A stretch of 64,000 nt of DNA, from assembly GCA_039944855.1 (NCBI GenBank), contig JBDUXZ010000013.1, positions 1-64,000 on the forward strand, written 5' to 3'. Of the stretch, positions 1 to 64,000 are shown piece by piece (position 1 is the stretch's first letter; every line of letters begins with the position of its first letter). The position numbers were made by a program, and so were the translations under genes. The notes beneath the pieces were generated by a model. It searched no databases and was not told the origin of the DNA. It saw only the letters and a program-made list of their open reading frames with translations. This stretch comes from Rhodothermales bacterium (GTDB taxonomy: Bacteria > Bacteroidota > Rhodothermia > Rhodothermales > JANQRZ01).

Positions 1-463
1 GCTCGTGTTCGACTTCGGCAACCCGATGCCGAACATGAACCCGATCAACTTCGACAACACGTACAACAAGGCGTCGATCTTCTTCGACTTCCAGTGCAAC
101 CTCCCCCCGACGGCGAGCGGGCCGGGGATCTACTACTGGGACGATGTCGCCTTCGGTGACGTCATGCCGGTCGCGAGCGAAGACGGCAGCGGCCTCCCCC
201 GGATGCTGGAGCTGACGCAGAACTACCCGAACCCGTTCGGCGCGAGCACGACGATCCACTTCTCGCTACCGAGTGCGGAGTACGTCGGCGTCTACGTCTA
301 CAACGTCCTGGGCCAGCGCGTCGCTACACTCGCCGAGGAGACGCTGGAGGCGGGTGACCACGCGCTGTCGTTCGACGCGTCGGGCCTCGCGAGCGGCACG
401 TACTTCTACCGCCTGAACCACGGCGCGGGGAGCCTCACCCGGTCGATGGTGTTGACTCGGTAG
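1..463 (+). CDS. 3' end of a secreted T9SS-sorted protein (partial)
   Basis: The reading frame is open from the first bases of the window, so the start lies upstream. About the first 55 visible residues end in YYWDDVAFGDV, a pattern seen at the end of beta-sandwich carbohydrate-binding or glycoside hydrolase modules; I infer this only from resemblance. The last ~85 residues are a clear T9SS type-A sorting domain: QNYPNPFG, then VYNVLGQRVATL, then SGTYFYRL, ending MVLTR. Such domains direct export through the type IX system and are usually cleaved at the cell surface. The GH3 and GH16 genes follow on the same strand, so a role in polysaccharide (likely beta-glucan) breakdown is plausible, but the catalytic part is not visible. 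Confidence 0.8.
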   Translation, partial: LVFDFGNPMPNMNPINFDNTYNKASIFFDFQCNLPPTASGPGIYYWDDVAFGDVMPVASEDGSGLPRMLELTQNYPNPFGASTTIHFSLPSAEYVGVYVYNVLGQRVATLAEETLEAGDHALSFDASGLASGTYFYRLNHGAGSLTRSMVLTR

Positions 464-573
464 TCTCTCCCTCCGATGCTCGTGCAGGCGAAGACGCTTC
501 TCCTCCGACGGGGGAGGCGTCTTCGTCGTTCGTTGCATCGACGCCTTCCGTCCACTGAGCCCGGCCTGATACC

Positions 574-3156
574 ATGCGCTTCCGCCTCCTGCTTCTCTTC
601 GTCCTCATCACGGGTCTCGCCTCCGGGTGCGGCGTCCGACTAGAGCGGGCCTCCAACGCCGAGCGGCCCGAGGCCCGAGCGGACCAGACCGCCGTGGACT
701 CGCTGCTCGCGGCTGATTCGACCGGAGTCGCGCTCGCCGCCGATGATGGACCCGCGCAGATCCAGAGTGCCGTCGGCGCGGGGAACGTGCCGACGGGCGT
801 GGGATCGGGTGCGGCACAGGGCGTAGCGGTGGACGCGTCGCGGCTCGGCTCGCTCCGAGACGTAGAGCGCGGACCCGTCGCCGCCGACCTGCTCGACTCC
901 GAGGCGTTCCTCCGCGCGGCGAGCACGCCGAGCGCGGTGCCGGACGACGCCGATGCCCGCGCCGCTGCGCTCCTGGCGCAGATGACGCTCGAAGAGAAGG
1001 TCGGGCAGATGACGCAGATCACGCTCGAAGTGATCGCCGACAAGTCGGCGCGGCCGTACCTCATCGACCGGGCGAAGCTGCGGCGCGCCGTCGAGGACTA
1101 CCACGTCGGCAGCGTGCTCAACGTCGTGGACGAGACGTACACCGTTGCCGAGTGGCGGGCGATCACCGGCGCCATCGACAGCCTCTCGCGGGCGACGCGC
1201 CTTGGCGTCCCCGTGCTCTACGGCATCGACGCCGTGCACGGCGCGAACTACACCGTCGACGCGGCGCTTTTCCCCCAGAACATCGGGCTGGCTGCCACCT
1301 TCAACCCCGCGCTCGTGCAAGAGGCCGCTGCCCTGACGGCTCGCGATGTACGTGCGAGCGGGATCCCGTGGGACTTCGCGCCCGTGCTCGACATCGGCCG
1401 CCACGTCGCGTGGTCGCGGTTCTACGAGACGTTCGGCGAGGACCCGCACCTCGCGAGCGTGATGGGCGTCGCGCAGGTGCGCGGGTACGAAGGCGCGAAT
1501 CTCGACGCGGGCACGAGCGTCGCCGCGACGGCGAAGCACTACGTAGGCTACAGCGGACCGCGGACGGGCCGCGACCGGTCGAGCGCGTTCATCACCGAGC
1601 GCGAGCTGTGGGAGCTGTACCTGCCGCCGTACCGGGCCGCGATCGACGCGGGCGTCCACACCGTGATGATCAACTCCGGCGACATCAACGGCGTCCCGGT
1701 CCACGCGAGCCATCGGCTCCTCACGGAAGTTCTGCGCGACGAACTGGGCTTCGAGGGCTTCACCGTCAGCGATTGGGAGGACATCAAAAAGCTCGAACTC
1801 ATCCACCGCGTCGCCGAGAGCGAGCGCGAGGCGACGAAGATCGCCGTCCTCGCCGGCGTCGACATGAGCATGGTGCCCAACGACTTCTCGTTCTACGACC
1901 ATCTCCTCGGCCTCGCGCGCGACGGCGAGGTGCCCCTCGCGCGGATCGACGAAGCCGTCGGCCGCATCCTCCGCGTGAAAGCTCGCCTCGGTCTCCTCGA
2001 CGCGCCCGCCGTGGACGGCTCGGTGCCCGAAGCCGTCGGGAGCGACGCGGCGCATCGCACAGCGCTTCAGGCGGCGCGCGAGTCCATCACGCTCCTCCGC
2101 AACGGCGACGTGGACGGCGCGCCGATCCTCCCACTCGCCCCGGACGCCCGCGTACTCGTGACCGGCCCCGCCGCCGCGTCGATGCGCGCGCTCAACAACG
2201 GCTGGACGTACACGTGGCAGGGCGACGGCCGCGCCGAGCTGTTCTTCCCCGAGGGACGCACCGTGCTCGACGGCATCCGCGCGATTGCGGGCACCGAGAA
2301 CGTGGACTACGTCGAGGGCACCTCGTTCGACGCCGCGCTCGACCTCGATGCCGCCGCGACGGCGGCGCGTCGGGCGGACGTGGCCGTCGTCGTGCTCGGC
2401 GAGAGCAGCTACGCCGAGGTGCCGGGCTCCATCACGGACCTCACACTCCCGCAGGGCCAACTCGACCTGCTCGACGCTGTCGCCGCGACGGGCAAGCCGG
2501 TCGTGCTTGTCCTCGTTGAGGGCCGACCCCGCGTGCTCGGCGAGCACGCCGCGGCGGCCGACGCGATCGTGATGGCGTACAACCCCGGCAACGAAGGGGG
2601 GCAGGCCGTGGCCGAGGTCCTCTTCGGGCGCGTGAACCCGAGCGGGCGGCTCCCGTTCACGTATCCGTCGGGCCCGAACATGCTCGTCCCGTACGACCGC
2701 ACGCTCTCCGACGATCAGGACACGAGCTACGGCTTCGACGGCTTCCGCCCGCTCGCGCGTTTCGGCGACGGGTTGAGCTACACGGCCTTCGCTACGTCCG
2801 CCCTCGGGGTCCCGCCACAGGCGTCGCTAGACGGGCTCGGCGAGGGCGTAGCCGTGACGGTGACGGTCGAGAACACCGGGCCGGTGGCGGGGCACGAGGT
2901 CGTGCTGGTCTACCTCGCGGACCTCGTCGCGAGCGTCGCCCCACCGATGGAGCGGCTCGTCCGCTTCGCGAAGGTCTACCTCGAACCCGGCGAGCGCCGC
3001 ACGCTCTCGTTCGCGCTCGACGCCCGCGCCCTCTCGTTCGTGGACGAAACCGGCCGGCGGCTCGTCGAGCCCGGCCGCTTCACGGTCCGCGTCGCCGATC
3101 AGACGGCCGACTTCGCGCTCGACGGCGATACTCCGCTCGTTCTCTCCTCACGGTAA
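574..3156 (+). CDS. Glycoside hydrolase family 3 beta-glucosidase, lipoprotein
   Basis: An 860-residue protein. The N-terminus is a lipoprotein signal with lipobox LASGC (Cys19), followed by a ~100-residue Ala/Asp-rich linker. The GH3 barrel begins near residue 129 (AQMTLEEKVGQMTQ). The KHYVGYSGP and MINSGDINGVPVHAS segments are typical of the BglX group, and FTVSDWED carries the expected catalytic nucleophile, Asp400. The alpha/beta sandwich domain follows (LLRNGD, AYNPGNEGGQAVAEVLFG), then a fibronectin-III-like domain over the last ~100 residues. The family removes terminal beta-D-glucosyl units from oligosaccharides. It lies 7 bases upstream of the GH16 gene, probably in one transcript: GH16 would cut the polymer and this enzyme would trim oligomers at the outer membrane. 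Substrate linkage is inferred from context, not shown. Confidence 0.93.
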   Translation: MRFRLLLLFVLITGLASGCGVRLERASNAERPEARADQTAVDSLLAADSTGVALAADDGPAQIQSAVGAGNVPTGVGSGAAQGVAVDASRLGSLRDVERGPVAADLLDSEAFLRAASTPSAVPDDADARAAALLAQMTLEEKVGQMTQITLEVIADKSARPYLIDRAKLRRAVEDYHVGSVLNVVDETYTVAEWRAITGAIDSLSRATRLGVPVLYGIDAVHGANYTVDAALFPQNIGLAATFNPALVQEAAALTARDVRASGIPWDFAPVLDIGRHVAWSRFYETFGEDPHLASVMGVAQVRGYEGANLDAGTSVAATAKHYVGYSGPRTGRDRSSAFITERELWELYLPPYRAAIDAGVHTVMINSGDINGVPVHASHRLLTEVLRDELGFEGFTVSDWEDIKKLELIHRVAESEREATKIAVLAGVDMSMVPNDFSFYDHLLGLARDGEVPLARIDEAVGRILRVKARLGLLDAPAVDGSVPEAVGSDAAHRTALQAARESITLLRNGDVDGAPILPLAPDARVLVTGPAAASMRALNNGWTYTWQGDGRAELFFPEGRTVLDGIRAIAGTENVDYVEGTSFDAALDLDAAATAARRADVAVVVLGESSYAEVPGSITDLTLPQGQLDLLDAVAATGKPVVLVLVEGRPRVLGEHAAAADAIVMAYNPGNEGGQAVAEVLFGRVNPSGRLPFTYPSGPNMLVPYDRTLSDDQDTSYGFDGFRPLARFGDGLSYTAFATSALGVPPQASLDGLGEGVAVTVTVENTGPVAGHEVVLVYLADLVASVAPPMERLVRFAKVYLEPGERRTLSFALDARALSFVDETGRRLVEPGRFTVRVADQTADFALDGDTPLVLSSR

Positions 3157-3163
3157 TCCTCCC

Positions 3164-4762
3164 ATGCGCGTCCTCCCTCTCGCCCTCGCTCTGCTCTTCG
3201 TCGCGGCCTCCGGCGCGCACGCTCAAGACCCGCCGTCCGACGAGTGGATCCTCGTGTGGGAAGAGGACTTCGCCGCCCGCGATGCCGCGTTCGACGCGCG
3301 CTGGGACGTCGGCACGCACACGTTCGACGGCAACGAGGCGCAGTTCGTCGCGGAAAACGTCGTCGTCGAGGACGGGCTGCTGAAGCTCCGCCTCACCGAC
3401 GAGCCGGCTGGCAACCGGCTCTACAGCGGGGCCGAGCTGCGCACCGACAACCAGACGGGCTTCTTCACGTACGGCCGCTTCGAGGCCCGGATGAAAGCGG
3501 CCACGGGGTCGGGCATCATCTCGTCGCTCTTCACCTTCCGCTACCAGCCGTGGCAGGAGATCGACATCGAGTTCAAGGGGCGCGACACGAACGCGATGCA
3601 GGCGAACATCTTCTACAACGGGGGCCGCGCGGGCGACCCGAACAACGAGCCCTACGAGGTGCCGCCGTTCCCCGAAGACGCGCCGCTGCCGTACGACGCC
3701 GCGGAGGAGTTCCACGTCTACGCCTTCGAGTGGGAGCCCGGCATCATCCGCTGGTTCGTCGACGGCGAGCAGGTGCTGGAGAGCCAAGACCCGGCGCAGG
3801 TCCCGAATCTCCCGCAGCAGCTCATGATGAACATCTGGATCACCAACCTCCCGTGGGCCGGCCCGCTCGACCCCGACGCCGCCCCCGCCGAGGCGCAGTA
3901 CGACTGGGTCCGCGTCTACCGCCGCGACCGCGGCCTCGTCTTCGACACGTTCGACGACGGCGACGTGAGCGACGTCTTCGTCTTCAGCGAGACGGGCGGC
4001 GGCATTGGCGTCGGCCCGATCGAGGACGCGAACGGCGTGCCCGACCGGGCGGTCAACGTCGGCATCAATCCGGCCGGGGCGGGGTCGTTCGCCGGGGTCG
4101 TCTTCGCGGGCGATGCCGGGGTGATGGACGCCAGCGAGGCGACCGCGCTCACGTTCCAGCTTCGCCCGTCCATCCAGGCGAGCAACCTCCCGCTCACACT
4201 CGAGATCAACCTCCACGAGGACGTGAACGGCAACAACGCCTACGACGGCGCGACCGAGGACGAGTACCAGGCGACTTACGAAGTCACCGGCCCGTCGGGC
4301 TACGTCGACGTATCGATCCCGCTCTCGGCGTTCACCGACGACAACTCGGTCTTCCCCGGCGCCAATGACGGGTTCGACTACACGAAGCTGTTGGAGATCG
4401 TCGTCGCCATCGTCGGACCGACGGGGCCGGGCTACGCGCTCTCGTTCGACGAGTTCGCCTTCGCCGCCGTGACGACGGCGGCCGAAGCGCAACCCGAGCC
4501 CTTCGCCACCGCGCCGGTCGTCTTCCCGAACCCGACGCGAGACGCGGCCACGGTCGCCTTCGAGCTCGCGGCGCCCTCCGATGTCCGTGTGGAGGTGTTC
4601 GACCTGTTGGGCCGTCGCGTGGCCGAGGTCGCAGCGGATATTCAAGCGGCGGGGATGGTCCGCCTCGATGTGTCCACGGAGGGCTTAGCGCCGGGCGTCT
4701 ACCTCGCCCGCGTGCAAACGGAGACGGCGGTGACCACGACGCGCTTCTCAGTCGTGCGATAA
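3164..4762 (+). CDS. GH16 family endo-beta-glucanase with T9SS sorting domain
   Basis: A 532-residue secreted protein. The signal peptide is about 20 residues, ending in Ala-His-Ala before QDPPSDEW. The GH16 domain covers roughly residues 24-255 and contains EIDIEF, with Glu132 (nucleophile), Asp134 and Glu136 (acid/base) in the family's ExDxxE arrangement. HVYAFEWEPGIIRWFVDGE is the usual GH16 strand after it. A second module (~258-445, beginning VFDTFDDGD) looks like a ligand-binding beta-sandwich. The last ~80 residues are a T9SS sorting domain (VFPNPTRD, VFDLLGRRV, GVYLARV). GH16 enzymes of this type cut beta-1,3 or mixed beta-1,3/1,4 glucans such as laminarin; the exact substrate cannot be read from sequence. 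It is probably co-transcribed with the GH3 gene. Confidence 0.92.
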   Translation: MRVLPLALALLFVAASGAHAQDPPSDEWILVWEEDFAARDAAFDARWDVGTHTFDGNEAQFVAENVVVEDGLLKLRLTDEPAGNRLYSGAELRTDNQTGFFTYGRFEARMKAATGSGIISSLFTFRYQPWQEIDIEFKGRDTNAMQANIFYNGGRAGDPNNEPYEVPPFPEDAPLPYDAAEEFHVYAFEWEPGIIRWFVDGEQVLESQDPAQVPNLPQQLMMNIWITNLPWAGPLDPDAAPAEAQYDWVRVYRRDRGLVFDTFDDGDVSDVFVFSETGGGIGVGPIEDANGVPDRAVNVGINPAGAGSFAGVVFAGDAGVMDASEATALTFQLRPSIQASNLPLTLEINLHEDVNGNNAYDGATEDEYQATYEVTGPSGYVDVSIPLSAFTDDNSVFPGANDGFDYTKLLEIVVAIVGPTGPGYALSFDEFAFAAVTTAAEAQPEPFATAPVVFPNPTRDAATVAFELAAPSDVRVEVFDLLGRRVAEVAADIQAAGMVRLDVSTEGLAPGVYLARVQTETAVTTTRFSVVR

Positions 4763-4837
4763 CGCCGGGTCGGGGCGGAGGGCGACCCTCCATCACACAT
4801 GCAGGGCAGGCTTGAAAGCGGCGGGAGATCTGGCGCA

Positions 4838-4885
4838 TCCTTTGGCCTATCCTTTTGTTGCATCTGTTTTTATCCTATCATGAGG
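4838..4885 (+). promoter_or_regulatory. AT-rich promoter-like segment ahead of the eight-gene operon
   Basis: A short T-rich island stands out from the GC-rich surroundings between the GH16 stop and the GCS2-family gene. TATCAT at 4876-4881 can act as a -10 box with TTTTGT at 4853-4858 as a weak -35 (17-bp spacer); TATCCT at 4871 is an alternative. There is no other obvious start site before the operon. The -35 match is poor, so an activator may be needed. Confidence 0.35.
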
Positions 4886-5015
4886 TCCTCCGTACGGGTT
4901 AGGCGCCGGTGCGATGGCACGGAGGCGCTGAACCGTTGGGTGTTTGTGCGGGGATACTGCCGGGTGGCACTGCCGTCTCCGGCTCGTCTCGCTCTCTCTG
5001 CTCCGTGGACGACTC

Positions 5016-6146
5016 ATGATGCCGCCGTGGACCACCCCTCCCGCCGCAGCTGCTGACGAAGCGGCAGGGAAGCCCGTGTGCGATGAGGTGCAAGTCCGAG
5101 GAGCGTATCGCGGGGCTTTGCTCGGCCCCGAGCTCGAGTTCTTCGTCGTGAACGAGCGGACGCTGAAGCCGTGGGATGGGATGGGCGTGCTGGCTCGCCA
5201 CCCGCTGTTCGGCGAGGCCATCAAGCCGGAGATCGCCCGAGAGCAAGTGGAACTCGTCGCCCCGCCGACGTGGTCGCTCGGAGAGATGGAGCGGTTCCTG
5301 ACGGACCTCGTGCACGAAGTCGGAGCGCTCCTGAAAGCGGAGGGGGCCTGCCTGCTGCCGCTCGCGCTCTACGACACGGCGCCCTTCACGATCACCGAGG
5401 CGCCCCGCTACCGCCTGCTCCTCGACGTGTTCGGCGAGCACTTCTGGACGCACGCGCGCGCCATCGTCGCCGACCAAGTGAACGTGGGCGCCGCCGACGA
5501 GGCCCAGGCGTTCCGCGTGTTCGAAGCCGTAACCCACTACCTCCCGCTCTACATGGCGATCTCGGTGGCGAGCCCGTTTCTGGGAGGGCGCCCCACCGGC
5601 GTGGCGAGCAACCGGATGGCGCTCTACGACGCCTGCGCGAGCCGCTACCCCGAACTGGTCGGACTGCCCCCGCCGATCGCCTCGCTCCGCCACTACAACC
5701 TGTTGTTGGAGCGGCAGCCGGTCCTCCACCACCCGAACATGTTTTACCGCTACGCGCGGCCGATGCCTCAGCGCGGCGTGGCCGCCGAGATCCGCTGCAT
5801 CGACAAGCAGCCCACGCTGCGGGACTTCATGGCGCTCGTCGCCCTCTCGAAAGCCATCGCCGGCGAGGCGACGGCGTCGGACCGGCTGTACTCGCGCGAC
5901 GGGTTGGAAATACGCTTCGCCGAGGCGCGGCGGCGCGGGGTGACGCGCCCGGCCGCGTGCAAGCGGACGCTCGACCGGCTGCGGGCGTTTCTCGACGAGG
6001 GCGAGCAGGTTTACTTCGACCCGCTCTACGAACGTCTCCTCTACGGCTCGGCGGCGTCGGTCCTCCAGAAGCGCGCACGGGAGCAGGGGTACGACGCCGC
6101 GCTCCGCCACCTCGCCGCCCACTACCTCGATCCCGCAGCGTCATGA
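5016..6146 (+). CDS. GCS2-family glutamate-cysteine ligase-like enzyme (EgtA-like role)
   Basis: A 376-residue protein of the glutamate-cysteine ligase family 2. It shows GPELEFFVVNERTLKP near the N-terminus (family GxExEF strand), PEIAREQVELVAPP (substrate and metal region), DQVNVGAADEAQAFRVFEA followed by SPFLGGRPTGVASNR, and AAEIRCIDKQPTLRDFMAL near the C-terminus. The family makes gamma-glutamyl amides, classically gamma-glutamylcysteine, with ATP; EgtA of ergothioneine synthesis belongs here. I chose ATG 5016 (ATG 5019 is equally possible); the longer frame needs a TTG at 4944 and adds residues unlike the family. Its stop overlaps the next start (ATGA, 6143-6146), so translation is coupled. 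Here it may build a gamma-glutamyl donor or protecting group for the product of this operon. The true amine acceptor is unknown. Confidence 0.8.
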   Translation: MMPPWTTPPAAAADEAAGKPVCDEVQVRGAYRGALLGPELEFFVVNERTLKPWDGMGVLARHPLFGEAIKPEIAREQVELVAPPTWSLGEMERFLTDLVHEVGALLKAEGACLLPLALYDTAPFTITEAPRYRLLLDVFGEHFWTHARAIVADQVNVGAADEAQAFRVFEAVTHYLPLYMAISVASPFLGGRPTGVASNRMALYDACASRYPELVGLPPPIASLRHYNLLLERQPVLHHPNMFYRYARPMPQRGVAAEIRCIDKQPTLRDFMALVALSKAIAGEATASDRLYSRDGLEIRFAEARRRGVTRPAACKRTLDRLRAFLDEGEQVYFDPLYERLLYGSAASVLQKRAREQGYDAALRHLAAHYLDPAAS

Positions 6147-7726
6147 CAATTTCGGCGACATCGAACGAGTCGACGGCAGCCGCTGCTGCGGAGGCGTTCG
6201 AGCGTATGGCAGCCACGTACGTCCCGCTGCGCGGACGGCTCCACGTCTTTGGCAGCGGCGAGCAGCACTTCGTCATGCCGGGCGTGGACGACGAGCGGGT
6301 GCGGCGCACGCCGGCCGGTCTCGAACTCGCCCTGCCAGACGCGCTGGCCGAACTCGAGCGGCAGGGCCGCCGGTGTCTGTTCGTTGTCGGCGGAGCGGGG
6401 GCGGGGAAGACGGCTTTTTTGCAGGCGCTCTGTGGGGCGGTAGTGCGAGACGGCGGCGCTGTCGCCGGGCGTCCCGTCTGGCACGGCGAGGTGGCAACGG
6501 TGCTCGCCACGGACTCCGGCGCGGGGACGCGTGCGCAGCTCCCGGCGAATGGGTACATCCTGCTCGACGGGTTCGACCGGATCAAACCGGAGGCCGCGCG
6601 GGTCGAGGCCGTGCGCACGCTCGAAGCGGTGATGGTGGAGCGGCCCGAGGCGCGGTTCGTTGTGGCGTCGCGGCCGTCGGCCCTGTCGTCGGCGTGGCTG
6701 GACGATCGTTTTTTAGAGGTGCGGCTGTGCGCGTTGGACGGGACAGAACGGGCGCGCCTCATCGAGCGGTGCTCCGCAGCGTCGGACGGCGGCGATGCCG
6801 ATGCGGTAGCGGTGCGGTTGACGGAGGCTTGCGCGACCCCCGCCGGTGCTTTTCTGGCGCGTACCCCGCTCGTCGTCCGCGCCCTCTGCGAGCGGGTCGA
6901 CCGCGACGGGACGCTGCCCGGCCCCGTGTCCGAGTGGGTGGAGGCGTGTGCGCTCTGGGCTGATGAGCGTCGCGATCTAGCCTCGACGGTGGACGGGCTG
7001 CGGCGAGGCGTGGAGGACCTCAGAAACGCATACGGCAACGGTCGCGAAGCGCTCTCCCTGATCCGGGTTCGCGGCGGCTCGTTCCCAATGGGCTCGCCAG
7101 ACGACGAGGCGGGGCGGTGGAGCGACGAGGGGCCGGTGCACACGGTCACCGTACCCGACTTCCTGCTCGCGCCGCTTCCCGTGATGAACCACGCGTACGG
7201 CCTCTACCTCGCCGCTCACCCCGACACGGAACCGCCGCCGCACTGGGGCGACCCCGCTTTCTCGCACCCCGATCAGCCGGTCGTGGGCGTAGAGTGGGAG
7301 GAGGCGCGCCGGTACGCCGCGTGGGCCGGCGGCCGGCTCCCGACCGAGGCCGAGTGGGAGTACGCCTGCCGCGCCGGCACGTCGGCTCCACGCTACGGCG
7401 ACATCGAGTCGATTTGCTGGTATCGGGGCAACAGCGGGGCGGAACTGCACCCCGTCGGGCAGAAGGAGCCGAACGCGTGGGGCTTCCACGACATGCTCGG
7501 CAACGCATGGGAATGGGTCGAGGACGACTTCCACGCCGGCTACGCGGGAGCGCCCGACGACGGGCAGGCGTGGTGCGATCGGCCTCGCCGAACATCGCAC
7601 GTACTCCGTGGAGGCTCGTGGGCGGACGCGTCCCACGTCCCGCGCGCGGCGACCCGGCTGAACGACCACCCCGGGCCGCGTATCGCGAATGTCGGATTCC
7701 GCCTCGCCCGATCCCTCCATCCCTGA
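6143..7726 (+). CDS. P-loop (NACHT-like) NTPase fused to an FGE/SUMF1 domain
   Basis: A 527-residue two-part protein. The N-terminal half has Walker A GGAGAGKT (Lys89, Thr90) and Walker B ILLDGFD (Asp142), followed by FVVASRP, a layout like STAND/NACHT ATPases. From about residue 306 (LIRVRGGSFPMGS) to the end is a formylglycine-generating-enzyme/sulfatase-modifying (SUMF1) domain with GGRLPTEAEWEYACRAG, GNAWEWVEDDF, VLRGGSW and NVGFRLAR. The sulfoxide synthase EgtB also has an SUMF1 half, but its iron-binding DinB half is absent here. The paired copper-binding cysteines of true FGE are not seen after RGGSW. The chemistry is therefore open: C-type-lectin-like binding is as likely as catalysis. 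It starts inside the previous stop; the longer in-frame upstream extension overlaps the GCS2 gene and is not real. Confidence 0.75.
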   Translation: MTISATSNESTAAAAAEAFERMAATYVPLRGRLHVFGSGEQHFVMPGVDDERVRRTPAGLELALPDALAELERQGRRCLFVVGGAGAGKTAFLQALCGAVVRDGGAVAGRPVWHGEVATVLATDSGAGTRAQLPANGYILLDGFDRIKPEAARVEAVRTLEAVMVERPEARFVVASRPSALSSAWLDDRFLEVRLCALDGTERARLIERCSAASDGGDADAVAVRLTEACATPAGAFLARTPLVVRALCERVDRDGTLPGPVSEWVEACALWADERRDLASTVDGLRRGVEDLRNAYGNGREALSLIRVRGGSFPMGSPDDEAGRWSDEGPVHTVTVPDFLLAPLPVMNHAYGLYLAAHPDTEPPPHWGDPAFSHPDQPVVGVEWEEARRYAAWAGGRLPTEAEWEYACRAGTSAPRYGDIESICWYRGNSGAELHPVGQKEPNAWGFHDMLGNAWEWVEDDFHAGYAGAPDDGQAWCDRPRRTSHVLRGGSWADASHVPRAATRLNDHPGPRIANVGFRLARSLHP

Positions 7727-8921
7727 CCCCGCGCCCAACGGCCCGGCCATGCCCTCGACTCCCAACCGAACCGCCTCGCACGAGACGCCCGTCGCCATTC
7801 TCGGCGGCGGCGTGGCCGGGCTCAGCCTGGCGCTCGCGCTGACGCGCGCGGGCGTCGGGTGCCGGGTGTACGAGCGGTCCCTCGACATCGGCGGCGGCGG
7901 GATGGGATTCATCCTCATGCCTGACGGGCTCGCGGCGCTGGAGCGACTGGGTTGTGCCGACGCCGTGCGGCAGGCGGGCGCTACTGCGTGGCGGTCCGAA
8001 GAGCGGTCGGCGTCCGGCGCTCCGCTCGCTGAGAAGGTGCTGCCCGAGCACGTGTGCATTCTCCGCCGCGCGCTGCTTCCGCTGCTGTTCGCGGCGCTCC
8101 CCGACGGCATCGTGCGGCAGGGCATCGCGTTCGCCGGATTCGACGAGGGGGAGCATCGCGCGGCGCGGCTCGTGACGGACCCGGGAGAAACATCCGGCGA
8201 GACCGTCACGGCAGCGGCCTATGTCGGGGCCGACGGCAAGCGGTCGCGGGTGCGGGAGGCGCTGTTCCCGGCCCACCGAGTCGAAGAGACGCCCGTCACC
8301 GAGTTGATCAACGGCCTTCACGCCCCCAACGTGGCCGAGGCGCTGCGCGACCGACTCCTCAAGTTCAGGGACGAGCGCGGCGGCCTCGCCGTCGGGCTCG
8401 CGTCGGTGGGGGAGGGCGAGGTCGTCTGGTACGTCCAGTTCGACCGGCGCGCCCACCCGATGCCGGAGGACGAGGCGGACGCCAAAGAGCGCTTCGCGCG
8501 CCGTCTCCTCCGGGGCTGGCCGGAGCCGCTGCCGGATCTCATTCGCCGGACCGATTTCAGCCGCTCCTACCTCTCGGAAGTCGTCGGGATGGCGACGCTG
8601 CCGCGCCTGTACGGCGGGGACACCGTGCTCGTCGGCGATGCGGCGCACCCGCTGCCGACGCTGCTGGGGCAGGGGGCGAACGCGGCGGTCTGCGACGCTG
8701 TCCTGCTCGCCGACGCGCTCCTCGGGAACGGCGGATTCTCGGCGGAGCCGGCAGCGCTCCAACGCGCCTTAACCCGCTACGACCGACGGCGCTTGCCGGA
8801 GGTGGACGCCCTCCACCGCGAAGGGCGGGCGCGGGTCGATGCGTTTACCCGATCCGCCGATCGGGTCGGTGCGCCCCCGCCGTTCTCCCTCCGTGAACCT
8901 TCGAGCCGAGCCACGCTATGA
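7689..8921 (+). CDS. FAD-dependent monooxygenase, PHBH/UbiH fold
   Basis: A group A flavin monooxygenase. VAILGGGVAGLSLALAL is the N-terminal FAD-binding GxGxxG strand, followed by the acidic end YERS. Near the C-terminus, TVLVGDAAHPLPTLLGQGAN is the second FAD motif (GDAAH-P) of the p-hydroxybenzoate hydroxylase fold. The family hydroxylates or epoxidises aromatic and other electron-rich small molecules with NAD(P)H and oxygen. As given it overlaps the previous gene by 38 bases; ATG 7749 would remove the overlap and drop a disordered Pro/Ser-rich 20-residue start. The stop overlaps the next gene (ATGA at 8918-8921). In this operon it is a likely tailoring oxidase; the substrate is unknown. 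Confidence 0.82.
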   Translation: MSDSASPDPSIPDPAPNGPAMPSTPNRTASHETPVAILGGGVAGLSLALALTRAGVGCRVYERSLDIGGGGMGFILMPDGLAALERLGCADAVRQAGATAWRSEERSASGAPLAEKVLPEHVCILRRALLPLLFAALPDGIVRQGIAFAGFDEGEHRAARLVTDPGETSGETVTAAAYVGADGKRSRVREALFPAHRVEETPVTELINGLHAPNVAEALRDRLLKFRDERGGLAVGLASVGEGEVVWYVQFDRRAHPMPEDEADAKERFARRLLRGWPEPLPDLIRRTDFSRSYLSEVVGMATLPRLYGGDTVLVGDAAHPLPTLLGQGANAAVCDAVLLADALLGNGGFSAEPAALQRALTRYDRRRLPEVDALHREGRARVDAFTRSADRVGAPPPFSLREPSSRATL

Positions 8922-10123
8922 GCCCTGTCGCTACGCCTACTCTCTTCACCGACGATGCGGTCCGCATGGACCTGCTGCGCGAGCGGGCGCACAACATGCG
9001 GTGGGCCGAGCTTCCGCCCGACGTGATCGTACTGACGGCAGCGGACCCCGACTTCCCCGTCGCGCATGAGATTCGGGAAGCCATCCGCGAATACGTCGGC
9101 GGCGGTGTGCTGTCGTATGGCCCGGCGGAAGGTCTCCCGAGCTTCCGCCACGCCGCCGCCCGCTTCGCCCTCGAGCGGCGCGGGATCGACGCGCACCCCG
9201 ACCGCGTCCTCGCTACCGACTCGGCCGCGGCGGCGATGCACGTCATCGCCCGCTTCGCGCTGGAGCCGGGCGACGAGGCGATCATCTTCGATCCCGTCGA
9301 CTTCCTGTTTCAGCAGTCGGTCGAGGCGGCGGGCGGGATCGCCGTGCGGAGCCCCATCGACCCGGCACGCGGGGCGTTCGACGTGGAGGACGTGCGGGCG
9401 CGGATCACGCCGCGCACGCGGATGGTCGGGCTGTGCAACCCGCACAACCCCTTCGGGCTCGTCGCCACGCGGGAGGAGCTGCAGGCGCTCGGAGAACTGG
9501 CCATCGAGCACGATCTGTGGATCATGTCCGACGAGATCTGGTCCGACATCGTCTTCCCGCCGCACGAGCACGTTAGCATCGCGTCGCTCGGGCCGGAGAT
9601 CGCCGCCCGCGTGCTCACCGTCTTCGGATACTCGAAGTCGTTCGGGCTGGCCGGCCTCCGCATCGGGTTCCTCGTCGCCCCCGACGCCGACGTCTTCGAA
9701 GCCGTGACCGAGGCCTCGCACGCGCGCTCGACCATGTTCGGTGCGGCGACGGTGTCGCAGATCGGGGCGCAGGCAGCCTACGAACACGGCTGGTACTGGG
9801 TCGATGCGTTCCTCGATCACCTCCTCGGCGTGCGCGACCGCGCCGCCGCCCGGCTCAACGCCATCGAAGGCGTGACGTGCCGTGCTCCACAGGGGACGTA
9901 CCTCCTCTTCCCAGACGTGAGCGCCTTCGGCCTGAGCAGCATGGAGCTGACCGACTACCTCCTCACCGAAGGCCGCGTGGGCGTGGTGCCGGGCGCTGCC
10001 CGGTGGTTCGGCCCCGGCGCGGAGGGCCACATCCGCATCGCGTTCCCGACCTCGAATGCCATCATCGACGAGGGGCTCGACCGCATCGAGCACGCGCTCG
10101 CTCGACTCGGCGGAGGTGGGTGA
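8918..10123 (+). CDS. Fold-type-I PLP enzyme, MalY/PatB or aminotransferase-like (EgtE-like role)
   Basis: A 401-residue class I/II PLP-dependent enzyme. CNPHNPFG is the usual NP-x-NP-x-G type segment. SDEIWSDIVFPPHEH carries the aspartate that contacts the pyridine nitrogen (Asp205), and GYSKSFGLAGLRIGF contains the Schiff-base lysine (Lys240). GHIRIAFP holds the arginine that binds a substrate alpha-carboxylate. The SDEIW-x-DIV stretch resembles the cystathionine beta-lyase-like C-S lyases (MalY, PatB) and the ergothioneine lyase EgtE, but these motifs cannot exclude an aminotransferase. With the GCS2-type ligase and the EgtC-like hydrolase in the same operon, a C-S lyase releasing a thiol from a cysteine conjugate is an attractive inference. 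Confidence 0.78.
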   Translation: MSPVATPTLFTDDAVRMDLLRERAHNMRWAELPPDVIVLTAADPDFPVAHEIREAIREYVGGGVLSYGPAEGLPSFRHAAARFALERRGIDAHPDRVLATDSAAAAMHVIARFALEPGDEAIIFDPVDFLFQQSVEAAGGIAVRSPIDPARGAFDVEDVRARITPRTRMVGLCNPHNPFGLVATREELQALGELAIEHDLWIMSDEIWSDIVFPPHEHVSIASLGPEIAARVLTVFGYSKSFGLAGLRIGFLVAPDADVFEAVTEASHARSTMFGAATVSQIGAQAAYEHGWYWVDAFLDHLLGVRDRAAARLNAIEGVTCRAPQGTYLLFPDVSAFGLSSMELTDYLLTEGRVGVVPGAARWFGPGAEGHIRIAFPTSNAIIDEGLDRIEHALARLGGGG

Positions 10124-10178
10124 GGGGACACGTTCCCGCCCACAGATCGCTTCACGTTCATCCCCGACATCCACCGTC

Positions 10179-11099
10179 ATGTGCCGCGTCGTCGCCTACC
10201 TCGGGTCCCCGCTCCTGCTCGACGTGCTCCTCTACCGCTCGGACAGTTCGCTCGTCCGGCAGGCCTACGACCCGAGCATGCTCTCCTTCATGAACCTCGC
10301 CGGCTCGGGCTTCGCTGCCTGGGATTCGGCCTCGCCGCGCCCCGAGGTACCGTTCCTCTACAAAGATACCCTGCTGCCGATGTACGACAGCAATCTGATC
10401 CAGATGAGCGGCAAGATCCGCAGCGAGTGCATGATCGCGCACGTCCGTGGGGAGGACTACTACGGCGGGTCCGCGCCCCAAGTCGGCCGCGCCAACCTGC
10501 ACCCATTCCAGTACGAGGGCGCAGGTCTGGCGATGGCGCACAACGGCGGACTGGCGCGTTTCGCCGAGATGAAGTACCACCTGCTGCCCCACATCCGCGA
10601 GGAGGTGGCCGCACGGATCGAGGGGACGACCGACAGCGAGTGGCTCTACGCCCTGCTCCTGTCCCGCTTCGAGGGGAGCGCCGCAGAGGCAGGCCCCGAC
10701 GAACTGGCCTCCGCCGTGGTCGAGACGCTCCGCATCGTCCGCGCCGTCCGCGACGAGCACGGGATTGACGTCGCCTCGGGCGTGAACCTCTTCGCCTCCA
10801 ACGGCACGACGCTCGTCGCCACGCGCTTCAGCTACGACTTCGGGTGCTACGACGGCCAGATCAACGAGCGGCAGCTCGTCTACCACTCGCTCTGGTTCAC
10901 GGCCGGGCAGGCCTACGGGCGCTACGAGGACGAGTGGCGCATGGGCGGGAGCATGGACGAGGCCGACTCCATCCTCATCGCCTCCGAGCCGCTCACCCGC
11001 GACGCCTCCTCGTGGATCGAGGTGCCCGAGTACACCCTGCTCACCGCGACCCGCACCGACGGCCGGCTCGCCCTCACCGCCCGAGACCTCGACCTATGA
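10179..11099 (+). CDS. Class II glutamine amidotransferase-type hydrolase (EgtC/YafJ-like)
   Basis: A 306-residue N-terminal-nucleophile protein. It begins Met-Cys-Arg (MCRVVAYLGSP), so removal of Met exposes Cys2, the catalytic nucleophile; this fixes the start at 10179 rather than the upstream in-frame ATG at 10056. IAHVRGEDYYGG, NLHPFQYEG and MAHNGGLARF match the class II fold (glutamine-binding HVR and oxyanion Asn-Gly). No synthase domain follows, as in EgtC, which removes gamma-glutamate from a gamma-glutamylcysteinyl sulfoxide. The gene overlaps the next by ATGA (11096-11099). I infer that it removes the gamma-glutamyl group added by the GCS2-type ligase. Confidence 0.82.
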   Translation: MCRVVAYLGSPLLLDVLLYRSDSSLVRQAYDPSMLSFMNLAGSGFAAWDSASPRPEVPFLYKDTLLPMYDSNLIQMSGKIRSECMIAHVRGEDYYGGSAPQVGRANLHPFQYEGAGLAMAHNGGLARFAEMKYHLLPHIREEVAARIEGTTDSEWLYALLLSRFEGSAAEAGPDELASAVVETLRIVRAVRDEHGIDVASGVNLFASNGTTLVATRFSYDFGCYDGQINERQLVYHSLWFTAGQAYGRYEDEWRMGGSMDEADSILIASEPLTRDASSWIEVPEYTLLTATRTDGRLALTARDLDL

Positions 11100-12094
11100 C
11101 GAGCACCACCAACGCCACCGCGTTTCTCCGAACGCTCGATTTGTTCAGCGACCTCTCCGATCGCGAGATCGAGGAGCTTGCGCTGACGGCCGTGCCGTTC
11201 GAACGGAGCGCGGGGGGCTACCTCTTCCACCAGGGCGATGTGGCTGACGCGATGTACGGCATCGAGGAGGGTACCGTCCGCATCACCGTGCGGATGGCCG
11301 GCGAAGAGGAGGTCGAGTTGGTCAGGGTGGGGGCGGGGGCCGTCGTGGGCGAGATGGGGCTCGTCGATGCCGACGTGCGTTCGGCGTCGGCCGCAGCCAC
11401 CGAGGCGCTGAGCGGCTACCGCATCGACGCGGCGGCGTTCGACGTGCTGCGTGCCGCGTTCCGCCCCAGCTCGTGCAAGGTCGTCCGGCGTCTCGCCGAG
11501 CTGATCAGCTCGCGCATCCGCGCCACGACGCTCGACCTCTACGGAGCGGCGGACGCGCCCGCTCTGAACGACGCCGATCGCTCGCCACCGGTCTCGTCCT
11601 CCCGCCGCCACCGCCAGGACCCGGACCTGGACCACCTCCTCTGCCTGCCCATCTTCGGCGCGTTCGCTCGGGACGAGATGGCGGACCTGCTCGGCGAGAT
11701 GGACTGGCTGGAAGTGCCGCGCGGCTGCGTGATCTTCGAGACGGGCGATGCGCCCGACGCCTGCTACGTCGTGACGCGCGGGGCCGTGGAAGCCACGCGC
11801 TTCCGGGGCGGCGGGCACGAGAAGATCGCGCTGTGGGGGCCGGGCCGGATGGTCGGCGAGCAGGCGCTCTTCTCGTCGGAGCCGCGCGACGTGCGGGCGA
11901 CGGCCCGCGAAGACTGCCACCTGCTTCGACTGGAGGTGGAGCCCTTTCGGAGGCTCTTCGACGAGACCTCCACGATCGCCTTCAAGCTCTCGGACGCGGC
12001 TACGCAGCAGATGGTGGTGGCGCTCCGCAATCTCAACCGGCGCCGGACGTGGCTCACGGCGCACCGCGGCGGCCGCTTCCATTTCTTTAAATAG
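11096..12094 (+). CDS. Tandem cyclic-nucleotide-binding-domain protein without an output domain
   Basis: A 332-residue protein with two CRP-like cyclic-nucleotide-binding domains, about residues 15-130 and 180-300. Both have a recognisable phosphate-binding cassette: GEMGLVDADVRSASAAA in the first and GEQALFSSEPRDVRATA in the second. No helix-turn-helix, kinase or membrane segment is visible; the ends are short, and the C-terminus is basic and aromatic (FHFFK). This is not a CRP/FNR regulator. It could tune an operon enzyme in response to cAMP or another nucleotide, or bind a small molecule other than a cyclic nucleotide. Placement inside the operon, overlapping the gene before it, suggests a direct role in the pathway. 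Confidence 0.82.
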   Translation: MTSTTNATAFLRTLDLFSDLSDREIEELALTAVPFERSAGGYLFHQGDVADAMYGIEEGTVRITVRMAGEEEVELVRVGAGAVVGEMGLVDADVRSASAAATEALSGYRIDAAAFDVLRAAFRPSSCKVVRRLAELISSRIRATTLDLYGAADAPALNDADRSPPVSSSRRHRQDPDLDHLLCLPIFGAFARDEMADLLGEMDWLEVPRGCVIFETGDAPDACYVVTRGAVEATRFRGGGHEKIALWGPGRMVGEQALFSSEPRDVRATAREDCHLLRLEVEPFRRLFDETSTIAFKLSDAATQQMVVALRNLNRRRTWLTAHRGGRFHFFK

Positions 12095-12106
12095 CTGGAC
12101 TACGCT

Positions 12107-13804
12107 ATGACTGACACGACCCGTGACTACGACTATCTGATTCTGGGGGCGGGCCCGGGCGGGTTGCAGATGGGGTACTTCTTGCAGCAGCAGGGCTGCC
12201 GCTACGTGATCCTCGAGCGGAACGAGGCCGTGGCGTCGTTCTTCCGCAAGCTGCCGCGCAGCCGGAAGCTCATCTCCTTCAACAAGGTCCACTCCATCTT
12301 CGACGACCCCGAAATCCTGCTCCGGTGGGACTGGAACTCCCTGTTGACGGACGATTACGGCTTCCTCTTCCGCAACTACAGCCAGCGCTTTTATCCCCAC
12401 GCCGACGAACTCGTGGCGTACCTGGAAGGCTTCGCCGAGGCGTACCAGCTCAACATCCAGTTCGGCACTAGCGTCGAGGGCGTGCGCCGAGCAGAGGACG
12501 GGATGTTCGAGCTCCGTGACAGCGAGGGGGGCTGCTACCGCACGCGGGTGCTGGTCGTCGCGACGGGCCTCAGTAGCGCCTACCGCCCCGACGTGCCGGG
12601 GCTCGAAGACACCGACGATTACGAGGACGTCCCGCTCCATGCCGACGCCTTCGCGGGGCAGCGCGTGCTGATCGTAGGGAAGGGGAATTCCTCCCTGGAG
12701 ATCGCCGACGTAGCCCTCGAATCGGCCGCCATCGTCCATGTCGCGAGCCCGCGCTCGCTCGTGCTCGCGTACAACTCGCGCCACCCCGGACACGTCCGGG
12801 CCGAGTACGCGAAGCTCATCGACGCCTACCACCTCAAGACGCTTAACAGCCTCCTCGACTGCTCCGTGCTCGGCATCGCGAAGCAATCGGACGGCACCTT
12901 CGTCGTCACCGTGGCCTACACGCATGCTGAGGGCGAGGTCGACGAACTGGTCTACGACCGGGTGGTCCGGTGCACCGGCTTCTGCCTCAACACCGACTTC
13001 TACGACGAGGCCTGCCGGCCCGCGACGCTGCTCGACGAGCGGCTGCCCGCGATCACGCCGTACTGGGAGTCCGTGAACGTTCCGGGGCTCTTCTTCGCTG
13101 GCGCGCTGATGCAGGGGCGGGACTTCAAGCGCTCCTCCTCGGCCTTCATCGACGGCTTCCGCTACAACGTGCGCACGCTGTTCCGCCACCTCATGAGCCG
13201 GTACGAAGACATCCCCGTACCACGTGAGACGCTGCCGGTCGATCCGGAACTGCTCATGCAGACCGTGGTCGAGCGGGCCAGCCGTACCTCGGCACTGTGG
13301 GCCCAGTTCGGCTATCTCTGCGACGTCTTCGTCGTGCGGGACGAGCAGGTCGAGTGGTACGAAGAGCTCCCCTTCCAGGGACTGCTGGAAGGGGAGTTCA
13401 AGGATGAGGCGCACGTTTACAGCCTGACCTTCGAGTGGGGGAAATGGAACGGGGATGTGATGGCCATCGCCCGTCACCCCGTGCCCGACGCGGCGCACCG
13501 CAGCGTGTTTCTCCACCCCATCGTCCGCCGCTTCGCCTTCGGCGAGTTGGTCTCGGAACACCACCTGTTGGAAGACCTGTTCGGGGTCTTCTCCTCGACG
13601 CGGGAACGGGGGGGCGTGCTCTCCCACTCGGGCGAAGGCATCGAGGACTACCACCGCTCGGCCCACGAGCAGCCGCTGGCCGCGTACTTCGCCGACGCGT
13701 TCGCGCACGGCCCGAGCTCTCAGAGCGAGCGGCTCAATGGAGTGGAGGTGTCGGTCAACGTGCCGTCGCCTCCGCCACTTTCACGAAACGAACCCTCACC
13801 CTAG
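12107..13804 (+). CDS. FAD/NAD(P)-binding monooxygenase-like flavoprotein (FOXRED2-like)
   Basis: A 565-residue flavoprotein. LILGAGPGGLQMGYFL is the FAD Rossmann motif near residue 13, and VLIVGKGNSSLEIAD near residue 187 is the NAD(P)H motif of class B flavin monooxygenases. RCTGF and FFAGALMQGRDFKRSSSAF match the FOXRED2-like branch. After the oxidoreductase core (~residue 400) there is an extra ~165-residue segment (ALWAQFGYLCDVF, FEWGKWNGD) that I cannot assign. It starts 12 bases after the previous gene. With the PHBH-type enzyme it gives the operon two separate oxygenation steps; class B enzymes oxidise nitrogen, sulfur or carbonyl centres. The substrate is unknown. Confidence 0.78.
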   Translation: MTDTTRDYDYLILGAGPGGLQMGYFLQQQGCRYVILERNEAVASFFRKLPRSRKLISFNKVHSIFDDPEILLRWDWNSLLTDDYGFLFRNYSQRFYPHADELVAYLEGFAEAYQLNIQFGTSVEGVRRAEDGMFELRDSEGGCYRTRVLVVATGLSSAYRPDVPGLEDTDDYEDVPLHADAFAGQRVLIVGKGNSSLEIADVALESAAIVHVASPRSLVLAYNSRHPGHVRAEYAKLIDAYHLKTLNSLLDCSVLGIAKQSDGTFVVTVAYTHAEGEVDELVYDRVVRCTGFCLNTDFYDEACRPATLLDERLPAITPYWESVNVPGLFFAGALMQGRDFKRSSSAFIDGFRYNVRTLFRHLMSRYEDIPVPRETLPVDPELLMQTVVERASRTSALWAQFGYLCDVFVVRDEQVEWYEELPFQGLLEGEFKDEAHVYSLTFEWGKWNGDVMAIARHPVPDAAHRSVFLHPIVRRFAFGELVSEHHLLEDLFGVFSSTRERGGVLSHSGEGIEDYHRSAHEQPLAAYFADAFAHGPSSQSERLNGVEVSVNVPSPPPLSRNEPSP

Positions 13805-13816
13805 ACCCGAGAGATC

Positions 13817-14368
13817 ATGGCTCACATCACCGTTCCTGAAGGCGTCCCCGGCATCCTGGGACCTATGATGCGCTACCCCGAGACGGCGCAGGCGCTCAAC
13901 GCGCTCGCCCAAACCCTGCTCCGCGGCGAGTCGTCGCTGCTGGAAGCCGAGCGCGAGCTGATCGCGGCCTTCGTCTCTCGGCTCAACGACTGCACGTTCT
14001 GCTGCAACTCGCACGCCGCCACGTCGCGCTACCTGTTCGGGGAGCAGCAGGGCGTCGTAGACTCGGTGCTCGACGACATCTTCTCGGCGCCTATTTCGGA
14101 GCGGGCCCAGGCCCTGCTTGCGATCGCCGCGAAGGTGCAGCAGGGCGGGCGCCACGTGGAGGATGCGGACGTTGCCCGTGCGCGCGCAGCCGGTGCCGAC
14201 GACCGAGCGATCCACGACACGGTGCTCATCGCCGCTGCGTTCTGCATGTTCAACCGCTACGTCGACGGGCTCGCCACGTGGGCCCCGCAAGAGCCGAGCG
14301 CCTACGAAGCCATCGGGGCGCGGCTGGGAGCGCACGGATACGTAGGCTCTGTGAGTGGGACCGCCTGA
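13817..14368 (+). CDS. AhpD/carboxymuconolactone decarboxylase-family protein
   Basis: A 183-residue all-helical protein of the AhpD-like peroxidase-related group. The motif runs Cys59-T-F-Cys62-C-N-S-His66, the CxxCxxxH redox centre of AhpD, preceded by AFVSRLNDC. AhpD proteins recycle thiol-dependent peroxidases or act as small thiol reductases. It is the last gene of the operon, 12 bases after the flavoprotein. A thiol-redox protein ending this cluster fits a pathway that makes or handles a small sulfur compound, though the group is also common in unrelated contexts. Confidence 0.83.
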   Translation: MAHITVPEGVPGILGPMMRYPETAQALNALAQTLLRGESSLLEAERELIAAFVSRLNDCTFCCNSHAATSRYLFGEQQGVVDSVLDDIFSAPISERAQALLAIAAKVQQGGRHVEDADVARARAAGADDRAIHDTVLIAAAFCMFNRYVDGLATWAPQEPSAYEAIGARLGAHGYVGSVSGTA

Positions 14369-14436
14369 TTCGGTTTGGAATGCCGCAGGTGAGACGCTGA
14401 ATGCTTCCGATTGTGGTCGGGAGGGTAGCGGTGGCA

Positions 14437-16050
14437 TCACTCGCAACCTCGGGTGAGCCGGGCTGCCTCGGCCGCGTGCGGGAACAGGTCGCGTGCGGCC
14501 TGCGCGTAGTGGCACCGTGCCTCCCGGTCGTTCCGCGAACGCTGGGCGAGGCGGAGCTGGACGCGGTAGTTGCCGGGGTCGAGGCGGGCTGCTCGCTCGA
14601 GGCCGGCGCGGGTTTCGTCGGCCGTGTAGAGCGCCATAGCGACCGTTTGCCTGGCGCTTTGCACGGCAGCTGCGCCCGCGCCAAGCGTCAGCACGAGGAG
14701 GGCAGTGGCGCGGGCCCAACCCGGCACGCGGACCTCGGGCGCTCCCCCCGGCGACAGCGCGCCGACCGCGGCGGCGACGAGGAGCGTGGGCCACGCCAGC
14801 AGGAGGACGGCGTCGAAGGCGCCCACTGTAGCCGTTGCGGCGAGGAGGGCACAGAGGGCGAGGGCCCGCGTTCCGGCTTCCACGTCCGGCGCCCTCCATA
14901 GCCCGCGCCAAGCGACGAGGACGAGGCCCCCGGCGGCGAGAGCGAAGAGGAGGAAGCCGACGAGCCCGCGCTCGGCCAGCAGCGCGACGATGTCGCTGCT
15001 CGGCCACGGGTTCGCCGTCCGCCCGGCCTCGCTCCGGTCCATGGCGGGGTTCCCTGGCTCGGCGAACGCCGGGTAGACCACCGGCCAGTTCCCCGGTCCG
15101 ACGCCGAGCACCGGATCGGCGAGGGCCATGCGGAGCGAGGTCCCGTACTGGAGGAGCCGCCCGCGCCCGCTCCCCTCGCGGTAATTGGCGACTCCAGCGG
15201 CTGTCTCGAGGTATGGCGCGTCGCTCGTCCAGCGGAGGGCGTTGGGGAGAGTCAGTGCGGCGCCCACGCCGGCGGTCCCTACGAGGAGGGCAAGGACGAA
15301 GCGCAGCGCGAAGCGCCTCCGTCGGTGCCGCACGGCGAGGATCGCCACGCCGACGAGGACGACGGCGAGAACGACGACCAGCCCCAGCCACGCCGCCCGC
15401 GAGCGTGTTAGCACGAGGGCCCCGGCGGTGAGGGCCACGCCGAGCAGGGCAACGAGGAACGGCTTCGGACGCCGGGCGCCGGCGGCGGCGAGGAGGAGAA
15501 GCGGGAGCCCGAGAGCAGCGAAGTGGCCGACGAAGTTGCGGTTGCCCAGCGTGCCGCCGGGCGCACGCTCCACCGAGAATAGGGCCGGCCGGAATCCGTA
15601 GGCCTGGACGAGTGCGGTGACGGCGGCCAAGACGACTGCTAGCGCAAGGGCGTGGAGGAGCGGTCGGCCCAGCCCGGCGGCGCCCACCCCCCGCGCCGCC
15701 CAGAAGACGGTGACGCCCGACGCGCTGACGGCAAGCGCGCGCGTGGCGAGCCACCCGTTCGCGGCGAACACCGTGGAGGCCGCACTGGCGACGAGGAAGG
15801 CGGCCAGCAGCACGTCGACCCGAGCGAAGCGCCACCGCCGAGCGGCACCGAGCGTCAACAGCCCGGCGAGCGCAGCCGTGACGTGGAGGACGAACTCCTT
15901 CGGTACGAAGAACCGATCGAGTTCAAACGGTTCATAGGGCACGACGAGCAAGACGGACGCGAGCGCGCCGAGTTGCAGAACGCGGAGGGCCGCCCGCTCC
16001 CCACGGGTGGGAGGCGAGGTCGGGCGGGGGGCAGAGAGGGGAGACGGCAC
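14437..16050 (-). CDS. O-antigen ligase/polymerase-like membrane protein (Wzy_C family)
   Basis: A 537-residue protein with about ten or more hydrophobic segments. LTRSRAAWLGLVVVLAVVL is the conserved arginine-bearing helix of the O-antigen ligase family, and the large periplasmic loop has GVGPGNWPVVYPAF followed by LLAERGLVGFLLF, also typical. The C-terminal ~55 residues are soluble and helical, resembling a single TPR-like repeat (LERAARLDPGNYRVQLRLAQ). The family joins or polymerises surface glycans (WaaL, Wzy) or glycosylates pilins. The start is GTG at 16050. It is convergent with the eight-gene operon. No other glycan synthesis genes are in the window, so the exact acceptor cannot be inferred. 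Confidence 0.82.
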   Translation of the reverse strand: MPSPLSAPRPTSPPTRGERAALRVLQLGALASVLLVVPYEPFELDRFFVPKEFVLHVTAALAGLLTLGAARRWRFARVDVLLAAFLVASAASTVFAANGWLATRALAVSASGVTVFWAARGVGAAGLGRPLLHALALAVVLAAVTALVQAYGFRPALFSVERAPGGTLGNRNFVGHFAALGLPLLLLAAAGARRPKPFLVALLGVALTAGALVLTRSRAAWLGLVVVLAVVLVGVAILAVRHRRRRFALRFVLALLVGTAGVGAALTLPNALRWTSDAPYLETAAGVANYREGSGRGRLLQYGTSLRMALADPVLGVGPGNWPVVYPAFAEPGNPAMDRSEAGRTANPWPSSDIVALLAERGLVGFLLFALAAGGLVLVAWRGLWRAPDVEAGTRALALCALLAATATVGAFDAVLLLAWPTLLVAAAVGALSPGGAPEVRVPGWARATALLVLTLGAGAAAVQSARQTVAMALYTADETRAGLERAARLDPGNYRVQLRLAQRSRNDREARCHYAQAARDLFPHAAEAARLTRGCE

Positions 16051-16121
16051 GGCAGAAGGTAGCAGCGAGAGTAGAAACGTAGAACGGTCCGCCTCGACCG
16101 AGCGCTGGTTTCCACATATGC

Positions 16122-16158
16122 GAAAGCCCCCACAAACGATCAGTTTGCGGGGGCTTTC
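16122..16158 (-). terminator. Strong hairpin after tRNA-Val
   Basis: Arms at 16122-16137 and 16143-16158 pair over 16 positions around a 5-base loop. The single irregular pair is A-C on the plus strand but a G-U wobble in minus-strand RNA, which fits use as the terminator of the minus-strand tRNA ending at 16161. No clear U-tract follows. Confidence 0.7.
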
Positions 16159-16160
16159 TG

Positions 16161-16234
16161 TGGGCTCTACTGGATTCGAACCAGTGACCTCATCGATGTC
16201 AACGATGCGCTCTAACCAACTGAGCTAAGAGCCC
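16161..16234 (-). tRNA. tRNA-Val (GAC)
   Basis: The minus strand folds into a full 74-base cloverleaf. The acceptor stem is GGGCTCT with AGAGCCC and discriminator A; the D-arm starts GCTC-AGTTGG. The anticodon stem is CATCG/CGATG around loop TTGACAT, giving anticodon GAC (valine). The T-arm is ACTGG-TTCGAAT-CCAGT. CCA is not encoded. A promoter lies just upstream and a hairpin just downstream, so it is a single-gene transcription unit. Confidence 0.97.
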
Positions 16235-16655
16235 GCTGAGGCTTCGCAGACGGCCCGAGGGCCTCCGCGAGCGGGCATCGAATATACCGTGGCCCGAGAA
16301 CGGGAGTCAAGCGCGCGTGGCCCGTCACGCGGCGTCCCCACGTGAATCTTCTATGCACGGCCCTGGCATTGTGGGCCCGTGCCGGTTACGATTCGGACCC
16401 CGCTTCGGTACCTTGACCCGGCGTATGTCGCGACCCACTTTACAAGCGCGGACGCGTGAGTGGACAGGGAGACACCGACGGTCGTCACAATCCGCCTGTT
16501 TATCGGCTGCTGCGGCTGCAGATCGTTGGAACAGGAAGCCAATCGCGCGGAATGGCATATGCTTTGGGTGCCGACAGGGACCCCCTGTGCCCGGCCGGCG
16601 CTCGTTGAGCTTAAGCTGCTGGGCGTAGCCCATTTGCCTGACGCTCCGTTCTCCA
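16235..16655. other. Intergenic region with no supported gene
   Basis: Apart from the tRNA promoter at 16281-16310, I see nothing convincing. Short frames on both strands (for example 16325-16783 minus, 16460-16687 plus) have no recognisable domains and conflict with each other. The region is somewhat less GC-rich than its surroundings. Sitting next to a tRNA it could be an old integration scar, but I see no attachment-site repeat of the tRNA 3' end. Confidence 0.5.
16281..16310 (-). promoter_or_regulatory. Sigma70-type promoter of tRNA-Val
   Basis: On the minus strand, TTGACT (16305-16310) and TATATT (16281-16286) are separated by 18 bp, about 47 bases upstream of the tRNA 5' end. Both hexamers match the consensus well. 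Confidence 0.78.
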
Positions 16656-17195
16656 ATGGAATTATCATTCGCGCTCCGTTCCCATGAAGGGGCAGGGCGT
16701 TCACCGGTACCGTCGATGATGAAAGAGGCCCTAGCCCGGGCGATGGATGCGGCCCGCGACCCGCTGGGGACGCTGACCATCACGCCGTGGCGGTTCTACC
16801 TCCTCGGCGCAGAGACGATCTCGGCGGTAGCGTGGCTTTACGCCCGCTTGCTCGAAGGGGAGGTTGGGGCCGATGGCGCACGTGCGGCCTACGAGCAGTG
16901 GAGGGCCGTGCCGGGGTGGATCGTCGTGACGTGCATGCGGTTCGAGGACGAGCAGCAGATGGAAACAGCCGTCGAGGACTGCCTCACGTCGGTGCAGCGG
17001 TGCTCGCTCTCGCTCTGGAGCGACAACGTTCCGACGAACTGGGTGACCGACGTCGTGACGGAGTCCCCGGACCTGTACGAACTCGTCCAGGTGGACCCCG
17101 AGCGCGAACTCGTCCTCGGCATCCTGTGGTACGGGCACCCGGAGCGCCCCTCCGCCGGCGGGCTCAGCAACGACGAGGTGCACGAGCGGCCGTAG
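16656..17195 (+). CDS. Nitroreductase-like protein, degenerate N-terminus
   Basis: A 179-residue protein resembling the FMN-binding nitroreductase fold. ALRSHEGAG sits where the family has its R-R-S phosphate-binding motif, PVPSMMKEALARAMDAARDP matches the helix before the A-P-S-x-x-N-x-Q-P-W segment, and TPWRFYLLG matches the end of it. DCLTSVQRCSLSLWSDNVPTNW and ELVLGILWYGHPERP match the dimer helix and C-terminal strand. The RRS motif is not intact, so FMN binding may be altered or the protein may have another role. The ATG at 16656 is the first start giving the full fold. The assignment is by pattern and moderately sure. Confidence 0.62.
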   Translation: MELSFALRSHEGAGRSPVPSMMKEALARAMDAARDPLGTLTITPWRFYLLGAETISAVAWLYARLLEGEVGADGARAAYEQWRAVPGWIVVTCMRFEDEQQMETAVEDCLTSVQRCSLSLWSDNVPTNWVTDVVTESPDLYELVQVDPERELVLGILWYGHPERPSAGGLSNDEVHERP

Positions 17196-17254
17196 GGGAA
17201 CACGAGAGCACGTAAGTGGTGCGGGGTAGTCCCCTCTCGCTTCTGGTTTCGACC

Positions 17255-17917
17255 GTGAACCTGCACCACGCCCACCCCTGGGATGTCGCCCCGCGCGAAG
17301 CCGTCGCCCTCCAGCGCGATCTCGCCGAGCGCGTCCGCTTCGAGCCGCTGCCTTCGGACATCGAGACGGTCGCGGGCGTAGACGTCAGTGTGCGGGATGA
17401 TCGCGTCCGGGCGGCTATCGCCGTGCTTGCGTTGCCGGATTTGGAGGTCGTCGATCACGCGACGTGGGAGGGTCCGGTAGCGTTCCCGTACGTCCCTGGC
17501 CTGCTCTCTTTCCGCGAGATGCCGGCCATCCTCCCGGCGCTGGACCAACTCGCTTCGGTCCCCGACGTGTTCATCCTCGACGCGCACGGCTACGCGCACC
17601 CGCGCCGCTTCGGCCTCGCGTGCCATCTCGGCGTGCTACTGGACAAGCCGGCCTTCGGGGTGGCGAAGTCGCGCCTTGTGGGGAGCTACGACGAGCCAGG
17701 AACGGCGAAGGGCGAGCGCTCGCCCCTCGTTCATCGGGACGAGGTCATCGGGAGCGTCGTGCGGACGCGGGCGAACGTGAAACCCGTGTTCGTCTCCGTC
17801 GGCCACCGTGCCACGCTCGACGACGCCGTGGCTCTCACGCTCCGCCTCGCCACCCGCTACAAGCTCCCGATGCCGACGCACCTCGCCCACCGCCTCAGCA
17901 AGTACGGCGCGCTGTAA
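17255..17917 (+). CDS. nfi: Endonuclease V (deoxyinosine 3' endonuclease)
   Basis: A 220-residue protein with the endonuclease V layout. HPWDVAPREAVALQRDLAERV at the start lines up with the N-terminus of Thermotoga-type enzymes, which supports GTG 17255 rather than GTG 17216. ETVAGVDVSV carries the first catalytic Asp, FPYVPGLLSFREMPAI the catalytic Glu and the PYxP wedge motif, and FILDAHGYAHPRRFGLACHLG the second Asp and conserved HPR/GLA segment. The enzyme nicks DNA one base 3' of deoxyinosine to start repair of deaminated adenine and can act on inosine in RNA. It stands alone, ending 8 bases from the convergent lipoprotein gene. Confidence 0.92.
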   Translation: MNLHHAHPWDVAPREAVALQRDLAERVRFEPLPSDIETVAGVDVSVRDDRVRAAIAVLALPDLEVVDHATWEGPVAFPYVPGLLSFREMPAILPALDQLASVPDVFILDAHGYAHPRRFGLACHLGVLLDKPAFGVAKSRLVGSYDEPGTAKGERSPLVHRDEVIGSVVRTRANVKPVFVSVGHRATLDDAVALTLRLATRYKLPMPTHLAHRLSKYGAL

Positions 17918-17925
17918 GAGCAGGG

Positions 17926-18540
17926 TCAGGGGCCGCGAGCGCCAAGGTTCTCGTAGCGGCGTAAGACATCTAGGCCGAGATCCCCCTGTGCAAACATGAA
18001 AAGTAGAGAGCCGAAGAGTGCGCCTGTAATGGCTCCTGCCAGAGCCCCCTCGCGGGCGGCGTTGCCATAGCCTCTACGCTCGTCGAGAGGAGTGCTGTTC
18101 TCTCCAGAAATACCAGCAAGAACTCCCGGTCCGATGCCCAGAAGCGCGCCCACACCTGCACCGACTAAACCATAGCGCATCGCCCCAGACACGTAGAAGC
18201 CTACTGACCGTACCTGAGGCGTTGCGAGGGCCATAGGAATGTGCGGACGAGGCAATCGAACCGAATCGTTGACTGCAAGGAAACGCGCTGAGTCCGCATC
18301 GAGATAGAAATCGACCCCCTTTATTGTCTGCCCTCCTACGGTCTCGATGATTACCTGCTCGCCTCTTACCTCCTCGTTGACGGAAATCTGCACCCTTGGA
18401 TCGCTAAGGTCCGTGCGGACCACGGTGTCTGATTCAAGGAAACGGCCTACCGGAGCGCAGCCTGTGAGGGTGATCCCAAGAAGGCACGCGAAGTAGAAAA
18501 AGCGGAAGAAATGCTTTCCGCGTGTCGCTTCCAGTTCCAT
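17926..18540 (-). CDS. Lipoprotein with glycine-zipper segments, coupled to the TonB receptor gene
   Basis: A 204-residue protein starting MELEATRGKHFF. A hydrophobic signal ends in lipobox ITLTGC (Cys28). A beta-rich middle (VQISVNEEVRGEQVIIETVGG) is followed by two Gly/Ala-rich hydrophobic stretches (LVGAGVGALLGIGPGVLAG and GALAGAITGALFGSLLFMF) that could insert in a membrane. I do not recognise the family. Its ATG overlaps the stop of the TonB-receptor gene by one base (TAATG at 18538-18542), so translation is coupled and it may be a partner lipoprotein. Base composition is visibly less GC-rich than its neighbours, hinting at later acquisition. The longer upstream frame (to 18891) runs inside the receptor gene and is not used. 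Confidence 0.72.
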   Translation of the reverse strand: MELEATRGKHFFRFFYFACLLGITLTGCAPVGRFLESDTVVRTDLSDPRVQISVNEEVRGEQVIIETVGGQTIKGVDFYLDADSARFLAVNDSVRLPRPHIPMALATPQVRSVGFYVSGAMRYGLVGAGVGALLGIGPGVLAGISGENSTPLDERRGYGNAAREGALAGAITGALFGSLLFMFAQGDLGLDVLRRYENLGARGP

Positions 18541-21011
18541 TAGAAGTTCAGCCGCATACGGACGTTGACGGTGCGCGGAGTGAGCCGCGTCGGGATGCGC
18601 TGCCAGATGCCGGTGGCGTCCTCGACGTAGGAGTACGAGATGGTGTTCGTCATGTCGAACACGTTGAGGATCTCGCCCGTCAGCTCCAGCCGGACGGGGT
18701 TGCCGGTCGGGGCGCGCTGGGCGAGGACGGCCTCCTTCGTGATGCCCATGTCGACGCGGCGGTATTCGGGGTAGCGGCCGGAGTTGCGGTCGCCGGGCAC
18801 GCGGAGCGTCACGCCGCCGATGATCTGGCCGGGCTCGGGCGGGGTGTACGGCGTGCCGGTCCCGAAGAGCGCCCGGAGGTGAACCTTCCACGACGTGCTG
18901 TTCGGGACGTAGTCCTGCACGAAGAGGGCGACGTTGTGCCGCCGGTCCGTCGGGCGCGGCACGGCGCCGTTGACGCCGGGCGTCGGCGTGAGGAACTCCT
19001 CGCTCGTCTTGAGGAAGCCGTAGTTCAGCCAGCTCTCGAGGCCGGGCACGAACTCGCCGCGGAGCTGGAGGTCGAAGCCGAAGGCGTAGCCCTCGGCGTT
19101 GTTCTCGCCGGAGTAGACCGTGCGGACGTTGTCGACGTTGTACGTGATGAGGTTCGAGAGGTCTTTGTAGTACGCCTCAGCGCGGCCGTAGAACCGGATG
19201 CTCGGGAAGAACCGCTCGACGCCGGCGATGACCTGCACGGCGCGCTGGCTCTTGATGTCGCGGTTGAGCGTGCCGAGGATGATGTTGTTGCTCCCGACCG
19301 TCGTGCTGTCGTAGATCGGCTCGCCGCGGAGCTCGCGGTAGGTCGGGGCCTGGTGGTAGACGCCACCGGCGGCCGTGACGGTCGTGAACTCGTCCCAGAC
19401 GTAGCGGGCGGAGAGGCGGGGGCTGACGGTCCACTCGTCGTTGAACGAGAAGTAGTCGCCGCGCACGCCGCCGGTGACGACGAGGCGGCCCGACTGCGGG
19501 AGCACGTCGACCGCGTCCTGCACGTAGAGCGCCACCTGCGACTCGTTGAACGCGGCGTCGCCATTGAGGCTGTCGAGCGCGACCTGCGTCGGATTACCGT
19601 CCAGGCCCCGCCCGGAGACGTAGCTCACCTCGAAGAGGTCGTCGCTGAAGTCGAGCCGACGGGCGCTCCAGCCCGCCTCGGCGGCGTGGCGGCCGAGCGA
19701 GAGGCGGTAGCGCCCGCCGCCGGAGAGCGTCGTGACGCGGACGGTGTTGTTCGTCGTGTCCTGCTGCGTGGCGGCCCCCGTCTGGATCAGGTTCGTCGGG
19801 TCGTCCGGGTCCTCGAACGGGTTGTCGATACGGAAGAGGCCGACGGCGCCTCGGATGTCGACCCGCTCGAACTCCTCGACGTCGAAGTACGACACGTCGT
19901 GCTCGACGCGGAACGCGGACGAGACCCGGTTGAGCAGGCGGACGCCGCCGAAGGTGAGGTCGTAGCCGTCCTCCTCCTGCCCGGTGTACCCGAACGAGAT
20001 GCTGCGGAGGTCCTGGAAGGTGCCGAAGAACGTCCGCCGTCGCGTCGGTTGCAGACGGAAGCGGTTGGCGAGGAGGAGGCCGAGGCCCTGGATCTCGTGG
20101 CCCTCGGCGATGCGGTACGTGAGCGTCGTCTGCACGTCGTTGAACTCGGGGTCGTACTCACCCTTCAACTCCTGCGAGCCGAAGAAGCCCTGCGCCCGCG
20201 CCGCGCGCCCGGCCACCGCCACCCCGAGCTTGCCGCCGAGCGTCCCCACTTTCACGCTCCCGCCCGCGTCGAGCGTCGAGACGTAGCCCGAGCCGTCGAC
20301 GGTGTTGCCCTCGGCCCCGCCCGGCCGGATGTAGGCCACGTCGAGCGCCGAGGCGAGTTTGCCGCCGTAGCGCGCCGGGAATCCGCCGGCGTAGAGCGTG
20401 AGCCGGTCGGTCATGTCGAGGTTGACGATGCCGAGGCCCTCCTGCTCGCCCTGCTTCGTGCGGAACGGGGTGTAGACCTCGAAGCCGTCGATGAAGTAGA
20501 GGTTCTCGTTGTAGCCGCCGCCGCGCACCGAGTATTGGTACGAGGTCTCGTTGTTGCTCGTCACGCCCGGCAGGACTTTGATGGCGCGGAGCCCGTCGTT
20601 GAGCGGAGAGGGAATGTCCTGCGCCGTCTTCGGGTCGATCGTGAACACGCCCGCATCCTCGGCCACGGCCGAGCCCTCGACCTGCACGCCTTCGAGCTCG
20701 ATGTCGGTCTCGGCGAGGGCGATGTCGAGCCGTGTCGCCCGGTCTTTGAGGACGGTCACGGAGTCGGTCCGCGCCTGGAAGCCGATGGCCGTGATGCGGA
20801 GGGCGTAGCGGCCGGTCGGGAGCCGGAGGGCATACGCCCCGTCGCTCTCGGCCGCCGTCCCGAACTGCGTTCCGTCGACGACGACGGTGGCACCGGGGAT
20901 CGGGGCGCCGCCGGTCTGCTGGGTGACGCGGCCTTCGATCCGGCCCCAGTTCTGCGCGAGAGCGCCGGGGGCGAGGAGGAGCGCGAAGCCGAGAACGAGA
21001 AGGAGACGCAT
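18540..21011 (-). CDS. TonB-dependent outer-membrane receptor
   Basis: An 823-residue receptor. The signal peptide is MRLLLVLGFALLLAPGALA followed by QNWG. The N-terminus is a carboxypeptidase-regulatory-like domain (GRIEGRVTQQTGGAPIPGATV through LRITAIGFQART), common in this phylum, then the plug (DIPSPLNDGLRAIKVLPGV, YSVRGGGYNENLYFIDG, GGFPARYGGKLASALDV), then a 22-strand-type barrel ending NVRMRLNF. It would import a nutrient with TonB-ExbBD energy; there is no SusD-like partner or sugar gene beside it, so the ligand is unknown. The start was placed at the ATG just before the signal peptide; the frame open further upstream is not coding. TATATT at 21121-21126 (minus) is a possible -10 without a good -35. 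Confidence 0.92.
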   Translation of the reverse strand: MRLLLVLGFALLLAPGALAQNWGRIEGRVTQQTGGAPIPGATVVVDGTQFGTAAESDGAYALRLPTGRYALRITAIGFQARTDSVTVLKDRATRLDIALAETDIELEGVQVEGSAVAEDAGVFTIDPKTAQDIPSPLNDGLRAIKVLPGVTSNNETSYQYSVRGGGYNENLYFIDGFEVYTPFRTKQGEQEGLGIVNLDMTDRLTLYAGGFPARYGGKLASALDVAYIRPGGAEGNTVDGSGYVSTLDAGGSVKVGTLGGKLGVAVAGRAARAQGFFGSQELKGEYDPEFNDVQTTLTYRIAEGHEIQGLGLLLANRFRLQPTRRRTFFGTFQDLRSISFGYTGQEEDGYDLTFGGVRLLNRVSSAFRVEHDVSYFDVEEFERVDIRGAVGLFRIDNPFEDPDDPTNLIQTGAATQQDTTNNTVRVTTLSGGGRYRLSLGRHAAEAGWSARRLDFSDDLFEVSYVSGRGLDGNPTQVALDSLNGDAAFNESQVALYVQDAVDVLPQSGRLVVTGGVRGDYFSFNDEWTVSPRLSARYVWDEFTTVTAAGGVYHQAPTYRELRGEPIYDSTTVGSNNIILGTLNRDIKSQRAVQVIAGVERFFPSIRFYGRAEAYYKDLSNLITYNVDNVRTVYSGENNAEGYAFGFDLQLRGEFVPGLESWLNYGFLKTSEEFLTPTPGVNGAVPRPTDRRHNVALFVQDYVPNSTSWKVHLRALFGTGTPYTPPEPGQIIGGVTLRVPGDRNSGRYPEYRRVDMGITKEAVLAQRAPTGNPVRLELTGEILNVFDMTNTISYSYVEDATGIWQRIPTRLTPRTVNVRMRLNF

Positions 21012-21190
21012 GGCGCGGGTACCGTCGAGTGCGAGCACGAGTGCACTGGAGTTGGTGAGCAAGAGCGGACGGTATCGGAGGCGCAGCGGCGTCGGGGTCG
21101 GGTGGGCGGATCGGGACGGGAATATAAGGGTATCCGCCGCCGATCCCGGCACGGGCGGCCTGGGGATACGGTTGTGCCCTGCTTCCCCTT

Positions 21191-21901
21191 TTATCCCGTC
21201 AGCCCGAGCGCCCGCACGATGACCGACAATTCCACGACGGGCAGGATGAGGCCGAAGAGCGCGCCTGCCACGACCTGGCCGGGCGTATGCGCCCCCACGC
21301 GTACCCGCGCCCACATCAGGAGGGGTAGCAGGACGAGGAGCGGCGTCACCGTCACGGCGGTCAATACGAGCTCCGTCGCGGGCGGGAGGTCGCGCCAGAC
21401 GGTGAGCGTGACGAAGAGGAGGATCGACACGAACCCGGCGAGGCTCGTCATGTGGACAGAGATCTTCCACCGCAGGTTGATCAGCACGATGAGCGCCGTG
21501 TTGATCGGGTAGAGCAGCGCGAGCGCGACGAGGAACGCCACCGCCGTCGTCCCCGTCGTCGCCATCACGACCATGCCGACGGCGTACGAGGTGATGCCGA
21601 CGAGGAACGGCTTGAGCCGGCTCTCACGCCGCCGGATCTCCAGCGTCTCGGCCTCGCCCCGGCGGATCATTCGGATCACGTACGCTAGCGGGATCAGACA
21701 GAAGAACACGAGCGCGACGCCGACGACCCACGCGATCTCCGTGCCCGGCGCGCCGAAGTGCCACAGGATCAGCCCGAACCCCACGGGCGGGAGGACGAGC
21801 GGGTTGAACACGTACGAGAGGACGTTCGCGACGTGGTAGCCGGCGTCCACTCGGGGTTGCCGCGGCGCGAGTCCTGTGGCTGTAGCTCTGCCGGTGTGCA
21901 T
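21191..21901 (-). CDS. PAP2-superfamily-like integral membrane protein
   Basis: A 236-residue protein with about six hydrophobic segments. KISVHMTSLAGFVS and WARVRVGAHTPGQVVAGALFG sit where membrane PAP2 phosphatases have S-x-x-x-H and S-R-x-x-x-x-x-H-x-x-x-D. Only the histidines are kept, the serine-arginine and final aspartate positions being replaced, so phosphatase activity is uncertain. It may act on isoprenoid lipids or be a structural relative. It lies downstream of proS on the same strand, about 115 bases away. Confidence 0.68.
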   Translation of the reverse strand: MHTGRATATGLAPRQPRVDAGYHVANVLSYVFNPLVLPPVGFGLILWHFGAPGTEIAWVVGVALVFFCLIPLAYVIRMIRRGEAETLEIRRRESRLKPFLVGITSYAVGMVVMATTGTTAVAFLVALALLYPINTALIVLINLRWKISVHMTSLAGFVSILLFVTLTVWRDLPPATELVLTAVTVTPLLVLLPLLMWARVRVGAHTPGQVVAGALFGLILPVVELSVIVRALGLTG

Positions 21902-22016
21902 GGATGAGCGACGGAATGGAGAGAAAGGAGGGAAGAGAGGGAAGGGAGAGAAAAGCGCGACGAGGGGGGAAGCGGTGGCACCCCTCCATCCCTTCCATTC
22001 TCTCCCCGCCTTCCTC

Positions 22017-23492
22017 TCAATACGATCGGGCGAAGAGGACGCGGCCGTCGGACGGCTCGCCGGTGAGGAGGTCCTTCCCGGTCTCGTCCTCGCGCTCGAA
22101 GGGGACTACGCGGATCGTGGCCTTCGTCTCCTCCTTGATACGGGCTTCGGTCTCGGCGGTGCCGTCCCAGTGGGCGAGCACGAAGCCGCCCTGCTCGATC
22201 GCGTCCTTGAACGCGTCGTACGAATCCGCCTTCGTGGTTTTGCTGTCGCGGAAGCTCGCGGCCTTATTGAAGAGGCCGCGCTGGATCTGCGAGAGCAGGT
22301 CCGTCACCGTCGCGGCGAGCGTGTCGAGCGGGACGGACTCCTTCCCGCCCTGGTCGCGGCGGGAGAGCTCGACCTGGCCGTTCTGCACGTCGCGCGGGCC
22401 GACGGCGAGGCGGATCGGGACGCCCTGCACCTCGTACTCGTGGAACTTCCACCCCGGCCGGTGCTCCTCGCGGGCGTCGACTTTGACGCGGACGCCGGCG
22501 ACGCGCAGCTCACGCTCGATTCGCTCCACGACCTCCATCACGGCCTTTTTGTCGTCCTCTTTGTTCGCCCGGTAGATCGGCACCACGACGACCTGCGTCG
22601 GGGCGAGGCGGGGCGGGAGGACGAGGCCCTGGTCGTCGCCGTGCGTCATCACGAGGCCGCCGACGAGCCGCGTCGAGACGCCCCACGAGGTCGCCCAGAC
22701 ATACTCCTGCTCGTTGTCTTTATTCGTGAACATGCAGTTGAACGCCTTCGCGAAGTTCTGCCCGAGGAAGTGCGAGGTGCCCGCCTGCAGCGCCTTCCCG
22801 TCCTGCATCAGCGCCTCAATCGCGAACGTGTCGACGGCACCGGGGAAACGCTCGCTCTCGGTCTTCGCTCCCTTGATGACCGGCATCGCCATCCAGTCCT
22901 CGGCAAACGTGGCGTAGACGTCGAGCATCTGCCGGGCCTCGTCGATGGCTTCCTGCTCGGTCGCATGCGCGGTGTGGCCCTCCTGCCACAGGAACTCCGA
23001 CGTGCGGAGGAAGAGCCGGGTCCGCATCTCCCAGCGCACCACGTTCGCCCACTGATTGATGAGGATCGGGAGGTCGCGCCACGACTGGATCCACCGGCTG
23101 TAGGCGTCCCAGATGATCGTCTCACTCGTCGGGCGGACGATGAGCGGCTCGTCGAGCTTGGCGTCGGGGTCGACGACGAGGTCGCCGTTCTCGTCCGTCT
23201 TCAGCCGGTAGTGCGTGACGATGGCGCACTCCTTGGCGAAGCCCTCGACGTGGGCGGCCTCCTTCGCGAGGAAGCTCTGCGGGATGAAGAGGGGGAAGTA
23301 GGCGTTCTGGTGCCCCGTCGCCTTGAACATCCCGTCGAGCGCGCGCTGCATGTTCTCCCACAGGGCATAGCCGTTGGGCGGGATGATCATCGAGCCGCGC
23401 ACCGGCGAGTATTCGGCGAGGCCGGCAGCGCGGACGACGTCCACGTACCACTGAGAATAGTCGTCTTGCTGGGAGGTGATGGCGTCTGCCAT
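22017..23492 (-). CDS. proS: Prolyl-tRNA synthetase (archaeal/eukaryotic-type ProS)
   Basis: A 491-residue class II aminoacyl-tRNA synthetase starting [16 protein letters not shown]. Motif 1/2 features include [37 protein letters not shown] and [30 protein letters not shown] and [18 protein letters not shown] complete the active site. The anticodon-binding domain follows (QVVVVPIYR) and then a C-terminal zinc-like domain. There is no editing insertion between motifs 2 and 3, which marks the shorter eukaryote/archaea-like form found in many Bacteroidota and some other bacteria. It charges tRNA-Pro. The start was chosen at 23492; upstream in-frame codons are Pro/Arg-rich and unlike the family. 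Confidence 0.95.
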
Positions 23493-23815
23493 GGAGAACA
23501 GTGGTGGGGAGGATGGAGGTCGGAAAGGCGGTCCGCCGCGGGGGCGATCCCGGCGGCGGGCGAGGGGAGCCCTCGGGGCGGGCGGCGGCGCGTTCTTTGC
23601 AAAGTTCGGAAGCCAGCCCGTGTTACTTCGTGCCGAGGCGCGGCGGCCTCTCTCGTGAGGGCGGCCAAATATACCCCGCACCGCGCACGGCCCGCAACGC
23701 TCACGGCCCGTGCCGGGTCCATGCCGGGACCTTCAAACGCTGCCGCTGGTACACGCCGTGACGGTCTCCGCCGTAGCCGAGGCCGCCTCGCCATCCCCAC
23801 GCATCCCCTGCCGTC
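23493..23815. other. Divergent intergenic region between proS and the repeat lipoprotein
   Basis: About 320 bases without a gene. It holds a proS promoter candidate (separate entry) and a 10-bp palindrome CTTTGCAAAG at 23595-23604 that could be an operator. TATACC at 23670 could serve as a plus-strand -10 for the lipoprotein gene, but I see no matching -35. Confidence 0.5.
23666..23697 (-). promoter_or_regulatory. Candidate promoter of proS
   Basis: On the minus strand, TTGCGG (23692-23697) and TATATTTG (23666-23673) are 18 bp apart. The -10 also satisfies the TAnnTTTG pattern known from Bacteroidota. It lies about 175 bases upstream of the proS start. Confidence 0.45.
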
Positions 23816-25543
23816 ATGACCGCGCGCTCCCGCTTTTTCGCCACGCTCGTGCTCGTCGCGAGCAGCCTCGGGCTCTCGAGCTGCTACACCCAACTCGCCG
23901 CCGACGGGGCCCGCCCCGACCGCGCCGAGGCGTACCGCATCCCGGCCGACCGTGCCGCCGAGCAACCTGCTGCCGCGCCGTCGTGGAACGGCGAAGCGCG
24001 CGTCGGGCTCGGCCAACCGGCGGAGACCGGTTTCGAGCAGGAGTACACCGAAGACGGCTACGGAACCGAAGGCGTCGAGGACGACGGCTACTACGCCGAG
24101 GGTACGTACGAGGGCGAGGCGTACGGCGGCGGGTACGACGACGTGCAGGTCACGCGCTACCGCTACGACGACGAGTATTACGACGACTACGATTACGGGT
24201 ACGACGACTACTACGTCGGCGACCCGGTCCCGTACTACTACGTCAGCTACTCCCCGTACTACCGCTCCCCGCGCTGGCACTGGCACTACCTCTACTCGCC
24301 CTATTACCCCGCCCCGGCCTGGGCCTACGGGTACGACCCGTACTTCGACATCCGCTACCGCTCGGGGTGGAGCTTCGGGGTCAGCTTCACGTTCGGCTCG
24401 CCGTACCACTACGGCCGCTACTACGACCCGTACTTCCACGACCCCTTCTACGGCGGCTACTACGGCTACGGCTACAGCCCGGTGTTCTACGGCGGCTACC
24501 ACAACGGGTACAACCACGGCTATCACAACGGGTACTATAACGGGCTCTACGCCGGCGGTTACAACAGCGGATACAACAACGGTGGCTATAACAACGGCGG
24601 TGTGCGCGGACCGCGCGGCAGCATCCGCTCCGCCCTCGGCACTGACCGCACGCGGCTGAACACGCTGGCGTCCTACGCAGGGGACCGGCCCGACCGCGTC
24701 CTGCTCGACTCGCCGCTCGGCATCGGGAGCGTGCGCGCCCTCGCGAACGACTCGCGGCAGCACGTCCTCGCGCAGCAGTCGATCCGCACGTCGATCCGCG
24801 GAGACGCCAGCACCCGCGTCCTGACGGCGCAGCCGGACCGGACGACCCGCGTGCAGAACGGAGGCACGACGCGCGTACAGCCGGACCGCGACGTGCTCGG
24901 TGCCCCGCCGGTCCGCACGGCCGCGCCGCCCGACCGCACGACCTCCGTCTCGCCCCCGACGCGCGTCACGCCCGACCGGACGACGAGCACGCTCCCCGAT
25001 CGCACGACGCGTACGCTACCGGGCCGCACGCCGAGCGCACTGCCCGACCGCACCACCCGCACCCAGCCGGACCGGACGCCGAGCACGCTGCCCGACCGCA
25101 CGACGCGGACGCAGCCCGATCGGACACCGTCGACGCTTCCGGACCGGACGACGCGGACGGCCCCGACGCCGCGCGTACCGCCGAGCCGTACCACGCGCCC
25201 TGCCCCGTCACGCACCAACGACGGACGGGCTGAGACGCCGCGGACCCGCACCGAGCGTCCGACCCGGACTCCGGCGACGCGCCGCGCCCCGACGCGCCCG
25301 GCGCCCACGCGCTCCGAGCCTGCGCGGCGCGCTGACGACGACAATGCTCGTCCGCAGCCGCGCTCGCGTCCGGCCCCGCAGTCCCGCCCGGCTCCGTCGC
25401 GTCGTGGCGGCAACAGCCCGGCGGCCCGCCCGTCGAGCCCGCCACCGTCCCGCAGCAGCGGGGGTAGCGCGGGGTCGAGCCGGTCCGGCGGGTCCTCCAG
25501 CGGCTCCAGCGGGCGGAGCTCGCGCCGCGGCGGCAACGACTGA
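23816..25543 (+). CDS. Low-complexity Tyr/Gly-rich then Arg/Pro/Thr-rich lipoprotein
   Basis: A 575-residue lipoprotein: the signal ends in LGLSSC (Cys23) before YTQLAAD. Residues ~85-270 are extremely rich in Tyr, Gly, Asp and Asn (YYDDYDYGYDDYY; repeats of HNGYNHGYHNG type). The second half is rich in Arg, Thr, Pro and Ser with a tandem 16-residue repeat (entry at 24971-25162) and ends in a Ser/Gly/Arg tail. I do not recognise a folded domain apart from a short segment, RSALGTDRTRLNTLAS. The first half is acidic and aromatic, the second strongly basic, which suggests a surface or matrix protein, perhaps adhesive or peptidoglycan-associated; this is inference. A hairpin terminator follows at 25584. 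Confidence 0.78.
   Translation: MTARSRFFATLVLVASSLGLSSCYTQLAADGARPDRAEAYRIPADRAAEQPAAAPSWNGEARVGLGQPAETGFEQEYTEDGYGTEGVEDDGYYAEGTYEGEAYGGGYDDVQVTRYRYDDEYYDDYDYGYDDYYVGDPVPYYYVSYSPYYRSPRWHWHYLYSPYYPAPAWAYGYDPYFDIRYRSGWSFGVSFTFGSPYHYGRYYDPYFHDPFYGGYYGYGYSPVFYGGYHNGYNHGYHNGYYNGLYAGGYNSGYNNGGYNNGGVRGPRGSIRSALGTDRTRLNTLASYAGDRPDRVLLDSPLGIGSVRALANDSRQHVLAQQSIRTSIRGDASTRVLTAQPDRTTRVQNGGTTRVQPDRDVLGAPPVRTAAPPDRTTSVSPPTRVTPDRTTSTLPDRTTRTLPGRTPSALPDRTTRTQPDRTPSTLPDRTTRTQPDRTPSTLPDRTTRTAPTPRVPPSRTTRPAPSRTNDGRAETPRTRTERPTRTPATRRAPTRPAPTRSEPARRADDDNARPQPRSRPAPQSRPAPSRRGGNSPAARPSSPPPSRSSGGSAGSSRSGGSSSGSSGRSSRRGGND
24971..25162 (+). repeat. Four tandem 48-bp coding repeats
   Basis: Four consecutive 16-residue units of the form PDRTPSTLPDRTTRTQ, with variation at a few positions (for example PGRTPSALPDRTTRTQ in the second). 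Units start at 24971, 25019, 25067 and 25115 and keep frame within the low-complexity lipoprotein. Looser DRTT motifs continue on both sides. Confidence 0.88.
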
Positions 25544-25583
25544 TCCGCTCCACGCTTCGCATCGGGCCCCGCGCCCGCAGAGG

Positions 25584-25613
25584 AGGCCCGTGCGCCCCGT
25601 ACGGGCCTTTTCT
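25584..25613 (+). terminator. Rho-independent terminator after the repeat lipoprotein gene
   Basis: AGGCCCGT (25584-25591) pairs with ACGGGCCT (25601-25608) around a 9-base loop and runs into TTTTCT (25608-25613), about 40 bases after the stop codon. Confidence 0.82.
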
Positions 25614-25657
25614 ATGGCCAGACCCTGCGGCTGATCTCCATACGATTCTCCTGATTC

Positions 25658-25689
25658 CCCGTACAGACGCAGCATGCTGCGTCTCTACC
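25658..25689 (+). repeat. Dispersed palindromic repeat, copy 1
   Basis: Contains the 20-bp perfect palindrome AGACGCAGCATGCTGCGTCT (25665-25684), extended by GTA/TAC after one mismatch to a 28-base inverted repeat (25661-25688). Thirty-two bases are identical to copy 2 at 39015-39046. It ends 11 bases before the start codon of the FadL-like gene. Confidence 0.93.
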
Positions 25690-25700
25690 CCTCCGACGAC

Positions 25701-26984
25701 ATGAACGCACGCTCCCTCTCCGTACTCGCCCTGCTGACCGTCTTCGGCGCACCCCTCGCTAGCGCGCAGACAGGCGAAGACATCCTCCGCTACAGCCAGC
25801 GCTTCCCCGCCGTCGACACCCGGATGACGGGGATGGCCGGGGCCGCCGTCGGCGGCGTCGGTGATTGGGGCGCGGCCTACGCCAACCCCGCCGGGCTCGG
25901 GCTCGTCCGGCGCTCCCACGTCGTCGGCGCCTTCGCCGCGGGCTCGATTCAGAGTGACGCCCGCTACTTCGACGGCGGGGGCGAGGCGACGGCGACGCAG
26001 ACGGCGATCGGCAGCGGGGCCTACGTCGCCGCCCTCCCGACGCTGCGCGGCTCGCTCGTCTTCGGCATCGGGTACAACCAGACGCAGGGCTTCGACCGCG
26101 AACTGGCCTTCGCCGGGTTCAACCCGAACGCCGAGTTCGAAGGGCAGGTCGGGCTCCAGCAGTTCGGCGACGTACTCGAAGATGGGCTGAGCGGCGAGCT
26201 CTCGCTCGTCGGCGCCGTCGAGGTCGCGCCGGATGTGATGGCGGGGCTCTCGATCAACCTCGTCACCGGCGACTACCAGTTCCAGCAGGTGCTCGACGAG
26301 CAGGACGGGAACGGGGCGCCGGCCTTCCTGACAGAAGATTTTCTCGAAGCCGACCTCCAGGGCGTGAACGTCCGCGCCGGCGTCTCGGCCGAGGTCGCGC
26401 CCGGCGTCCGGCTCGGGCTCGCGACGGAGAGCCCGACGTACTACCGCATCGAAGAACGCTCCGACCTCTTCGAGTCCGGCCTCTTCGACTACTCGATCAC
26501 GACGCCGTGGCGGATCTCCGGCGGCATCGCCTACGACATGGCCGGCTTCCTCCTCACCGCCGACCTCGAGTTCCTCGACTGGTCGCAGGCCCGCCTCCGC
26601 CCGACGGCCGATTTCCGCCCGCCCTTCACAGAGGTGGACGAGAACCTCGAGATCCGTCAGACTTACCGCGAGGTGCTCAACACCCGGTTTGGCGCGGAGT
26701 ACGACCTCGGCCCGTGGGCCGTCCGCGTCGGCGCCGCCTATCAGCCCGACCCGCTCCGCGAAGAGCTGGACCTGCGCGGGTTCGACGTGGACCGCCTCCG
26801 CACGACGTACACGATCGGGTTCAGCCTGAAGACGCTCGACCGCGTCGCGCTCGACGTGGCGTACGCCTACACCGAGTTCGAAGACGTGCTCGTGCCCTAC
26901 GCCTCGTTCGAAAATCCGCAGCCGGTCGTGGCGGAAGAGGTCGCGCGCAACCGCTTCCTCGTCGGCGTCCGCGTGGACCTGTGA
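25701..26984 (+). CDS. FadL/OmpP1-like outer-membrane protein
   Basis: A 427-residue secreted beta-barrel. The signal peptide is MNARSLSVLALLTVFGAPLASA before QTGEDILRYSQ. ARMTG/TRMTGMAGAAVGGVGDWGAAYANPAGLG at the mature N-terminus is the A-x-G-G-A-x-x-x-x-NPAGL signature shared by FadL/TodX porins and by T9SS proteins PorV/PorQ. Alternating strands follow through WRISGGIAYDMAGFLLTADLEFLDW to the end, VGVRVDL. FadL proteins let hydrophobic compounds diffuse in; PorV relatives shuttle T9SS cargo. Given a T9SS organism, either is possible. The start ATG follows palindromic repeat copy 1; an in-frame ATG inside that palindrome (25674) is less likely. Confidence 0.83.
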   Translation: MNARSLSVLALLTVFGAPLASAQTGEDILRYSQRFPAVDTRMTGMAGAAVGGVGDWGAAYANPAGLGLVRRSHVVGAFAAGSIQSDARYFDGGGEATATQTAIGSGAYVAALPTLRGSLVFGIGYNQTQGFDRELAFAGFNPNAEFEGQVGLQQFGDVLEDGLSGELSLVGAVEVAPDVMAGLSINLVTGDYQFQQVLDEQDGNGAPAFLTEDFLEADLQGVNVRAGVSAEVAPGVRLGLATESPTYYRIEERSDLFESGLFDYSITTPWRISGGIAYDMAGFLLTADLEFLDWSQARLRPTADFRPPFTEVDENLEIRQTYREVLNTRFGAEYDLGPWAVRVGAAYQPDPLREELDLRGFDVDRLRTTYTIGFSLKTLDRVALDVAYAYTEFEDVLVPYASFENPQPVVAEEVARNRFLVGVRVDL

Positions 26985-26993
26985 GCGTACGAT

Positions 26994-27063
26994 GTGATGC
27001 GTAAAACGTGAGGGTGCCCGCAGCGAACCTGTGCTGCGGGCACCCTTACGTTTTACGCATCAC
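26994..27063. terminator. Long bidirectional hairpin terminator
   Basis: Arms of 31 bases (26994-27024 and 27033-27063) pair with a single irregular position around an 8-base loop; the GC core is GGGTGCCCGCAGC. The outer part is A/T-rich (AAAACGT ... ACGTTTTA), giving a U-tract in both directions. It lies between the convergent FadL-like gene and the minus-strand membrane gene, which stops at 27067. Confidence 0.88.
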
Positions 27064-27066
27064 GCA

Positions 27067-28650
27067 TCACACTTCTGCCGGCACCGGCGGGGCGTTCCAC
27101 TCCGGCAGCGTGGGCGCGGCGCGGCGGAGCGACGGTGCCCGCCCGAGCGCGCTGTGCAGCAGGCCGATCCCGATGAGCATCAGCACCGCGCTCGGCACCG
27201 ACGCGAAGGCGACGGTTTGGAGCAGGAGGCCGAGCAGCGACGCCGGCACGGCGACGAGGAGGGGGACGAAGCGCTCGGCCATCGAGAACCGATCGGACCG
27301 CCGCGAGAACGGCGGTTGGCCGTAGAAGAGCGCCTGCGCCCGCGTGACGAGCGCGCACAGCGCGAGCCAGAATCCGGCGTGGAGCGCCGCGTGCCCGAGG
27401 GGCATCGCGAGGCTCAGCACGACCCAGAGCGCGAGGTGCAGCGGGACGAGGACGCGGAACAGCAGCGCCGACTGCGCGCCGATCTGGAGCCCGCGCCCGC
27501 TCCGCATCGGGAGCGTGTCGAAGACCCACGCCGCGCGCTCGTGCGCCGAGAACTGGACGGACTGCACGAGCGTCTGCGCGCTGAACAGCAGGACCACGAG
27601 GACCGAGAGGTGCATCTGCACGGACGGATCCGTGAGCACGTTCTCCGCGCCGTGGACGAAGAGGTCGCCGAGCCCACCGGTCCACCAGCCGAACGCGGCG
27701 AAGACGAAAGCGAGGAGCGCCGCCGGCCACACCCGCCCGCGCACGAGCGCGTCGCTGCGAAGGGCGGCGACGGTGAAGCCGAAGGCCGCGCGGGATTCGG
27801 GCGCGCGGACGAGCAGCCGCTCCAGCCTGTTCGGCGCGAGGCCGCTCGCGCTCGGGTCCGACTGCGCCTGCTCGCCGTCGGCCATGCGCTGGAGGAGCGC
27901 GAAATAGCGGTCGGGAAAGACGAAGCCGAAGCACACGGCGAGCCCGAGCCCCAGCGCGGCGAGCCCGAGCGTCGCGCCCCCGATGCCGTCGCTCAGCCAG
28001 AGCCCGTCGATCACCCAGCGCGGCGGCCACCACGGCGCGTCGGACGTGAGCTGCGGCTGCGTCCCGACCCACTGATAGCCGAGCACGAGCGCGCCGACGA
28101 GCCCCGCGCGGACGGCGGTGAGCACGGGTTTGAGCACGCGGTGAGAGAGCCCCAGCGTCAGCCCCCAGATCACCGCGAGCACGACGAGCGTCACCCCGAC
28201 CATCGTCCCGACGACCAGCCCACCGACGGCGAGCGCCTCGCCGATCCCGTTCGCCGTCCCCGCGAGCCACGCGAGGGGCAGCGCCGTGGACACGCTCATC
28301 ACCGCCACGAGCAGGCCGATGTTCACGAGGCGCGCGACGTAGTGCGTCGCCTCCGACGCCGGCAGCGTCAGCGCCCACGCGTGGTCAGCCGGCCGCCCCA
28401 TCAGTTCGTCGTACGTGCCGACGACGGCGAAGGCGGCGAGCACGCACGCGAACGAGAGCCCGACGAACAGCACGGTCTCTATGTCGGCCGCGTGCGGCCG
28501 GAGCGAGAGGGCGAGGATGAACGACGAGAGCCCGTACGACACCACCGTCAGCAGCGCCCGCGAGGTGCGGAGCGCCCCCGTCTTCGGGTGCCGGAGGTCC
28601 AGCCGAAGCTGGGCACCTACGAGCGCGCGGACTTGGTTCCAGTCGATCAT
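27067..28650 (-). CDS. Polytopic membrane protein, ABC-exporter-permease-like
   Basis: A 527-residue protein with about twelve hydrophobic segments in two halves split by a hydrophilic region (~residues 255-300). The N-terminus MIDWNQVRALVGAQLRLDLRH is cytoplasmic and resembles ABC-2-type permeases, as does GTYDELMGRPADHAWALTLPAS. No ATPase gene is next to it, so the transport role is inferred from topology only. The longer frame (to 29595) overlaps mltG and is not used. Palindromic repeat copy 3 sits 31-69 bases upstream of its start. The final residues end PPVPAEV next to the bidirectional terminator. Confidence 0.7.
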   Translation of the reverse strand: MIDWNQVRALVGAQLRLDLRHPKTGALRTSRALLTVVSYGLSSFILALSLRPHAADIETVLFVGLSFACVLAAFAVVGTYDELMGRPADHAWALTLPASEATHYVARLVNIGLLVAVMSVSTALPLAWLAGTANGIGEALAVGGLVVGTMVGVTLVVLAVIWGLTLGLSHRVLKPVLTAVRAGLVGALVLGYQWVGTQPQLTSDAPWWPPRWVIDGLWLSDGIGGATLGLAALGLGLAVCFGFVFPDRYFALLQRMADGEQAQSDPSASGLAPNRLERLLVRAPESRAAFGFTVAALRSDALVRGRVWPAALLAFVFAAFGWWTGGLGDLFVHGAENVLTDPSVQMHLSVLVVLLFSAQTLVQSVQFSAHERAAWVFDTLPMRSGRGLQIGAQSALLFRVLVPLHLALWVVLSLAMPLGHAALHAGFWLALCALVTRAQALFYGQPPFSRRSDRFSMAERFVPLLVAVPASLLGLLLQTVAFASVPSAVLMLIGIGLLHSALGRAPSLRRAAPTLPEWNAPPVPAEV

Positions 28651-28680
28651 CGGGTGGTCGAGCGTGGCGGCGGTGTGGAG

Positions 28681-28713
28681 GTAGCGACGCAGCATGCTGC
28701 GTCTGTGCGGGGT
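28681..28713 (-). repeat. Dispersed palindromic repeat, copy 3
   Basis: Contains the 18-bp palindrome GACGCAGCATGCTGCGTC (28686-28703). Read on the minus strand, the surrounding ~32 bases match copies 1 and 2 with only a couple of substitutions. As in the other copies, it lies between two co-directional genes (mltG upstream, membrane protein downstream) and just ahead of the downstream start. Confidence 0.88.
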
Positions 28714-28724
28714 GCGGTGGAGGG

Positions 28725-29798
<1,074 letters not shown>

Positions 29799-29828
29799 AT
29801 CATAAACCCTGCCAGCGTGCGGGCCGGG

Positions 29829-30200
29829 CTATTGGTCGTCGTGGAGGCGGCGTTCGAGGGAGCGTGTTTCGTCGATGATGCGCTCGTAGAGGCGGCGCAC
29901 CGACGTTGCGGGGAGCGGGCCGGGGTTGGCGTCGAGGACGTTGCGGAGGACGTCTTCCTCGCGGGTCGGGACGTAGACCGGAAGCCCCAGCATCTTTTTG
30001 ATTTGGCCGATGCGGGCCGCGTAGACGGCGCGCTCGTTGAGGAGGTGGACGAGGGCCTCGTCGAGCGCGTCGATCCGGTCCCGCCACGGGTCGAGGTCGG
30101 CCTCCGACGGCGGGGCCGACGGCTCGGGCCACGGCGCGTCGAGGCGACGGAGCGGAGCGTTCCACAAAGCGGGAGTTGAACGGGGGGCGTCCTCGTCCAT
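29829..30200 (-). CDS. Chorismate mutase, AroQ type
   Basis: A 123-residue helical protein. After a ~35-residue Pro-rich start comes the AroQ fold: DPWRDRIDALDEALVHLLNERAVYAARIGQIKK, then PVYVPTREEDVLRNV, then RRLYERIIDETRSLE. The conserved arginine (WRDRID), lysine (QIKK), the R-E-x-x-V segment and glutamate positions are in place. It converts chorismate to prephenate for Phe/Tyr synthesis. No DAHP synthase or prephenate dehydratase domain is fused. It lies 22 bases after tsaD on the same strand. Confidence 0.88.
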   Translation of the reverse strand: MDEDAPRSTPALWNAPLRRLDAPWPEPSAPPSEADLDPWRDRIDALDEALVHLLNERAVYAARIGQIKKMLGLPVYVPTREEDVLRNVLDANPGPLPATSVRRLYERIIDETRSLERRLHDDQ

Positions 30201-30222
30201 GTTTCAACCTGAGACGGGAAGG

Positions 30223-31248
30223 TCAGATGGCGAGGTTCGGCGCGGCGGAGAGGGTGAGCGGGCTCTCCACGCCCGCCGCCCACTTGAAGTGCCCCGTCAC
30301 AGCGACCATCGCCGCGTTGTCCACGGAGTACACCGGCTTCGGGATGAAAAGGTCGAAGCCGTCGGTCTCGGCCGCCGCCGCCGCGTCGCGGCGGAGCTGG
30401 CTGTTGGCCGAGACGCCGCCGACGACGGCGACCGAGCGGATCCCCGTCGCCCGCACCGCGTCGCGGATCGCGCCGACGAGCACGTCCACGACGGCCGTTT
30501 GGAACGACGCGGCGATGTCGCCGAGGTGCTCCGTCAGCACCGTCTCGCGCTCGGCGTCGGAGAACCGGTTGAGGTAGTACAGCACCGACGTTTTGATCCC
30601 GCTGAACGAGAAGTCGTAGTCGCCGAGCCGCGTGCGGGGGAAGGACTGGAACGTCGGGTCGCCGTCGCGCGCGAGCCGGTCGATCACGGGGCCACCGGGG
30701 TAGCCGAGCCCGAGCATCTTCGCCACCTTGTCGAACGCCTCGCCCGCCGCGTCGTCGCGCGTCGAGCCGAGGACCTCGTGTTGGAATCCGTCGCGGACGA
30801 CGACGAGCTGGGTGTGGCCGCCCGAGACGGTCAGGCAGAGGTACGGGAACGGCGGGCCAGGCGGCTCGACGAACACGGAGTAGAGATGCCCTTCGAGGTG
30901 GTTCACGCCAACGAGCGGGATCCCGAGCCCGAGCGCGAGCGCTTTCGCGAACGAGAGCCCGACGAGGAGCGAGCCCGCGAGCCCCGGCCCGTACGTCACG
31001 GCGACGGCGTCGAGGTCCGACTTTGCCACGCCCGCCTCGGCCAGCGCCGCGTCCACGACGGGCACGATCAGCCGCTGGTGCGCCCGGCTCGCTAACTCCG
31101 GCACGACGCCGCCGAACCCCGCGTGCACGCGTTGGCTCGACACCACGTTCGAGCGCAGCACGCCCCCGGCGACGACCGCCGCCGCCGTGTCGTCGCACGA
31201 CGATTCGATGCCGAGGAGGAGGGGAGAGGAGGGAGCGGTGGGAAGCAT
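30223..31248 (-). CDS. tsaD: tRNA N6-threonylcarbamoyladenosine transferase TsaD
   Basis: A 341-residue ASKHA-fold protein. LLGIESSCDDTAAAVV begins the ATP-binding domain, VNHLEGHLYSVF contains the metal-binding His117 and His121, and LCLTVSGGHTQLVVV and VVGGVSANSQLRRD complete the nucleotide site. With TsaB, TsaC and TsaE (not in the window) it transfers threonylcarbamoyl to A37 of ANN-decoding tRNAs, an essential modification. Length and motifs are normal for the family. Confidence 0.96.
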   Translation of the reverse strand: MLPTAPSSPLLLGIESSCDDTAAAVVAGGVLRSNVVSSQRVHAGFGGVVPELASRAHQRLIVPVVDAALAEAGVAKSDLDAVAVTYGPGLAGSLLVGLSFAKALALGLGIPLVGVNHLEGHLYSVFVEPPGPPFPYLCLTVSGGHTQLVVVRDGFQHEVLGSTRDDAAGEAFDKVAKMLGLGYPGGPVIDRLARDGDPTFQSFPRTRLGDYDFSFSGIKTSVLYYLNRFSDAERETVLTEHLGDIAASFQTAVVDVLVGAIRDAVRATGIRSVAVVGGVSANSQLRRDAAAAAETDGFDLFIPKPVYSVDNAAMVAVTGHFKWAAGVESPLTLSAAPNLAI

Positions 31249-31288
31249 GGCAGCGAAGATACCACCGGCTCGCCCGCGCCCCGCCCGC

Positions 31289-33217
31289 TCACCGAAGCAG
31301 CGTCACCGGCACGCTCCGACTTATGCCCTCGCCCGCCGCGCGGACGAAGTACACCCCGCTCGGCAGCCCGGCCCCGTCGATCTCCACCGCGTGCTCGCCC
31401 GGAGCGAGCGGGCCGTCGTGGAGCGTCCGCACCCGGCGGCCGAGCACGTCGAAGAGGGCGATGCGGACCGTCTGCGCCGCATCGATGCCGAGCGTGACGA
31501 GGGCCTGCCGCGCCGGATTCGGGTACGGCCGCGAGAGGGCGAACGACGACGCTGGCGCCGGGCCGTCCTCGCCCGCGACGGGCGTCATCGTGGCGTCGTA
31601 GCGCGCGAGGAAGAGGCCGGTGCCGTCGATCGGGAGCGTCGTCTCGCCGCCGCCGTAGTCGAAATCGTACGGGATCTCATTGTTGAGCGTCGTCACGAGG
31701 CCGAGGAGGTAGAGCTTGCCACTCGGCACGATGTCCATCCCGTAGATCTGCACGTCCGAGCGGTCGCCGTTGGGCGGCGGGTCCTCGGTGACGTAGAGCG
31801 TTTCGAGCGCGCCCTCGGCGAGGGTGTACTCGACGAGCACCGTCTCGACGGCGTCGCCGTTGCCGACGAGCGGGCCGTCCGGCGGCTCGATCTGCTCGGC
31901 GGGCGAGGCCTCGCCGATGAGAAACGCGCGGCCCTCGGCCGTCGCGTCGAGGTAGTAGTTCACCACCTCCTGATTGAAGACGCCGCTGACCTGCCGGACC
32001 CATTCCAGCGCGCCGTCCTCGTCGTAGTACGCGGCGAACACATCGTCGAAGGAGGTGCCCGTGGGGTAGGTCAGGGCGGTGCGCGTCGCGTCGCCGTCGC
32101 CGGGGTCGAAGTCAACAGTGCCGCGGAAGTAGCCGGTCCAGAGGACGCCGCCGTCGGGAGACACCTTCATCTCGCTGTTGATAAACCGAGCCCCTTCGTT
32201 CCCGAGCGGGAACGCCCACTGCGCCGCCCCGTCGGCGTCGTACTGCACGAGGTAGAGATCGGGGTCGAAGTCTTCCCCGGAGTTGAGCACGATCCCGCCG
32301 AAGTCGATGGGGCCGAAGGAGAACTCGCCGGAGGCGTAGACGCGGCCCTCGGCGTCGACGGCGAGGCGCTCGCCCTCGGCGAAGGACATCGCTCCCTCAT
32401 CGCCCGCCGCGGTCACGAGCGTCTGCGCCCATGCCAGCGTGCCGTCGGAGGTGTACTTCGCGACGAGCCCGCCCATCTCCGTCGTCTCGAACCCGCCCCC
32501 GAGCGGGTCGAGCTCGACGGTCGTGGTGATCCCGATCTCGGGGACGACGCGGCCGAAGATCTCGCCGGTGACGTATACGTTTCCGTCGGCGTCCACCGCG
32601 AGGCCTTCGAGGTGGCCGCCGACGTCGCGACTGGAGAGGTCCTGGAAGGTGGTGATGGCGATGAGCTCGAAGGCCCATCGGAGATTGCCGTCGGCGTCGT
32701 AGCTGGCGACGAAGCCGACGTCCTCGTTCGTGTCGCCGGTGCCTGCGAGCGCGGTCACGCCGGGGCCGGGATCGAAGTCGACCGGGAGGGGCGCGTCGTC
32801 GACTTCGCGGGTGGTGAAGAGGCCGGCGATCGTCACGTTGCCCGCCGCGTCGGCCCCGACGCCTTTGATGTCGAGGCTGAACGCCGTGCCGTCGAGCGAC
32901 AGCCCGAAGGCCCACTGATACACGCCGTCGGCGTCGTACTTCGCCACGAACGCCGAGCGGCCCGACGTGTCGTACTCGTTATCGAAGAGGACCTCGGCCA
33001 CGCCGTCGCTCATGTCGAAGTCGACGGGGATGTCCTGGGGCAGTCGTCCGGTGAGGAAGACGTTCTCGTCGCCGTCGAGGGCGAGGCGGGGATTCTGGGG
33101 CCCGCCTATCTGCGGGAACGGCGTCTGCTGGGCGTACTCGAGCACCTGCGCGGGGACGGCGGTCGGGAGGAGCAGCGCGAGGGCCGTCAGGGCGAGGGCG
33201 TAGCGAAGTGTCGACAT
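31289..33217 (-). CDS. Secreted propeller-like repeat protein with T9SS sorting domain
   Basis: A 642-residue secreted protein. The signal peptide ends AVPA before QVLEYAQQ. Residues ~30-555 are repeats of the form VAKYDADGVYQWAF, VASYDADGNLRWAF and VQYDADGAAQWAFP, preceded by segments like DGNVYVTGEI; this is the SBBP/beta-propeller-like pattern of extracellular repeat proteins. The last ~85 residues are a T9SS sorting domain (YPNPARQAL, LFDVLGRRVRTL, SGVYFVR). The function is unknown; it is probably a surface or secreted binding protein. It is divergent from the next T9SS-sorted gene at 33409. Confidence 0.85.
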   Translation of the reverse strand: MSTLRYALALTALALLLPTAVPAQVLEYAQQTPFPQIGGPQNPRLALDGDENVFLTGRLPQDIPVDFDMSDGVAEVLFDNEYDTSGRSAFVAKYDADGVYQWAFGLSLDGTAFSLDIKGVGADAAGNVTIAGLFTTREVDDAPLPVDFDPGPGVTALAGTGDTNEDVGFVASYDADGNLRWAFELIAITTFQDLSSRDVGGHLEGLAVDADGNVYVTGEIFGRVVPEIGITTTVELDPLGGGFETTEMGGLVAKYTSDGTLAWAQTLVTAAGDEGAMSFAEGERLAVDAEGRVYASGEFSFGPIDFGGIVLNSGEDFDPDLYLVQYDADGAAQWAFPLGNEGARFINSEMKVSPDGGVLWTGYFRGTVDFDPGDGDATRTALTYPTGTSFDDVFAAYYDEDGALEWVRQVSGVFNQEVVNYYLDATAEGRAFLIGEASPAEQIEPPDGPLVGNGDAVETVLVEYTLAEGALETLYVTEDPPPNGDRSDVQIYGMDIVPSGKLYLLGLVTTLNNEIPYDFDYGGGETTLPIDGTGLFLARYDATMTPVAGEDGPAPASSFALSRPYPNPARQALVTLGIDAAQTVRIALFDVLGRRVRTLHDGPLAPGEHAVEIDGAGLPSGVYFVRAAGEGISRSVPVTLLR

Positions 33218-33408
33218 CGTCTCATCTCAAAAGAGGGGCGGAACGGGATGCTCCATGATGGCCGAGGGGTCGGCACTCTGCCATCACCCAACGATGTGAT
33301 TTTCCCGGGCTTCCCTCGGCGAAGCGACTCCGGCGATGTGATTTGTTGTTGCTCGGGAAGCAGCGGCGCCGTAACGTGATGAAAACAATGATCTCTCGGA
33401 GGCTACCG

Positions 33409-34992
33409 ATGCGATACGCTCCGCTCCTCTTCGCCCTCGTCCTCGCGCCCGCCGCACTCGCACAGCCCTGCGATCCCGCACAGACTGACGACGCCTGCCC
33501 GGACACGACGGATTGGCACCGCTACTTTCCGCTCGAAGTCGGCAACATCTGGCAGTACGAGGACGGGAGGATGACCGGCGAGCCGGTCACGTTCTCGAGC
33601 TGGGCAATTGTCGGTCAGACCGAAGTAGCCGGTCAGGCTTACTTCGAGTTCGAACAGTGCGACGAGGCCGCGGACGGCTCGGCGGTCTGCGCCGATCCCC
33701 TGTTGCTCCGCTACGACGAGGAACACGAGCTGATCGTCCGGCGCACCGACGACGGCGACGCGTGGTGGGACGTGCTGCCCTGCAGGCTCGGCACCCCGTT
33801 CAACACTGGCGGCGGTCTCGGCGAGCCGAATGAATGCACCGGCCCGGCGTCGGGGTTCACGCCGGTCCTGGTTGAGGGCGCCTACGGAGCCGTGGTGGAC
33901 GTGCCCCCCGACGAAGTCGCCGGAGACACGCGCAAGAGCTTCGAGATGTATCCCGGTACCGGACCCGAGATGTACGCCGGGCTCGGCGTCACCCAGTATT
34001 TCTATGACTTGGTGGGCGAGCCGATGCGGCTGGTCTACGCGCACGTCGGCGGCGAGCAGGTCGGCACGCCCGCCTTCGCCTCGTGCGACCCGTCGGAGGC
34101 GGGCACCGTCGTGTGCCCCGACACGACGGACTGGCGGCGCTACCTCCCGCTCGAAGTCGGCAACGCATGGCAGTACCGCGTGAGGCCACCCGTCCAGTCG
34201 AACTACGAACACGGGACGGAGATCGTGGGGGAGACCGAGATCGATGGCGAGCCCTACTTCCTCGCTCGCCGATGCACGAAGCCGTTGTTCGACGATCTGA
34301 CGTGCACAAGCCCGTTCCCGATCCGCTACGACGAGGCCAGCCGGAAGGTGGTGCGACGTGGCGTCAATACCAACAGCGGGGAGGTCGTCTTCAGTCCGTT
34401 CCAAGTGAGTGACTATGAGGTACTGCCGTGTCCGCTCGATGCCCCTTTCGGTGAGAGCGTGCAGGAATGCACGTTCTTCGCTGGGGTCCCGTACCTGGTC
34501 TCCGGAGTGTACGGCGCAGGCTACGGGGGGATCGGCGACACGCAGAAGGAGTTCGACGACCTGCTCCAGGGCGTCATCACGCTCGTAGCCGGACTCGGCC
34601 CTGTCAGCGCGAATAACATCGACACCGACACTTGGGAGGATATCCTGTACGCCCGGATCGGTGGGGAGGAGGTCGGCACGCCCGCGTTCGTCTTCCCGAC
34701 GGCCGGAGAACCTATTGCAGCGCAACCCACCGCCACGGCGTTCACGACGGTCTTCCCCAACCCCGCGCGCGGCCCCGTGCAAGCGCAGTACGCCCTCGGC
34801 GCGGCGCAGGCAGTGACGCTCGAACTCATCGACCTGCTCGGGCGGCGGGTGCGCTCGGAAGAGGTGGGACGGCAGGCGGCGGGGATCCACGACGTTCGGC
34901 TCGACATGGGCGGGCTGCGGGCGGGGCTTTACGTCCTCCGTCTCCGCGGCGACGCCGGGGCCGAGGCCACGCGGCGCGTCGTCGTCCTCTGA
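33409..34992 (+). CDS. Secreted protein with two duplicated domains and T9SS sorting domain
   Basis: A 527-residue protein with signal peptide MRYAPLLFALVLAPAALA before QPCDP. Two ~205-residue units follow, each opening with nearly the same stretch: CPDTTDWHRYFPLEVGN and CPDTTDWRRYLPLEVGN, and each containing an I-V-G-x-T-E-x-x-G-x-x-YF strand and paired cysteines around VLPC. The last ~80 residues are a T9SS sorting domain (VFPNPARGP, LIDLLGRRVRSE, GLYVLRL). I do not recognise the repeated domain. Alternative starts at 33379 and 33343 would add residues before the signal peptide. Confidence 0.82.
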   Translation: MRYAPLLFALVLAPAALAQPCDPAQTDDACPDTTDWHRYFPLEVGNIWQYEDGRMTGEPVTFSSWAIVGQTEVAGQAYFEFEQCDEAADGSAVCADPLLLRYDEEHELIVRRTDDGDAWWDVLPCRLGTPFNTGGGLGEPNECTGPASGFTPVLVEGAYGAVVDVPPDEVAGDTRKSFEMYPGTGPEMYAGLGVTQYFYDLVGEPMRLVYAHVGGEQVGTPAFASCDPSEAGTVVCPDTTDWRRYLPLEVGNAWQYRVRPPVQSNYEHGTEIVGETEIDGEPYFLARRCTKPLFDDLTCTSPFPIRYDEASRKVVRRGVNTNSGEVVFSPFQVSDYEVLPCPLDAPFGESVQECTFFAGVPYLVSGVYGAGYGGIGDTQKEFDDLLQGVITLVAGLGPVSANNIDTDTWEDILYARIGGEEVGTPAFVFPTAGEPIAAQPTATAFTTVFPNPARGPVQAQYALGAAQAVTLELIDLLGRRVRSEEVGRQAAGIHDVRLDMGGLRAGLYVLRLRGDAGAEATRRVVVL

Positions 34993-35067
34993 GCGATCGC
35001 GTGAACTTGGTGGATGGGTTTCGCGTCATGGGAGGGGCCCCCTCTCCACCACCTCGCACTTCGCTCG

Positions 35068-35529
35068 ATGAAACCCTACCACCACTTCCTGATCGGCGGC
35101 GACGGCGGCGCCTCCGTCGTCGCCGACGCTGGCCTCCTCGTCCTCCGGCTGATGGCCGGGCTCGCGCTCGCGTTCGCGCACGGCACCGGCAAAATTCCCC
35201 CCTCCGCTGGGTTCATCGAGGGTGTCGAAGCGCTGGGGTTCCCTGCGCCGGCCTTCTTCGGGTGGGCGGCCGGCATCGCCGAGCTCGTCGGCGGCGTGTG
35301 CCTCGCGGTGGGGCTCCTCACGCGGCCCGCGTCCGTGCTCATCGCGTTCACGATGGCCGTCGCCTTCTTCCTTCGCCACGCCGATGATCCGTTCGCTACA
35401 AAGGAGAAAGCGTTCCTCTTCGGCGGCATCGCCCTCCTCTTCATCTTCGTCGGTGCGGGCCGTTTCAGCCTCGATTCGTTCCTCCGGGGGCGGGCGTCGA
35501 AGCACACGGTAAGCAGGTACGCGCGGTAG
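35068..35529 (+). CDS. DoxX-family membrane protein
   Basis: A 153-residue protein with four hydrophobic helices. VLRLMAGLALAFAHGTGKIP, GFPAPAFFGWAAGIAELVGGVCLAVGLLTRPASVLIAFTMAVA and KEKAFLFGGIALLFIFVGAGRFSLD match the DoxX family (R-x-x-G-x-x-F-x-x-H-G-x-x-K; AELxGGxxLxxGLxTR). Members are linked to quinone or redox functions, but their biochemical role is mostly unproven. The start is ATG 35068; the frame open upstream gives an unlikely N-terminus. Confidence 0.87.
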   Translation: MKPYHHFLIGGDGGASVVADAGLLVLRLMAGLALAFAHGTGKIPPSAGFIEGVEALGFPAPAFFGWAAGIAELVGGVCLAVGLLTRPASVLIAFTMAVAFFLRHADDPFATKEKAFLFGGIALLFIFVGAGRFSLDSFLRGRASKHTVSRYAR

Positions 35530-35537
35530 CGGCGAGC

Positions 35538-37052
35538 TCAGTCCAGCGTCACGCCGAGGTCGGCGAGGGCCTGTTCGCGGCGGGCCTGACGAGCCCGGTC
35601 TTCGAGCACGGTCGGCGGTGCAGCACGGACGTGGCACACGTCGGGCGGGAGCGGGCAGCGCTCGCACGTGAGGTTCACGTCGCGGCTCGGGACAGCGTCG
35701 TCGTTCCAGAACCGGACGGCGCGTTTGAACCCCTCGGTTGCGAGGAAGCCGATGGAGACAGCCGTGTTCGTCCCTTCGGTGAGGGCGAGCGGGCGGGCGA
35801 GCGCGATCTCGAAAAACGTTGCTCCGTCATTCAAGAAATGGGAGCGCTGGACCTGCACGATGGGCCGGTCGCCTTTCCCGGCGGACTGCTGGGCGTCGAG
35901 CGCCTGGAGCGCGGCCATCGACGGCCATCGACGGCAGTAGTGCTCGTCGCGGCGGAAGCCGTGGGGGACGGGCACGTGGCTCATGTTGAGCACCTTCGTG
36001 AGCGTGTAGCGGTCGGTTCCGCGCGCGTTGTTGAAGCGCATGAAGTATATCTCGCGCAGCCCGAAGTCGGCGGGGATAAGCTGGGTGAGGCGGTAAAAAA
36101 ACATCTCCGGCGTCGCGTGATAGCGGTCGAAGGCGGCGAGGAAGGCGGCCTCGTCCCACACCGATTGCTGGAAGAAAGCGCTCAGATCTCGGCCGAGTGC
36201 GGCGCGGCTGATGAGGAGGGCCCCGGCGAAGTACGACGCCTCGAAGTTGTTGAGCACCTGCTCGAACGAGGTCACCTTCAGCCACGACGACGTCTCCGGC
36301 CGCTCCCCGCCGCCGAGCACCTCGAAGCCGAGCTCGCGAGCGTAGAGGAACGCCTGCTGCGACGGGAGCAGGCCCGCGTTGACGAAGAGCTTCGGCCCGC
36401 CCGTCGGCCCCCCGTCGGCGACGAAGACGGAGCGGAAGCCTCGCAGATCGGGGTGCGTCCGCAGCGTCTCGGTGTCGAAGGTGTAGCCGTGCTCGTCCTC
36501 CAGCACGGCGCGTAGCGTCTCGGCCCGGAGCGGCTCGTCGTTCCACCCCTTCTCGGCACGGTAGGCAGCGGCGCGGGCTTCGAGCGCGGGGAAGTGGTTC
36601 CCGTGGAGTTGCTGGTAGCTCCGGAGCGCGGCGAAGAGGACGTGCTCGACGCGCACGTCGTAGTTGCGTGAGACCTCGGCGAACGTGCGGATGAGGGCGC
36701 CCGCCTTGTCGGGCAGGCTCGCCATCAGGCTCACGAGGTCCTGCGGCTCGACGCCGAAGAGCCGGAACGGAAACTCCTGCGCGAACGGCGAGGCAATCGC
36801 CTGCTTGAGCGCGGCGAGCGACTCATCGACCTGCTGCGACACGAGCTCGTCGAACGGCACGCCGAGCGCGCGCGCGAGGTCGAGCAGCTTCTCCGGCTTC
36901 GGGTACTTCTTGCCCTTCTCGATCTCGGAGAGGTACGAGATCGACACGCCCGCCTCCGCCGCGACGGCCTTCAGCGAAGAGCCCTGCGCCTGCCTGAGAT
37001 TCTTGAGCTTGAGCCCGAGAATGAGGCGGAGGTTGTCAACGCTGGGTTCCAT
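35538..37052 (-). CDS. XRE-type regulator with ImmA/IrrE-like and RamB/ScfR-type C-terminal domains
   Basis: A 504-residue regulator. The N-terminal helix-turn-helix is LKNLRQAQGSSLKAVAAEAGVSISYLSEIEKGKKYP. A helical linker and an IrrE-like middle (FVNAGLLPSQQAFLYARELGFEVLG) follow, with HYCRRWPSM and the cysteine cluster CERCPLPPDVC at the end, as in the short-chain fatty acyl/RamB family. The metallopeptidase HExxH is not seen, so protease activity is unlikely. In Corynebacterium RamB controls aceA/aceB; here the gene is divergent from malate synthase and isocitrate lyase, with a palindrome between, so control of the glyoxylate shunt is a good inference. The start is ATG 37052. Confidence 0.85.
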   Translation of the reverse strand: MEPSVDNLRLILGLKLKNLRQAQGSSLKAVAAEAGVSISYLSEIEKGKKYPKPEKLLDLARALGVPFDELVSQQVDESLAALKQAIASPFAQEFPFRLFGVEPQDLVSLMASLPDKAGALIRTFAEVSRNYDVRVEHVLFAALRSYQQLHGNHFPALEARAAAYRAEKGWNDEPLRAETLRAVLEDEHGYTFDTETLRTHPDLRGFRSVFVADGGPTGGPKLFVNAGLLPSQQAFLYARELGFEVLGGGERPETSSWLKVTSFEQVLNNFEASYFAGALLISRAALGRDLSAFFQQSVWDEAAFLAAFDRYHATPEMFFYRLTQLIPADFGLREIYFMRFNNARGTDRYTLTKVLNMSHVPVPHGFRRDEHYCRRWPSMAALQALDAQQSAGKGDRPIVQVQRSHFLNDGATFFEIALARPLALTEGTNTAVSIGFLATEGFKRAVRFWNDDAVPSRDVNLTCERCPLPPDVCHVRAAPPTVLEDRARQARREQALADLGVTLD

Positions 37053-37188
37053 GGGAGCGGTGGTGTGGGCGAACGGGGACGGCTCGGCTCGAATTGTAGG
37101 GGAAGCCCTACGCCGGTCAACAGGCAACGAAGGGTAGACTATCTATACGCGAACAAGGTAATGGGACCGTGCGTAAAGTACACTGTCA

Positions 37189-37217
37189 GCGAAATTTCGC
37201 TTGACTTGACATTTCGC
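37189..37217. promoter_or_regulatory. Operator candidate for the RamB/ScfR-like regulator
   Basis: GCGAAATTTCGC (37189-37200) is a perfect 12-bp palindrome ending one base before the -35 box of malate synthase. Its half ATTTCGC recurs at 37211-37217, inside the promoter spacer, 17 bases on. Placement across the promoter suggests repression or activation by the divergent regulator. Confidence 0.6.
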
Positions 37218-37229
37218 ACATTCTATACT
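37201..37229 (+). promoter_or_regulatory. Sigma70-type promoter of the aceB-aceA unit
   Basis: TTGACT (37201-37206) and TATACT (37224-37229) are 17 bp apart, 33 bases ahead of the malate synthase ATG. A second TTGACA at 37206 overlaps but gives a spacer that is too short. Confidence 0.75.
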
Positions 37230-37261
37230 CTTTGCGCCCCCTCCGCACAGCCCCTCTCGCC

Positions 37262-38983
37262 ATGAGCACCACGATGACCTCCACCGTCCGCTGGAAATCC
37301 CTCGCCGACGGGGTCTCGATCAACGAGGCCGCCCACACCCCGCAGGCGGAGCGCGTCCTCTCTTCGGAAGCGCTTCCGCTCGTCGCCGCACTCCACCGCG
37401 CGCTCGAAGCCGAGCGCCAGACCCTCCTCGACGCCCGCACCGAGCGGCAAGCGAAGTGGGACGCCGGCGACCTCCCCGACTTCCTCGGGGACGAGCACCC
37501 CGACGCCCACGGCGACTGGCAAGTGGGCACGCTCCCCGACGACCTCCTCACGCGCCGCGTCGAGATCACCGGGCCGGTGTCGGACCCGAAGATGGTCATC
37601 AACATGCTCTCCCGCACCGACGACGGCCACCGCGCCGACGCCGCGATGCTCGACTTCGAGGACTCGATGAAGCCCTCGTGGGGCAACGTGATGCAGGGCG
37701 TCGAGAACGTCATCGGCGCGGCTGAGGGCACGCTCTCGTTCGAGAAGCGCGACCGCAGCGGAGAGGTCGTGAAGACCTACGAGCTCGACCCGGACGACAT
37801 GCCGCTGATGATGGTCCGCGTCCGCGGCCTCCACCTCGACGAGTCGAACCTCCGTGTCGACGACACGCCCGTCTCGGGCGGCCTGCTCGACTTCGCCCTC
37901 TGCATGGTCCATTCGGCCAAAACCCTCATGGCGAAGGGGAAGACGCCGACGTACTACGTCCCCAAGTGCGAGCACTACCGCGAGGCCCGCTGGTGGAACC
38001 GGCTCTTCGAGCTGACGCAGGAGCACCTCGGCATCCCCGTCGGCACAGTCAAGGCGACGTTCCTCATCGAGACGCTCCCGGCCGCGTTCCAGATGGAGGA
38101 GATCCTCTACGAGTTCCGCGCCCACGCCGCCGGGCTCAACGGTGGCCGCTGGGACAAGATCTTCTCCGACATCAAGGTTCTCAAAGAGCACGAGGACCGC
38201 GTGATGGCCGACCGCGGCTCGATCGGGATGAGCCGGCCGTGGATGGAGAACTACGTCCGCCACCTCATCAAAGTCTGCCACCGGCACGGCGCGTGCGGGA
38301 TGGGCGGGATGTCGGCGTTCACGCCCGGCAGCACGCCCGAGGCGCGCGAGGAGCAGACGCGGAAGGTGGTCGAGGACAAGGAGTTCGAGGCGCGCATCGG
38401 CCACGACGGCTGCTGGGTCTCGCACCCCTACTTCATCGAGCACGCGATGAAGCCGTTCAAAGAGAAGCTCGACGGCAAGCGCAACCAACTCGACGTGATG
38501 CCTGACATCCCCGATCAGCCGGACCTGCTCCCGCAAGGCTCTGGGCCGCGCACGCTCGAAGGGCTTCACAAGAACGTGAACGTCGGCATCGGCTACATGA
38601 AAGGCTGGAACCAGGACATCGGCTGCGTGGCGTGGGACGGGCTGATGGAGGACCTCGCGACGCTCGAAATCTCGCGCGCCCAGGTTTGGCAGTGGCTCCA
38701 CCAGCGCATCACGCTCGACGACGGTACCGAGGTCACGCGCGACCTGGTCCGCCGCGTGTTCGACGAGGAGCTCGAAACCATCCTCAATGAGCTTCGCGAA
38801 GCGCATGCCGACGCGCCCGAGGAGACCCTCAACAAAGAGATCGAGCGGTATCGGCAGGCGGCCGCCGACGCCCTCGCCGTCTTCACCGAAGAGGAGATGC
38901 GGCCGTTCCTCGCCTGCGCCTCCAACCTCGTCGGCGACCTCGACCAACAACGCACCCTCAAAGAAACCGGCGGCTGCCGCTGA
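37262..38983 (+). CDS. aceB: Malate synthase (A type)
   Basis: A 573-residue malate synthase. [36 protein letters not shown] (catalytic-site Asp/Glu), [45 protein letters not shown] and [10 protein letters not shown] all match the A-type enzyme. It condenses glyoxylate with acetyl-CoA to malate, the second step of the glyoxylate shunt. ATG 37262 follows the well-formed promoter. Isocitrate lyase is next on the same strand, 90 bases on, with palindromic repeat copy 2 between. Confidence 0.96.
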
Positions 38984-39014
38984 CAGCCGTCGCCCGACCA
39001 CACGAACGCGCCAT

Positions 39015-39046
39015 CCCGTACAGACGCAGCATGCTGCGTCTCTACC
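39015..39046 (+). repeat. Dispersed palindromic repeat, copy 2
   Basis: The same 20-bp palindrome as copy 1 (39022-39041) inside an identical 32-base stretch; the 28-base inverted repeat covers 39018-39045. It lies between aceB and aceA, 31 bases after the aceB stop and about 26 bases before the aceA start. Confidence 0.93.
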
Positions 39047-39072
39047 ACGAATCCAACTCGACCCCGACTCTC

Positions 39073-40371
<1,299 letters not shown>

Positions 40372-40396
40372 TCGTGACCGGGAGGGCCGATGATTC

Positions 40397-40431
40397 GATG
40401 AGCCGGGGAGGGCGTTCTTCCTCGGCTCATC
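40397..40431 (+). terminator. Terminator after aceA
   Basis: Arms 40397-40410 and 40418-40431 pair over 14 positions with two G-U wobbles around a 7-base loop; a short U-rich run (GTTTCT) follows. Confidence 0.75.
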
Positions 40432-40502
40432 GTTTCTCCGCCCCGTCGTTTCTTTCCAGTCCGACACGAGCCTCTTTTCCTGCTACTCAACCGATCTGCC
40501 CC

Positions 40503-41675
40503 ATGGAATTCCACCCCTTCGACCCGCCGCACCGCACGCTCATGGGCCCCGGCCCGTCCGACGTATCGCCCCGCGTGCTCGACGCCCTTTCGCGGGCGAC
40601 GATCGGCCACCTCGACCCGCGCTTCATCGACCTGATGGACGAGACGAAGGCCCTCCTCCAATACGCCTTTCGGACCGAGAACGCGCTGACGATGCCGGTC
40701 TCCGGGCCGGGCACGGCGGGGATGGAGAGTTGCGTGGTGAATCTCATCGAGCCGGGGACGAAGGCGGTCGTGTGCCAGAACGGCGTCTTCGGCGGGCGGC
40801 TGAAGGCGATGACGGAGCGGGCCGGCGGCGAGGTCGTGCTCGTGGAAGACGAGTGGGGCCGGGCCGTCTCGCCGGAGAAAGTCGAGGCCGCCCTCAAGGC
40901 GAACCCCGACGCCGAGGTGCTGATGTTCGTCCACGCCGAGACGAGCACGGGCGTGCTCTCCGACGCCGAGACGCTGGCGAAGCTCGGGCGCGAGCACGGT
41001 TGCCTCGTCGTCGCCGACACCGTGACGTCGCTCGGCGGCTCACCGTTGGAGGTCGACGCGTGGGGACTGGACGCGGTCTATTCCGGCACGCAGAAGTGCC
41101 TCTCGTGCATCCCCGGCCTGAGCCCGGTGACGTTCTCCGACCGCGCCGTCGAGCGCGTGCAGCAGCGGACGACGCCGGTGCAGAGCTGGTTCATGGATCT
41201 AGGGCTCGTCGTCGGGTACTGGGGCGAGGGACGGAAGCGGGCCTACCACCACACGGCGCCGATCAACAGCGTATACGGCCTCCACGAGTCGCTGCTGATG
41301 CTGCACGAGGAAGGGCTGGAACACGCGTGGGCGCGGCACCGCCGCCTGCACGAGGCGCTGAAGGCGGGTCTCGAAGCGCTCGGGCTGGAGTACGTCGTGC
41401 CCGAGGCGGAGCAGACGCCGCAGCTCAACATGGTCCGCGTGCCGGATGGCGTAGACGAGGCCGACGTGCGCGCCCGGCTGCTGCACGAGCACGACCTCGA
41501 GATCGGCGCGGGGCTCGGCGCGCTCGCAGGGAAGGTGTGGCGGATCGGGCTGATGGGCTACGGCTGTCGGCCGGAGAACGTGCGGACGTGCATCGGCGCG
41601 CTCGAAGCCGTGCTCGCGCGGAGCGGCGGGGCGGAGGCCGCCGAGGCGAAGCTGGGTGCGAGAGTAGAGGCGTGA
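40503..41675 (+). CDS. Class V aminotransferase, alanine/serine-glyoxylate type
   Basis: A 390-residue fold-type-I PLP enzyme. LMGPGPSDVSPRVLDAL at the start, VSGPGTAGMESCVVNLIEPG, HAETSTGVLSD, VVADTVTSLGG (PLP Asp) and AVYSGTQKCLSCIPGLSPVTF with Schiff-base Lys198 are typical of alanine-glyoxylate aminotransferases. It would convert glyoxylate to glycine using alanine or serine. Lying just after isocitrate lyase, it offers a second fate for glyoxylate, though it has its own untranslated region after the aceA terminator. Specificity among class V members is inferred. Confidence 0.88.
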   Translation: MEFHPFDPPHRTLMGPGPSDVSPRVLDALSRATIGHLDPRFIDLMDETKALLQYAFRTENALTMPVSGPGTAGMESCVVNLIEPGTKAVVCQNGVFGGRLKAMTERAGGEVVLVEDEWGRAVSPEKVEAALKANPDAEVLMFVHAETSTGVLSDAETLAKLGREHGCLVVADTVTSLGGSPLEVDAWGLDAVYSGTQKCLSCIPGLSPVTFSDRAVERVQQRTTPVQSWFMDLGLVVGYWGEGRKRAYHHTAPINSVYGLHESLLMLHEEGLEHAWARHRRLHEALKAGLEALGLEYVVPEAEQTPQLNMVRVPDGVDEADVRARLLHEHDLEIGAGLGALAGKVWRIGLMGYGCRPENVRTCIGALEAVLARSGGAEAAEAKLGARVEA

Positions 41676-41734
41676 CCCGTTCGGCGGGCGGGGGTACGCA
41701 CAAATACCAGAACATCGGGGGACGGCGTTCGTTA

Positions 41735-41763
41735 TTGACAAACCCTGCTGCCGGCTCTATCAT
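41735..41763 (+). promoter_or_regulatory. Sigma70-type promoter of the gene at 41793
   Basis: TTGACA (41735-41740) and TATCAT (41758-41763) are exactly 17 bp apart, 30 bases ahead of the start codon. This is the best -35 match in the window. Confidence 0.75.
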
Positions 41764-41792
41764 CCCCCCTGCACCCAACCCGTCGTCCGCCG

Positions 41793-42359
41793 ATGCGAAG
41801 CACCTGGACCGTCCTCCTCTTCGTGGCTCTCCTCTACGCGGCTGCCCCCGCGCACGCTCAACTCCGCGCGAACCTGCCGCAGGCCGACGCCCCTGTCGCC
41901 GTCTACGAGAACCAGCAGGGCTTCTCGCTCGGCACGCTCCTCAACCCGGACCACTTCAAGGTCAGCAACTCGTACGAGATGTCGTTCTCCAGCTTCGGCG
42001 GGCAGAGCCTCGGCCTCGGCGTGCTGACGACGAGCCTCCGCTACCAGCCGACGGACAAGCTCGCGGCGCGCGTCGACGTGGGCGTGGCGCACTCGCCATT
42101 CGGCTCCGACGGGGTGCAGCAGCAGCTCGGGTTCTCGCAGGACACGCCGGCGAAGGTCTACCTCCAGAACGCGCAGATCGCGTACCGGCCGACGGAGAAC
42201 TCCGTGATCCAGCTCCAGATTCAGCAGAGCCCGTTTGGCAGCTACGCCAGCCCCTACGGCTACTACAGCCCGTACGGCTACGGCGGCGGCTCGCAGTTCC
42301 GCGCGAACTACGGCGCGGCCAACTTCAACGACCTCTTCTGGCGTTCGTCGTCGCGCTGA
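41793..42359 (+). CDS. Small exported protein of unknown function
   Basis: A 188-residue protein. The signal peptide ends PAHA before QLRANLPQ. The mature part alternates in a beta-like manner (SYEMSFSSFGGQSLGLGVLTTSLRYQP; LAARVDVGVAHSPFG) and ends in a Tyr/Gly-rich stretch (YGYYSPYGYGGG). I do not recognise a family; a small outer-membrane barrel or periplasmic protein fits. It has its own promoter and a terminator hairpin, so it is a single-gene unit. Confidence 0.75.
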   Translation: MRSTWTVLLFVALLYAAAPAHAQLRANLPQADAPVAVYENQQGFSLGTLLNPDHFKVSNSYEMSFSSFGGQSLGLGVLTTSLRYQPTDKLAARVDVGVAHSPFGSDGVQQQLGFSQDTPAKVYLQNAQIAYRPTENSVIQLQIQQSPFGSYASPYGYYSPYGYGGGSQFRANYGAANFNDLFWRSSSR

Positions 42360-42384
42360 TGCAGCTTCACGGTCACCGGTTCCG

Positions 42385-42424
42385 GCGCGGCACGTCACCT
42401 GCGGGGGCGTGCCGCGCGTGTTTT
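42385..42424 (+). terminator. Rho-independent terminator
   Basis: GCGCGGCACG (42385-42394) pairs perfectly with CGTGCCGCGC (42408-42417), then GTGTTTTA follows. It lies 26 bases after the stop of the exported protein gene. Confidence 0.8.
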
Positions 42425-42464
42425 ACCTCCGACGGTTCCACCTCCGACGGCACGGCCGAGGCTT

Positions 42465-42947
42465 ATGGGTGATGTCCGCAGCCGGATGGGGGGGCTGCTG
42501 CTGAGCCTCGGGCTCGCGGTGGCCGGCGTGCTCGCGCTCGTCCTCGTCTACTCCTTCGCCACGCGCTTCCTCGCCCCGGATACGAGCCCCGTGCGGACCG
42601 AGAACCCGACGGGCCTGCTCGGCGACATCGTGCAGGTCGAGGTGCTCAATGGGTGTGGCGAGCCGGGCATCGCCGGCCAGGTGACGCAGTTCCTCCGCGA
42701 CCACGACTTCGACGTGGTGAACAGCGGCAACTACGCCGACTTCGAGCAGGCGCAGTCGCTCGTGATCGACCGCGTCGGCAACCGGGAGGCGGCGTTGCGG
42801 GTAGCTGCGATCCTCGGCATCGATGAGGCGTATGTCAGAGAGGAGATCGGCGAAGGCTATTACGTCGACGCCTCCGTCGTCCTCGGCCGGGACTACCCGA
42901 GCCTCCGCGCCTTCGGCGAGGACGCCCCTCGTTTTTCGTTCCCCTAA
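42465..42947 (+). CDS. LytR_C-domain membrane-anchored protein
   Basis: A 160-residue protein with one N-terminal transmembrane helix (LLLSLGLAVAGVLALVLVYSF) and a LytR C-terminal domain: VEVLNGCGEPGIAGQVTQFLRDHDFDVVNSGNY, then VIDRVGNREAALRVAAILG and DASVVLGRDY. The domain is found beside LytR-CpsA-Psr proteins and as a stand-alone protein; its role, probably in the cell wall, is not proven. It precedes rsfS closely, a pairing common in many bacteria. Confidence 0.85.
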   Translation: MGDVRSRMGGLLLSLGLAVAGVLALVLVYSFATRFLAPDTSPVRTENPTGLLGDIVQVEVLNGCGEPGIAGQVTQFLRDHDFDVVNSGNYADFEQAQSLVIDRVGNREAALRVAAILGIDEAYVREEIGEGYYVDASVVLGRDYPSLRAFGEDAPRFSFP

Positions 42948-42994
42948 TCCCTCCACTCCATCCCTACGATTCAGTCACTCCACCCCACGACCAC

Positions 42995-43432
42995 ATGAGC
43001 ACCACCTCCTCCGCTTCTCGTCCGAAACAACGCAGCACCCACCGCCCGGCCCGTGAGTTGGCCGCCCTCGCCGTCGAGGCGATGCACAGCAAGAAAGCCA
43101 GCGACGTCACCGTCATCGACGTCCGCAAGGTGTCCGGCGTGACGGACTACCTCGTCATCGGGACCGGCGGGTCGGACATGCAGGTCCGGGCCGTCGCCGA
43201 GGCGGTGCGCGAGCAGATCCGCGAGCAGGCCGACGAGCGCCCGTGGAAGCGCGAGGGGATGCAGCACAACCAGTGGGTAGTGCTCGACTACGTCGACCTC
43301 GTCGTGCACGTCTTCGACCGGGAGCGGCGCGAGTACTACGACCTCGAACGGCTCTGGGGCGATGCCCCGATGGAGCACGTCGCCGACGATGCCGATGTCG
43401 TGAAGCTCCTCCAGCCGGAGTCCGGCCAATGA
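42995..43432 (+). CDS. rsfS: Ribosome silencing factor RsfS
   Basis: A 145-residue protein: AALAVEAMHSKKASDVTVIDVRKVSGVTDYLVIGTG, VRAVAEAVREQIRE, then EGMQHNQWVVLDYVDLVVHVFDRERREYYDLERLW. These are the Iojap/RsfS signatures. It binds ribosomal protein uL14 and blocks subunit joining when nutrients are short. An ATGA overlap (43429-43432) joins it to the next gene. Confidence 0.94.
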   Translation: MSTTSSASRPKQRSTHRPARELAALAVEAMHSKKASDVTVIDVRKVSGVTDYLVIGTGGSDMQVRAVAEAVREQIREQADERPWKREGMQHNQWVVLDYVDLVVHVFDRERREYYDLERLWGDAPMEHVADDADVVKLLQPESGQ

Positions 43433-43926
43433 GTGTAGCCCGCGCCCTCGTCCTCCTCGTCTTCGCCCTTGGGTTCGCCGCGTGCGGCGGCTCGTCGGAG
43501 GCGACGGAGGAGAACCCGTTCGGCCGCCGCGCCGACGACGGCGAGGGGCGGGAGACGCTCCTCATCACGCCGCCGGACGAGGCCGAGGAGTTCTTCCTCT
43601 ACCCGGCCATCTTCGAGACGGTCGAGGTACGGTCGGGCGTGATGGACGCGGGCCGCCGCCCCGTCGAACTGCTGATCCGGGGCGCGCTCCCAGACGGCTG
43701 CACAGCGCTCCACAACATCGAGCAGCGCCGCGTCGGCAACCTGATCGACGTGACGTTCGAGATGCGGCGGCCCAAGGGGGCCGTTTGTACCCAAGTCGTC
43801 CGCCCGTACCGGTTCTACTACACGCTCGCCGAGCCCCTCCCGCCGGGCGACTACACGCTCACGGTGAACGGCTCGGTCAAGCCGTTCACCGTCTTCCCGC
43901 TGCGCGAGGGCGAGATCGGTGGATAA
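43429..43926 (+). CDS. Small lipoprotein of unknown function
   Basis: A 165-residue protein with lipobox LGFAAC (Cys19) before GGSSEAT. A beta-rich domain follows: FFLYPAIFETVEVRSG, PVELLIRGALPDGCTALHNIEQRRVGNLIDVTFEM, then GDYTLTVNGSVKPFTVF. Two cysteines (GCT, AVCTQ) could pair. I do not recognise a named family. It overlaps rsfS (ATGA) and overlaps the start of the DUF423 gene by 8 bases, so all three are translated together. Confidence 0.8.
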   Translation: MSVARALVLLVFALGFAACGGSSEATEENPFGRRADDGEGRETLLITPPDEAEEFFLYPAIFETVEVRSGVMDAGRRPVELLIRGALPDGCTALHNIEQRRVGNLIDVTFEMRRPKGAVCTQVVRPYRFYYTLAEPLPPGDYTLTVNGSVKPFTVFPLREGEIGG

Positions 43927-44314
43927 CGCCTCAGGCTCCGACGCCCGCCTGTTCCTCGTCGCCGGGGCGCTGTCGGCGGCTGTCGCCGTCGCGGCGGGCG
44001 CGTTCGGCGCGCACGCCCTCGATGGTGTCGTGCCGCCCGGCCGGATCGCGACGTTCGAGACGGCGGCGCGGTACGAGATGGTCCACGCGCTCGCGCTCCT
44101 GCTCGTCGGACGCATGGCGGTCGGACGCGCGGACCGGTGGTTGGCGTGGTCCGGTCGGCTGTTCCTCGTCGGGACCGTGCTGTTCTCCGGCAGCCTCTAC
44201 CTCCTCGTGCTCACCGAGACGCCGTGGCTCGGCGCGATCACGCCGCTCGGCGGCGTCGCCTTCATCGCGGGGTGGCTCGCGCTGGCATACGCGGCCATGC
44301 GAGAAACGACGTAG
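43919..44314 (+). CDS. DUF423 (YgdD-like) small membrane protein
   Basis: A 131-residue protein with four hydrophobic helices. ALSAAVAVAAGAFGAHAL and FETAARYEMVHALALLLVG are the family signatures, followed by LFLVGTVLFSGSLYLLVLT and ITPLGGVAFIAGWLAL. The function is not established. The start is GTG 43919 inside the preceding lipoprotein gene. A terminator hairpin overlaps the stop codon. Confidence 0.9.
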   Translation: MDNASGSDARLFLVAGALSAAVAVAAGAFGAHALDGVVPPGRIATFETAARYEMVHALALLLVGRMAVGRADRWLAWSGRLFLVGTVLFSGSLYLLVLTETPWLGAITPLGGVAFIAGWLALAYAAMRETT

Positions 44315-44341
44315 GGGCGCAGCGAAACGCCGCGCCCCTAC
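44311..44341. terminator. Bidirectional hairpin between convergent genes
   Basis: GTAGGGGCGC (44311-44320) pairs perfectly with GCGCCCCTAC (44332-44341); inner GCG/CGC extends the stem. It includes the DUF423 stop codon and lies 27 bases from the stop of the minus-strand gene at 44368. U-tracts are weak. Confidence 0.65.
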
Positions 44342-44367
44342 GGGTCGAACAGGAACGGAGCCGCGCG

Positions 44368-44721
44368 TTACCCCTCGTCTTCGTCGAAGAGGAGCATGAA
44401 GCTCGGGCTCAGGTTGTGCTCTTTCGCAAGGGCGAGGAGGGCGTCGGCCGCGTCGTCGGGCGTCTCGTACGTGCCGTGCTCGTTGCCGTCGACGGCGAGG
44501 GCGTAGTCGATCTCCCCGTCCTCGTCGGCGTCGAGCTCTTCCCACTCGATGGCCTCCTCGATGAGGAACGTGTCCCGCTCGGGGTCGAACGAGGCGAGGT
44601 AGAGCTCCCGCTGGTTGGCCTTGTCGATGAGGCTGACGTTGCCGAGGGCGACGTATTCCTCATCGTAGAAGAGGGCTTCGATGAGAAGCTGTCGGGCGAA
44701 TTGTTCGATGCTAAAAGCCAT
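44368..44721 (-). CDS. Small acidic protein of unknown function
   Basis: A 117-residue, strongly acidic protein: FARQLLIEALFYDEEYVALGNVSLIDKANQRELYLASFD, then WEELDADEDGEIDYALAV, ending LFDEDEG. No signal or membrane segment. I do not recognise a family; the DADEDGEID stretch looks like a calcium-binding loop but stands alone. It lies downstream of lipB on the same strand. Confidence 0.75.
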   Translation of the reverse strand: MAFSIEQFARQLLIEALFYDEEYVALGNVSLIDKANQRELYLASFDPERDTFLIEEAIEWEELDADEDGEIDYALAVDGNEHGTYETPDDAADALLALAKEHNLSPSFMLLFDEDEG

Positions 44722-44806
44722 GAGTAGTGCGGAGTGGGTGAGGAACTACGAGAAAGTAGGGCAGAGGAGGGGCCGGAACGGCAGAATGGCCGAGGGCGCA
44801 GAGTTT

Positions 44807-45592
44807 TTACACGTCCGGCGAGGGGGTGCCTACGCGGAACGTGTCGAGAAAGTTGTCCGCGGCGTCCCCACGATAGAGGGTTAGCGCGAGACCGAACCGC
44901 GCGGCGAGGTGGCCGAGCAGGCGCTCCGTGGCCTCGGCCTCGTCCACGGGCCGGCCGAGTTCGGCCGCGAGCGAGGTCACGCCGCGGTCGGCGATGCCGC
45001 AGGGCACGATGAGGTCGAAGTACGAGAGGTCGGTGTTGAGGTTGAGCGCGAGGCCGTGCATCGTGACCCACCGGCTGCACCGGATCCCCATGGCGCAGAC
45101 CTTCCGCTCCGCGCGCCCGTCGGGGCCGGCGTCCGGTCCGATCCACACGCCCGTCCGCCCGTCGACCCGACCGGCCGCGAGCCCGTAGTCGGCACAGGTG
45201 AGGCGGACGGCTTCTTCCAGTTCGCGGAGGTAGCGGTGGATGTCGGTGCCGCTCTGGCCGTCCGCGTAGCGAAGCCGGTCGAGGTCGAGGAGGGGATAGA
45301 CGACGAGCTGGCCGGGGCCGTGGTACGTGATGTCGCCGCCGCGGTCGACGGGCACGAACGTCGCGCCGCGCCGGGCGAGCCCCGCGTCGTCGGCCAGCAG
45401 GTTCGCGCGGTCGCCGCTCTTGCCGAGCGTGAACACCGGCGGGTGCTCGACGACGAGGAGGACGTGGGGGAGCGGCTCCGCCGGCTCGCTCCGCTTCGCC
45501 GCGACGAGCCGCTGCTGGACGGCGCGCTGCAACGCCCACGCGGGCTCGTAGGCGATCCGCCCGAGATGGCAGGCGATGGCGGGCTGGCTCAC
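44807..45592 (-). CDS. lipB: Octanoyltransferase LipB
   Basis: A 261-residue enzyme: [67 protein letters not shown] and [17 protein letters not shown]. Cys198 in VPCGI forms the acyl-thioester, and the lysine in RKVCAMGI is the second catalytic residue. It moves octanoate from acyl carrier protein to lipoyl domains. LipA is not in the window. Confidence 0.95.
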
Positions 45593-45685
45593 TGCGTTCG
45601 CTTTGGTCCGTGGTTAGTAGATAGTGGATGGTAGTCTAACGCATACCGTCGTTCCTGCTTCCCGCCACTAACCACGAACCACCCC

Positions 45686-48600
45686 CTAATTCGAGAACGA
45701 CACGCGGAAGGTGAAGCCGCCGTTGATCGTCGTCGTCGAGGGGTTGATGCTGCCCTCGCTGTCGAACTTCTGGTAGCGGACGAAGGCCGTCGCCGTGACC
45801 TGGTTCGAGAGGGTGTACGAGAGCTGCGGCTCGACGGAGGTCCGCGTCGTGACCTCGCCCTGCGGGTTGAGGAACGTCTCGCCGATCACGCCCGAGATCG
45901 ACTGCTCGAGGTCGTCGCGGAGGGTGAAGCGGCGGGCGGTGTTGTTGGCGCGCGACACGATGAGGCTGAAGCGGAGGTTGTTGTTGAGCCGGCGGCTGCT
46001 GAGGAAGGGGAGGGGGATGCGGAAGCCGGTTTTGTTGAAGCTCAGCCGGACCGAGACCTCCTCCGTCTGGAGCTGGTTCACCGAGGGGATCGTCGGCGTA
46101 AGGGCGTAGCTCTCACTGGAGATGAAGTTGATGTCGGCCTGGATGCCGCCCTTGAACCCGAGGTTGACGCCGATGAGCGGCTGGAACCGCTCGCTGACGC
46201 GGACGGAGTTCGCCTCCAGAAAAGGGGTATCCGAGAGGAAGGTCAACGAGCCGTCGGGGAGAGAGAGGGTCTCCTGGTTCTGTGCGCCCTCGAGGGGGTT
46301 CGAGCGGAAGCCGACGTCGTACGTCGCCGAGTAGCCGTGGCGGAGCGTGGCCGACTGTGCGAGGGCGCGGATGATGGGCCAGTTGGCGACGCCGGTGTAG
46401 GTGACGGTCCAGTTCGGGAGGGGGAAAGCCGTGAAGCCGCCGCGGCCGACGGAGCCAATCCCGGTGAGGAACGCGCTGCGGAAGTCCTCGACGACGGCGT
46501 TGTCCGAGAGGAAGTCGCCGGGGATGACGTTATCGCTGGGGTCCGGGTCGGCGGCGAGGTTGCGGTCGTAGCGGTCGCGGTGGAGCTGGAAGAAGTCGTC
46601 GTAGGAGCCGCCGAGGGCGAGGACCGTCGCGTTCCCGCGCCCGTTCTCCAGCACCGTCGGGTCGTCGAGGGTGGAGCGCGTGAAGCTGAAGGTCTGCTGG
46701 TTGTCGAGCCCGAGGTCCCACGTGAGGTCCACGCGGAAGGCCTGGCTGAACTCCAGCGAGGTCCGCGCGCCGAACTGGTGGTTGTCGCGGAGGATGTCCT
46801 GCACTTCGAGCGTGCCGAGGATCTCGTCGCCGAAGTAGCGGTCGGCCTCAGTGCTCCCGAGGCGGCGGCTGAAACCGAGGCGGTACCCGAGCGAGGGGCC
46901 GTCGCCCGTGAGCCCGTCGAGCAGGCTGTAGCCGGGGTTGAGCGCGCCCGACGAGGCGCCGCTGAACGAGCCGTTGTAGGTGAACGTGAAATCGCGCGGC
47001 CCGGTGAGGGCGAGGAAACCACGGCGCAGGAGGTCGACCGGGTTCGGGATGGGGAGGGGCGGGTTGGGCCGGGCGAGCGTGTCGGCGGCCTGCTGCGCCG
47101 TCGAGAGGATCGTCCGGAGCTGTTCGAGGCGGGCTTCGGTGGGGGCGGACACCGCCGCGACCGAATCGCCGGCGGCTGCTTCGACGGCGGCCTCGGCCTC
47201 GCGCAGGTTCTCCTCGGCCTCGGCGAGCCGCTCCTGCGCGGTGCGGTAGCGCTGGAGCTCCTGCTGGAACGCCTGCCGTCGCTGCTGCTTGGCCTGTTGC
47301 GCTTCGTCCTGTCCCTCTCGCAGCCGCCGGTACGGGCCGATCTTCCCGAACAGCTCGCCGAGCCGGAGGCTGAGCCCGCCCCGCACCGCGCCCTGCGTTG
47401 CCACCGACGCGACGGTCGTGTCGCTCTCGGCGCGGTCGCGCGGGTCGAGGCCGGGGACCGGCGTGTAGCGCCACGAGAAGTTGCTGGAGTACGTCACCGG
47501 CTGGAGCCGGAACCAGCTCAGCGCCTCGATTCGCTCGATGGGGGACTGGATCGTGGCCGTGGTGCCCTGGTTGTAGTCGTCGGTGAGGATGCCGCGCTCG
47601 CCGGAGATCACGTCGCCGAGCACCTGTTGGACGGGGAGGATGTCGAGCTGCGCGTTCTGGTAGTTCGCGACGAGGGCGTTCACCGAATCGGGGTCCGTGA
47701 TGCCGAAGCGGGTGAAGCCGGGGCCGACGAGGTTGCTGTCCGCGTCGATGGCGAAGACTTGCTCGAACGTGAGGCCGGGGTATTCCACGAAGAGGTCCAC
47801 GTCGCTCCGGCTCTGGACGAGGGTCGAGACAAACTCGTCGGCGCCGGCGCTGTTGAGGCTCTGGCTGACGTCGGAGCGGTAGCCGAGGGCGAGGAACTGG
47901 AACGGGTTGTACTGGACCTCGACGTTGCGGCGGTGGCTGAACGCGTGCTGCTGGCGGATGGGGTAGACGAAGTCCGGCCGTGCCGCTTCGACGGCGGCCC
48001 GCACGGAGTCGACGGTGAGGCCGCGGCGGGCGCGGTCCTGGTTCTCGTTGACGGAGCGACTGGCGTCGGCCGAGAACCGGAAGCTCTGCGGGAGCACGTT
48101 GAGCCGGAGCCCGCCGAGGAGCCCGACGACGGGGGCGTCGCCGAGGAACCAGAACGGGCGGACCGTCTTGGGCCGGGGCACGGCGAGGCGGTACGAGAAC
48201 GCCCCGCTCCACTGGTCCGTGTCGTTGAACTGCCGCGAGGGGCTGCGCTGCTGGCGGAGCGAGTTCGTGTACGTGAGGGCGACGCCGTCGAGCGTGTACT
48301 TCAGCCACGGCGAGCGCGAGCCGGTCTTCGAGATCGGCACGCGGATCACGCGCGAGAAGCTCGCCGTCTCGGCCGCCGCCTTCACCTCGTCGATCTCGAT
48401 CGCCTTCTCCTCGGGCGAGAGCCGGTCGTTCTCCTCGATCTGCGCGATCTCCTGCGCGACCGTGATGTCGCCACGGCTCGGCGAGAAGCGCGGCGTCGAG
48501 ACGTCGCGCTGCACGGCGAGGTTGACGGGGATCCGCCAGCCGTAGCGCTCGGGGAGGAGCTTGTGCGCGTTCACGTTCGTCGTCACGCTGTAGCCCCAGG

Positions 48601-51600
48601 AGTCGTCGAACGTCCGGTTGCCGAGCCCGCTGGCGAGGTCGCCGAAGCCGTCGGTCTGCTGGTTGTAGCGGGCGTTGATGTCGAGGAAGTCGGCGAGGCG
48701 GATCGTGGTGCGGGCGTAGCCGCTCCAGCCCTTCTCCTCGTCGAAGCCGCTCACGCGGAGCTCGTTGTACCACACCTCCACGTCGCGCGGCTGCCCGACG
48801 GCGTCGTCCCCGTTGCGCACGCCGAGGACGATGTTCGACACGTCTTTGATGGACGGGTTGCCCTTGATGCGGAGCCTCGCGCCGGGCGGCGCGAAGTCGA
48901 GCGGGATCGACTGCGCGACGTAGACGGAGTCGCGCGAGATGGGCGCGCCGACGCCGTCGGTGGCGAGGTCGCGCTCGAGCTTGAGCTTGTTGAGGGCGTC
49001 GAACTCGATGTTGATGGAGTTGAGGTCGAGGAACCGCGTGCCCTCGGGCGTGGCGACGGGCACGTTCGTCTGCCACAGGCTGTCGGAGCCGCTCGGGACG
49101 TCGCGGATGGAGGTGCCGGGCGGGAGCTCGTAGGGGTAGACCGGCTGCTCGATCTCGTAGTAGTCGCTGTCCTCGTTCGAGCCGAGGCGGACGAAGACGC
49201 GCATGGAGTCCTCGCGCTCGAAGCCCTCGCCGTGGACGAACATCCGGAGGTTGGAGTACTTCGTGAGGTCGAGCTGGCGCGTGTACGGCTTGTAGATCGC
49301 GCGCTCCTGCCCCTCGCCGAGGCCCTCGACGCGGAAGACGAGGGCCTGCTCGCGCGACTGGATCGGCTGCGACGAGGCGGGGTCGCGCGTGAACGAGCGG
49401 ACGGTCCCGTTCGGGATCTCGTACTGGTTCGGGTTCTCCTCGTTGTTGATCGTGGCGACGAACGACTGCGGCCGCCCGATTCCCTCCTCGGGCGCCGGCC
49501 CGATCACGGGCTCGTCCTCGCCCCGCACCTCCTCCGACTTCAGCCACTGGCTCCCGACGAGGTCGAGCGTGGCGAAGCGGAGCGTGGCGGGCCCGCTGTG
49601 CCCGTCGGTCCATACGCGGATCGTCTCGATCAGGCTGAAGTCCTCGATCCCGCCCACCGCCTCTTTCTGATCGGTGCGGACGGGGATCCGGATGAGGTAC
49701 CAGTCCCGCGCCCCCTGGATGTTGGGGTTGTCGATCGTCGTGACGTAGAACGGGTTGCAGCCGACGGTCTGCCCCTCGGGGCAGGGCCGCGCGAGGAGCG
49801 CCGTGTCGAGCGGGATCTCGTAGCGGAAGAACCGCTCTGCCCGATCGGGGGAGAGGTTGAGGTTGATGTCCTCGGAGTCGGGGAAGCGGGAGTTGCCGGG
49901 CACGCCGCTCTGGGCGATCTGGCGCTGGGCTTCGAGGGAGTTGAGCTCGGTGCCGGTGAAGAACTGGCTGAAGCGCTCCTGGAGGGTAGCGCCGCCGGGC
50001 CAGAGCGTGCCGTTGTTGAAGTAGACGTCGTCCTGGAACGAGCGGAAGTCGTCGCCGGAGGGGTCGAGCTCGGCGAGGGCGAGGACGGGACTGCCAGCTG
50101 CGGGGCTGGCGCGGAGGCTGTCGAGGAACGGAGCGAACTGCTCGGCCTCGGTGGGGACGCCTTGATCGCTGTACGGGGTGCCGTTGGCGGCGGCAGCGGC
50201 GGCAGCGACTTGGCCGGGGAGCCCGTCGAGCCCGAGGTCCTCGGTGCGCTGCGTCTCGTCGTTGATGTTGACGATGCCGTCCGGCGTACCGCCGGCGTAC
50301 CGCCCGTAGGCATCCGCGTTTCTGCTCCCGAGCAGGCCGTCCTCCCCGTTGGAGTTCTGGTTCGGGATGATGTCCTCGCTCGTCTGCCCGAGCTCGACGT
50401 AGAGGCGGGCGTTGGGGTCGATCCGCTGCGAGCCGTCGCGGCCGCCGAAAGGCGAGAAGATGAACTCGACGAACTCGATGTTGTTACGCGCATCGAAGTC
50501 CGTATAGCCCTCGGGGAGCCGTTGCGCCATGCCTCCCCACACCTCTTCCGGCCGCTCGGCGAAGGCGCTGCCGAGGGCAGCGTTGAAGTTGTAGGGCCCG
50601 CGCCGCGTCGGGTCGAAGTAGACGTCGAACGTGGTGAGCGTCGGCGGCGTGCCGGGCTCGAGCTCGCGCTCGGGGAAGACCTCGTTGATGAGGACGCGCG
50701 AGGTCGCGGGGTTGCCGGCGAGGGGGCGGATGGCGTCGCTCTCGTAGGTCGCCGTGAGGACGGAGTACCACGAGAAGAGGCCACGCCAGTTGGTGCGGAG
50801 GAGGCGTGAGGTGATGGCGTCCTCGCCGGGGAGCTCGGAGAGGTACGTCCGGGCGTCGTCGGGCCCGGCGCCGGGCGAGGTGAGCGTGCCTTCGGGCGCG
50901 GAGGCGGTGAGCCACGCGCCCGGCTGGAGCAGGCTGAAGCTGTTCTCGGTCCCCTCGAAGTCGTCGATGTACGAGATGCCGTCGAGCTCGTCGTCCTTGA
51001 AGTCGCGGCCGAGCTCGCGGAGGTCGTCCTGCGACTGCTCGAAGGCGAAGGTCTCGGGGTGGCCGGGGTTGAGCTGGGCGAACTCGCCCTTGAACTCGAA
51101 CGCGCTCGGCGCCCGCGTCTGGACGAGGGGGAGGGCGTCGACGAGCCGCGTCATCCAGCGCGGCTCGGCGGCGTAGCGGACGTCGACACCCCAGATCGAG
51201 TTGGCGATCGGCTCCTCGCCGAGCCGGTACTTGTCGATGAGGGGCTTCTCGGAGAGCTGCATCCACGTCGCGCCGATGGCGAAGCGGTCGTTGAACTCGT
51301 AGTCGGCGCGGATGCCGAGGAGGGTCTTCTTCTGGATCGCGACGAACTGGTTGCGCTCGAACGAGATGCGCACGTCGCGGCCGGGCACGAGGTAGGCCGG
51401 GTTCGTGATCGTGACGGTCCCGGTGGCGTAGTCGACGGCGTAGTCGGCGCCCTCGGTCAGCTCGATGTTCCCGCTGCGGACCTGCACCGAGTTCTCGACG
51501 ACGGCGAAGCCGAGCTCGTAGAACTCCTGCACGGACCCGCGGAACTCGCCCGTGATGTTGTAGACGTTCTTGTCCGTCTCGCGCGCGGCGACTTCGGGCT

Positions 51601-53971
51601 TGGCGTTGTAGAGCGTCGTGAAGACGTAGCGGTCGATGGCCTCCTCCTGCGTGAGGCTCTGGAAGCTCACGCTCGTCGGCTGCCCGTCCCGGTCCTCGTC
51701 GAAGCTCCGCTCGAGCACGCGGCGGAGGTGCTCGCCGAAGGGCTGGCGGTAGGGGAAGATGACGCGGCCGTTGCCGGGGTCGACGGTGTAGTTGATGAGG
51801 AAGTCGAAGAGGTCGTCGGGCGTGCGGTTGTTGTCCTGGTCGACGCGGTCGAGCCCGAGCGTGCGGAGGAGCGTCTGCTGCTGGCCGACGTCGACGCCGG
51901 GGAGCGTGCGCTGCGCCGTCTGGCCGCCGGCGGCGTAGAGGACCTGGAGGTCGAAGTCCGTCGCGTTGAACGACGAGCCGCCGACGCGGTAGACGTTGCG
52001 CATCGTGAGGTCCCACGTGGCGTTGTCCGGGAGCGGGTTCGGCCCGCGCAGCAGCTTGAGGATGATGGGGGGAGCGTCGGACCCGCTCCCGCTGCCCTGC
52101 CCGAAGTCGCCGATCTCGACGATCGTCCCGTCGGCGCGCTTGTAGCGGTAGGCGACGGCGATCGCCTCGTTGTTGTTGAGCGAGCGCTTGAGCGAGAGCG
52201 AGCCGAGGCGGGGGTCCCACGTGTAGTCCTGCCCGTTGCGGAGGAGGCGGTACGCCGACTCGAAGAAGTCGTCGTTGTCCAGCCCGAACCGGTCGGCGAC
52301 GTCGATGCCCCGCTCCTCCGGGGGCAGGCGCAGGAGGGCGAGGTCGGACTCTTGGTATTGGTCGAAGGCCGGGTCGGGCAGCTCCGGGTCGTCGCCGACG
52401 GCAGCGAGGTAGGCCTCGCCGCCCTCAAGCACGGCCGGGGGCTCGCCGAGGTCGGCGAGGGCGAGGGCGCGGATGGTGGCGTCGTCGGAGCCGGTGTTGT
52501 TGATGTTCGACTGCTCGAAGAGGTAGACCTCGAGCTGGCCTTCGAGGATCTCGCTGAAGTCGGGGCCGAGGACGATGTTCGGGGGGGCGGCGTGGGCGGC
52601 GTCCCAGCGGTTGTGGAAGTAGTAGCCGAGGTAGAAGTTGGCGTTCGCCTCGTACTCCGTCGGCCGCTTCGAGAACGTCGTCGTCTGGCTCCCCCCCTCG
52701 ATCACGAGCTCGTCGCTCTCGGCGTCCTGCTGGCTCGCCACGACGGTCACGCCGAGGCCGCCGACCTGGAGCCGGCTCTTGATCCCGAAGAGCCGCTGCC
52801 CGCCGCGGACGAGCTCGCTCGGCGTCTGAAGGAACACGTTCCCGGCCTCGACGCTCTGCAGGATCTCGTCCTCGTACCCCGTGTACGTCAGCTTGACCTG
52901 GTTCTGGAAGTCGAAGTCGTTCTGCGTGTCGTAGTTGACGTTGATCTGGAGCTTGTCGCCGATCGTGCCCGTGATGCCGAGGCCGAGCTCCTGCCCGAAG
53001 TCGGGGTCGACGCGCCCGCCCTGGCCGGTGGCGGCCTCCTGCTGCTCGTTCTGCCGGTAGGCGAAGCCGACGTCCACGTTCGCCTGCCCGTTGACGCGGA
53101 GGTCCACCTCGTTGGAGCCGAAGATGCCGGCGAACGCGCTGTTCCGCCCGCCGGGCACTTCGATGTTGAGGAGGCCGAGCCCAGCTCCGCCGCGCTGCTG
53201 CTGCCGCGAGCGCGTGGCGACGAGCTCACGGTAGTTCGTCTCCAGCCCAGCGCGGAGGCGCTGCTCGCGGTACGCCCCGAGCCCGAGCTGGACCGGCACG
53301 CGCACGTCGCCCTCGCCGACGCGCTCGGTGATGGTGTAGGCGGCCTCCGTCGAGTCGAGCTCGACGCGGCGCTGCCAGTAGGTGCCGAGCGGGAGGCCGA
53401 GCGGCGCGCGGCGGCGTGGCGCGAGGGCCGCGTTGTAGCGGTCGCGGCGGAAGGGGGGGAGCAGGCGCGCCGCGCGTCCCGTGTCCGGCAACACCTCCGT
53501 CGTGTCGGTGAGTGCCGCGAGGGAATCGGCGTCGAGCGTGTCGGCGGCGAAGCCGAGCGGGTCAGCGTCCAGCGAGTCGGCCTCGAAGCCGAGCGGGTCG
53601 GGGCCGAGACGGTCGCCGTCGAGCGAGTCGGCATCCAGCGAATCGGCGTCGAGCGTGTCTGCGTCTGCGGTGAACCACAGCGAGTCGAGGCCGAATGGAT
53701 CGAAACCCAGCGAATCGGCTGCGAGCGAGTCGACCGCGAGGGAGTCCGTCGTGTCACGGGCGGCGGTAAAGCCGAAGCGTCCGCGCGGTCCGGGGTAGAG
53801 GCTGACGGGACCGGTTAGCGCCGCGCGGCGGATGAGGGCCTCACGGTCCGCTCCGGCCGCAGCGTCGGTCACGTCGAGGGAGACGAGCATCCCCAGACAA
53901 GCCAGCACCACGCCACCGACGAGGGTCAGCAGCAGAGCACGGCCCTCCGGCAGGCGGGTCGAACGGGGCAT
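45686..53971 (-). CDS. sprA: Cell-surface protein SprA, T9SS outer-membrane translocon
   Basis: A ~2761-residue protein, within the usual size for SprA (the giant single-chain barrel of the type IX secretion system). A signal/anchor helix (ALLLTLVGGVVLACLGMLVSL) is followed by a DSL-rich spacer (~residues 65-165). The rest is beta-strand-rich with repeated SprA-type segments: LLNIEVPGGRNSAFAGIFGSNEVDLRVNGQ (read in parts), GIKSRLQVGGLGVTVVASQQ, YNELRVSGFDEEKGWSGYART, and a barrel end GGFTFRVSFSN. SprA moves folded cargo bearing C-terminal sorting domains, four of which are encoded here. ATG 53971 was chosen over the GTG at 53977. A heptad-like helical insert near residues 2220-2290 (RLAEAEENLREAEAAVEAAA) may be a coiled coil. 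Confidence 0.94.
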   Translation of the reverse strand: MPRSTRLPEGRALLLTLVGGVVLACLGMLVSLDVTDAAAGADREALIRRAALTGPVSLYPGPRGRFGFTAARDTTDSLAVDSLAADSLGFDPFGLDSLWFTADADTLDADSLDADSLDGDRLGPDPLGFEADSLDADPLGFAADTLDADSLAALTDTTEVLPDTGRAARLLPPFRRDRYNAALAPRRRAPLGLPLGTYWQRRVELDSTEAAYTITERVGEGDVRVPVQLGLGAYREQRLRAGLETNYRELVATRSRQQQRGGAGLGLLNIEVPGGRNSAFAGIFGSNEVDLRVNGQANVDVGFAYRQNEQQEAATGQGGRVDPDFGQELGLGITGTIGDKLQINVNYDTQNDFDFQNQVKLTYTGYEDEILQSVEAGNVFLQTPSELVRGGQRLFGIKSRLQVGGLGVTVVASQQDAESDELVIEGGSQTTTFSKRPTEYEANANFYLGYYFHNRWDAAHAAPPNIVLGPDFSEILEGQLEVYLFEQSNINNTGSDDATIRALALADLGEPPAVLEGGEAYLAAVGDDPELPDPAFDQYQESDLALLRLPPEERGIDVADRFGLDNDDFFESAYRLLRNGQDYTWDPRLGSLSLKRSLNNNEAIAVAYRYKRADGTIVEIGDFGQGSGSGSDAPPIILKLLRGPNPLPDNATWDLTMRNVYRVGGSSFNATDFDLQVLYAAGGQTAQRTLPGVDVGQQQTLLRTLGLDRVDQDNNRTPDDLFDFLINYTVDPGNGRVIFPYRQPFGEHLRRVLERSFDEDRDGQPTSVSFQSLTQEEAIDRYVFTTLYNAKPEVAARETDKNVYNITGEFRGSVQEFYELGFAVVENSVQVRSGNIELTEGADYAVDYATGTVTITNPAYLVPGRDVRISFERNQFVAIQKKTLLGIRADYEFNDRFAIGATWMQLSEKPLIDKYRLGEEPIANSIWGVDVRYAAEPRWMTRLVDALPLVQTRAPSAFEFKGEFAQLNPGHPETFAFEQSQDDLRELGRDFKDDELDGISYIDDFEGTENSFSLLQPGAWLTASAPEGTLTSPGAGPDDARTYLSELPGEDAITSRLLRTNWRGLFSWYSVLTATYESDAIRPLAGNPATSRVLINEVFPERELEPGTPPTLTTFDVYFDPTRRGPYNFNAALGSAFAERPEEVWGGMAQRLPEGYTDFDARNNIEFVEFIFSPFGGRDGSQRIDPNARLYVELGQTSEDIIPNQNSNGEDGLLGSRNADAYGRYAGGTPDGIVNINDETQRTEDLGLDGLPGQVAAAAAAANGTPYSDQGVPTEAEQFAPFLDSLRASPAAGSPVLALAELDPSGDDFRSFQDDVYFNNGTLWPGGATLQERFSQFFTGTELNSLEAQRQIAQSGVPGNSRFPDSEDINLNLSPDRAERFFRYEIPLDTALLARPCPEGQTVGCNPFYVTTIDNPNIQGARDWYLIRIPVRTDQKEAVGGIEDFSLIETIRVWTDGHSGPATLRFATLDLVGSQWLKSEEVRGEDEPVIGPAPEEGIGRPQSFVATINNEENPNQYEIPNGTVRSFTRDPASSQPIQSREQALVFRVEGLGEGQERAIYKPYTRQLDLTKYSNLRMFVHGEGFEREDSMRVFVRLGSNEDSDYYEIEQPVYPYELPPGTSIRDVPSGSDSLWQTNVPVATPEGTRFLDLNSINIEFDALNKLKLERDLATDGVGAPISRDSVYVAQSIPLDFAPPGARLRIKGNPSIKDVSNIVLGVRNGDDAVGQPRDVEVWYNELRVSGFDEEKGWSGYARTTIRLADFLDINARYNQQTDGFGDLASGLGNRTFDDSWGYSVTTNVNAHKLLPERYGWRIPVNLAVQRDVSTPRFSPSRGDITVAQEIAQIEENDRLSPEEKAIEIDEVKAAAETASFSRVIRVPISKTGSRSPWLKYTLDGVALTYTNSLRQQRSPSRQFNDTDQWSGAFSYRLAVPRPKTVRPFWFLGDAPVVGLLGGLRLNVLPQSFRFSADASRSVNENQDRARRGLTVDSVRAAVEAARPDFVYPIRQQHAFSHRRNVEVQYNPFQFLALGYRSDVSQSLNSAGADEFVSTLVQSRSDVDLFVEYPGLTFEQVFAIDADSNLVGPGFTRFGITDPDSVNALVANYQNAQLDILPVQQVLGDVISGERGILTDDYNQGTTATIQSPIERIEALSWFRLQPVTYSSNFSWRYTPVPGLDPRDRAESDTTVASVATQGAVRGGLSLRLGELFGKIGPYRRLREGQDEAQQAKQQRRQAFQQELQRYRTAQERLAEAEENLREAEAAVEAAAGDSVAAVSAPTEARLEQLRTILSTAQQAADTLARPNPPLPIPNPVDLLRRGFLALTGPRDFTFTYNGSFSGASSGALNPGYSLLDGLTGDGPSLGYRLGFSRRLGSTEADRYFGDEILGTLEVQDILRDNHQFGARTSLEFSQAFRVDLTWDLGLDNQQTFSFTRSTLDDPTVLENGRGNATVLALGGSYDDFFQLHRDRYDRNLAADPDPSDNVIPGDFLSDNAVVEDFRSAFLTGIGSVGRGGFTAFPLPNWTVTYTGVANWPIIRALAQSATLRHGYSATYDVGFRSNPLEGAQNQETLSLPDGSLTFLSDTPFLEANSVRVSERFQPLIGVNLGFKGGIQADINFISSESYALTPTIPSVNQLQTEEVSVRLSFNKTGFRIPLPFLSSRRLNNNLRFSLIVSRANNTARRFTLRDDLEQSISGVIGETFLNPQGEVTTRTSVEPQLSYTLSNQVTATAFVRYQKFDSEGSINPSTTTINGGFTFRVSFSN
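53500..53760 (-). repeat. Degenerate DSL/DADSL coding repeats in SprA
   Basis: The spacer after the SprA signal is made of short acidic units such as DSLAVDSLAADSLGFD and TLDADSLDADSLDGD, 3-8 residues long and imperfect. It is low complexity and probably unfolded. Confidence 0.8.
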
Positions 53972-53977
53972 ACGCAC

Positions 53978-54318
53978 GCGCAGGTTCTAGCAGGCAACGA
54001 GCGCCCCGGACCGAGGGGTCGGCGCGGGGCGGGAACGTCGGGAATCGGGGAGTAGCAGATGCGCGTCTAAGCGTACACGGTGCGTGGTCGGGGAGGGACG
54101 GCGGGCGGGCGGGTTAGCGAATCCGACGCCGGGGCGGAAAGTAATGCTGTTGCGCGCTGACTTCAAGGGTAAGAACGGCGCCCATTTCCGTCGCTCGCCG
54201 TCGGCTGGTACCTTGTCCGCCTTCGGAACGTGTCGTTCGGCGTCGTTCGTACGCCGACGTTCGCCGAAGCGAAGTAACGTCCCCCCGCGCCTTTTCTTTA
54301 CTCCGACGTGTCGCCGCC
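53978..54318. other. Divergent intergenic region between sprA and the NTF2-like lipoprotein gene
   Basis: About 340 bases. Besides the sprA promoter candidate I see a pyrimidine-rich run (CCTTTTCTTTACTCC, near 54291-54305) just upstream of the plus-strand gene. No credible ORF or RNA. Confidence 0.5.
54138..54166 (-). promoter_or_regulatory. Candidate promoter of sprA
   Basis: On the minus strand TTGAAG (54161-54166) and TACTTT (54138-54143) are 17 bp apart, ~167 bases upstream of the sprA ATG. The match is moderate. Confidence 0.4.
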
Positions 54319-54786
54319 ATGCGTGCCCTCTTGTCCACTCCGCTGCTCGGGTTCTGCCTCTTCCTCGCCGCCTGCGCGGCGCCCGTCGCCACGCCCGACG
54401 CGCCGCCGCCGCCGGACGCTGCCGCGGCCATCCGCGCCGTGCTCGACGCGCAAGTCGCAGCGTGGAACGAAGGCTCCGTGCGTGGCTTCATGGACGGCTA
54501 CGCCCGGACGGACTCGCTCCGGTTCGCCTCCGGCGGGAATGTCCGCACCGGCTGGCAGGCCACGCTCGAAGGCTACGAGCGCGGTTATCCCGACGGCGCT
54601 GCGATGGGCACGCTCCGCTTCGACAGCCTCGACGTGCAGGTTCTCTCGCCGAGCTGGGCCGTCGTGTTCGGCCGTTGGCGGCTCGACCGAGCCGAGGACA
54701 CGCCGAACGGCCTCTTCACCCTCCTCTTCGAACGCCGCCCCGAAGGCTGGCGGATCGTCCACGACCATACCTCCTCCAGCGAGTGA
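54319..54786 (+). CDS. NTF2/SnoaL-like (DUF4440) lipoprotein
   Basis: A 155-residue protein. The signal ends in lipobox LFLAAC (Cys18 region), then a Pro/Ala linker. AAIRAVLDAQVAAWNEGSVRGFMDGYARTDSLRFASGG, then GTLRFDSLDVQVLSPSWAVVFGRW and GLFTLLFERRPEGWRIVHDHTS are the DUF4440 cone fold. Such proteins bind or turn over small molecules; no activity can be assigned. It is 28 bases upstream of the SDR gene. Confidence 0.85.
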   Translation: MRALLSTPLLGFCLFLAACAAPVATPDAPPPPDAAAAIRAVLDAQVAAWNEGSVRGFMDGYARTDSLRFASGGNVRTGWQATLEGYERGYPDGAAMGTLRFDSLDVQVLSPSWAVVFGRWRLDRAEDTPNGLFTLLFERRPEGWRIVHDHTSSSE

Positions 54787-54814
54787 TTCAATCAGCGAGT
54801 CACCCCATCAGCGA

Positions 54815-55492
54815 ATGAAAACGGATCTCACCGGCAAGACCATCGTGCTCACCGGCGCCTTCGGCCGCCTCGGGCGCATCCTCACCCGTCGCCTCCTCGC
54901 CGACGGCGCGACCGTGGCCGGCCTCGACGCCCGCGCCGCCGACCCCGTCGTGGCGTCGGACCGGCTCCACCTCTTCAAAGCGGACCTCGCCGACGAAGCT
55001 TCGGTGGCGGAGGCGTTCGCGGAGGTGGAGCGGACCGTGGGCGCGGCGGCCGGGCTCGTGCACACCGTCGGGATGTGGAGCGGGAAGCCGTTCGCCGAGA
55101 CCTCGCTGGAGGCGTGGGAGACGATGATGCGCGTGAACCTGACCTCGGCGTTCCTCTGCTTCCGCGCCGCCGTGCGGCAGATGCAGGCGGGCGGCACCGG
55201 GCGGCTCGTCGCGATCGCGTCGAAGCAGGGCGCGGACCGGGGCGTGGCGGAGCAGGCGGCGTACTCGGCGTCGAAGGCGGGCGTCGTCCGGCTCGTCGAG
55301 GCCGTGGCGGCGGAGTACGTGGGGACGGGCATCACGGCCGCGGCCGTCGCGCCCTCCACGATCCTCTTCGAAGGCGGCGGCGACGGCGTCCCGGCGGAAC
55401 AGGTCGCGGCGCTCTGCGCCTACCTCTGCACCGACGAAGGCGCGGCGCACAACGGCTCGGTCCTGCGCACCTTCGGCAGCGCGGTGGGGTAA
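54815..55492 (+). CDS. Short-chain dehydrogenase/reductase
   Basis: A 225-residue SDR. KTIVLTGAFGRLGRILTRRLL is the nucleotide motif (TGxxxxxG form), HTVGMW takes the place of the usual NAG strand, MMRVNLTSAFLCFRAAV, then IASKQGADRGVAEQAAYSASKAGVVRLVEAVA with catalytic Tyr-x-x-x-Lys (YSASK). The serine partner lies in the IASKQG segment. It is rather short, ending right after the active domain with FGSAVG. Cofactor and substrate are unknown. The start is ATG 54815. Confidence 0.87.
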   Translation: MKTDLTGKTIVLTGAFGRLGRILTRRLLADGATVAGLDARAADPVVASDRLHLFKADLADEASVAEAFAEVERTVGAAAGLVHTVGMWSGKPFAETSLEAWETMMRVNLTSAFLCFRAAVRQMQAGGTGRLVAIASKQGADRGVAEQAAYSASKAGVVRLVEAVAAEYVGTGITAAAVAPSTILFEGGGDGVPAEQVAALCAYLCTDEGAAHNGSVLRTFGSAVG

Positions 55493-55508
55493 CGCGGGGC
55501 CGAGGGAG

Positions 55509-56678
55509 CTAGGCGTCGACGGTCTCCCGCGCTCCCTCGTGCCAGCGCTCTTCGATCTGTAACCCGCGCTCGGTGAGGGCGGCGAGGAAGGGCTCGGTCG
55601 GGATGATGTGCTCGGGCGGGGCGGCCCCGCCGCCCGCGACGGCGCCGGCGGCGAGGAGCGAGGCGATCGCCGCGGCCGGGAAGCCTGTGCAGCGCTGCAT
55701 CGCCGAGAACCCCGTCGCCTCGTCGAAGCGGTCGACGAGCTCGTACGTCAGCGTGCAGGTCTCGCCGTCACGCTGCCCCTCGAGCAGGATGCGGACGATG
55801 ACGGCGTCGCGGTACTCTCCGCCGAGGTGCTTCCGGAGGCGGCGCGTGAGGATGTCGCGGTAGGTCAGGTGCGTCCGCACGTCCACCGACGTGTCCTCGC
55901 CGAAGCCGAGGGCGAAGACCGACCGCATCGCGGCGGCGTGGCCGGGGTGGCGGAGCGTCTTGTAGTCGAGGGTGCGGACGCGGCCCGCGAGGTCGTGCGG
56001 TAGCGTCGACTGCTTGCCGGCGGTGTAAAACGCTTCGAGCTCGCCGGTCGGTTCGGGAAAGGAGACGGTTTCGAGCCCCGTCAGCGGCTCGGCGTACTCG
56101 ACCGCCCCGTCGCGGACGATCGCCACGGGGTCGGTGTACCCCCGCACGAAGCGCTCGGTGGCGTAGCCGACGCGGTGGAAGAACGGCGGCTCGGCCTCGA
56201 TGGGGATGTTGCCCACCCGCATCGTCACGGCGTCGACAGTGTCGAACCGGTCGAGCCCGCGCGTGACGAGGATGTTGACGAGGCCCGGCGCGAGCCCGCA
56301 GTTCGGGACGATCCACCGCGTCCGTTTTGCGGCGGCTTCGCGGAGCGCGAGCTCCTGCTGCACCGTCGCCCGGTCCCCGCCGAGGTCACAGAAGTGCGCG
56401 CCGAGGCCGACTGTGAGCGCGGCGAGCTTCGCGTTGAGAGGACCGCCCGTGCTGCCGACGACGCACGCGCTGCCGGCCAGCACCGGCGTGATGGCGCGCT
56501 CGTCGCGGACATCCACGCGGACGGTGCGGAGCTTCGGGCTCTGGACGAGGTCTTTCAGCGTGCGGAGCGCGCTGCTCCGCGCGTCGCAAACCTGTACGTG
56601 CGACACGTCGGGACGGCTCGCGAGGTCGCAGGCGATGGCGGAGCCGATGGCGCCGGCGCCGAGGACGGTGATCTTCAT
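55509..56678 (-). CDS. Saccharopine dehydrogenase-family protein
   Basis: A 389-residue protein. ITVLGAGAIGSAIACDLASR is the NAD(P) Rossmann motif, then VVGSTGGPLNAKLAALTVGLGAHFCDLGGD, WIVPNCGLAPGLVNILVTRGL and YATERFVRGYTDPVAI, matching the saccharopine dehydrogenase/LysW-linked family. The C-terminal domain ends with an FSAMQRCTGFPAAAIASLL helix. It could act in lysine metabolism or in another amino acid or lipid reduction. It is convergent with the SDR and downstream of the ABC permease. Confidence 0.85.
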   Translation of the reverse strand: MKITVLGAGAIGSAIACDLASRPDVSHVQVCDARSSALRTLKDLVQSPKLRTVRVDVRDERAITPVLAGSACVVGSTGGPLNAKLAALTVGLGAHFCDLGGDRATVQQELALREAAAKRTRWIVPNCGLAPGLVNILVTRGLDRFDTVDAVTMRVGNIPIEAEPPFFHRVGYATERFVRGYTDPVAIVRDGAVEYAEPLTGLETVSFPEPTGELEAFYTAGKQSTLPHDLAGRVRTLDYKTLRHPGHAAAMRSVFALGFGEDTSVDVRTHLTYRDILTRRLRKHLGGEYRDAVIVRILLEGQRDGETCTLTYELVDRFDEATGFSAMQRCTGFPAAAIASLLAAGAVAGGGAAPPEHIIPTEPFLAALTERGLQIEERWHEGARETVDA

Positions 56679-56798
56679 GGGGCGGAGGGTGGGGTTCGGA
56701 GCGCAGGATACGTCGCGCGTGGGTCCGCGTTATAACGCGTGACCGTCCGCATCGTTTTGAGCGGGCCGAAGTTTTTGACCCGCAACGACTTGTGCGAG

Positions 56799-58430
56799 CT
56801 ATCGATTCCCGGCGAAGCGGAGCGCGAACGTCGAGAGCCCGACGAGGCCCATCAGGAGGACGCTGTACGCCGCCGCCGTGCCGAACTCGTAGAGCCGGAG
56901 CTGCGCGAGGATCTCGACCGAGATCGGCCGGTTGCCGTAGACGTACAGCATGATCGACGACACGAACTCGCCGAGCGCGGCGACGAACGTCAGCAGCGTG
57001 CCCGCCGCCACGCCCGGCAGGATCGCCGGCCACACGACGCGCCGGAACGTCGTCCACGTCCCCGCCCCGAGGTCGGCCGAGGCCTCGGTCAGCCGGTCGT
57101 CGAAGCCGTCGAGCGCCGCCGTCGTCGCGCGGACGACGAGCGGGATGTGACGGATGAAGTAGGCCAGCGGCAGGATCCAGAACGACCCCACGAGCACCTG
57201 CCCGGCCGACAGCGGCGACGGCTGAGAGAACGTCACGATCAGGTTCAGCGCGACCACCGTCCCCGGGATCGCGAACGGGAGGACGGCGAGCGTGCGGATC
57301 AGCCCGCGCCCCGGCACCGTCCCCTTCGCGATCACGACGGCCGCCGCCACGCCGAACACGACGTTGAGGACGGTCGCGATGGAAGCCATCTGCAAGCTGT
57401 TCGCGATCGGGTCGAAGAACTTCGGGTCGGCGAAGAGCGAGGCGTAGTTGGCGAGCGTGTACGCAGGCGGCAGGATTTGCATCGTCCACCGCGCCGCATC
57501 CGCGAACGAGATCAGCACGACCGTCAGCACCGGCAGCACAACGAAGAGCAGCACGACGCCCACGCCGAGGCCCGCGAGCCACGCCGCCGGGCCGCCCACC
57601 GGCTCGACCGGCCGCGCCGTCCCCTTCGACGCGCCGAGCAGGTTGCGTCCCGGCCGCGCTTCGAGCAGGAAGAGGAAGCCGAGGCAGATCGCCGTCAGCA
57701 CGGTCGCCACGGCGGCGGAGAGGGCGAGGTCGCCGTTGATCTTGAGGTTGTAGATCTGCACCGTCATAAACGGCTCCGTCCCGGCGAACAGCAGCGGGGC
57801 CGTGAAGCTCGCCATCGACAGCATGAACACGAGGAGGGACGCGCCGACGAGCGCGGGCCGCAGCAGCGGGATGACGACGCGGCGGAACGCCCGCCACCCG
57901 CTCGCCCCCAGATCGGCCGAGGCTTCGAGCAGGCTCGCGTCGAGGTCGCGGAGGGCGGCGGTGACGAAGAGGAAGAAGTAGACGTAGAAGGCGTAGACGT
58001 GGACGAGCCACACGGCCCACAGCCCGCTGAAGGCGAATGGCACCTCGGCGAGTCCGAACAGGTCGCGGAGTGCACGCGGGAGGATGCCCGTCTCGCCGTA
58101 GAGGAAGAGGAACGCGAGCACGCCGACGAGCGGCGGGAGCGCGAGCGGGAGCGCCGCCGCCGCCTGCAACGCGCCGCGGAACGGCAGCCCGTAGCGCCAC
58201 AGCCCCCACGCCAGCCCCGTCCCGACGACGCTCGCCCCCGCCACCGTCGCCAGCGAGATCCCGACCGAGTTGATGAGTGCCCGCACGTTCGCTCCGCGCC
58301 ATCCGCCGAAGAACTCCGGCAGGTGCTCCACGCCGAGCACGAACGTCCGCAGTGCCGGCCACAGCACGTACCCGAGGAGCACGAGCGCCACCGGAACGGC
58401 GAGCACAAGGGCAGCGCGGCGCGTCAGCAT
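56799..58430 (-). CDS. Iron(III)-type ABC transporter permease (two fused halves)
   Basis: A 543-residue protein with about twelve transmembrane helices. Two permease signatures are visible: EASADLGASGWRAFRRVVIPLLRPAL and EASADLGAGTWTTFRRVVWPAILPG, the EAAxxxG loops that contact the ATPase. This doubled layout is that of FbpB/ThiP-like permeases for iron or thiamine. No binding protein or ATPase gene is beside it, so the substrate is open. Its ATG overlaps the stop of the toxin gene by one base (TGATG at 58428-58432), so it is translated together with the toxin-antitoxin pair. Confidence 0.88.
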   Translation of the reverse strand: MLTRRAALVLAVPVALVLLGYVLWPALRTFVLGVEHLPEFFGGWRGANVRALINSVGISLATVAGASVVGTGLAWGLWRYGLPFRGALQAAAALPLALPPLVGVLAFLFLYGETGILPRALRDLFGLAEVPFAFSGLWAVWLVHVYAFYVYFFLFVTAALRDLDASLLEASADLGASGWRAFRRVVIPLLRPALVGASLLVFMLSMASFTAPLLFAGTEPFMTVQIYNLKINGDLALSAAVATVLTAICLGFLFLLEARPGRNLLGASKGTARPVEPVGGPAAWLAGLGVGVVLLFVVLPVLTVVLISFADAARWTMQILPPAYTLANYASLFADPKFFDPIANSLQMASIATVLNVVFGVAAAVVIAKGTVPGRGLIRTLAVLPFAIPGTVVALNLIVTFSQPSPLSAGQVLVGSFWILPLAYFIRHIPLVVRATTAALDGFDDRLTEASADLGAGTWTTFRRVVWPAILPGVAAGTLLTFVAALGEFVSSIMLYVYGNRPISVEILAQLRLYEFGTAAAYSVLLMGLVGLSTFALRFAGNR

Positions 58431-58777
58431 CAGCGGGCTTCTTCCTCAGCGATAATCGCTTCGAGCCGGTCGCGGAGCAGAGGTGCTTCGACGGCTGCCA
58501 CGTTCCACACGACCTCGTAGTCCACACCGATATAGCCGTGGATCAGCCGGTTGCGCATTCGGGCCATTGAGCGCCATTCCACATCTGTGTACCGATCGCG
58601 TAGGTCGGCAGAGAGTTGTTTCGTCGCCTCACCCATGATTTCGGTGCTGCGAGCAAACGCTCGGCGAAGCGTCGGGTCGGTGAGAAACGTGGATTGGTCG
58701 AGACCGTCGCTCGCGGAAGCGAGGTAAATCGCTTCGTCAAGAATGTGCCGGAGATACACGGTGTCAGGCCTCGACAT
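58430..58777 (-). CDS. HepT-like RNase toxin (HEPN domain)
   Basis: A 115-residue protein. YLRHILDEAIYLASASDG and IMGEATKQLSADLRDRYTDVEW are HEPN helices, and Arg75-NRLI-His80-G-Tyr82 is the family's Rx4HxY RNase motif. HepT toxins cut RNA; the cognate MntA neutralises them by adding AMP to the tyrosine. It overlaps the antitoxin gene by 14 bases and the ABC permease by one. Confidence 0.9.
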   Translation of the reverse strand: MSRPDTVYLRHILDEAIYLASASDGLDQSTFLTDPTLRRAFARSTEIMGEATKQLSADLRDRYTDVEWRSMARMRNRLIHGYIGVDYEVVWNVAAVEAPLLRDRLEAIIAEEEAR

Positions 58778-59075
58778 ACTCGACTTCGCGCAAGATGTAC
58801 GGGCCGATGTAAGGGCTGAGCGATTCCGGCGTCACGAGCTCGACACGGCGTTGGAGTACGTCTTCGAGCAATTCGGCGAGCGCAGAGAAGCTGCGGAAGG
58901 TTTTCTTTCCCGGTGCGAACTCGACAAAGATGTCCACGTCGCTCTCCGGCGTCGGCTCATCGCGCACGAACGAACCGAATACACCGAGCCGCGCCACGCC
59001 GAGCCGACGGATCGCAGCCTGCTGCTCGCGGAGCCGCTCGAATAGCTCGCTCTTCGTGTGGACCGTTGCTTCCAT
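58764..59075 (-). CDS. MntA-like nucleotidyltransferase antitoxin
   Basis: A 103-residue minimal nucleotidyltransferase. RLGVFGSFVRDEPTPESDVDIFVEF carries the GSx10DxD motif (Gly34, Ser35, Asp46, Asp48). It would AMPylate the HepT tyrosine. The start at 59075 was chosen because nine in-frame codons further upstream lie within the start of the gap to the zinc-ribbon gene. This pair is a type VII toxin-antitoxin system by family knowledge. Confidence 0.9.
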   Translation of the reverse strand: MEATVHTKSELFERLREQQAAIRRLGVARLGVFGSFVRDEPTPESDVDIFVEFAPGKKTFRSFSALAELLEDVLQRRVELVTPESLSPYIGPYILREVEYVEA

Positions 59076-59079
59076 GAGA

Positions 59080-59442
59080 TCAGCCTGTCCATTGCGCTGC
59101 ATCTACCGTTGCCCACACGTTGACAGCAAGACCGAGAAGGAAAAGGGCACCAAAGCTGGCGAGGGTGATGAGCCAGCAAAGGCATGCGAGAGCGAAGAAC
59201 GCAGCGGACGCTAAAAGCCTACCCTGTATAAGTTGTCCTAGACCTGGTACGAAGAAGCTAGCGAGCGCAGCCAGTGTATTGCTGCTACTACGCGCATCGA
59301 TGACTGTAACGCGGCTCGGGTCAGAACTATTAACTCTCGAAAGACCGCGCTCGTCCAACCACTCTCCACAGTAGCGACACTTAATAGCCTCCGCTTGAAT
59401 AGGCTCGGCGCAGAAGGGGCAAGGGACTGTTGAGTGGGTCAT
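59080..59442 (-). CDS. Zinc-ribbon small membrane protein
   Basis: A 120-residue protein. The N-terminus has a zinc ribbon CPFCAEPIQAEAIKCRYCGEW (two CxxC knuckles). After a Ser-rich linker there are two hydrophobic segments resembling TM2-type domains (LASFFVPGLGQLIQGRLLASAAFFALACL, read in parts). The function is unknown. The gene is less GC-rich than its neighbours and lies 8 bases from recR, on the same strand. Confidence 0.75.
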   Translation of the reverse strand: MTHSTVPCPFCAEPIQAEAIKCRYCGEWLDERGLSRVNSSDPSRVTVIDARSSSNTLAALASFFVPGLGQLIQGRLLASAAFFALACLCWLITLASFGALFLLGLAVNVWATVDAAQWTG

Positions 59443-59450
59443 CTGCTGAC

Positions 59451-60122
59451 TCAGACCTGAGAGCGGCCTTCGAGGGCGCGCGTGAGCGTGGCCTCGTCGG
59501 CGTATTCGAGGTCGCCGCCGATGGGGAGGCCGCGGGCGATGCGGGTGACGTGGATGCCGAGCGGCTGGAGGAGCTGCGAGATGTAGTACGCCGTCGTGTC
59601 ACCCTCGACGTTCGGGTTCATCGCGAGGATGACTTCCTGGATCGGCTCGGCCTCATAGGCCGCTGCGTCCTCGGACACGCCCTCGGCCGTCTCTTCCTTC
59701 GCGGCGGCGGGCTCTTTCGGCGCGGCGACGCGGGCGACGAGCTGGCGGATCTTGAGGTCGTCCGGTCCGATCCCGTCGAGCGGGGAGATCACGCCGCCGA
59801 GGACGTGGTAGAGGCCGCGGTACTCGTTCGTCCGTTCGAGCGCGAGCACGTCGTTCGCCTCCTCGACGACGCAGACGACGGAGCGCGTGCGCTTGTGCGA
59901 GCGGCAGATCGGGCAGGGGTCGGTGTCGGTGACGTTGAAGCAGACGGAGCACTCCTTCACCCGGTCCTTCACATTGACGAGCGCGCGGGCGAGCTCGACG
60001 ACTTCGGCGCGCGGCATCTTCAGCACGTAGGCGGCGAGCCGCTGCGCCGTCTTCCGCCCGACCGTCGGCAGCTTGGAGAACTGCTCGACGAGGGTTTCGA
60101 CGGATTCGGAGGTGATCTGCAT
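59451..60122 (-). CDS. recR: Recombination protein RecR with an acidic Toprim insert
   Basis: A 223-residue protein. [20 protein letters not shown] is the helix-hairpin-helix; Cys58, Cys61, Cys70 and Cys73 form the zinc finger; [17 protein letters not shown] starts the Toprim domain and [17 protein letters not shown] ends it. Between KIRQLVARV and [12 protein letters not shown] there is an unusual ~27-residue Ala/Glu insert (about 131-157), longer than the usual loop. RecR works with RecF/RecO to load RecA on gaps. It belongs to the recR-ybaB-dnaX block. Confidence 0.96.
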
Positions 60123-60213
60123 GGCGGCGGGGCGAAGGCGAGGGAGGGCAATCAGACGAAGCTAGCGCCGCGCGGTGACAGCGCTCCGTCACGCGTGCGG
60201 TCGCCAGAGCCCG

Positions 60214-60552
60214 TCAGCCGCCCATCAGCCCGCCGAGGTCGAGGCCGGGCGGGAGCATCGTGCCGGCGGCTTTCTTCATCTCGGTCTCGCGCACGGCCTC
60301 GGCTTCTTCGAGCGCCTTGTTGACACCGGCGACGAGGAGGTCTTCGAGGAGTTCGAGGTCGTCGGGGCTGACGACCTCTTTCTCCATTTTGATCGAGACG
60401 ACGCGGCCAGCGGCATTCGCGACGACCTTCACCATGCCGCCGCCGGCCTCAGCCGAGGCGGTTTTGCCGGCGAGGGCCTGTTGCGTCTCGGCCATCTTCT
60501 GCTGCATCTCCATCATCTTGCCAAACAGGTCGGCCATGTTGGGTTGGTCCAT
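60214..60552 (-). CDS. YbaB/EbfC nucleoid-associated protein
   Basis: A 112-residue protein. MADLFGKMMEMQQKMAETQQAL, then VKVVANAAGRVVSIKMEKEVVSPDDLELLEDLLVAGVNKALEEA, are the family core; it ends in a Gly/Met tail (GLDLGGLMGG). It binds DNA as a dimer. Its place between recR and dnaX is conserved in many bacteria. Confidence 0.94.
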   Translation of the reverse strand: MDQPNMADLFGKMMEMQQKMAETQQALAGKTASAEAGGGMVKVVANAAGRVVSIKMEKEVVSPDDLELLEDLLVAGVNKALEEAEAVRETEMKKAAGTMLPPGLDLGGLMGG

Positions 60553-60598
60553 TGCGGTGGGGGAGCTAAGAGGTCAAAGGAAAAGGAGGGGACGCCGC

Positions 60599-60677
60599 GT
60601 GATGCGTGACACGTGATTTCAAGAGCAACGGTGGCGCCATTTCAAGAGCAACGGTGGCGCCTGGCCCCACGCATCAC
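60599..60677. repeat. Inverted repeat enclosing a perfect 2 x 23 bp tandem duplication
   Basis: GTGATGCGTG (60599-60608) and CACGCATCAC (60668-60677) form the outer arms. Inside, a 23-base unit ending GGTGGCGCC is present twice without change (60616-60638, 60639-60661). It lies between the dnaX stop and the ybaB start. It could be an intercistronic RNA structure or attenuator; no U-tract is evident. Confidence 0.85.
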
Positions 60678-60680
60678 TCG

Positions 60681-62732
60681 TCACGTCCACACGATCTCGC
60701 CGCCGAACTGCTCGAAGATCGCGCGGATGACGGGGTGCTCGTGGCGAAGCTGCTTGATGCGCTCGAACCGGTCGGGCGGGGCCGCGGTTTCGCTGACGGC
60801 ATCGGTGCGGACGACGAAGGCGAGCGGGGGCGGCTCCTCGCCCATCGCCGCGGCGAGGGCGTCGGTGAACGACGCCTGCTCGCTGCGGAGGAGCTGTTGC
60901 ACGAAGGCGCTCGGGACGGCTACCTGCACCGTCCCGTGTTCGACGGCGACGGGCTCGACGTGGGCGAGCACGCCGGCCACGCTCGGCCGCTCGGCCTTGA
61001 CCGTGGCGATCAGCCGGGGCCACACCTCGCGCACGCGGTGGAGCGAGACGCCGAAGTGCACGTCCGCCGTGGCCACGCTGACGGCCTCGGCGCGGCCGCT
61101 GGCCCCGTCGCCAAGCGCGGCGGACGGATCGCCGTCGGGCGTGCTTTTGCGCTGGAGCGCCGGCGCTCCGAACAAACCGATGCGGAGATCGGGCTCGGGC
61201 TGCTTGGGTTGCGGCGCGGCCGGCGGCGGGGCGGGGCGGGGCTCGGGACGCGCAGGCGGCGGCTCGTTCCGCTCGGGCTCATCGGGCTCGGGTGGGGCGG
61301 ACTCGGCAGCCGGCGGGGGCGCTTCCTGCGGGAGCGGGGCGGCGGTGTAGTCGTCGGCCGTTTCGGTCGCAGGCGTCGGGGCCGGTGTAGGGAGAGAGGA
61401 CGGTGGCGGCGCGCTCGGGCTCGGTGCGTTCGGGGCTGGCGTGCTCGGAGTAGCAGCGTACGTCGGGGTCGTGGGCTCGGCCGTCTGCGCGGTCCGCTCG
61501 GGCGTGGGTTTCGGGCTCGGGACGGACGGGGGCGTCTCCCCGCTGGAGCGGGGCAGGCTGCCCCGCTCGATCATCCCTTCGAGCCGTTCTAGCTTCTGGA
61601 GGAGGAGCCGGAGGTCGGCCGTGCGGTCGAGGCTGGCGAGCTTGAGGAGGGCGAGTTCGAGCTTGAGCCGGGGCTGCGGGCTGTTCTTGACCTCGCGCTC
61701 GGCCTCGTCGATCACCATCAGCGCGCGGAGCAGGTCGGGCTCGGCGAGGTCGTCGACGGAGTTGAGGTAGCGCTCGCGCGTGGCGGCGTCGGCCTCGATG
61801 AGGTCGGCCGACTGCGTCGAGGCGGCGACGTAGAGCCCGCGGTAGTGCTCGGCGAGGCCGACGAGGAACTCCTGCAGGTCGTAGCCCCGCCGCACGAGCG
61901 CCTCGACGAGGCCGAGCAACCCGGCGCGGTCGCCGGCCTGCACGCGGTCCGACACGTCGAAGAACAAGTCGGTCTCGACGACGCCGAGCGCTTCGGCGAG
62001 CTCCCCATAGCGGAGCGTCGTGCCGCAGAGCGAGACCGACTGGTCGAAGATCGAGAGGGCGTCGCGGAGGGCGCCGTCGCCTTTGCGCGCGATGAGGTGG
62101 AGCGAGGGCGCGTCGGCGTCGATGCTCTCGGCGGTGCAGATCTCGCCGAGGCGGTCGACGGTCTCGGGCACGGTGATCCGCCGGAAGTCGAACCGCTGGC
62201 AGCGCGAGAGGATCGTCGGGAGGACCTTGTGCGGCTCCGTCGTCGCGAAGATGAACAGGACGTGGGGCGGCGGCTCTTCGAGGGTTTTGAGGAGCGCGTT
62301 GAACGCCGCCTTCGAGAGCATGTGGACCTCGTCCACGATGTAGACCTTCCGGTTCGCGCCCTGCGGCGGGATGCGGAGCCGCTCCTGCAAATCGCGGACA
62401 TCGTCGACGCCGTTGTTCGAGGCCGCGTCGATCTCGGTTACGTCGAGGCTGCGGCCGTCCTCGAAGGCGCGGCAGCGGTCGCACGTCCGGCACGGCTCGG
62501 CGCCGGTGCGATCGGCGAGCGGGGTCTCGCAGTTGATCGCCTTCGCGAGGAGCCGCGCCGCCGTCGTCTTGCCGACGCCGCGCGGCCCGCTGAAGAGGTA
62601 GGCGTGGGCGAGCCGGTCGTGGAGGATCGCGTTCTGCAGCGTCTCGGTGACGTGCTCCTGCGAGACGAGGTCGGCGAACGTCTGCGGGCGGTACTTGCGG
62701 GCGGTGACGAGGTAGCGGGAGGCGTCGGCCAT
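60681..62732 (-). CDS. dnaX: DNA polymerase III subunits gamma/tau
   Basis: A 683-residue clamp-loader ATPase starting MADASRYLVTARKYRPQTFADL. Walker A GPRGVGKT (49-56), zinc-binding cysteines 68, 81, 84 and 87, VYIVDEVHMLSKAAFNALLKTLEEPP (Walker B DEVH) and FIFATTEPHKVLPTILSRCQRFDF (sensor 1, SRC) are present. After domain III comes a Pro/Ala/Glu-rich linker (~390-540) and the tau-like C-terminal domain. The in-frame codons before 62732 lack family residues. I did not find a slippery A-run for a programmed frameshift. Confidence 0.96.
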   Translation of the reverse strand: MADASRYLVTARKYRPQTFADLVSQEHVTETLQNAILHDRLAHAYLFSGPRGVGKTTAARLLAKAINCETPLADRTGAEPCRTCDRCRAFEDGRSLDVTEIDAASNNGVDDVRDLQERLRIPPQGANRKVYIVDEVHMLSKAAFNALLKTLEEPPPHVLFIFATTEPHKVLPTILSRCQRFDFRRITVPETVDRLGEICTAESIDADAPSLHLIARKGDGALRDALSIFDQSVSLCGTTLRYGELAEALGVVETDLFFDVSDRVQAGDRAGLLGLVEALVRRGYDLQEFLVGLAEHYRGLYVAASTQSADLIEADAATRERYLNSVDDLAEPDLLRALMVIDEAEREVKNSPQPRLKLELALLKLASLDRTADLRLLLQKLERLEGMIERGSLPRSSGETPPSVPSPKPTPERTAQTAEPTTPTYAATPSTPAPNAPSPSAPPPSSLPTPAPTPATETADDYTAAPLPQEAPPPAAESAPPEPDEPERNEPPPARPEPRPAPPPAAPQPKQPEPDLRIGLFGAPALQRKSTPDGDPSAALGDGASGRAEAVSVATADVHFGVSLHRVREVWPRLIATVKAERPSVAGVLAHVEPVAVEHGTVQVAVPSAFVQQLLRSEQASFTDALAAAMGEEPPPLAFVVRTDAVSETAAPPDRFERIKQLRHEHPVIRAIFEQFGGEIVWT

Positions 62733-62819
62733 GGGCGGGGATGCAGCGGGGGATCGGGGCTCCGCCAACATACCTCTGCCCTGCCACCGCCGCAAGCCTC
62801 CGCCGGGGCGAACGGGGTC

Positions 62820-63491
62820 CTACATCGCTTCTTCCGGCGTGAGGTGCAGGACCTCGGTGCGGACCGCCACGGGAGCCACGGGCACCGGCTTCAGCACGTC
62901 GGTCCGGGCGAGGTCGTCGCCCCAGCGGACGCCGCTCGGGTTCGTCACGAGCCAGTACAGCTCGTAGCCGACGAGGCCGAGCGCTGCGAGCGTGAGGAGG
63001 TAGCTGACGGGCGAGGCCATGAAGGTGAACGCCTGCGCGAAGAAGCCGACGGTGAACATCCAGTTACGCCGGATCGATGTCAGCACGTCCATCCGCTCGC
63101 CGCCGATCCGCTCGACGGTCAGGCCCATCACGCGCTTGCCAAAAGAGCGGAGGTGCATGGCGTCGACTTCGAGCCCGTCCGAGAGCAGGAGGTACGCGCT
63201 CGCGGCGAGGCCGCCGAGGAAGAACGCAGTGAACCAGCTCGTGAAGAACGCCGAGACGAGCCCGTACAGCACGGCCGCTACGGCCCCGTCGATGAGCTTG
63301 GCGAGGATGCGCGTCGAGAGCTCGGGCACGACGCCGGCAACGGCGGGAGCGGGCGGGGCGTCGGGCAGCGCGCCGTCGTCGGCGTGGAGGGTGACAGGCG
63401 CGAACGAGGCGTCGGCGAAGGCGTTCGCCGGGATCGTCTCCGGCACATCGGAGAACTCGATGAGGTCCGAGAAGTCGAGGCGAGGGTCCAT
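62820..63491 (-). CDS. RDD-family membrane protein
   Basis: A 223-residue protein. An N-terminal disordered ~65 residues precedes VPELSTRILAKLIDGAVAAVLYGL (R-x-x-A-x-x-x-D pattern), and three hydrophobic helices follow with LRSFGKRVMGLTVERIGGERM, the G-K-x-x-x-G-L segment. RDD proteins are common but mostly of unknown role; some exchange ions. It is next to dnaX on the same strand. Confidence 0.85.
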   Translation of the reverse strand: MDPRLDFSDLIEFSDVPETIPANAFADASFAPVTLHADDGALPDAPPAPAVAGVVPELSTRILAKLIDGAVAAVLYGLVSAFFTSWFTAFFLGGLAASAYLLLSDGLEVDAMHLRSFGKRVMGLTVERIGGERMDVLTSIRRNWMFTVGFFAQAFTFMASPVSYLLTLAALGLVGYELYWLVTNPSGVRWGDDLARTDVLKPVPVAPVAVRTEVLHLTPEEAM

Positions 63492-63589
63492 GAGAGCGGG
63501 GGTGGCGCAGCGGGCGCGGGACGTCGCCTGCCGCGGGTTGGGAGGTCGGCACCGCAGGGAGCCACGTTGCCTCTTTCCAACACCCTATT

Positions 63590-63988
63590 TCAAAAGCCGT
63601 ACCGCTCGCGGAAATAGGCGTAGGCCTCGTTGATCCGTTTCGTCTCTTCCTCGGCCAGCACGCGGAGCTTGACGCCGAGGCGGGCGACCTGGTCGGGGTG
63701 GTATTCGCGGACGCGGTCTTTGTACGCCTGCCGCACGGTCTCGGGCGTCGCCTCGCCGGTGAGGCCGAGGGTCTCGCCGTGGAGCCGCTCGAGGTTGACG
63801 GGGCCGGGGACCTCGGGCTCGGCTCCGGCGCTCGGCCCTCCGCGCGGGGGGCGATGCCGGGCGCGCTGGGCGCGGGCGCGGCGCTCTTTGTCGAAGTACT
63901 TCGTGCGGACGCGCTCGCGGTCTTTCCCGCCCCATGCGCGCGTGGCGCGGCCCGCCGCCTGAGCGCGGAGCTGCCGCCGGTTCAGCAC
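63590..63988 (-). CDS. J-domain protein, possibly incomplete at the window edge
   Basis: A 132-residue frame whose C-terminal ~70 residues are a DnaJ domain: EATPETVRQAYKDRVREYHPDQVARLG with the HPD motif, then EEETKRINEAYAYFRERYGF. The first ~65 residues are Arg/Ala/Pro-rich and basic. The frame may begin further upstream beyond 64000, so its true N-terminus is uncertain. J-domain proteins stimulate Hsp70; with no other domain visible, the client is unknown. Confidence 0.8.
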   Translation of the reverse strand: MLNRRQLRAQAAGRATRAWGGKDRERVRTKYFDKERRARAQRARHRPPRGGPSAGAEPEVPGPVNLERLHGETLGLTGEATPETVRQAYKDRVREYHPDQVARLGVKLRVLAEEETKRINEAYAYFRERYGF

Positions 63989-64000
63989 CTGCGCTGCGAT

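Follow-up and report, generated by a model that had tools for sequence, protein, structure and literature searches.

Analysis of a 64,000-nucleotide stretch of DNA from a Rhodothermales bacterium (the window) showed an operon of eight genes in which a predicted EgtC-like gamma-glutamyl hydrolase is encoded next to a tandem CNB (cNMP-binding) protein, and the same two genes adjoined each other in every examined locus of the hydrolase clade. The operon is read as a gamma-glutamyl on/off module gated by a PKA-R-like sensor, which here would work together with tailoring enzymes on a small metabolite (probability about 0.5). In the best reading, the hydrolase and the CNB protein form an ancient core that the ligase often joins as a third member, and the other five genes (FGE fusion, two flavoenzymes, PLP enzyme and CMD protein) are specific to the present operon.

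The eight-gene operon and the hydrolase-CNB pair

The ORF check confirmed eight co-directional ORFs in one block at positions 5016-14368 of the window. Families were assigned with Pfam and NCBIfam profiles, with scores compared to the curated cut-offs, as follows:

5016..6146, + strand: divergent GCS2-fold ATP-dependent gamma-glutamyl (carboxylate-amine) ligase (Pfam GCS2)
6143..7726, + strand: STAND-like P-loop region with a C-terminal SUMF1/FGE-fold domain (FGE-sulfatase, 180 bits)
7689..8921, + strand: FAD_binding_3 (group A) flavin monooxygenase (Pfam FAD_binding_3, 92 bits)
8918..10123, + strand: fold-type I PLP enzyme of the PatB C-S lyase / aspartate aminotransferase grade (Aminotran_1_2, 177 bits)
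10179..11099, + strand: predicted EgtC-like Nt-Cys Ntn (class II GATase fold) gamma-glutamyl amidohydrolase (GATase_4, 41 bits)
11096..12094, + strand: tandem CNB protein (Pfam cNMP_binding, 127 bits, two stretches)
12107..13804, + strand: FMO-like two-dinucleotide-fold flavoprotein monooxygenase with a C-terminal extension (Pyr_redox_3, 132 bits)
13817..14368, + strand: CMD/AhpD-type peroxidase-related protein (CMD, 45 bits; TIGR01926)

These results agree with the original prediction on the co-directional, closely spaced arrangement and on the families named (GCS2, FGE, PLP, Nt-Cys class II, flavin oxygenases, cNMP and CMD/AhpD). ATGA overlaps were located at 6143, 8918 and 11096, and the other gaps were 12-55 nt. 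The FAD_binding_3 gene might instead start from an ATG further in, at about 7749. GC3 was 0.84-0.93 across all eight genes, similar to the upstream GH3 and GH16 genes.

The complete set had no second occurrence in any genome searched. Across 395 genomes of the phylum the hydrolase clade did not turn up again, the other matches reaching at most 37% and falling outside it, and among 114 genomes of the order nothing else matched the STAND-FGE protein at E 1e-40. Conservation of the whole operon was rejected on the missing second hydrolase, the lack of STAND-FGE in order-mates and the occurrence of the FMO-like gene alone in one order-mate. Because the eight-gene set was seen nowhere else, the link proposed between the core and the tailoring genes is drawn from the operon structure.

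A CNB gene adjoined the hydrolase gene in 56/56 clade loci (this host, Legionellales, sphingomonads and delta-like MAGs), a count that includes at least one duplicate record. The pair was on the same strand in 54 of these, with gaps mostly below 35 nt or start-stop overlaps. In all 35 loci picked by hydrolase sequence alone the CNB gene was the direct neighbour, an arrangement repeated in 30 shorter Legionellales loci, while 0/26 EgtC-like control loci outside the clade had a CNB gene within the flanks examined. Support for the clade in the tree was 97/93, and the grouping of the window hydrolase with that of the L028 MAG had 98/90. The cNMP protein, first taken as a mere addition, is instead the most faithful partner of the hydrolase. 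The GCS2, FGE, PLP and class II genes, whose joint conservation had been proposed as a check, did not travel as a set in relatives, where just the class II and cNMP genes stayed together, often with GCS2. In many Legionella and sphingomonad genomes the pair carries nothing more than a generic annotation. Among the papers searched, none described the hydrolase-CNB-GCS2 association, and the sole co-mention (PMC7567727) is of genes that are not adjacent, in Actinoplanes.

Sphingomonads have the pair by itself, and Legionella has the trio of GCS2, hydrolase and CNB by itself. Both would suit an explanation in which the five tailoring genes are unrelated passengers and the system consists of no more than the pair, GCS2 being optional, and works on ordinary gamma-glutamyl peptides or glutathione-related pools. 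This is rather unlikely: the eight genes are joined by three translationally coupled junctions and short gaps, and in two other lineages the tandem CNB is fused to oxidative and PLP enzymes, namely to an IDO/CysJ-like reductase/cytochrome b5 in L028 and to a SufS-like class V PLP domain in the L119 MAG, in each case beside the hydrolase.

Hydrolase, tailoring enzymes and the ergothioneine comparison

The AlphaFold model of the hydrolase (pLDDT 88.6) had EgtC 4zfl as its best PDB match (TM by target 0.83). Residues C2, R90-G91, N122-G123 and D152 were invariant in an alignment of 20 members, and this catalytic Cys2 with the class II pocket Arg, Asn-Gly and Asp places the protein in the superfamily of EgtC-like Ntn gamma-glutamyl hydrolases. 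The enzyme is predicted to clip a gamma-glutamyl group off a small molecule. Its score with the EgtC model TIGR03442 was 125.8 bits against a cut-off of 218.65, and the GCS2 protein scored 31.1 bits with the EgtA model TIGR03444 (cut-off 370.8).

Pfam and NCBIfam showed no EgtD histidine methyltransferase among the eight genes. The absence of EgtD and of a DinB-FGE EgtB thus holds for the operon and not for the genome, since EgtD is encoded on another contig (C5:443950) and a true DinB-FGE EgtB at C5:442474-443727. A degenerate or partial ergothioneine cluster was rejected because EgtB and EgtD lie elsewhere and the curated Egt models fail. The two flavoenzymes of the operon are not known from any Egt pathway.

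The FGE gene carries a Walker A motif (GGAGAGKT) and a Walker B-like motif (LLDGF) in its N-terminal region, with NACHT/AAA_16 just under the cut-off. Its FGE domain matched Pfam at 6e-53 and PvdO 5hha at 1.8e-31. The copper-binding Cys pair of FGE sits in the C-terminal RGGS segment; the corresponding RGGS(W) segment here, RGGSWADASHVPRAATR, has no cysteine. The domain had been likened to that of EgtB, but its nearest relative is PvdO, and it follows a P-loop/NACHT-like region and not DinB. The PLP enzyme, likened to EgtE and to C-S lyases, cannot be separated from aminotransferases by score: TIGR04350 (PatB) gave 224 bits (cut-off 340) and GntC 211, with PDB matches to aspartate aminotransferase 1j32 (2.2e-54) and PatB 6qp3 (2.6e-50). 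With the PvdO-like and STAND-like fusion, the Egt genes elsewhere, flavoenzymes foreign to Egt and an ambiguous PLP enzyme, the ergothioneine-like logic as a whole was not upheld, and the original prediction is partly supported.

The FAD_binding_3 protein matched Pfam at 5.9e-26; its nearest NCBIfam model was HpxO, far below cut-off. The FMO-like protein (Pyr_redox_3, 3.6e-38) had full-length relatives of 40-48% in one order-mate, in Nonomuraea and in two genomes of the G464 phylum. It is tentatively taken as ERFAD/FOXRED2-like on sequence resemblance, with indirect support from PMC12833800, although its matches included neither a sequence nor a structure of ERFAD. The ERFAD/FOXRED2-like group includes the sponge brominase OroF (PMC12833800). 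The CMD protein scored 91.9 bits with TIGR01926, above the cut-off of 81.8 (Pfam CMD 8.9e-12), and carries the CxxCxxxH motif as CTFCCNSH. Two CMD copies, 53-55% identical, lie beside the FMO homologue in Nonomuraea, but the CMD gene was not beside the homologues of three other genomes, and FMO-CMD was rejected as a general conserved pair. An FMO homologue in L151 adjoins a 3-hydroxyanthranilate dioxygenase-like cupin. With the IDO fusion of L028 this is suggestive of a kynurenine-type pathway, which was set aside as no common substrate could be shown.

An unlikely explanation, close to the original prediction, is a thiol or sulfur pathway in which GCS2-made gamma-Glu-Cys is oxidatively joined to an acceptor, the EgtC-like enzyme removes glutamate and a thiol is left after C-S cleavage by the PatB-like PLP enzyme. 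It draws on the EgtC fold and EgtC-model similarity, the PatB score, the SufS-like PLP fusion in L119 and the CysJ-like reductase in L028. However, there is no sulfoxide-synthase partner, the FGE domain being PvdO-like and without DinB; the PLP enzyme scores equally with aspartate aminotransferases; and EgtB and EgtD lie in another region of the genome.

The tandem CNB protein and the ligase

Bacterial CNB domains are known mostly from transcription factors, channels, acetyltransferases and encapsulins. The window protein has two CNB domains and no HTH in Pfam, and its model (pLDDT 88.6) had PKA regulatory subunits and PKG as top PDB matches. The phosphate-binding Glu and Arg are retained in both domains. 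In domain A both residues were present in the CNB proteins of the window, 18/18 alphaproteobacteria, L028 and L119, and the Arg was missing in 33/33 Legionellales proteins. Cyclic-nucleotide gating therefore cannot be universal, and the Legionellales protein could be a scaffold or a binder of another ligand. Class III cyclases were present in 9/9 carrier genomes tested.

The loss of ligand residues in Legionellales would also fit a CNB protein that is a scaffold or compartment factor free of ligand control, beside a hydrolase that is a glutaminase feeding ammonia to the PLP or flavin enzymes, as the class II GATase fold is common to glutaminase domains. This is quite improbable: the window CNB protein is intact at both ligand sites, and the Ntn domain comes without a synthase domain, EgtC-type enzymes being free-standing hydrolases.

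The window ligase scored 77 bits with Pfam GCS2 (gathering score 21; 1.9e-21), which places it in the family, and 102 bits with TIGR02050, under the cut-off of 176. It keeps the E-x-E, second Glu, RP and E-x-R motifs in the alignment, with QVN replacing the H(V/M)(H/Q) of relatives, and gave a profile match of 1.3e-9 to the Legionella GCS2 partner. The neighbour of the Legionella pair is a bona fide YbdK-type protein, and a second Legionellales lineage has a separate, divergent GCS2-like ligase of ~475 residues there, so GCS2-fold ligases of two or more distinct kinds have come to lie beside the pair. The ligase is not obligatory, since no GCS2 gene adjoined the pair in alphaproteobacterial loci and in some Legionella it is gone or reduced to fragments. 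The recurrence of different ligases beside the hydrolase agrees with a scheme in which gamma-Glu is put on and later taken off. That part of the original prediction gains from the co-location of GCS2 and EgtC-like genes here and in many Legionellales loci, and a functional link between hydrolase and ligase is supported.

A protein gamma-glutamylation writer (ligase) and eraser (hydrolase) with the CNB protein as switch would match the kinship of GCS2-fold ligases to the protein ligases PafA/Dop (PMC2588565) and the trio without tailoring genes in Legionellales, but is very improbable, given the conserved glutamine-binding pocket of the Ntn hydrolase, which suits small gamma-glutamyl amides, and the tailoring enzymes around it in the window. 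GCS2 members assayed elsewhere also act on small amines.

Proposed mechanism and comparison with known systems

On the folds and gene neighbourhoods observed, we infer a substrate, a complex and a mode of gating for the on/off module. By its family, the GCS2 ligase would attach a gamma-glutamyl group, through an amide bond and at the cost of ATP, to a small amine or to cysteine. With the amine masked, the group A monooxygenase, the PLP enzyme, the ERFAD-like flavoprotein and possibly the PvdO-like FGE domain would oxidise the compound and transfer or cleave groups, and the CMD protein may handle peroxide or a redox step. The EgtC-type hydrolase, with its fold and catalytic residues in place, would then take the glutamate off. 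The CNB protein, which has no DNA-binding domain, would act post-translationally by binding the hydrolase, as PKA-R does its catalytic subunit, and a cyclic nucleotide or a ligand of that sort would set how active the hydrolase is; the strict co-conservation and the fold are the observed part of this step. If so, a second messenger would directly control the deprotection step in small-molecule metabolism. The strict pairing would make such control testable with two small soluble proteins, would give the EgtC-like/CNB pair a function and would establish gamma-glutamyl-masked pathways of a new class. Another gene of the block encodes a candidate bacterial relative of ERFAD, a protein with no assigned reaction (PMC12833800).

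The window hydrolase shares the Nt-Cys Ntn fold and class II pocket residues of EgtC (PDB 4zfj/4zfk/4zfl) but shows 22% identity to it, has about 70 more residues, scores under the EgtC-model cut-off and falls in a separate clade, with a tandem CNB partner instead of EgtB/EgtD. The ligase has the GCS2 fold and core motifs of YbdK, other carboxylate-amine ligases and EgtA, but is divergent and under every curated cut-off. In both the NCBIfam and the PDB comparison, the FGE domain comes closest to PvdO of pyoverdine maturation; the window protein differs in its fusion to a STAND-like ATPase region, its score below the PvdO cut-off and the lack of a visible periplasmic export signal. The putative likeness to ERFAD/FOXRED2 in sequence is that of a flavoprotein with two domains, FAD/NAD(P), and an extension at the C-terminus, although the window protein is bacterial and has no ER signal. 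The CNB protein shares with PKA-R and PKG the tandem CNB pair without HTH and the phosphate-site Glu/Arg. It differs in being bacterial, in having no identified dimerisation/docking domain or inhibitor segment, and in a low whole-chain TM (about 0.3), so that the domain arrangement differs or is flexible; its partner is an Ntn hydrolase and not a kinase. By analogy, and tentatively, the system might be what the PKA holoenzyme is elsewhere, but in bacteria and with a gamma-glutamyl Ntn hydrolase instead of a kinase under the control of the tandem CNB subunit, which would thereby also govern reversible gamma-glutamylation.

The eight-gene operon and the ergothioneine route

The eight co-directional genes of the original prediction (5016-14368, +) were confirmed as a real operon, with three ATGA start-stop overlaps (6143, 8918 and 11096) and short gaps between the remaining genes. 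The codon-position GC of the operon genes was the same as that of neighbouring genes. Domain searches upheld the family calls for all eight genes and then refined them as listed below.

Operon genes in order (all + strand), as assigned by domain searches
GCS2 ligase
P-loop/NACHT-like region and FGE-fold domain in one fused protein
Group A FAD monooxygenase
Fold-type I PLP enzyme of PatB/aspartate-aminotransferase grade
10179-11099 (+), EgtC-like Nt-Cys class II protein (the hydrolase)
11096-12094 (+), tandem cNMP-binding protein (CNB protein)
12107-13804 (+), Pyr_redox_3 flavoprotein
CMD/AhpD protein

Another contig of the same genome (C5:442474-444858) carried a DinB-FGE EgtB and an EgtD as separate genes side by side, a normal short-form ergothioneine route, and the operon was therefore ruled out as the organism's ergothioneine route with missing parts. 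None of the window proteins reached the Egt equivalog cut-offs in a curated-model search. The operon's FGE domain was nearest to PvdO (5hha, 1.8e-31) and had no cysteines in the FGE copper-site segment. Elsewhere in the window, a 2763-codon open frame (45686-53977, -) lay antisense to several long frames.

Co-conservation of the hydrolase and CNB genes

The co-conservation of the hydrolase and CNB genes was strict. In a tblastn search, the window hydrolase matched a gene on a Legionella adelaidensis plasmid (45% identity), which is flanked by genes for a GCS2 ligase and a tandem CNB protein. The two hydrolases were then aligned, and scanning bacterial genomes with the alignment yielded 34 loci in Legionella, sphingomonads, one gammaproteobacterium and one delta-like MAG, and a tandem CNB gene adjoined the hydrolase gene at every locus, although the query contained hydrolase sequence only and no CNB. 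When the survey was widened to genomes of the Legionella and sphingomonad orders and of the G464 phylum, the CNB gene was adjacent at 56/56 loci (same strand at 54), which represent fewer independent lineages (about six in the tree) because they include a duplicate (L125 = L058) and many congeneric genomes. A further 30 shorter Legionellales loci agreed. Outside the clade, no CNB gene was found near EgtC-like genes at 26 loci, with flanks of 1.5 kb per side for most. The CNB-linked clade had tree support of 97/93, and the window hydrolase grouped with the delta-like MAG protein (98/90), while some long branches (L145, L120, L130) were uncertainly placed.

The ligase link to the pair was recurrent. 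A YbdK-type GCS2 gene lay ahead of the pair in the main Legionella lineage, and in a second Legionellales lineage this position was occupied by a ligase of ~475 residues with weak but significant GCS2 similarity (profile-profile comparison, 1.1e-5). Against Pfam GCS2, the L121 protein of this lineage scored over the cut-off (1.1e-5) and that of L122 below it, and the L126 protein had no match, although it aligns with both. Some Legionella had only GCS2 fragments or no GCS2, and no GCS2 gene adjoined the pair at the alphaproteobacterial loci examined; the link is therefore not obligatory. At two Legionella loci (L041 and L044), short GCS2-like fragments (loci L094/L097; 54-62% over about 57 residues) stood upstream of the CNB gene in place of the complete ligase gene of other Legionella, a pattern suggestive of recent ligase loss. 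No description of the hydrolase-CNB-ligase association was found in the literature searched, and its novelty is provisional since most subscription journals were missing from the coverage.

CNB proteins and flavoprotein relatives

The window CNB protein had no DNA-binding domain. The highest-ranking structural matches of its AlphaFold model (pLDDT 88.6) were regulatory subunits of PKA and the tandem CNBs of PKG (E about 1e-17), with low whole-chain TM, and the arrangement of its CNB domains therefore differs from theirs or is flexible. The phosphate-site Glu and Arg of domain A were kept in the window protein, in 18/18 alphaproteobacterial proteins and in two MAG loci (L028, the delta-like MAG, and L119), and the Arg was missing from 33/33 Legionellales CNB proteins. 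Among the proteins examined, the window protein alone had both residues in both domains. Class III cyclases were found in all nine carrier genomes tested.

Beside the L028 hydrolase gene, the CNB partner formed the C-terminus of a 1461-residue fusion with IDO, CysJ-like FAD/NADPH reductase and cytochrome b5 domains (1781-6166, -). At L119, a fusion of a tandem CNB with a SufS-like class V PLP domain (6514-9405, +) lay directly upstream of the hydrolase gene and a second tandem CNB gene. These fusions to metabolic enzymes argue for a post-translational CNB role with such enzymes. On the other side of the L028 hydrolase gene was a second CNB protein (1-594, -), for which Pfam reported only the CNB domain and whose C-terminal part resembles methylglyoxal synthase by eye.

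The Pyr_redox_3 flavoprotein, which we take to be ERFAD/FOXRED2-like, had full-length relatives (40-48%) in single genomes from several phyla. A sponge protein resembling ERFAD is reported to brominate pyrroles, and no reaction is known for ERFAD itself (PMC12833800). One ERFAD-like gene lay in an apparent operon (L151:6554-11985, +), a candidate biosynthetic cluster, with genes for a 3-hydroxyanthranilate dioxygenase-like cupin, an N-methyltryptophan oxidase-like protein, a HisC-like PLP enzyme and a membrane protein; another relative adjoined two CMD genes. These neighbourhoods suggest oxidative small-molecule chemistry, nothing more specific.

Proposed route and comparison with EgtC

In the proposed route, the ligase would mask an amine or thiol by adding gamma-Glu, the tailoring enzymes would then act on the masked molecule, and the hydrolase, gated by the CNB protein, would unmask it by taking gamma-Glu off. 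The residues C2, R90-G91, N122-G123 and D152 were invariant in the hydrolase alignment and correspond to the class II pocket established for PurF/GATase II. The best match of the hydrolase model (pLDDT 88.6) was substrate-bound EgtC (4zfl, TM by target 0.83), compared with which the clade hydrolases are about 70 residues longer.
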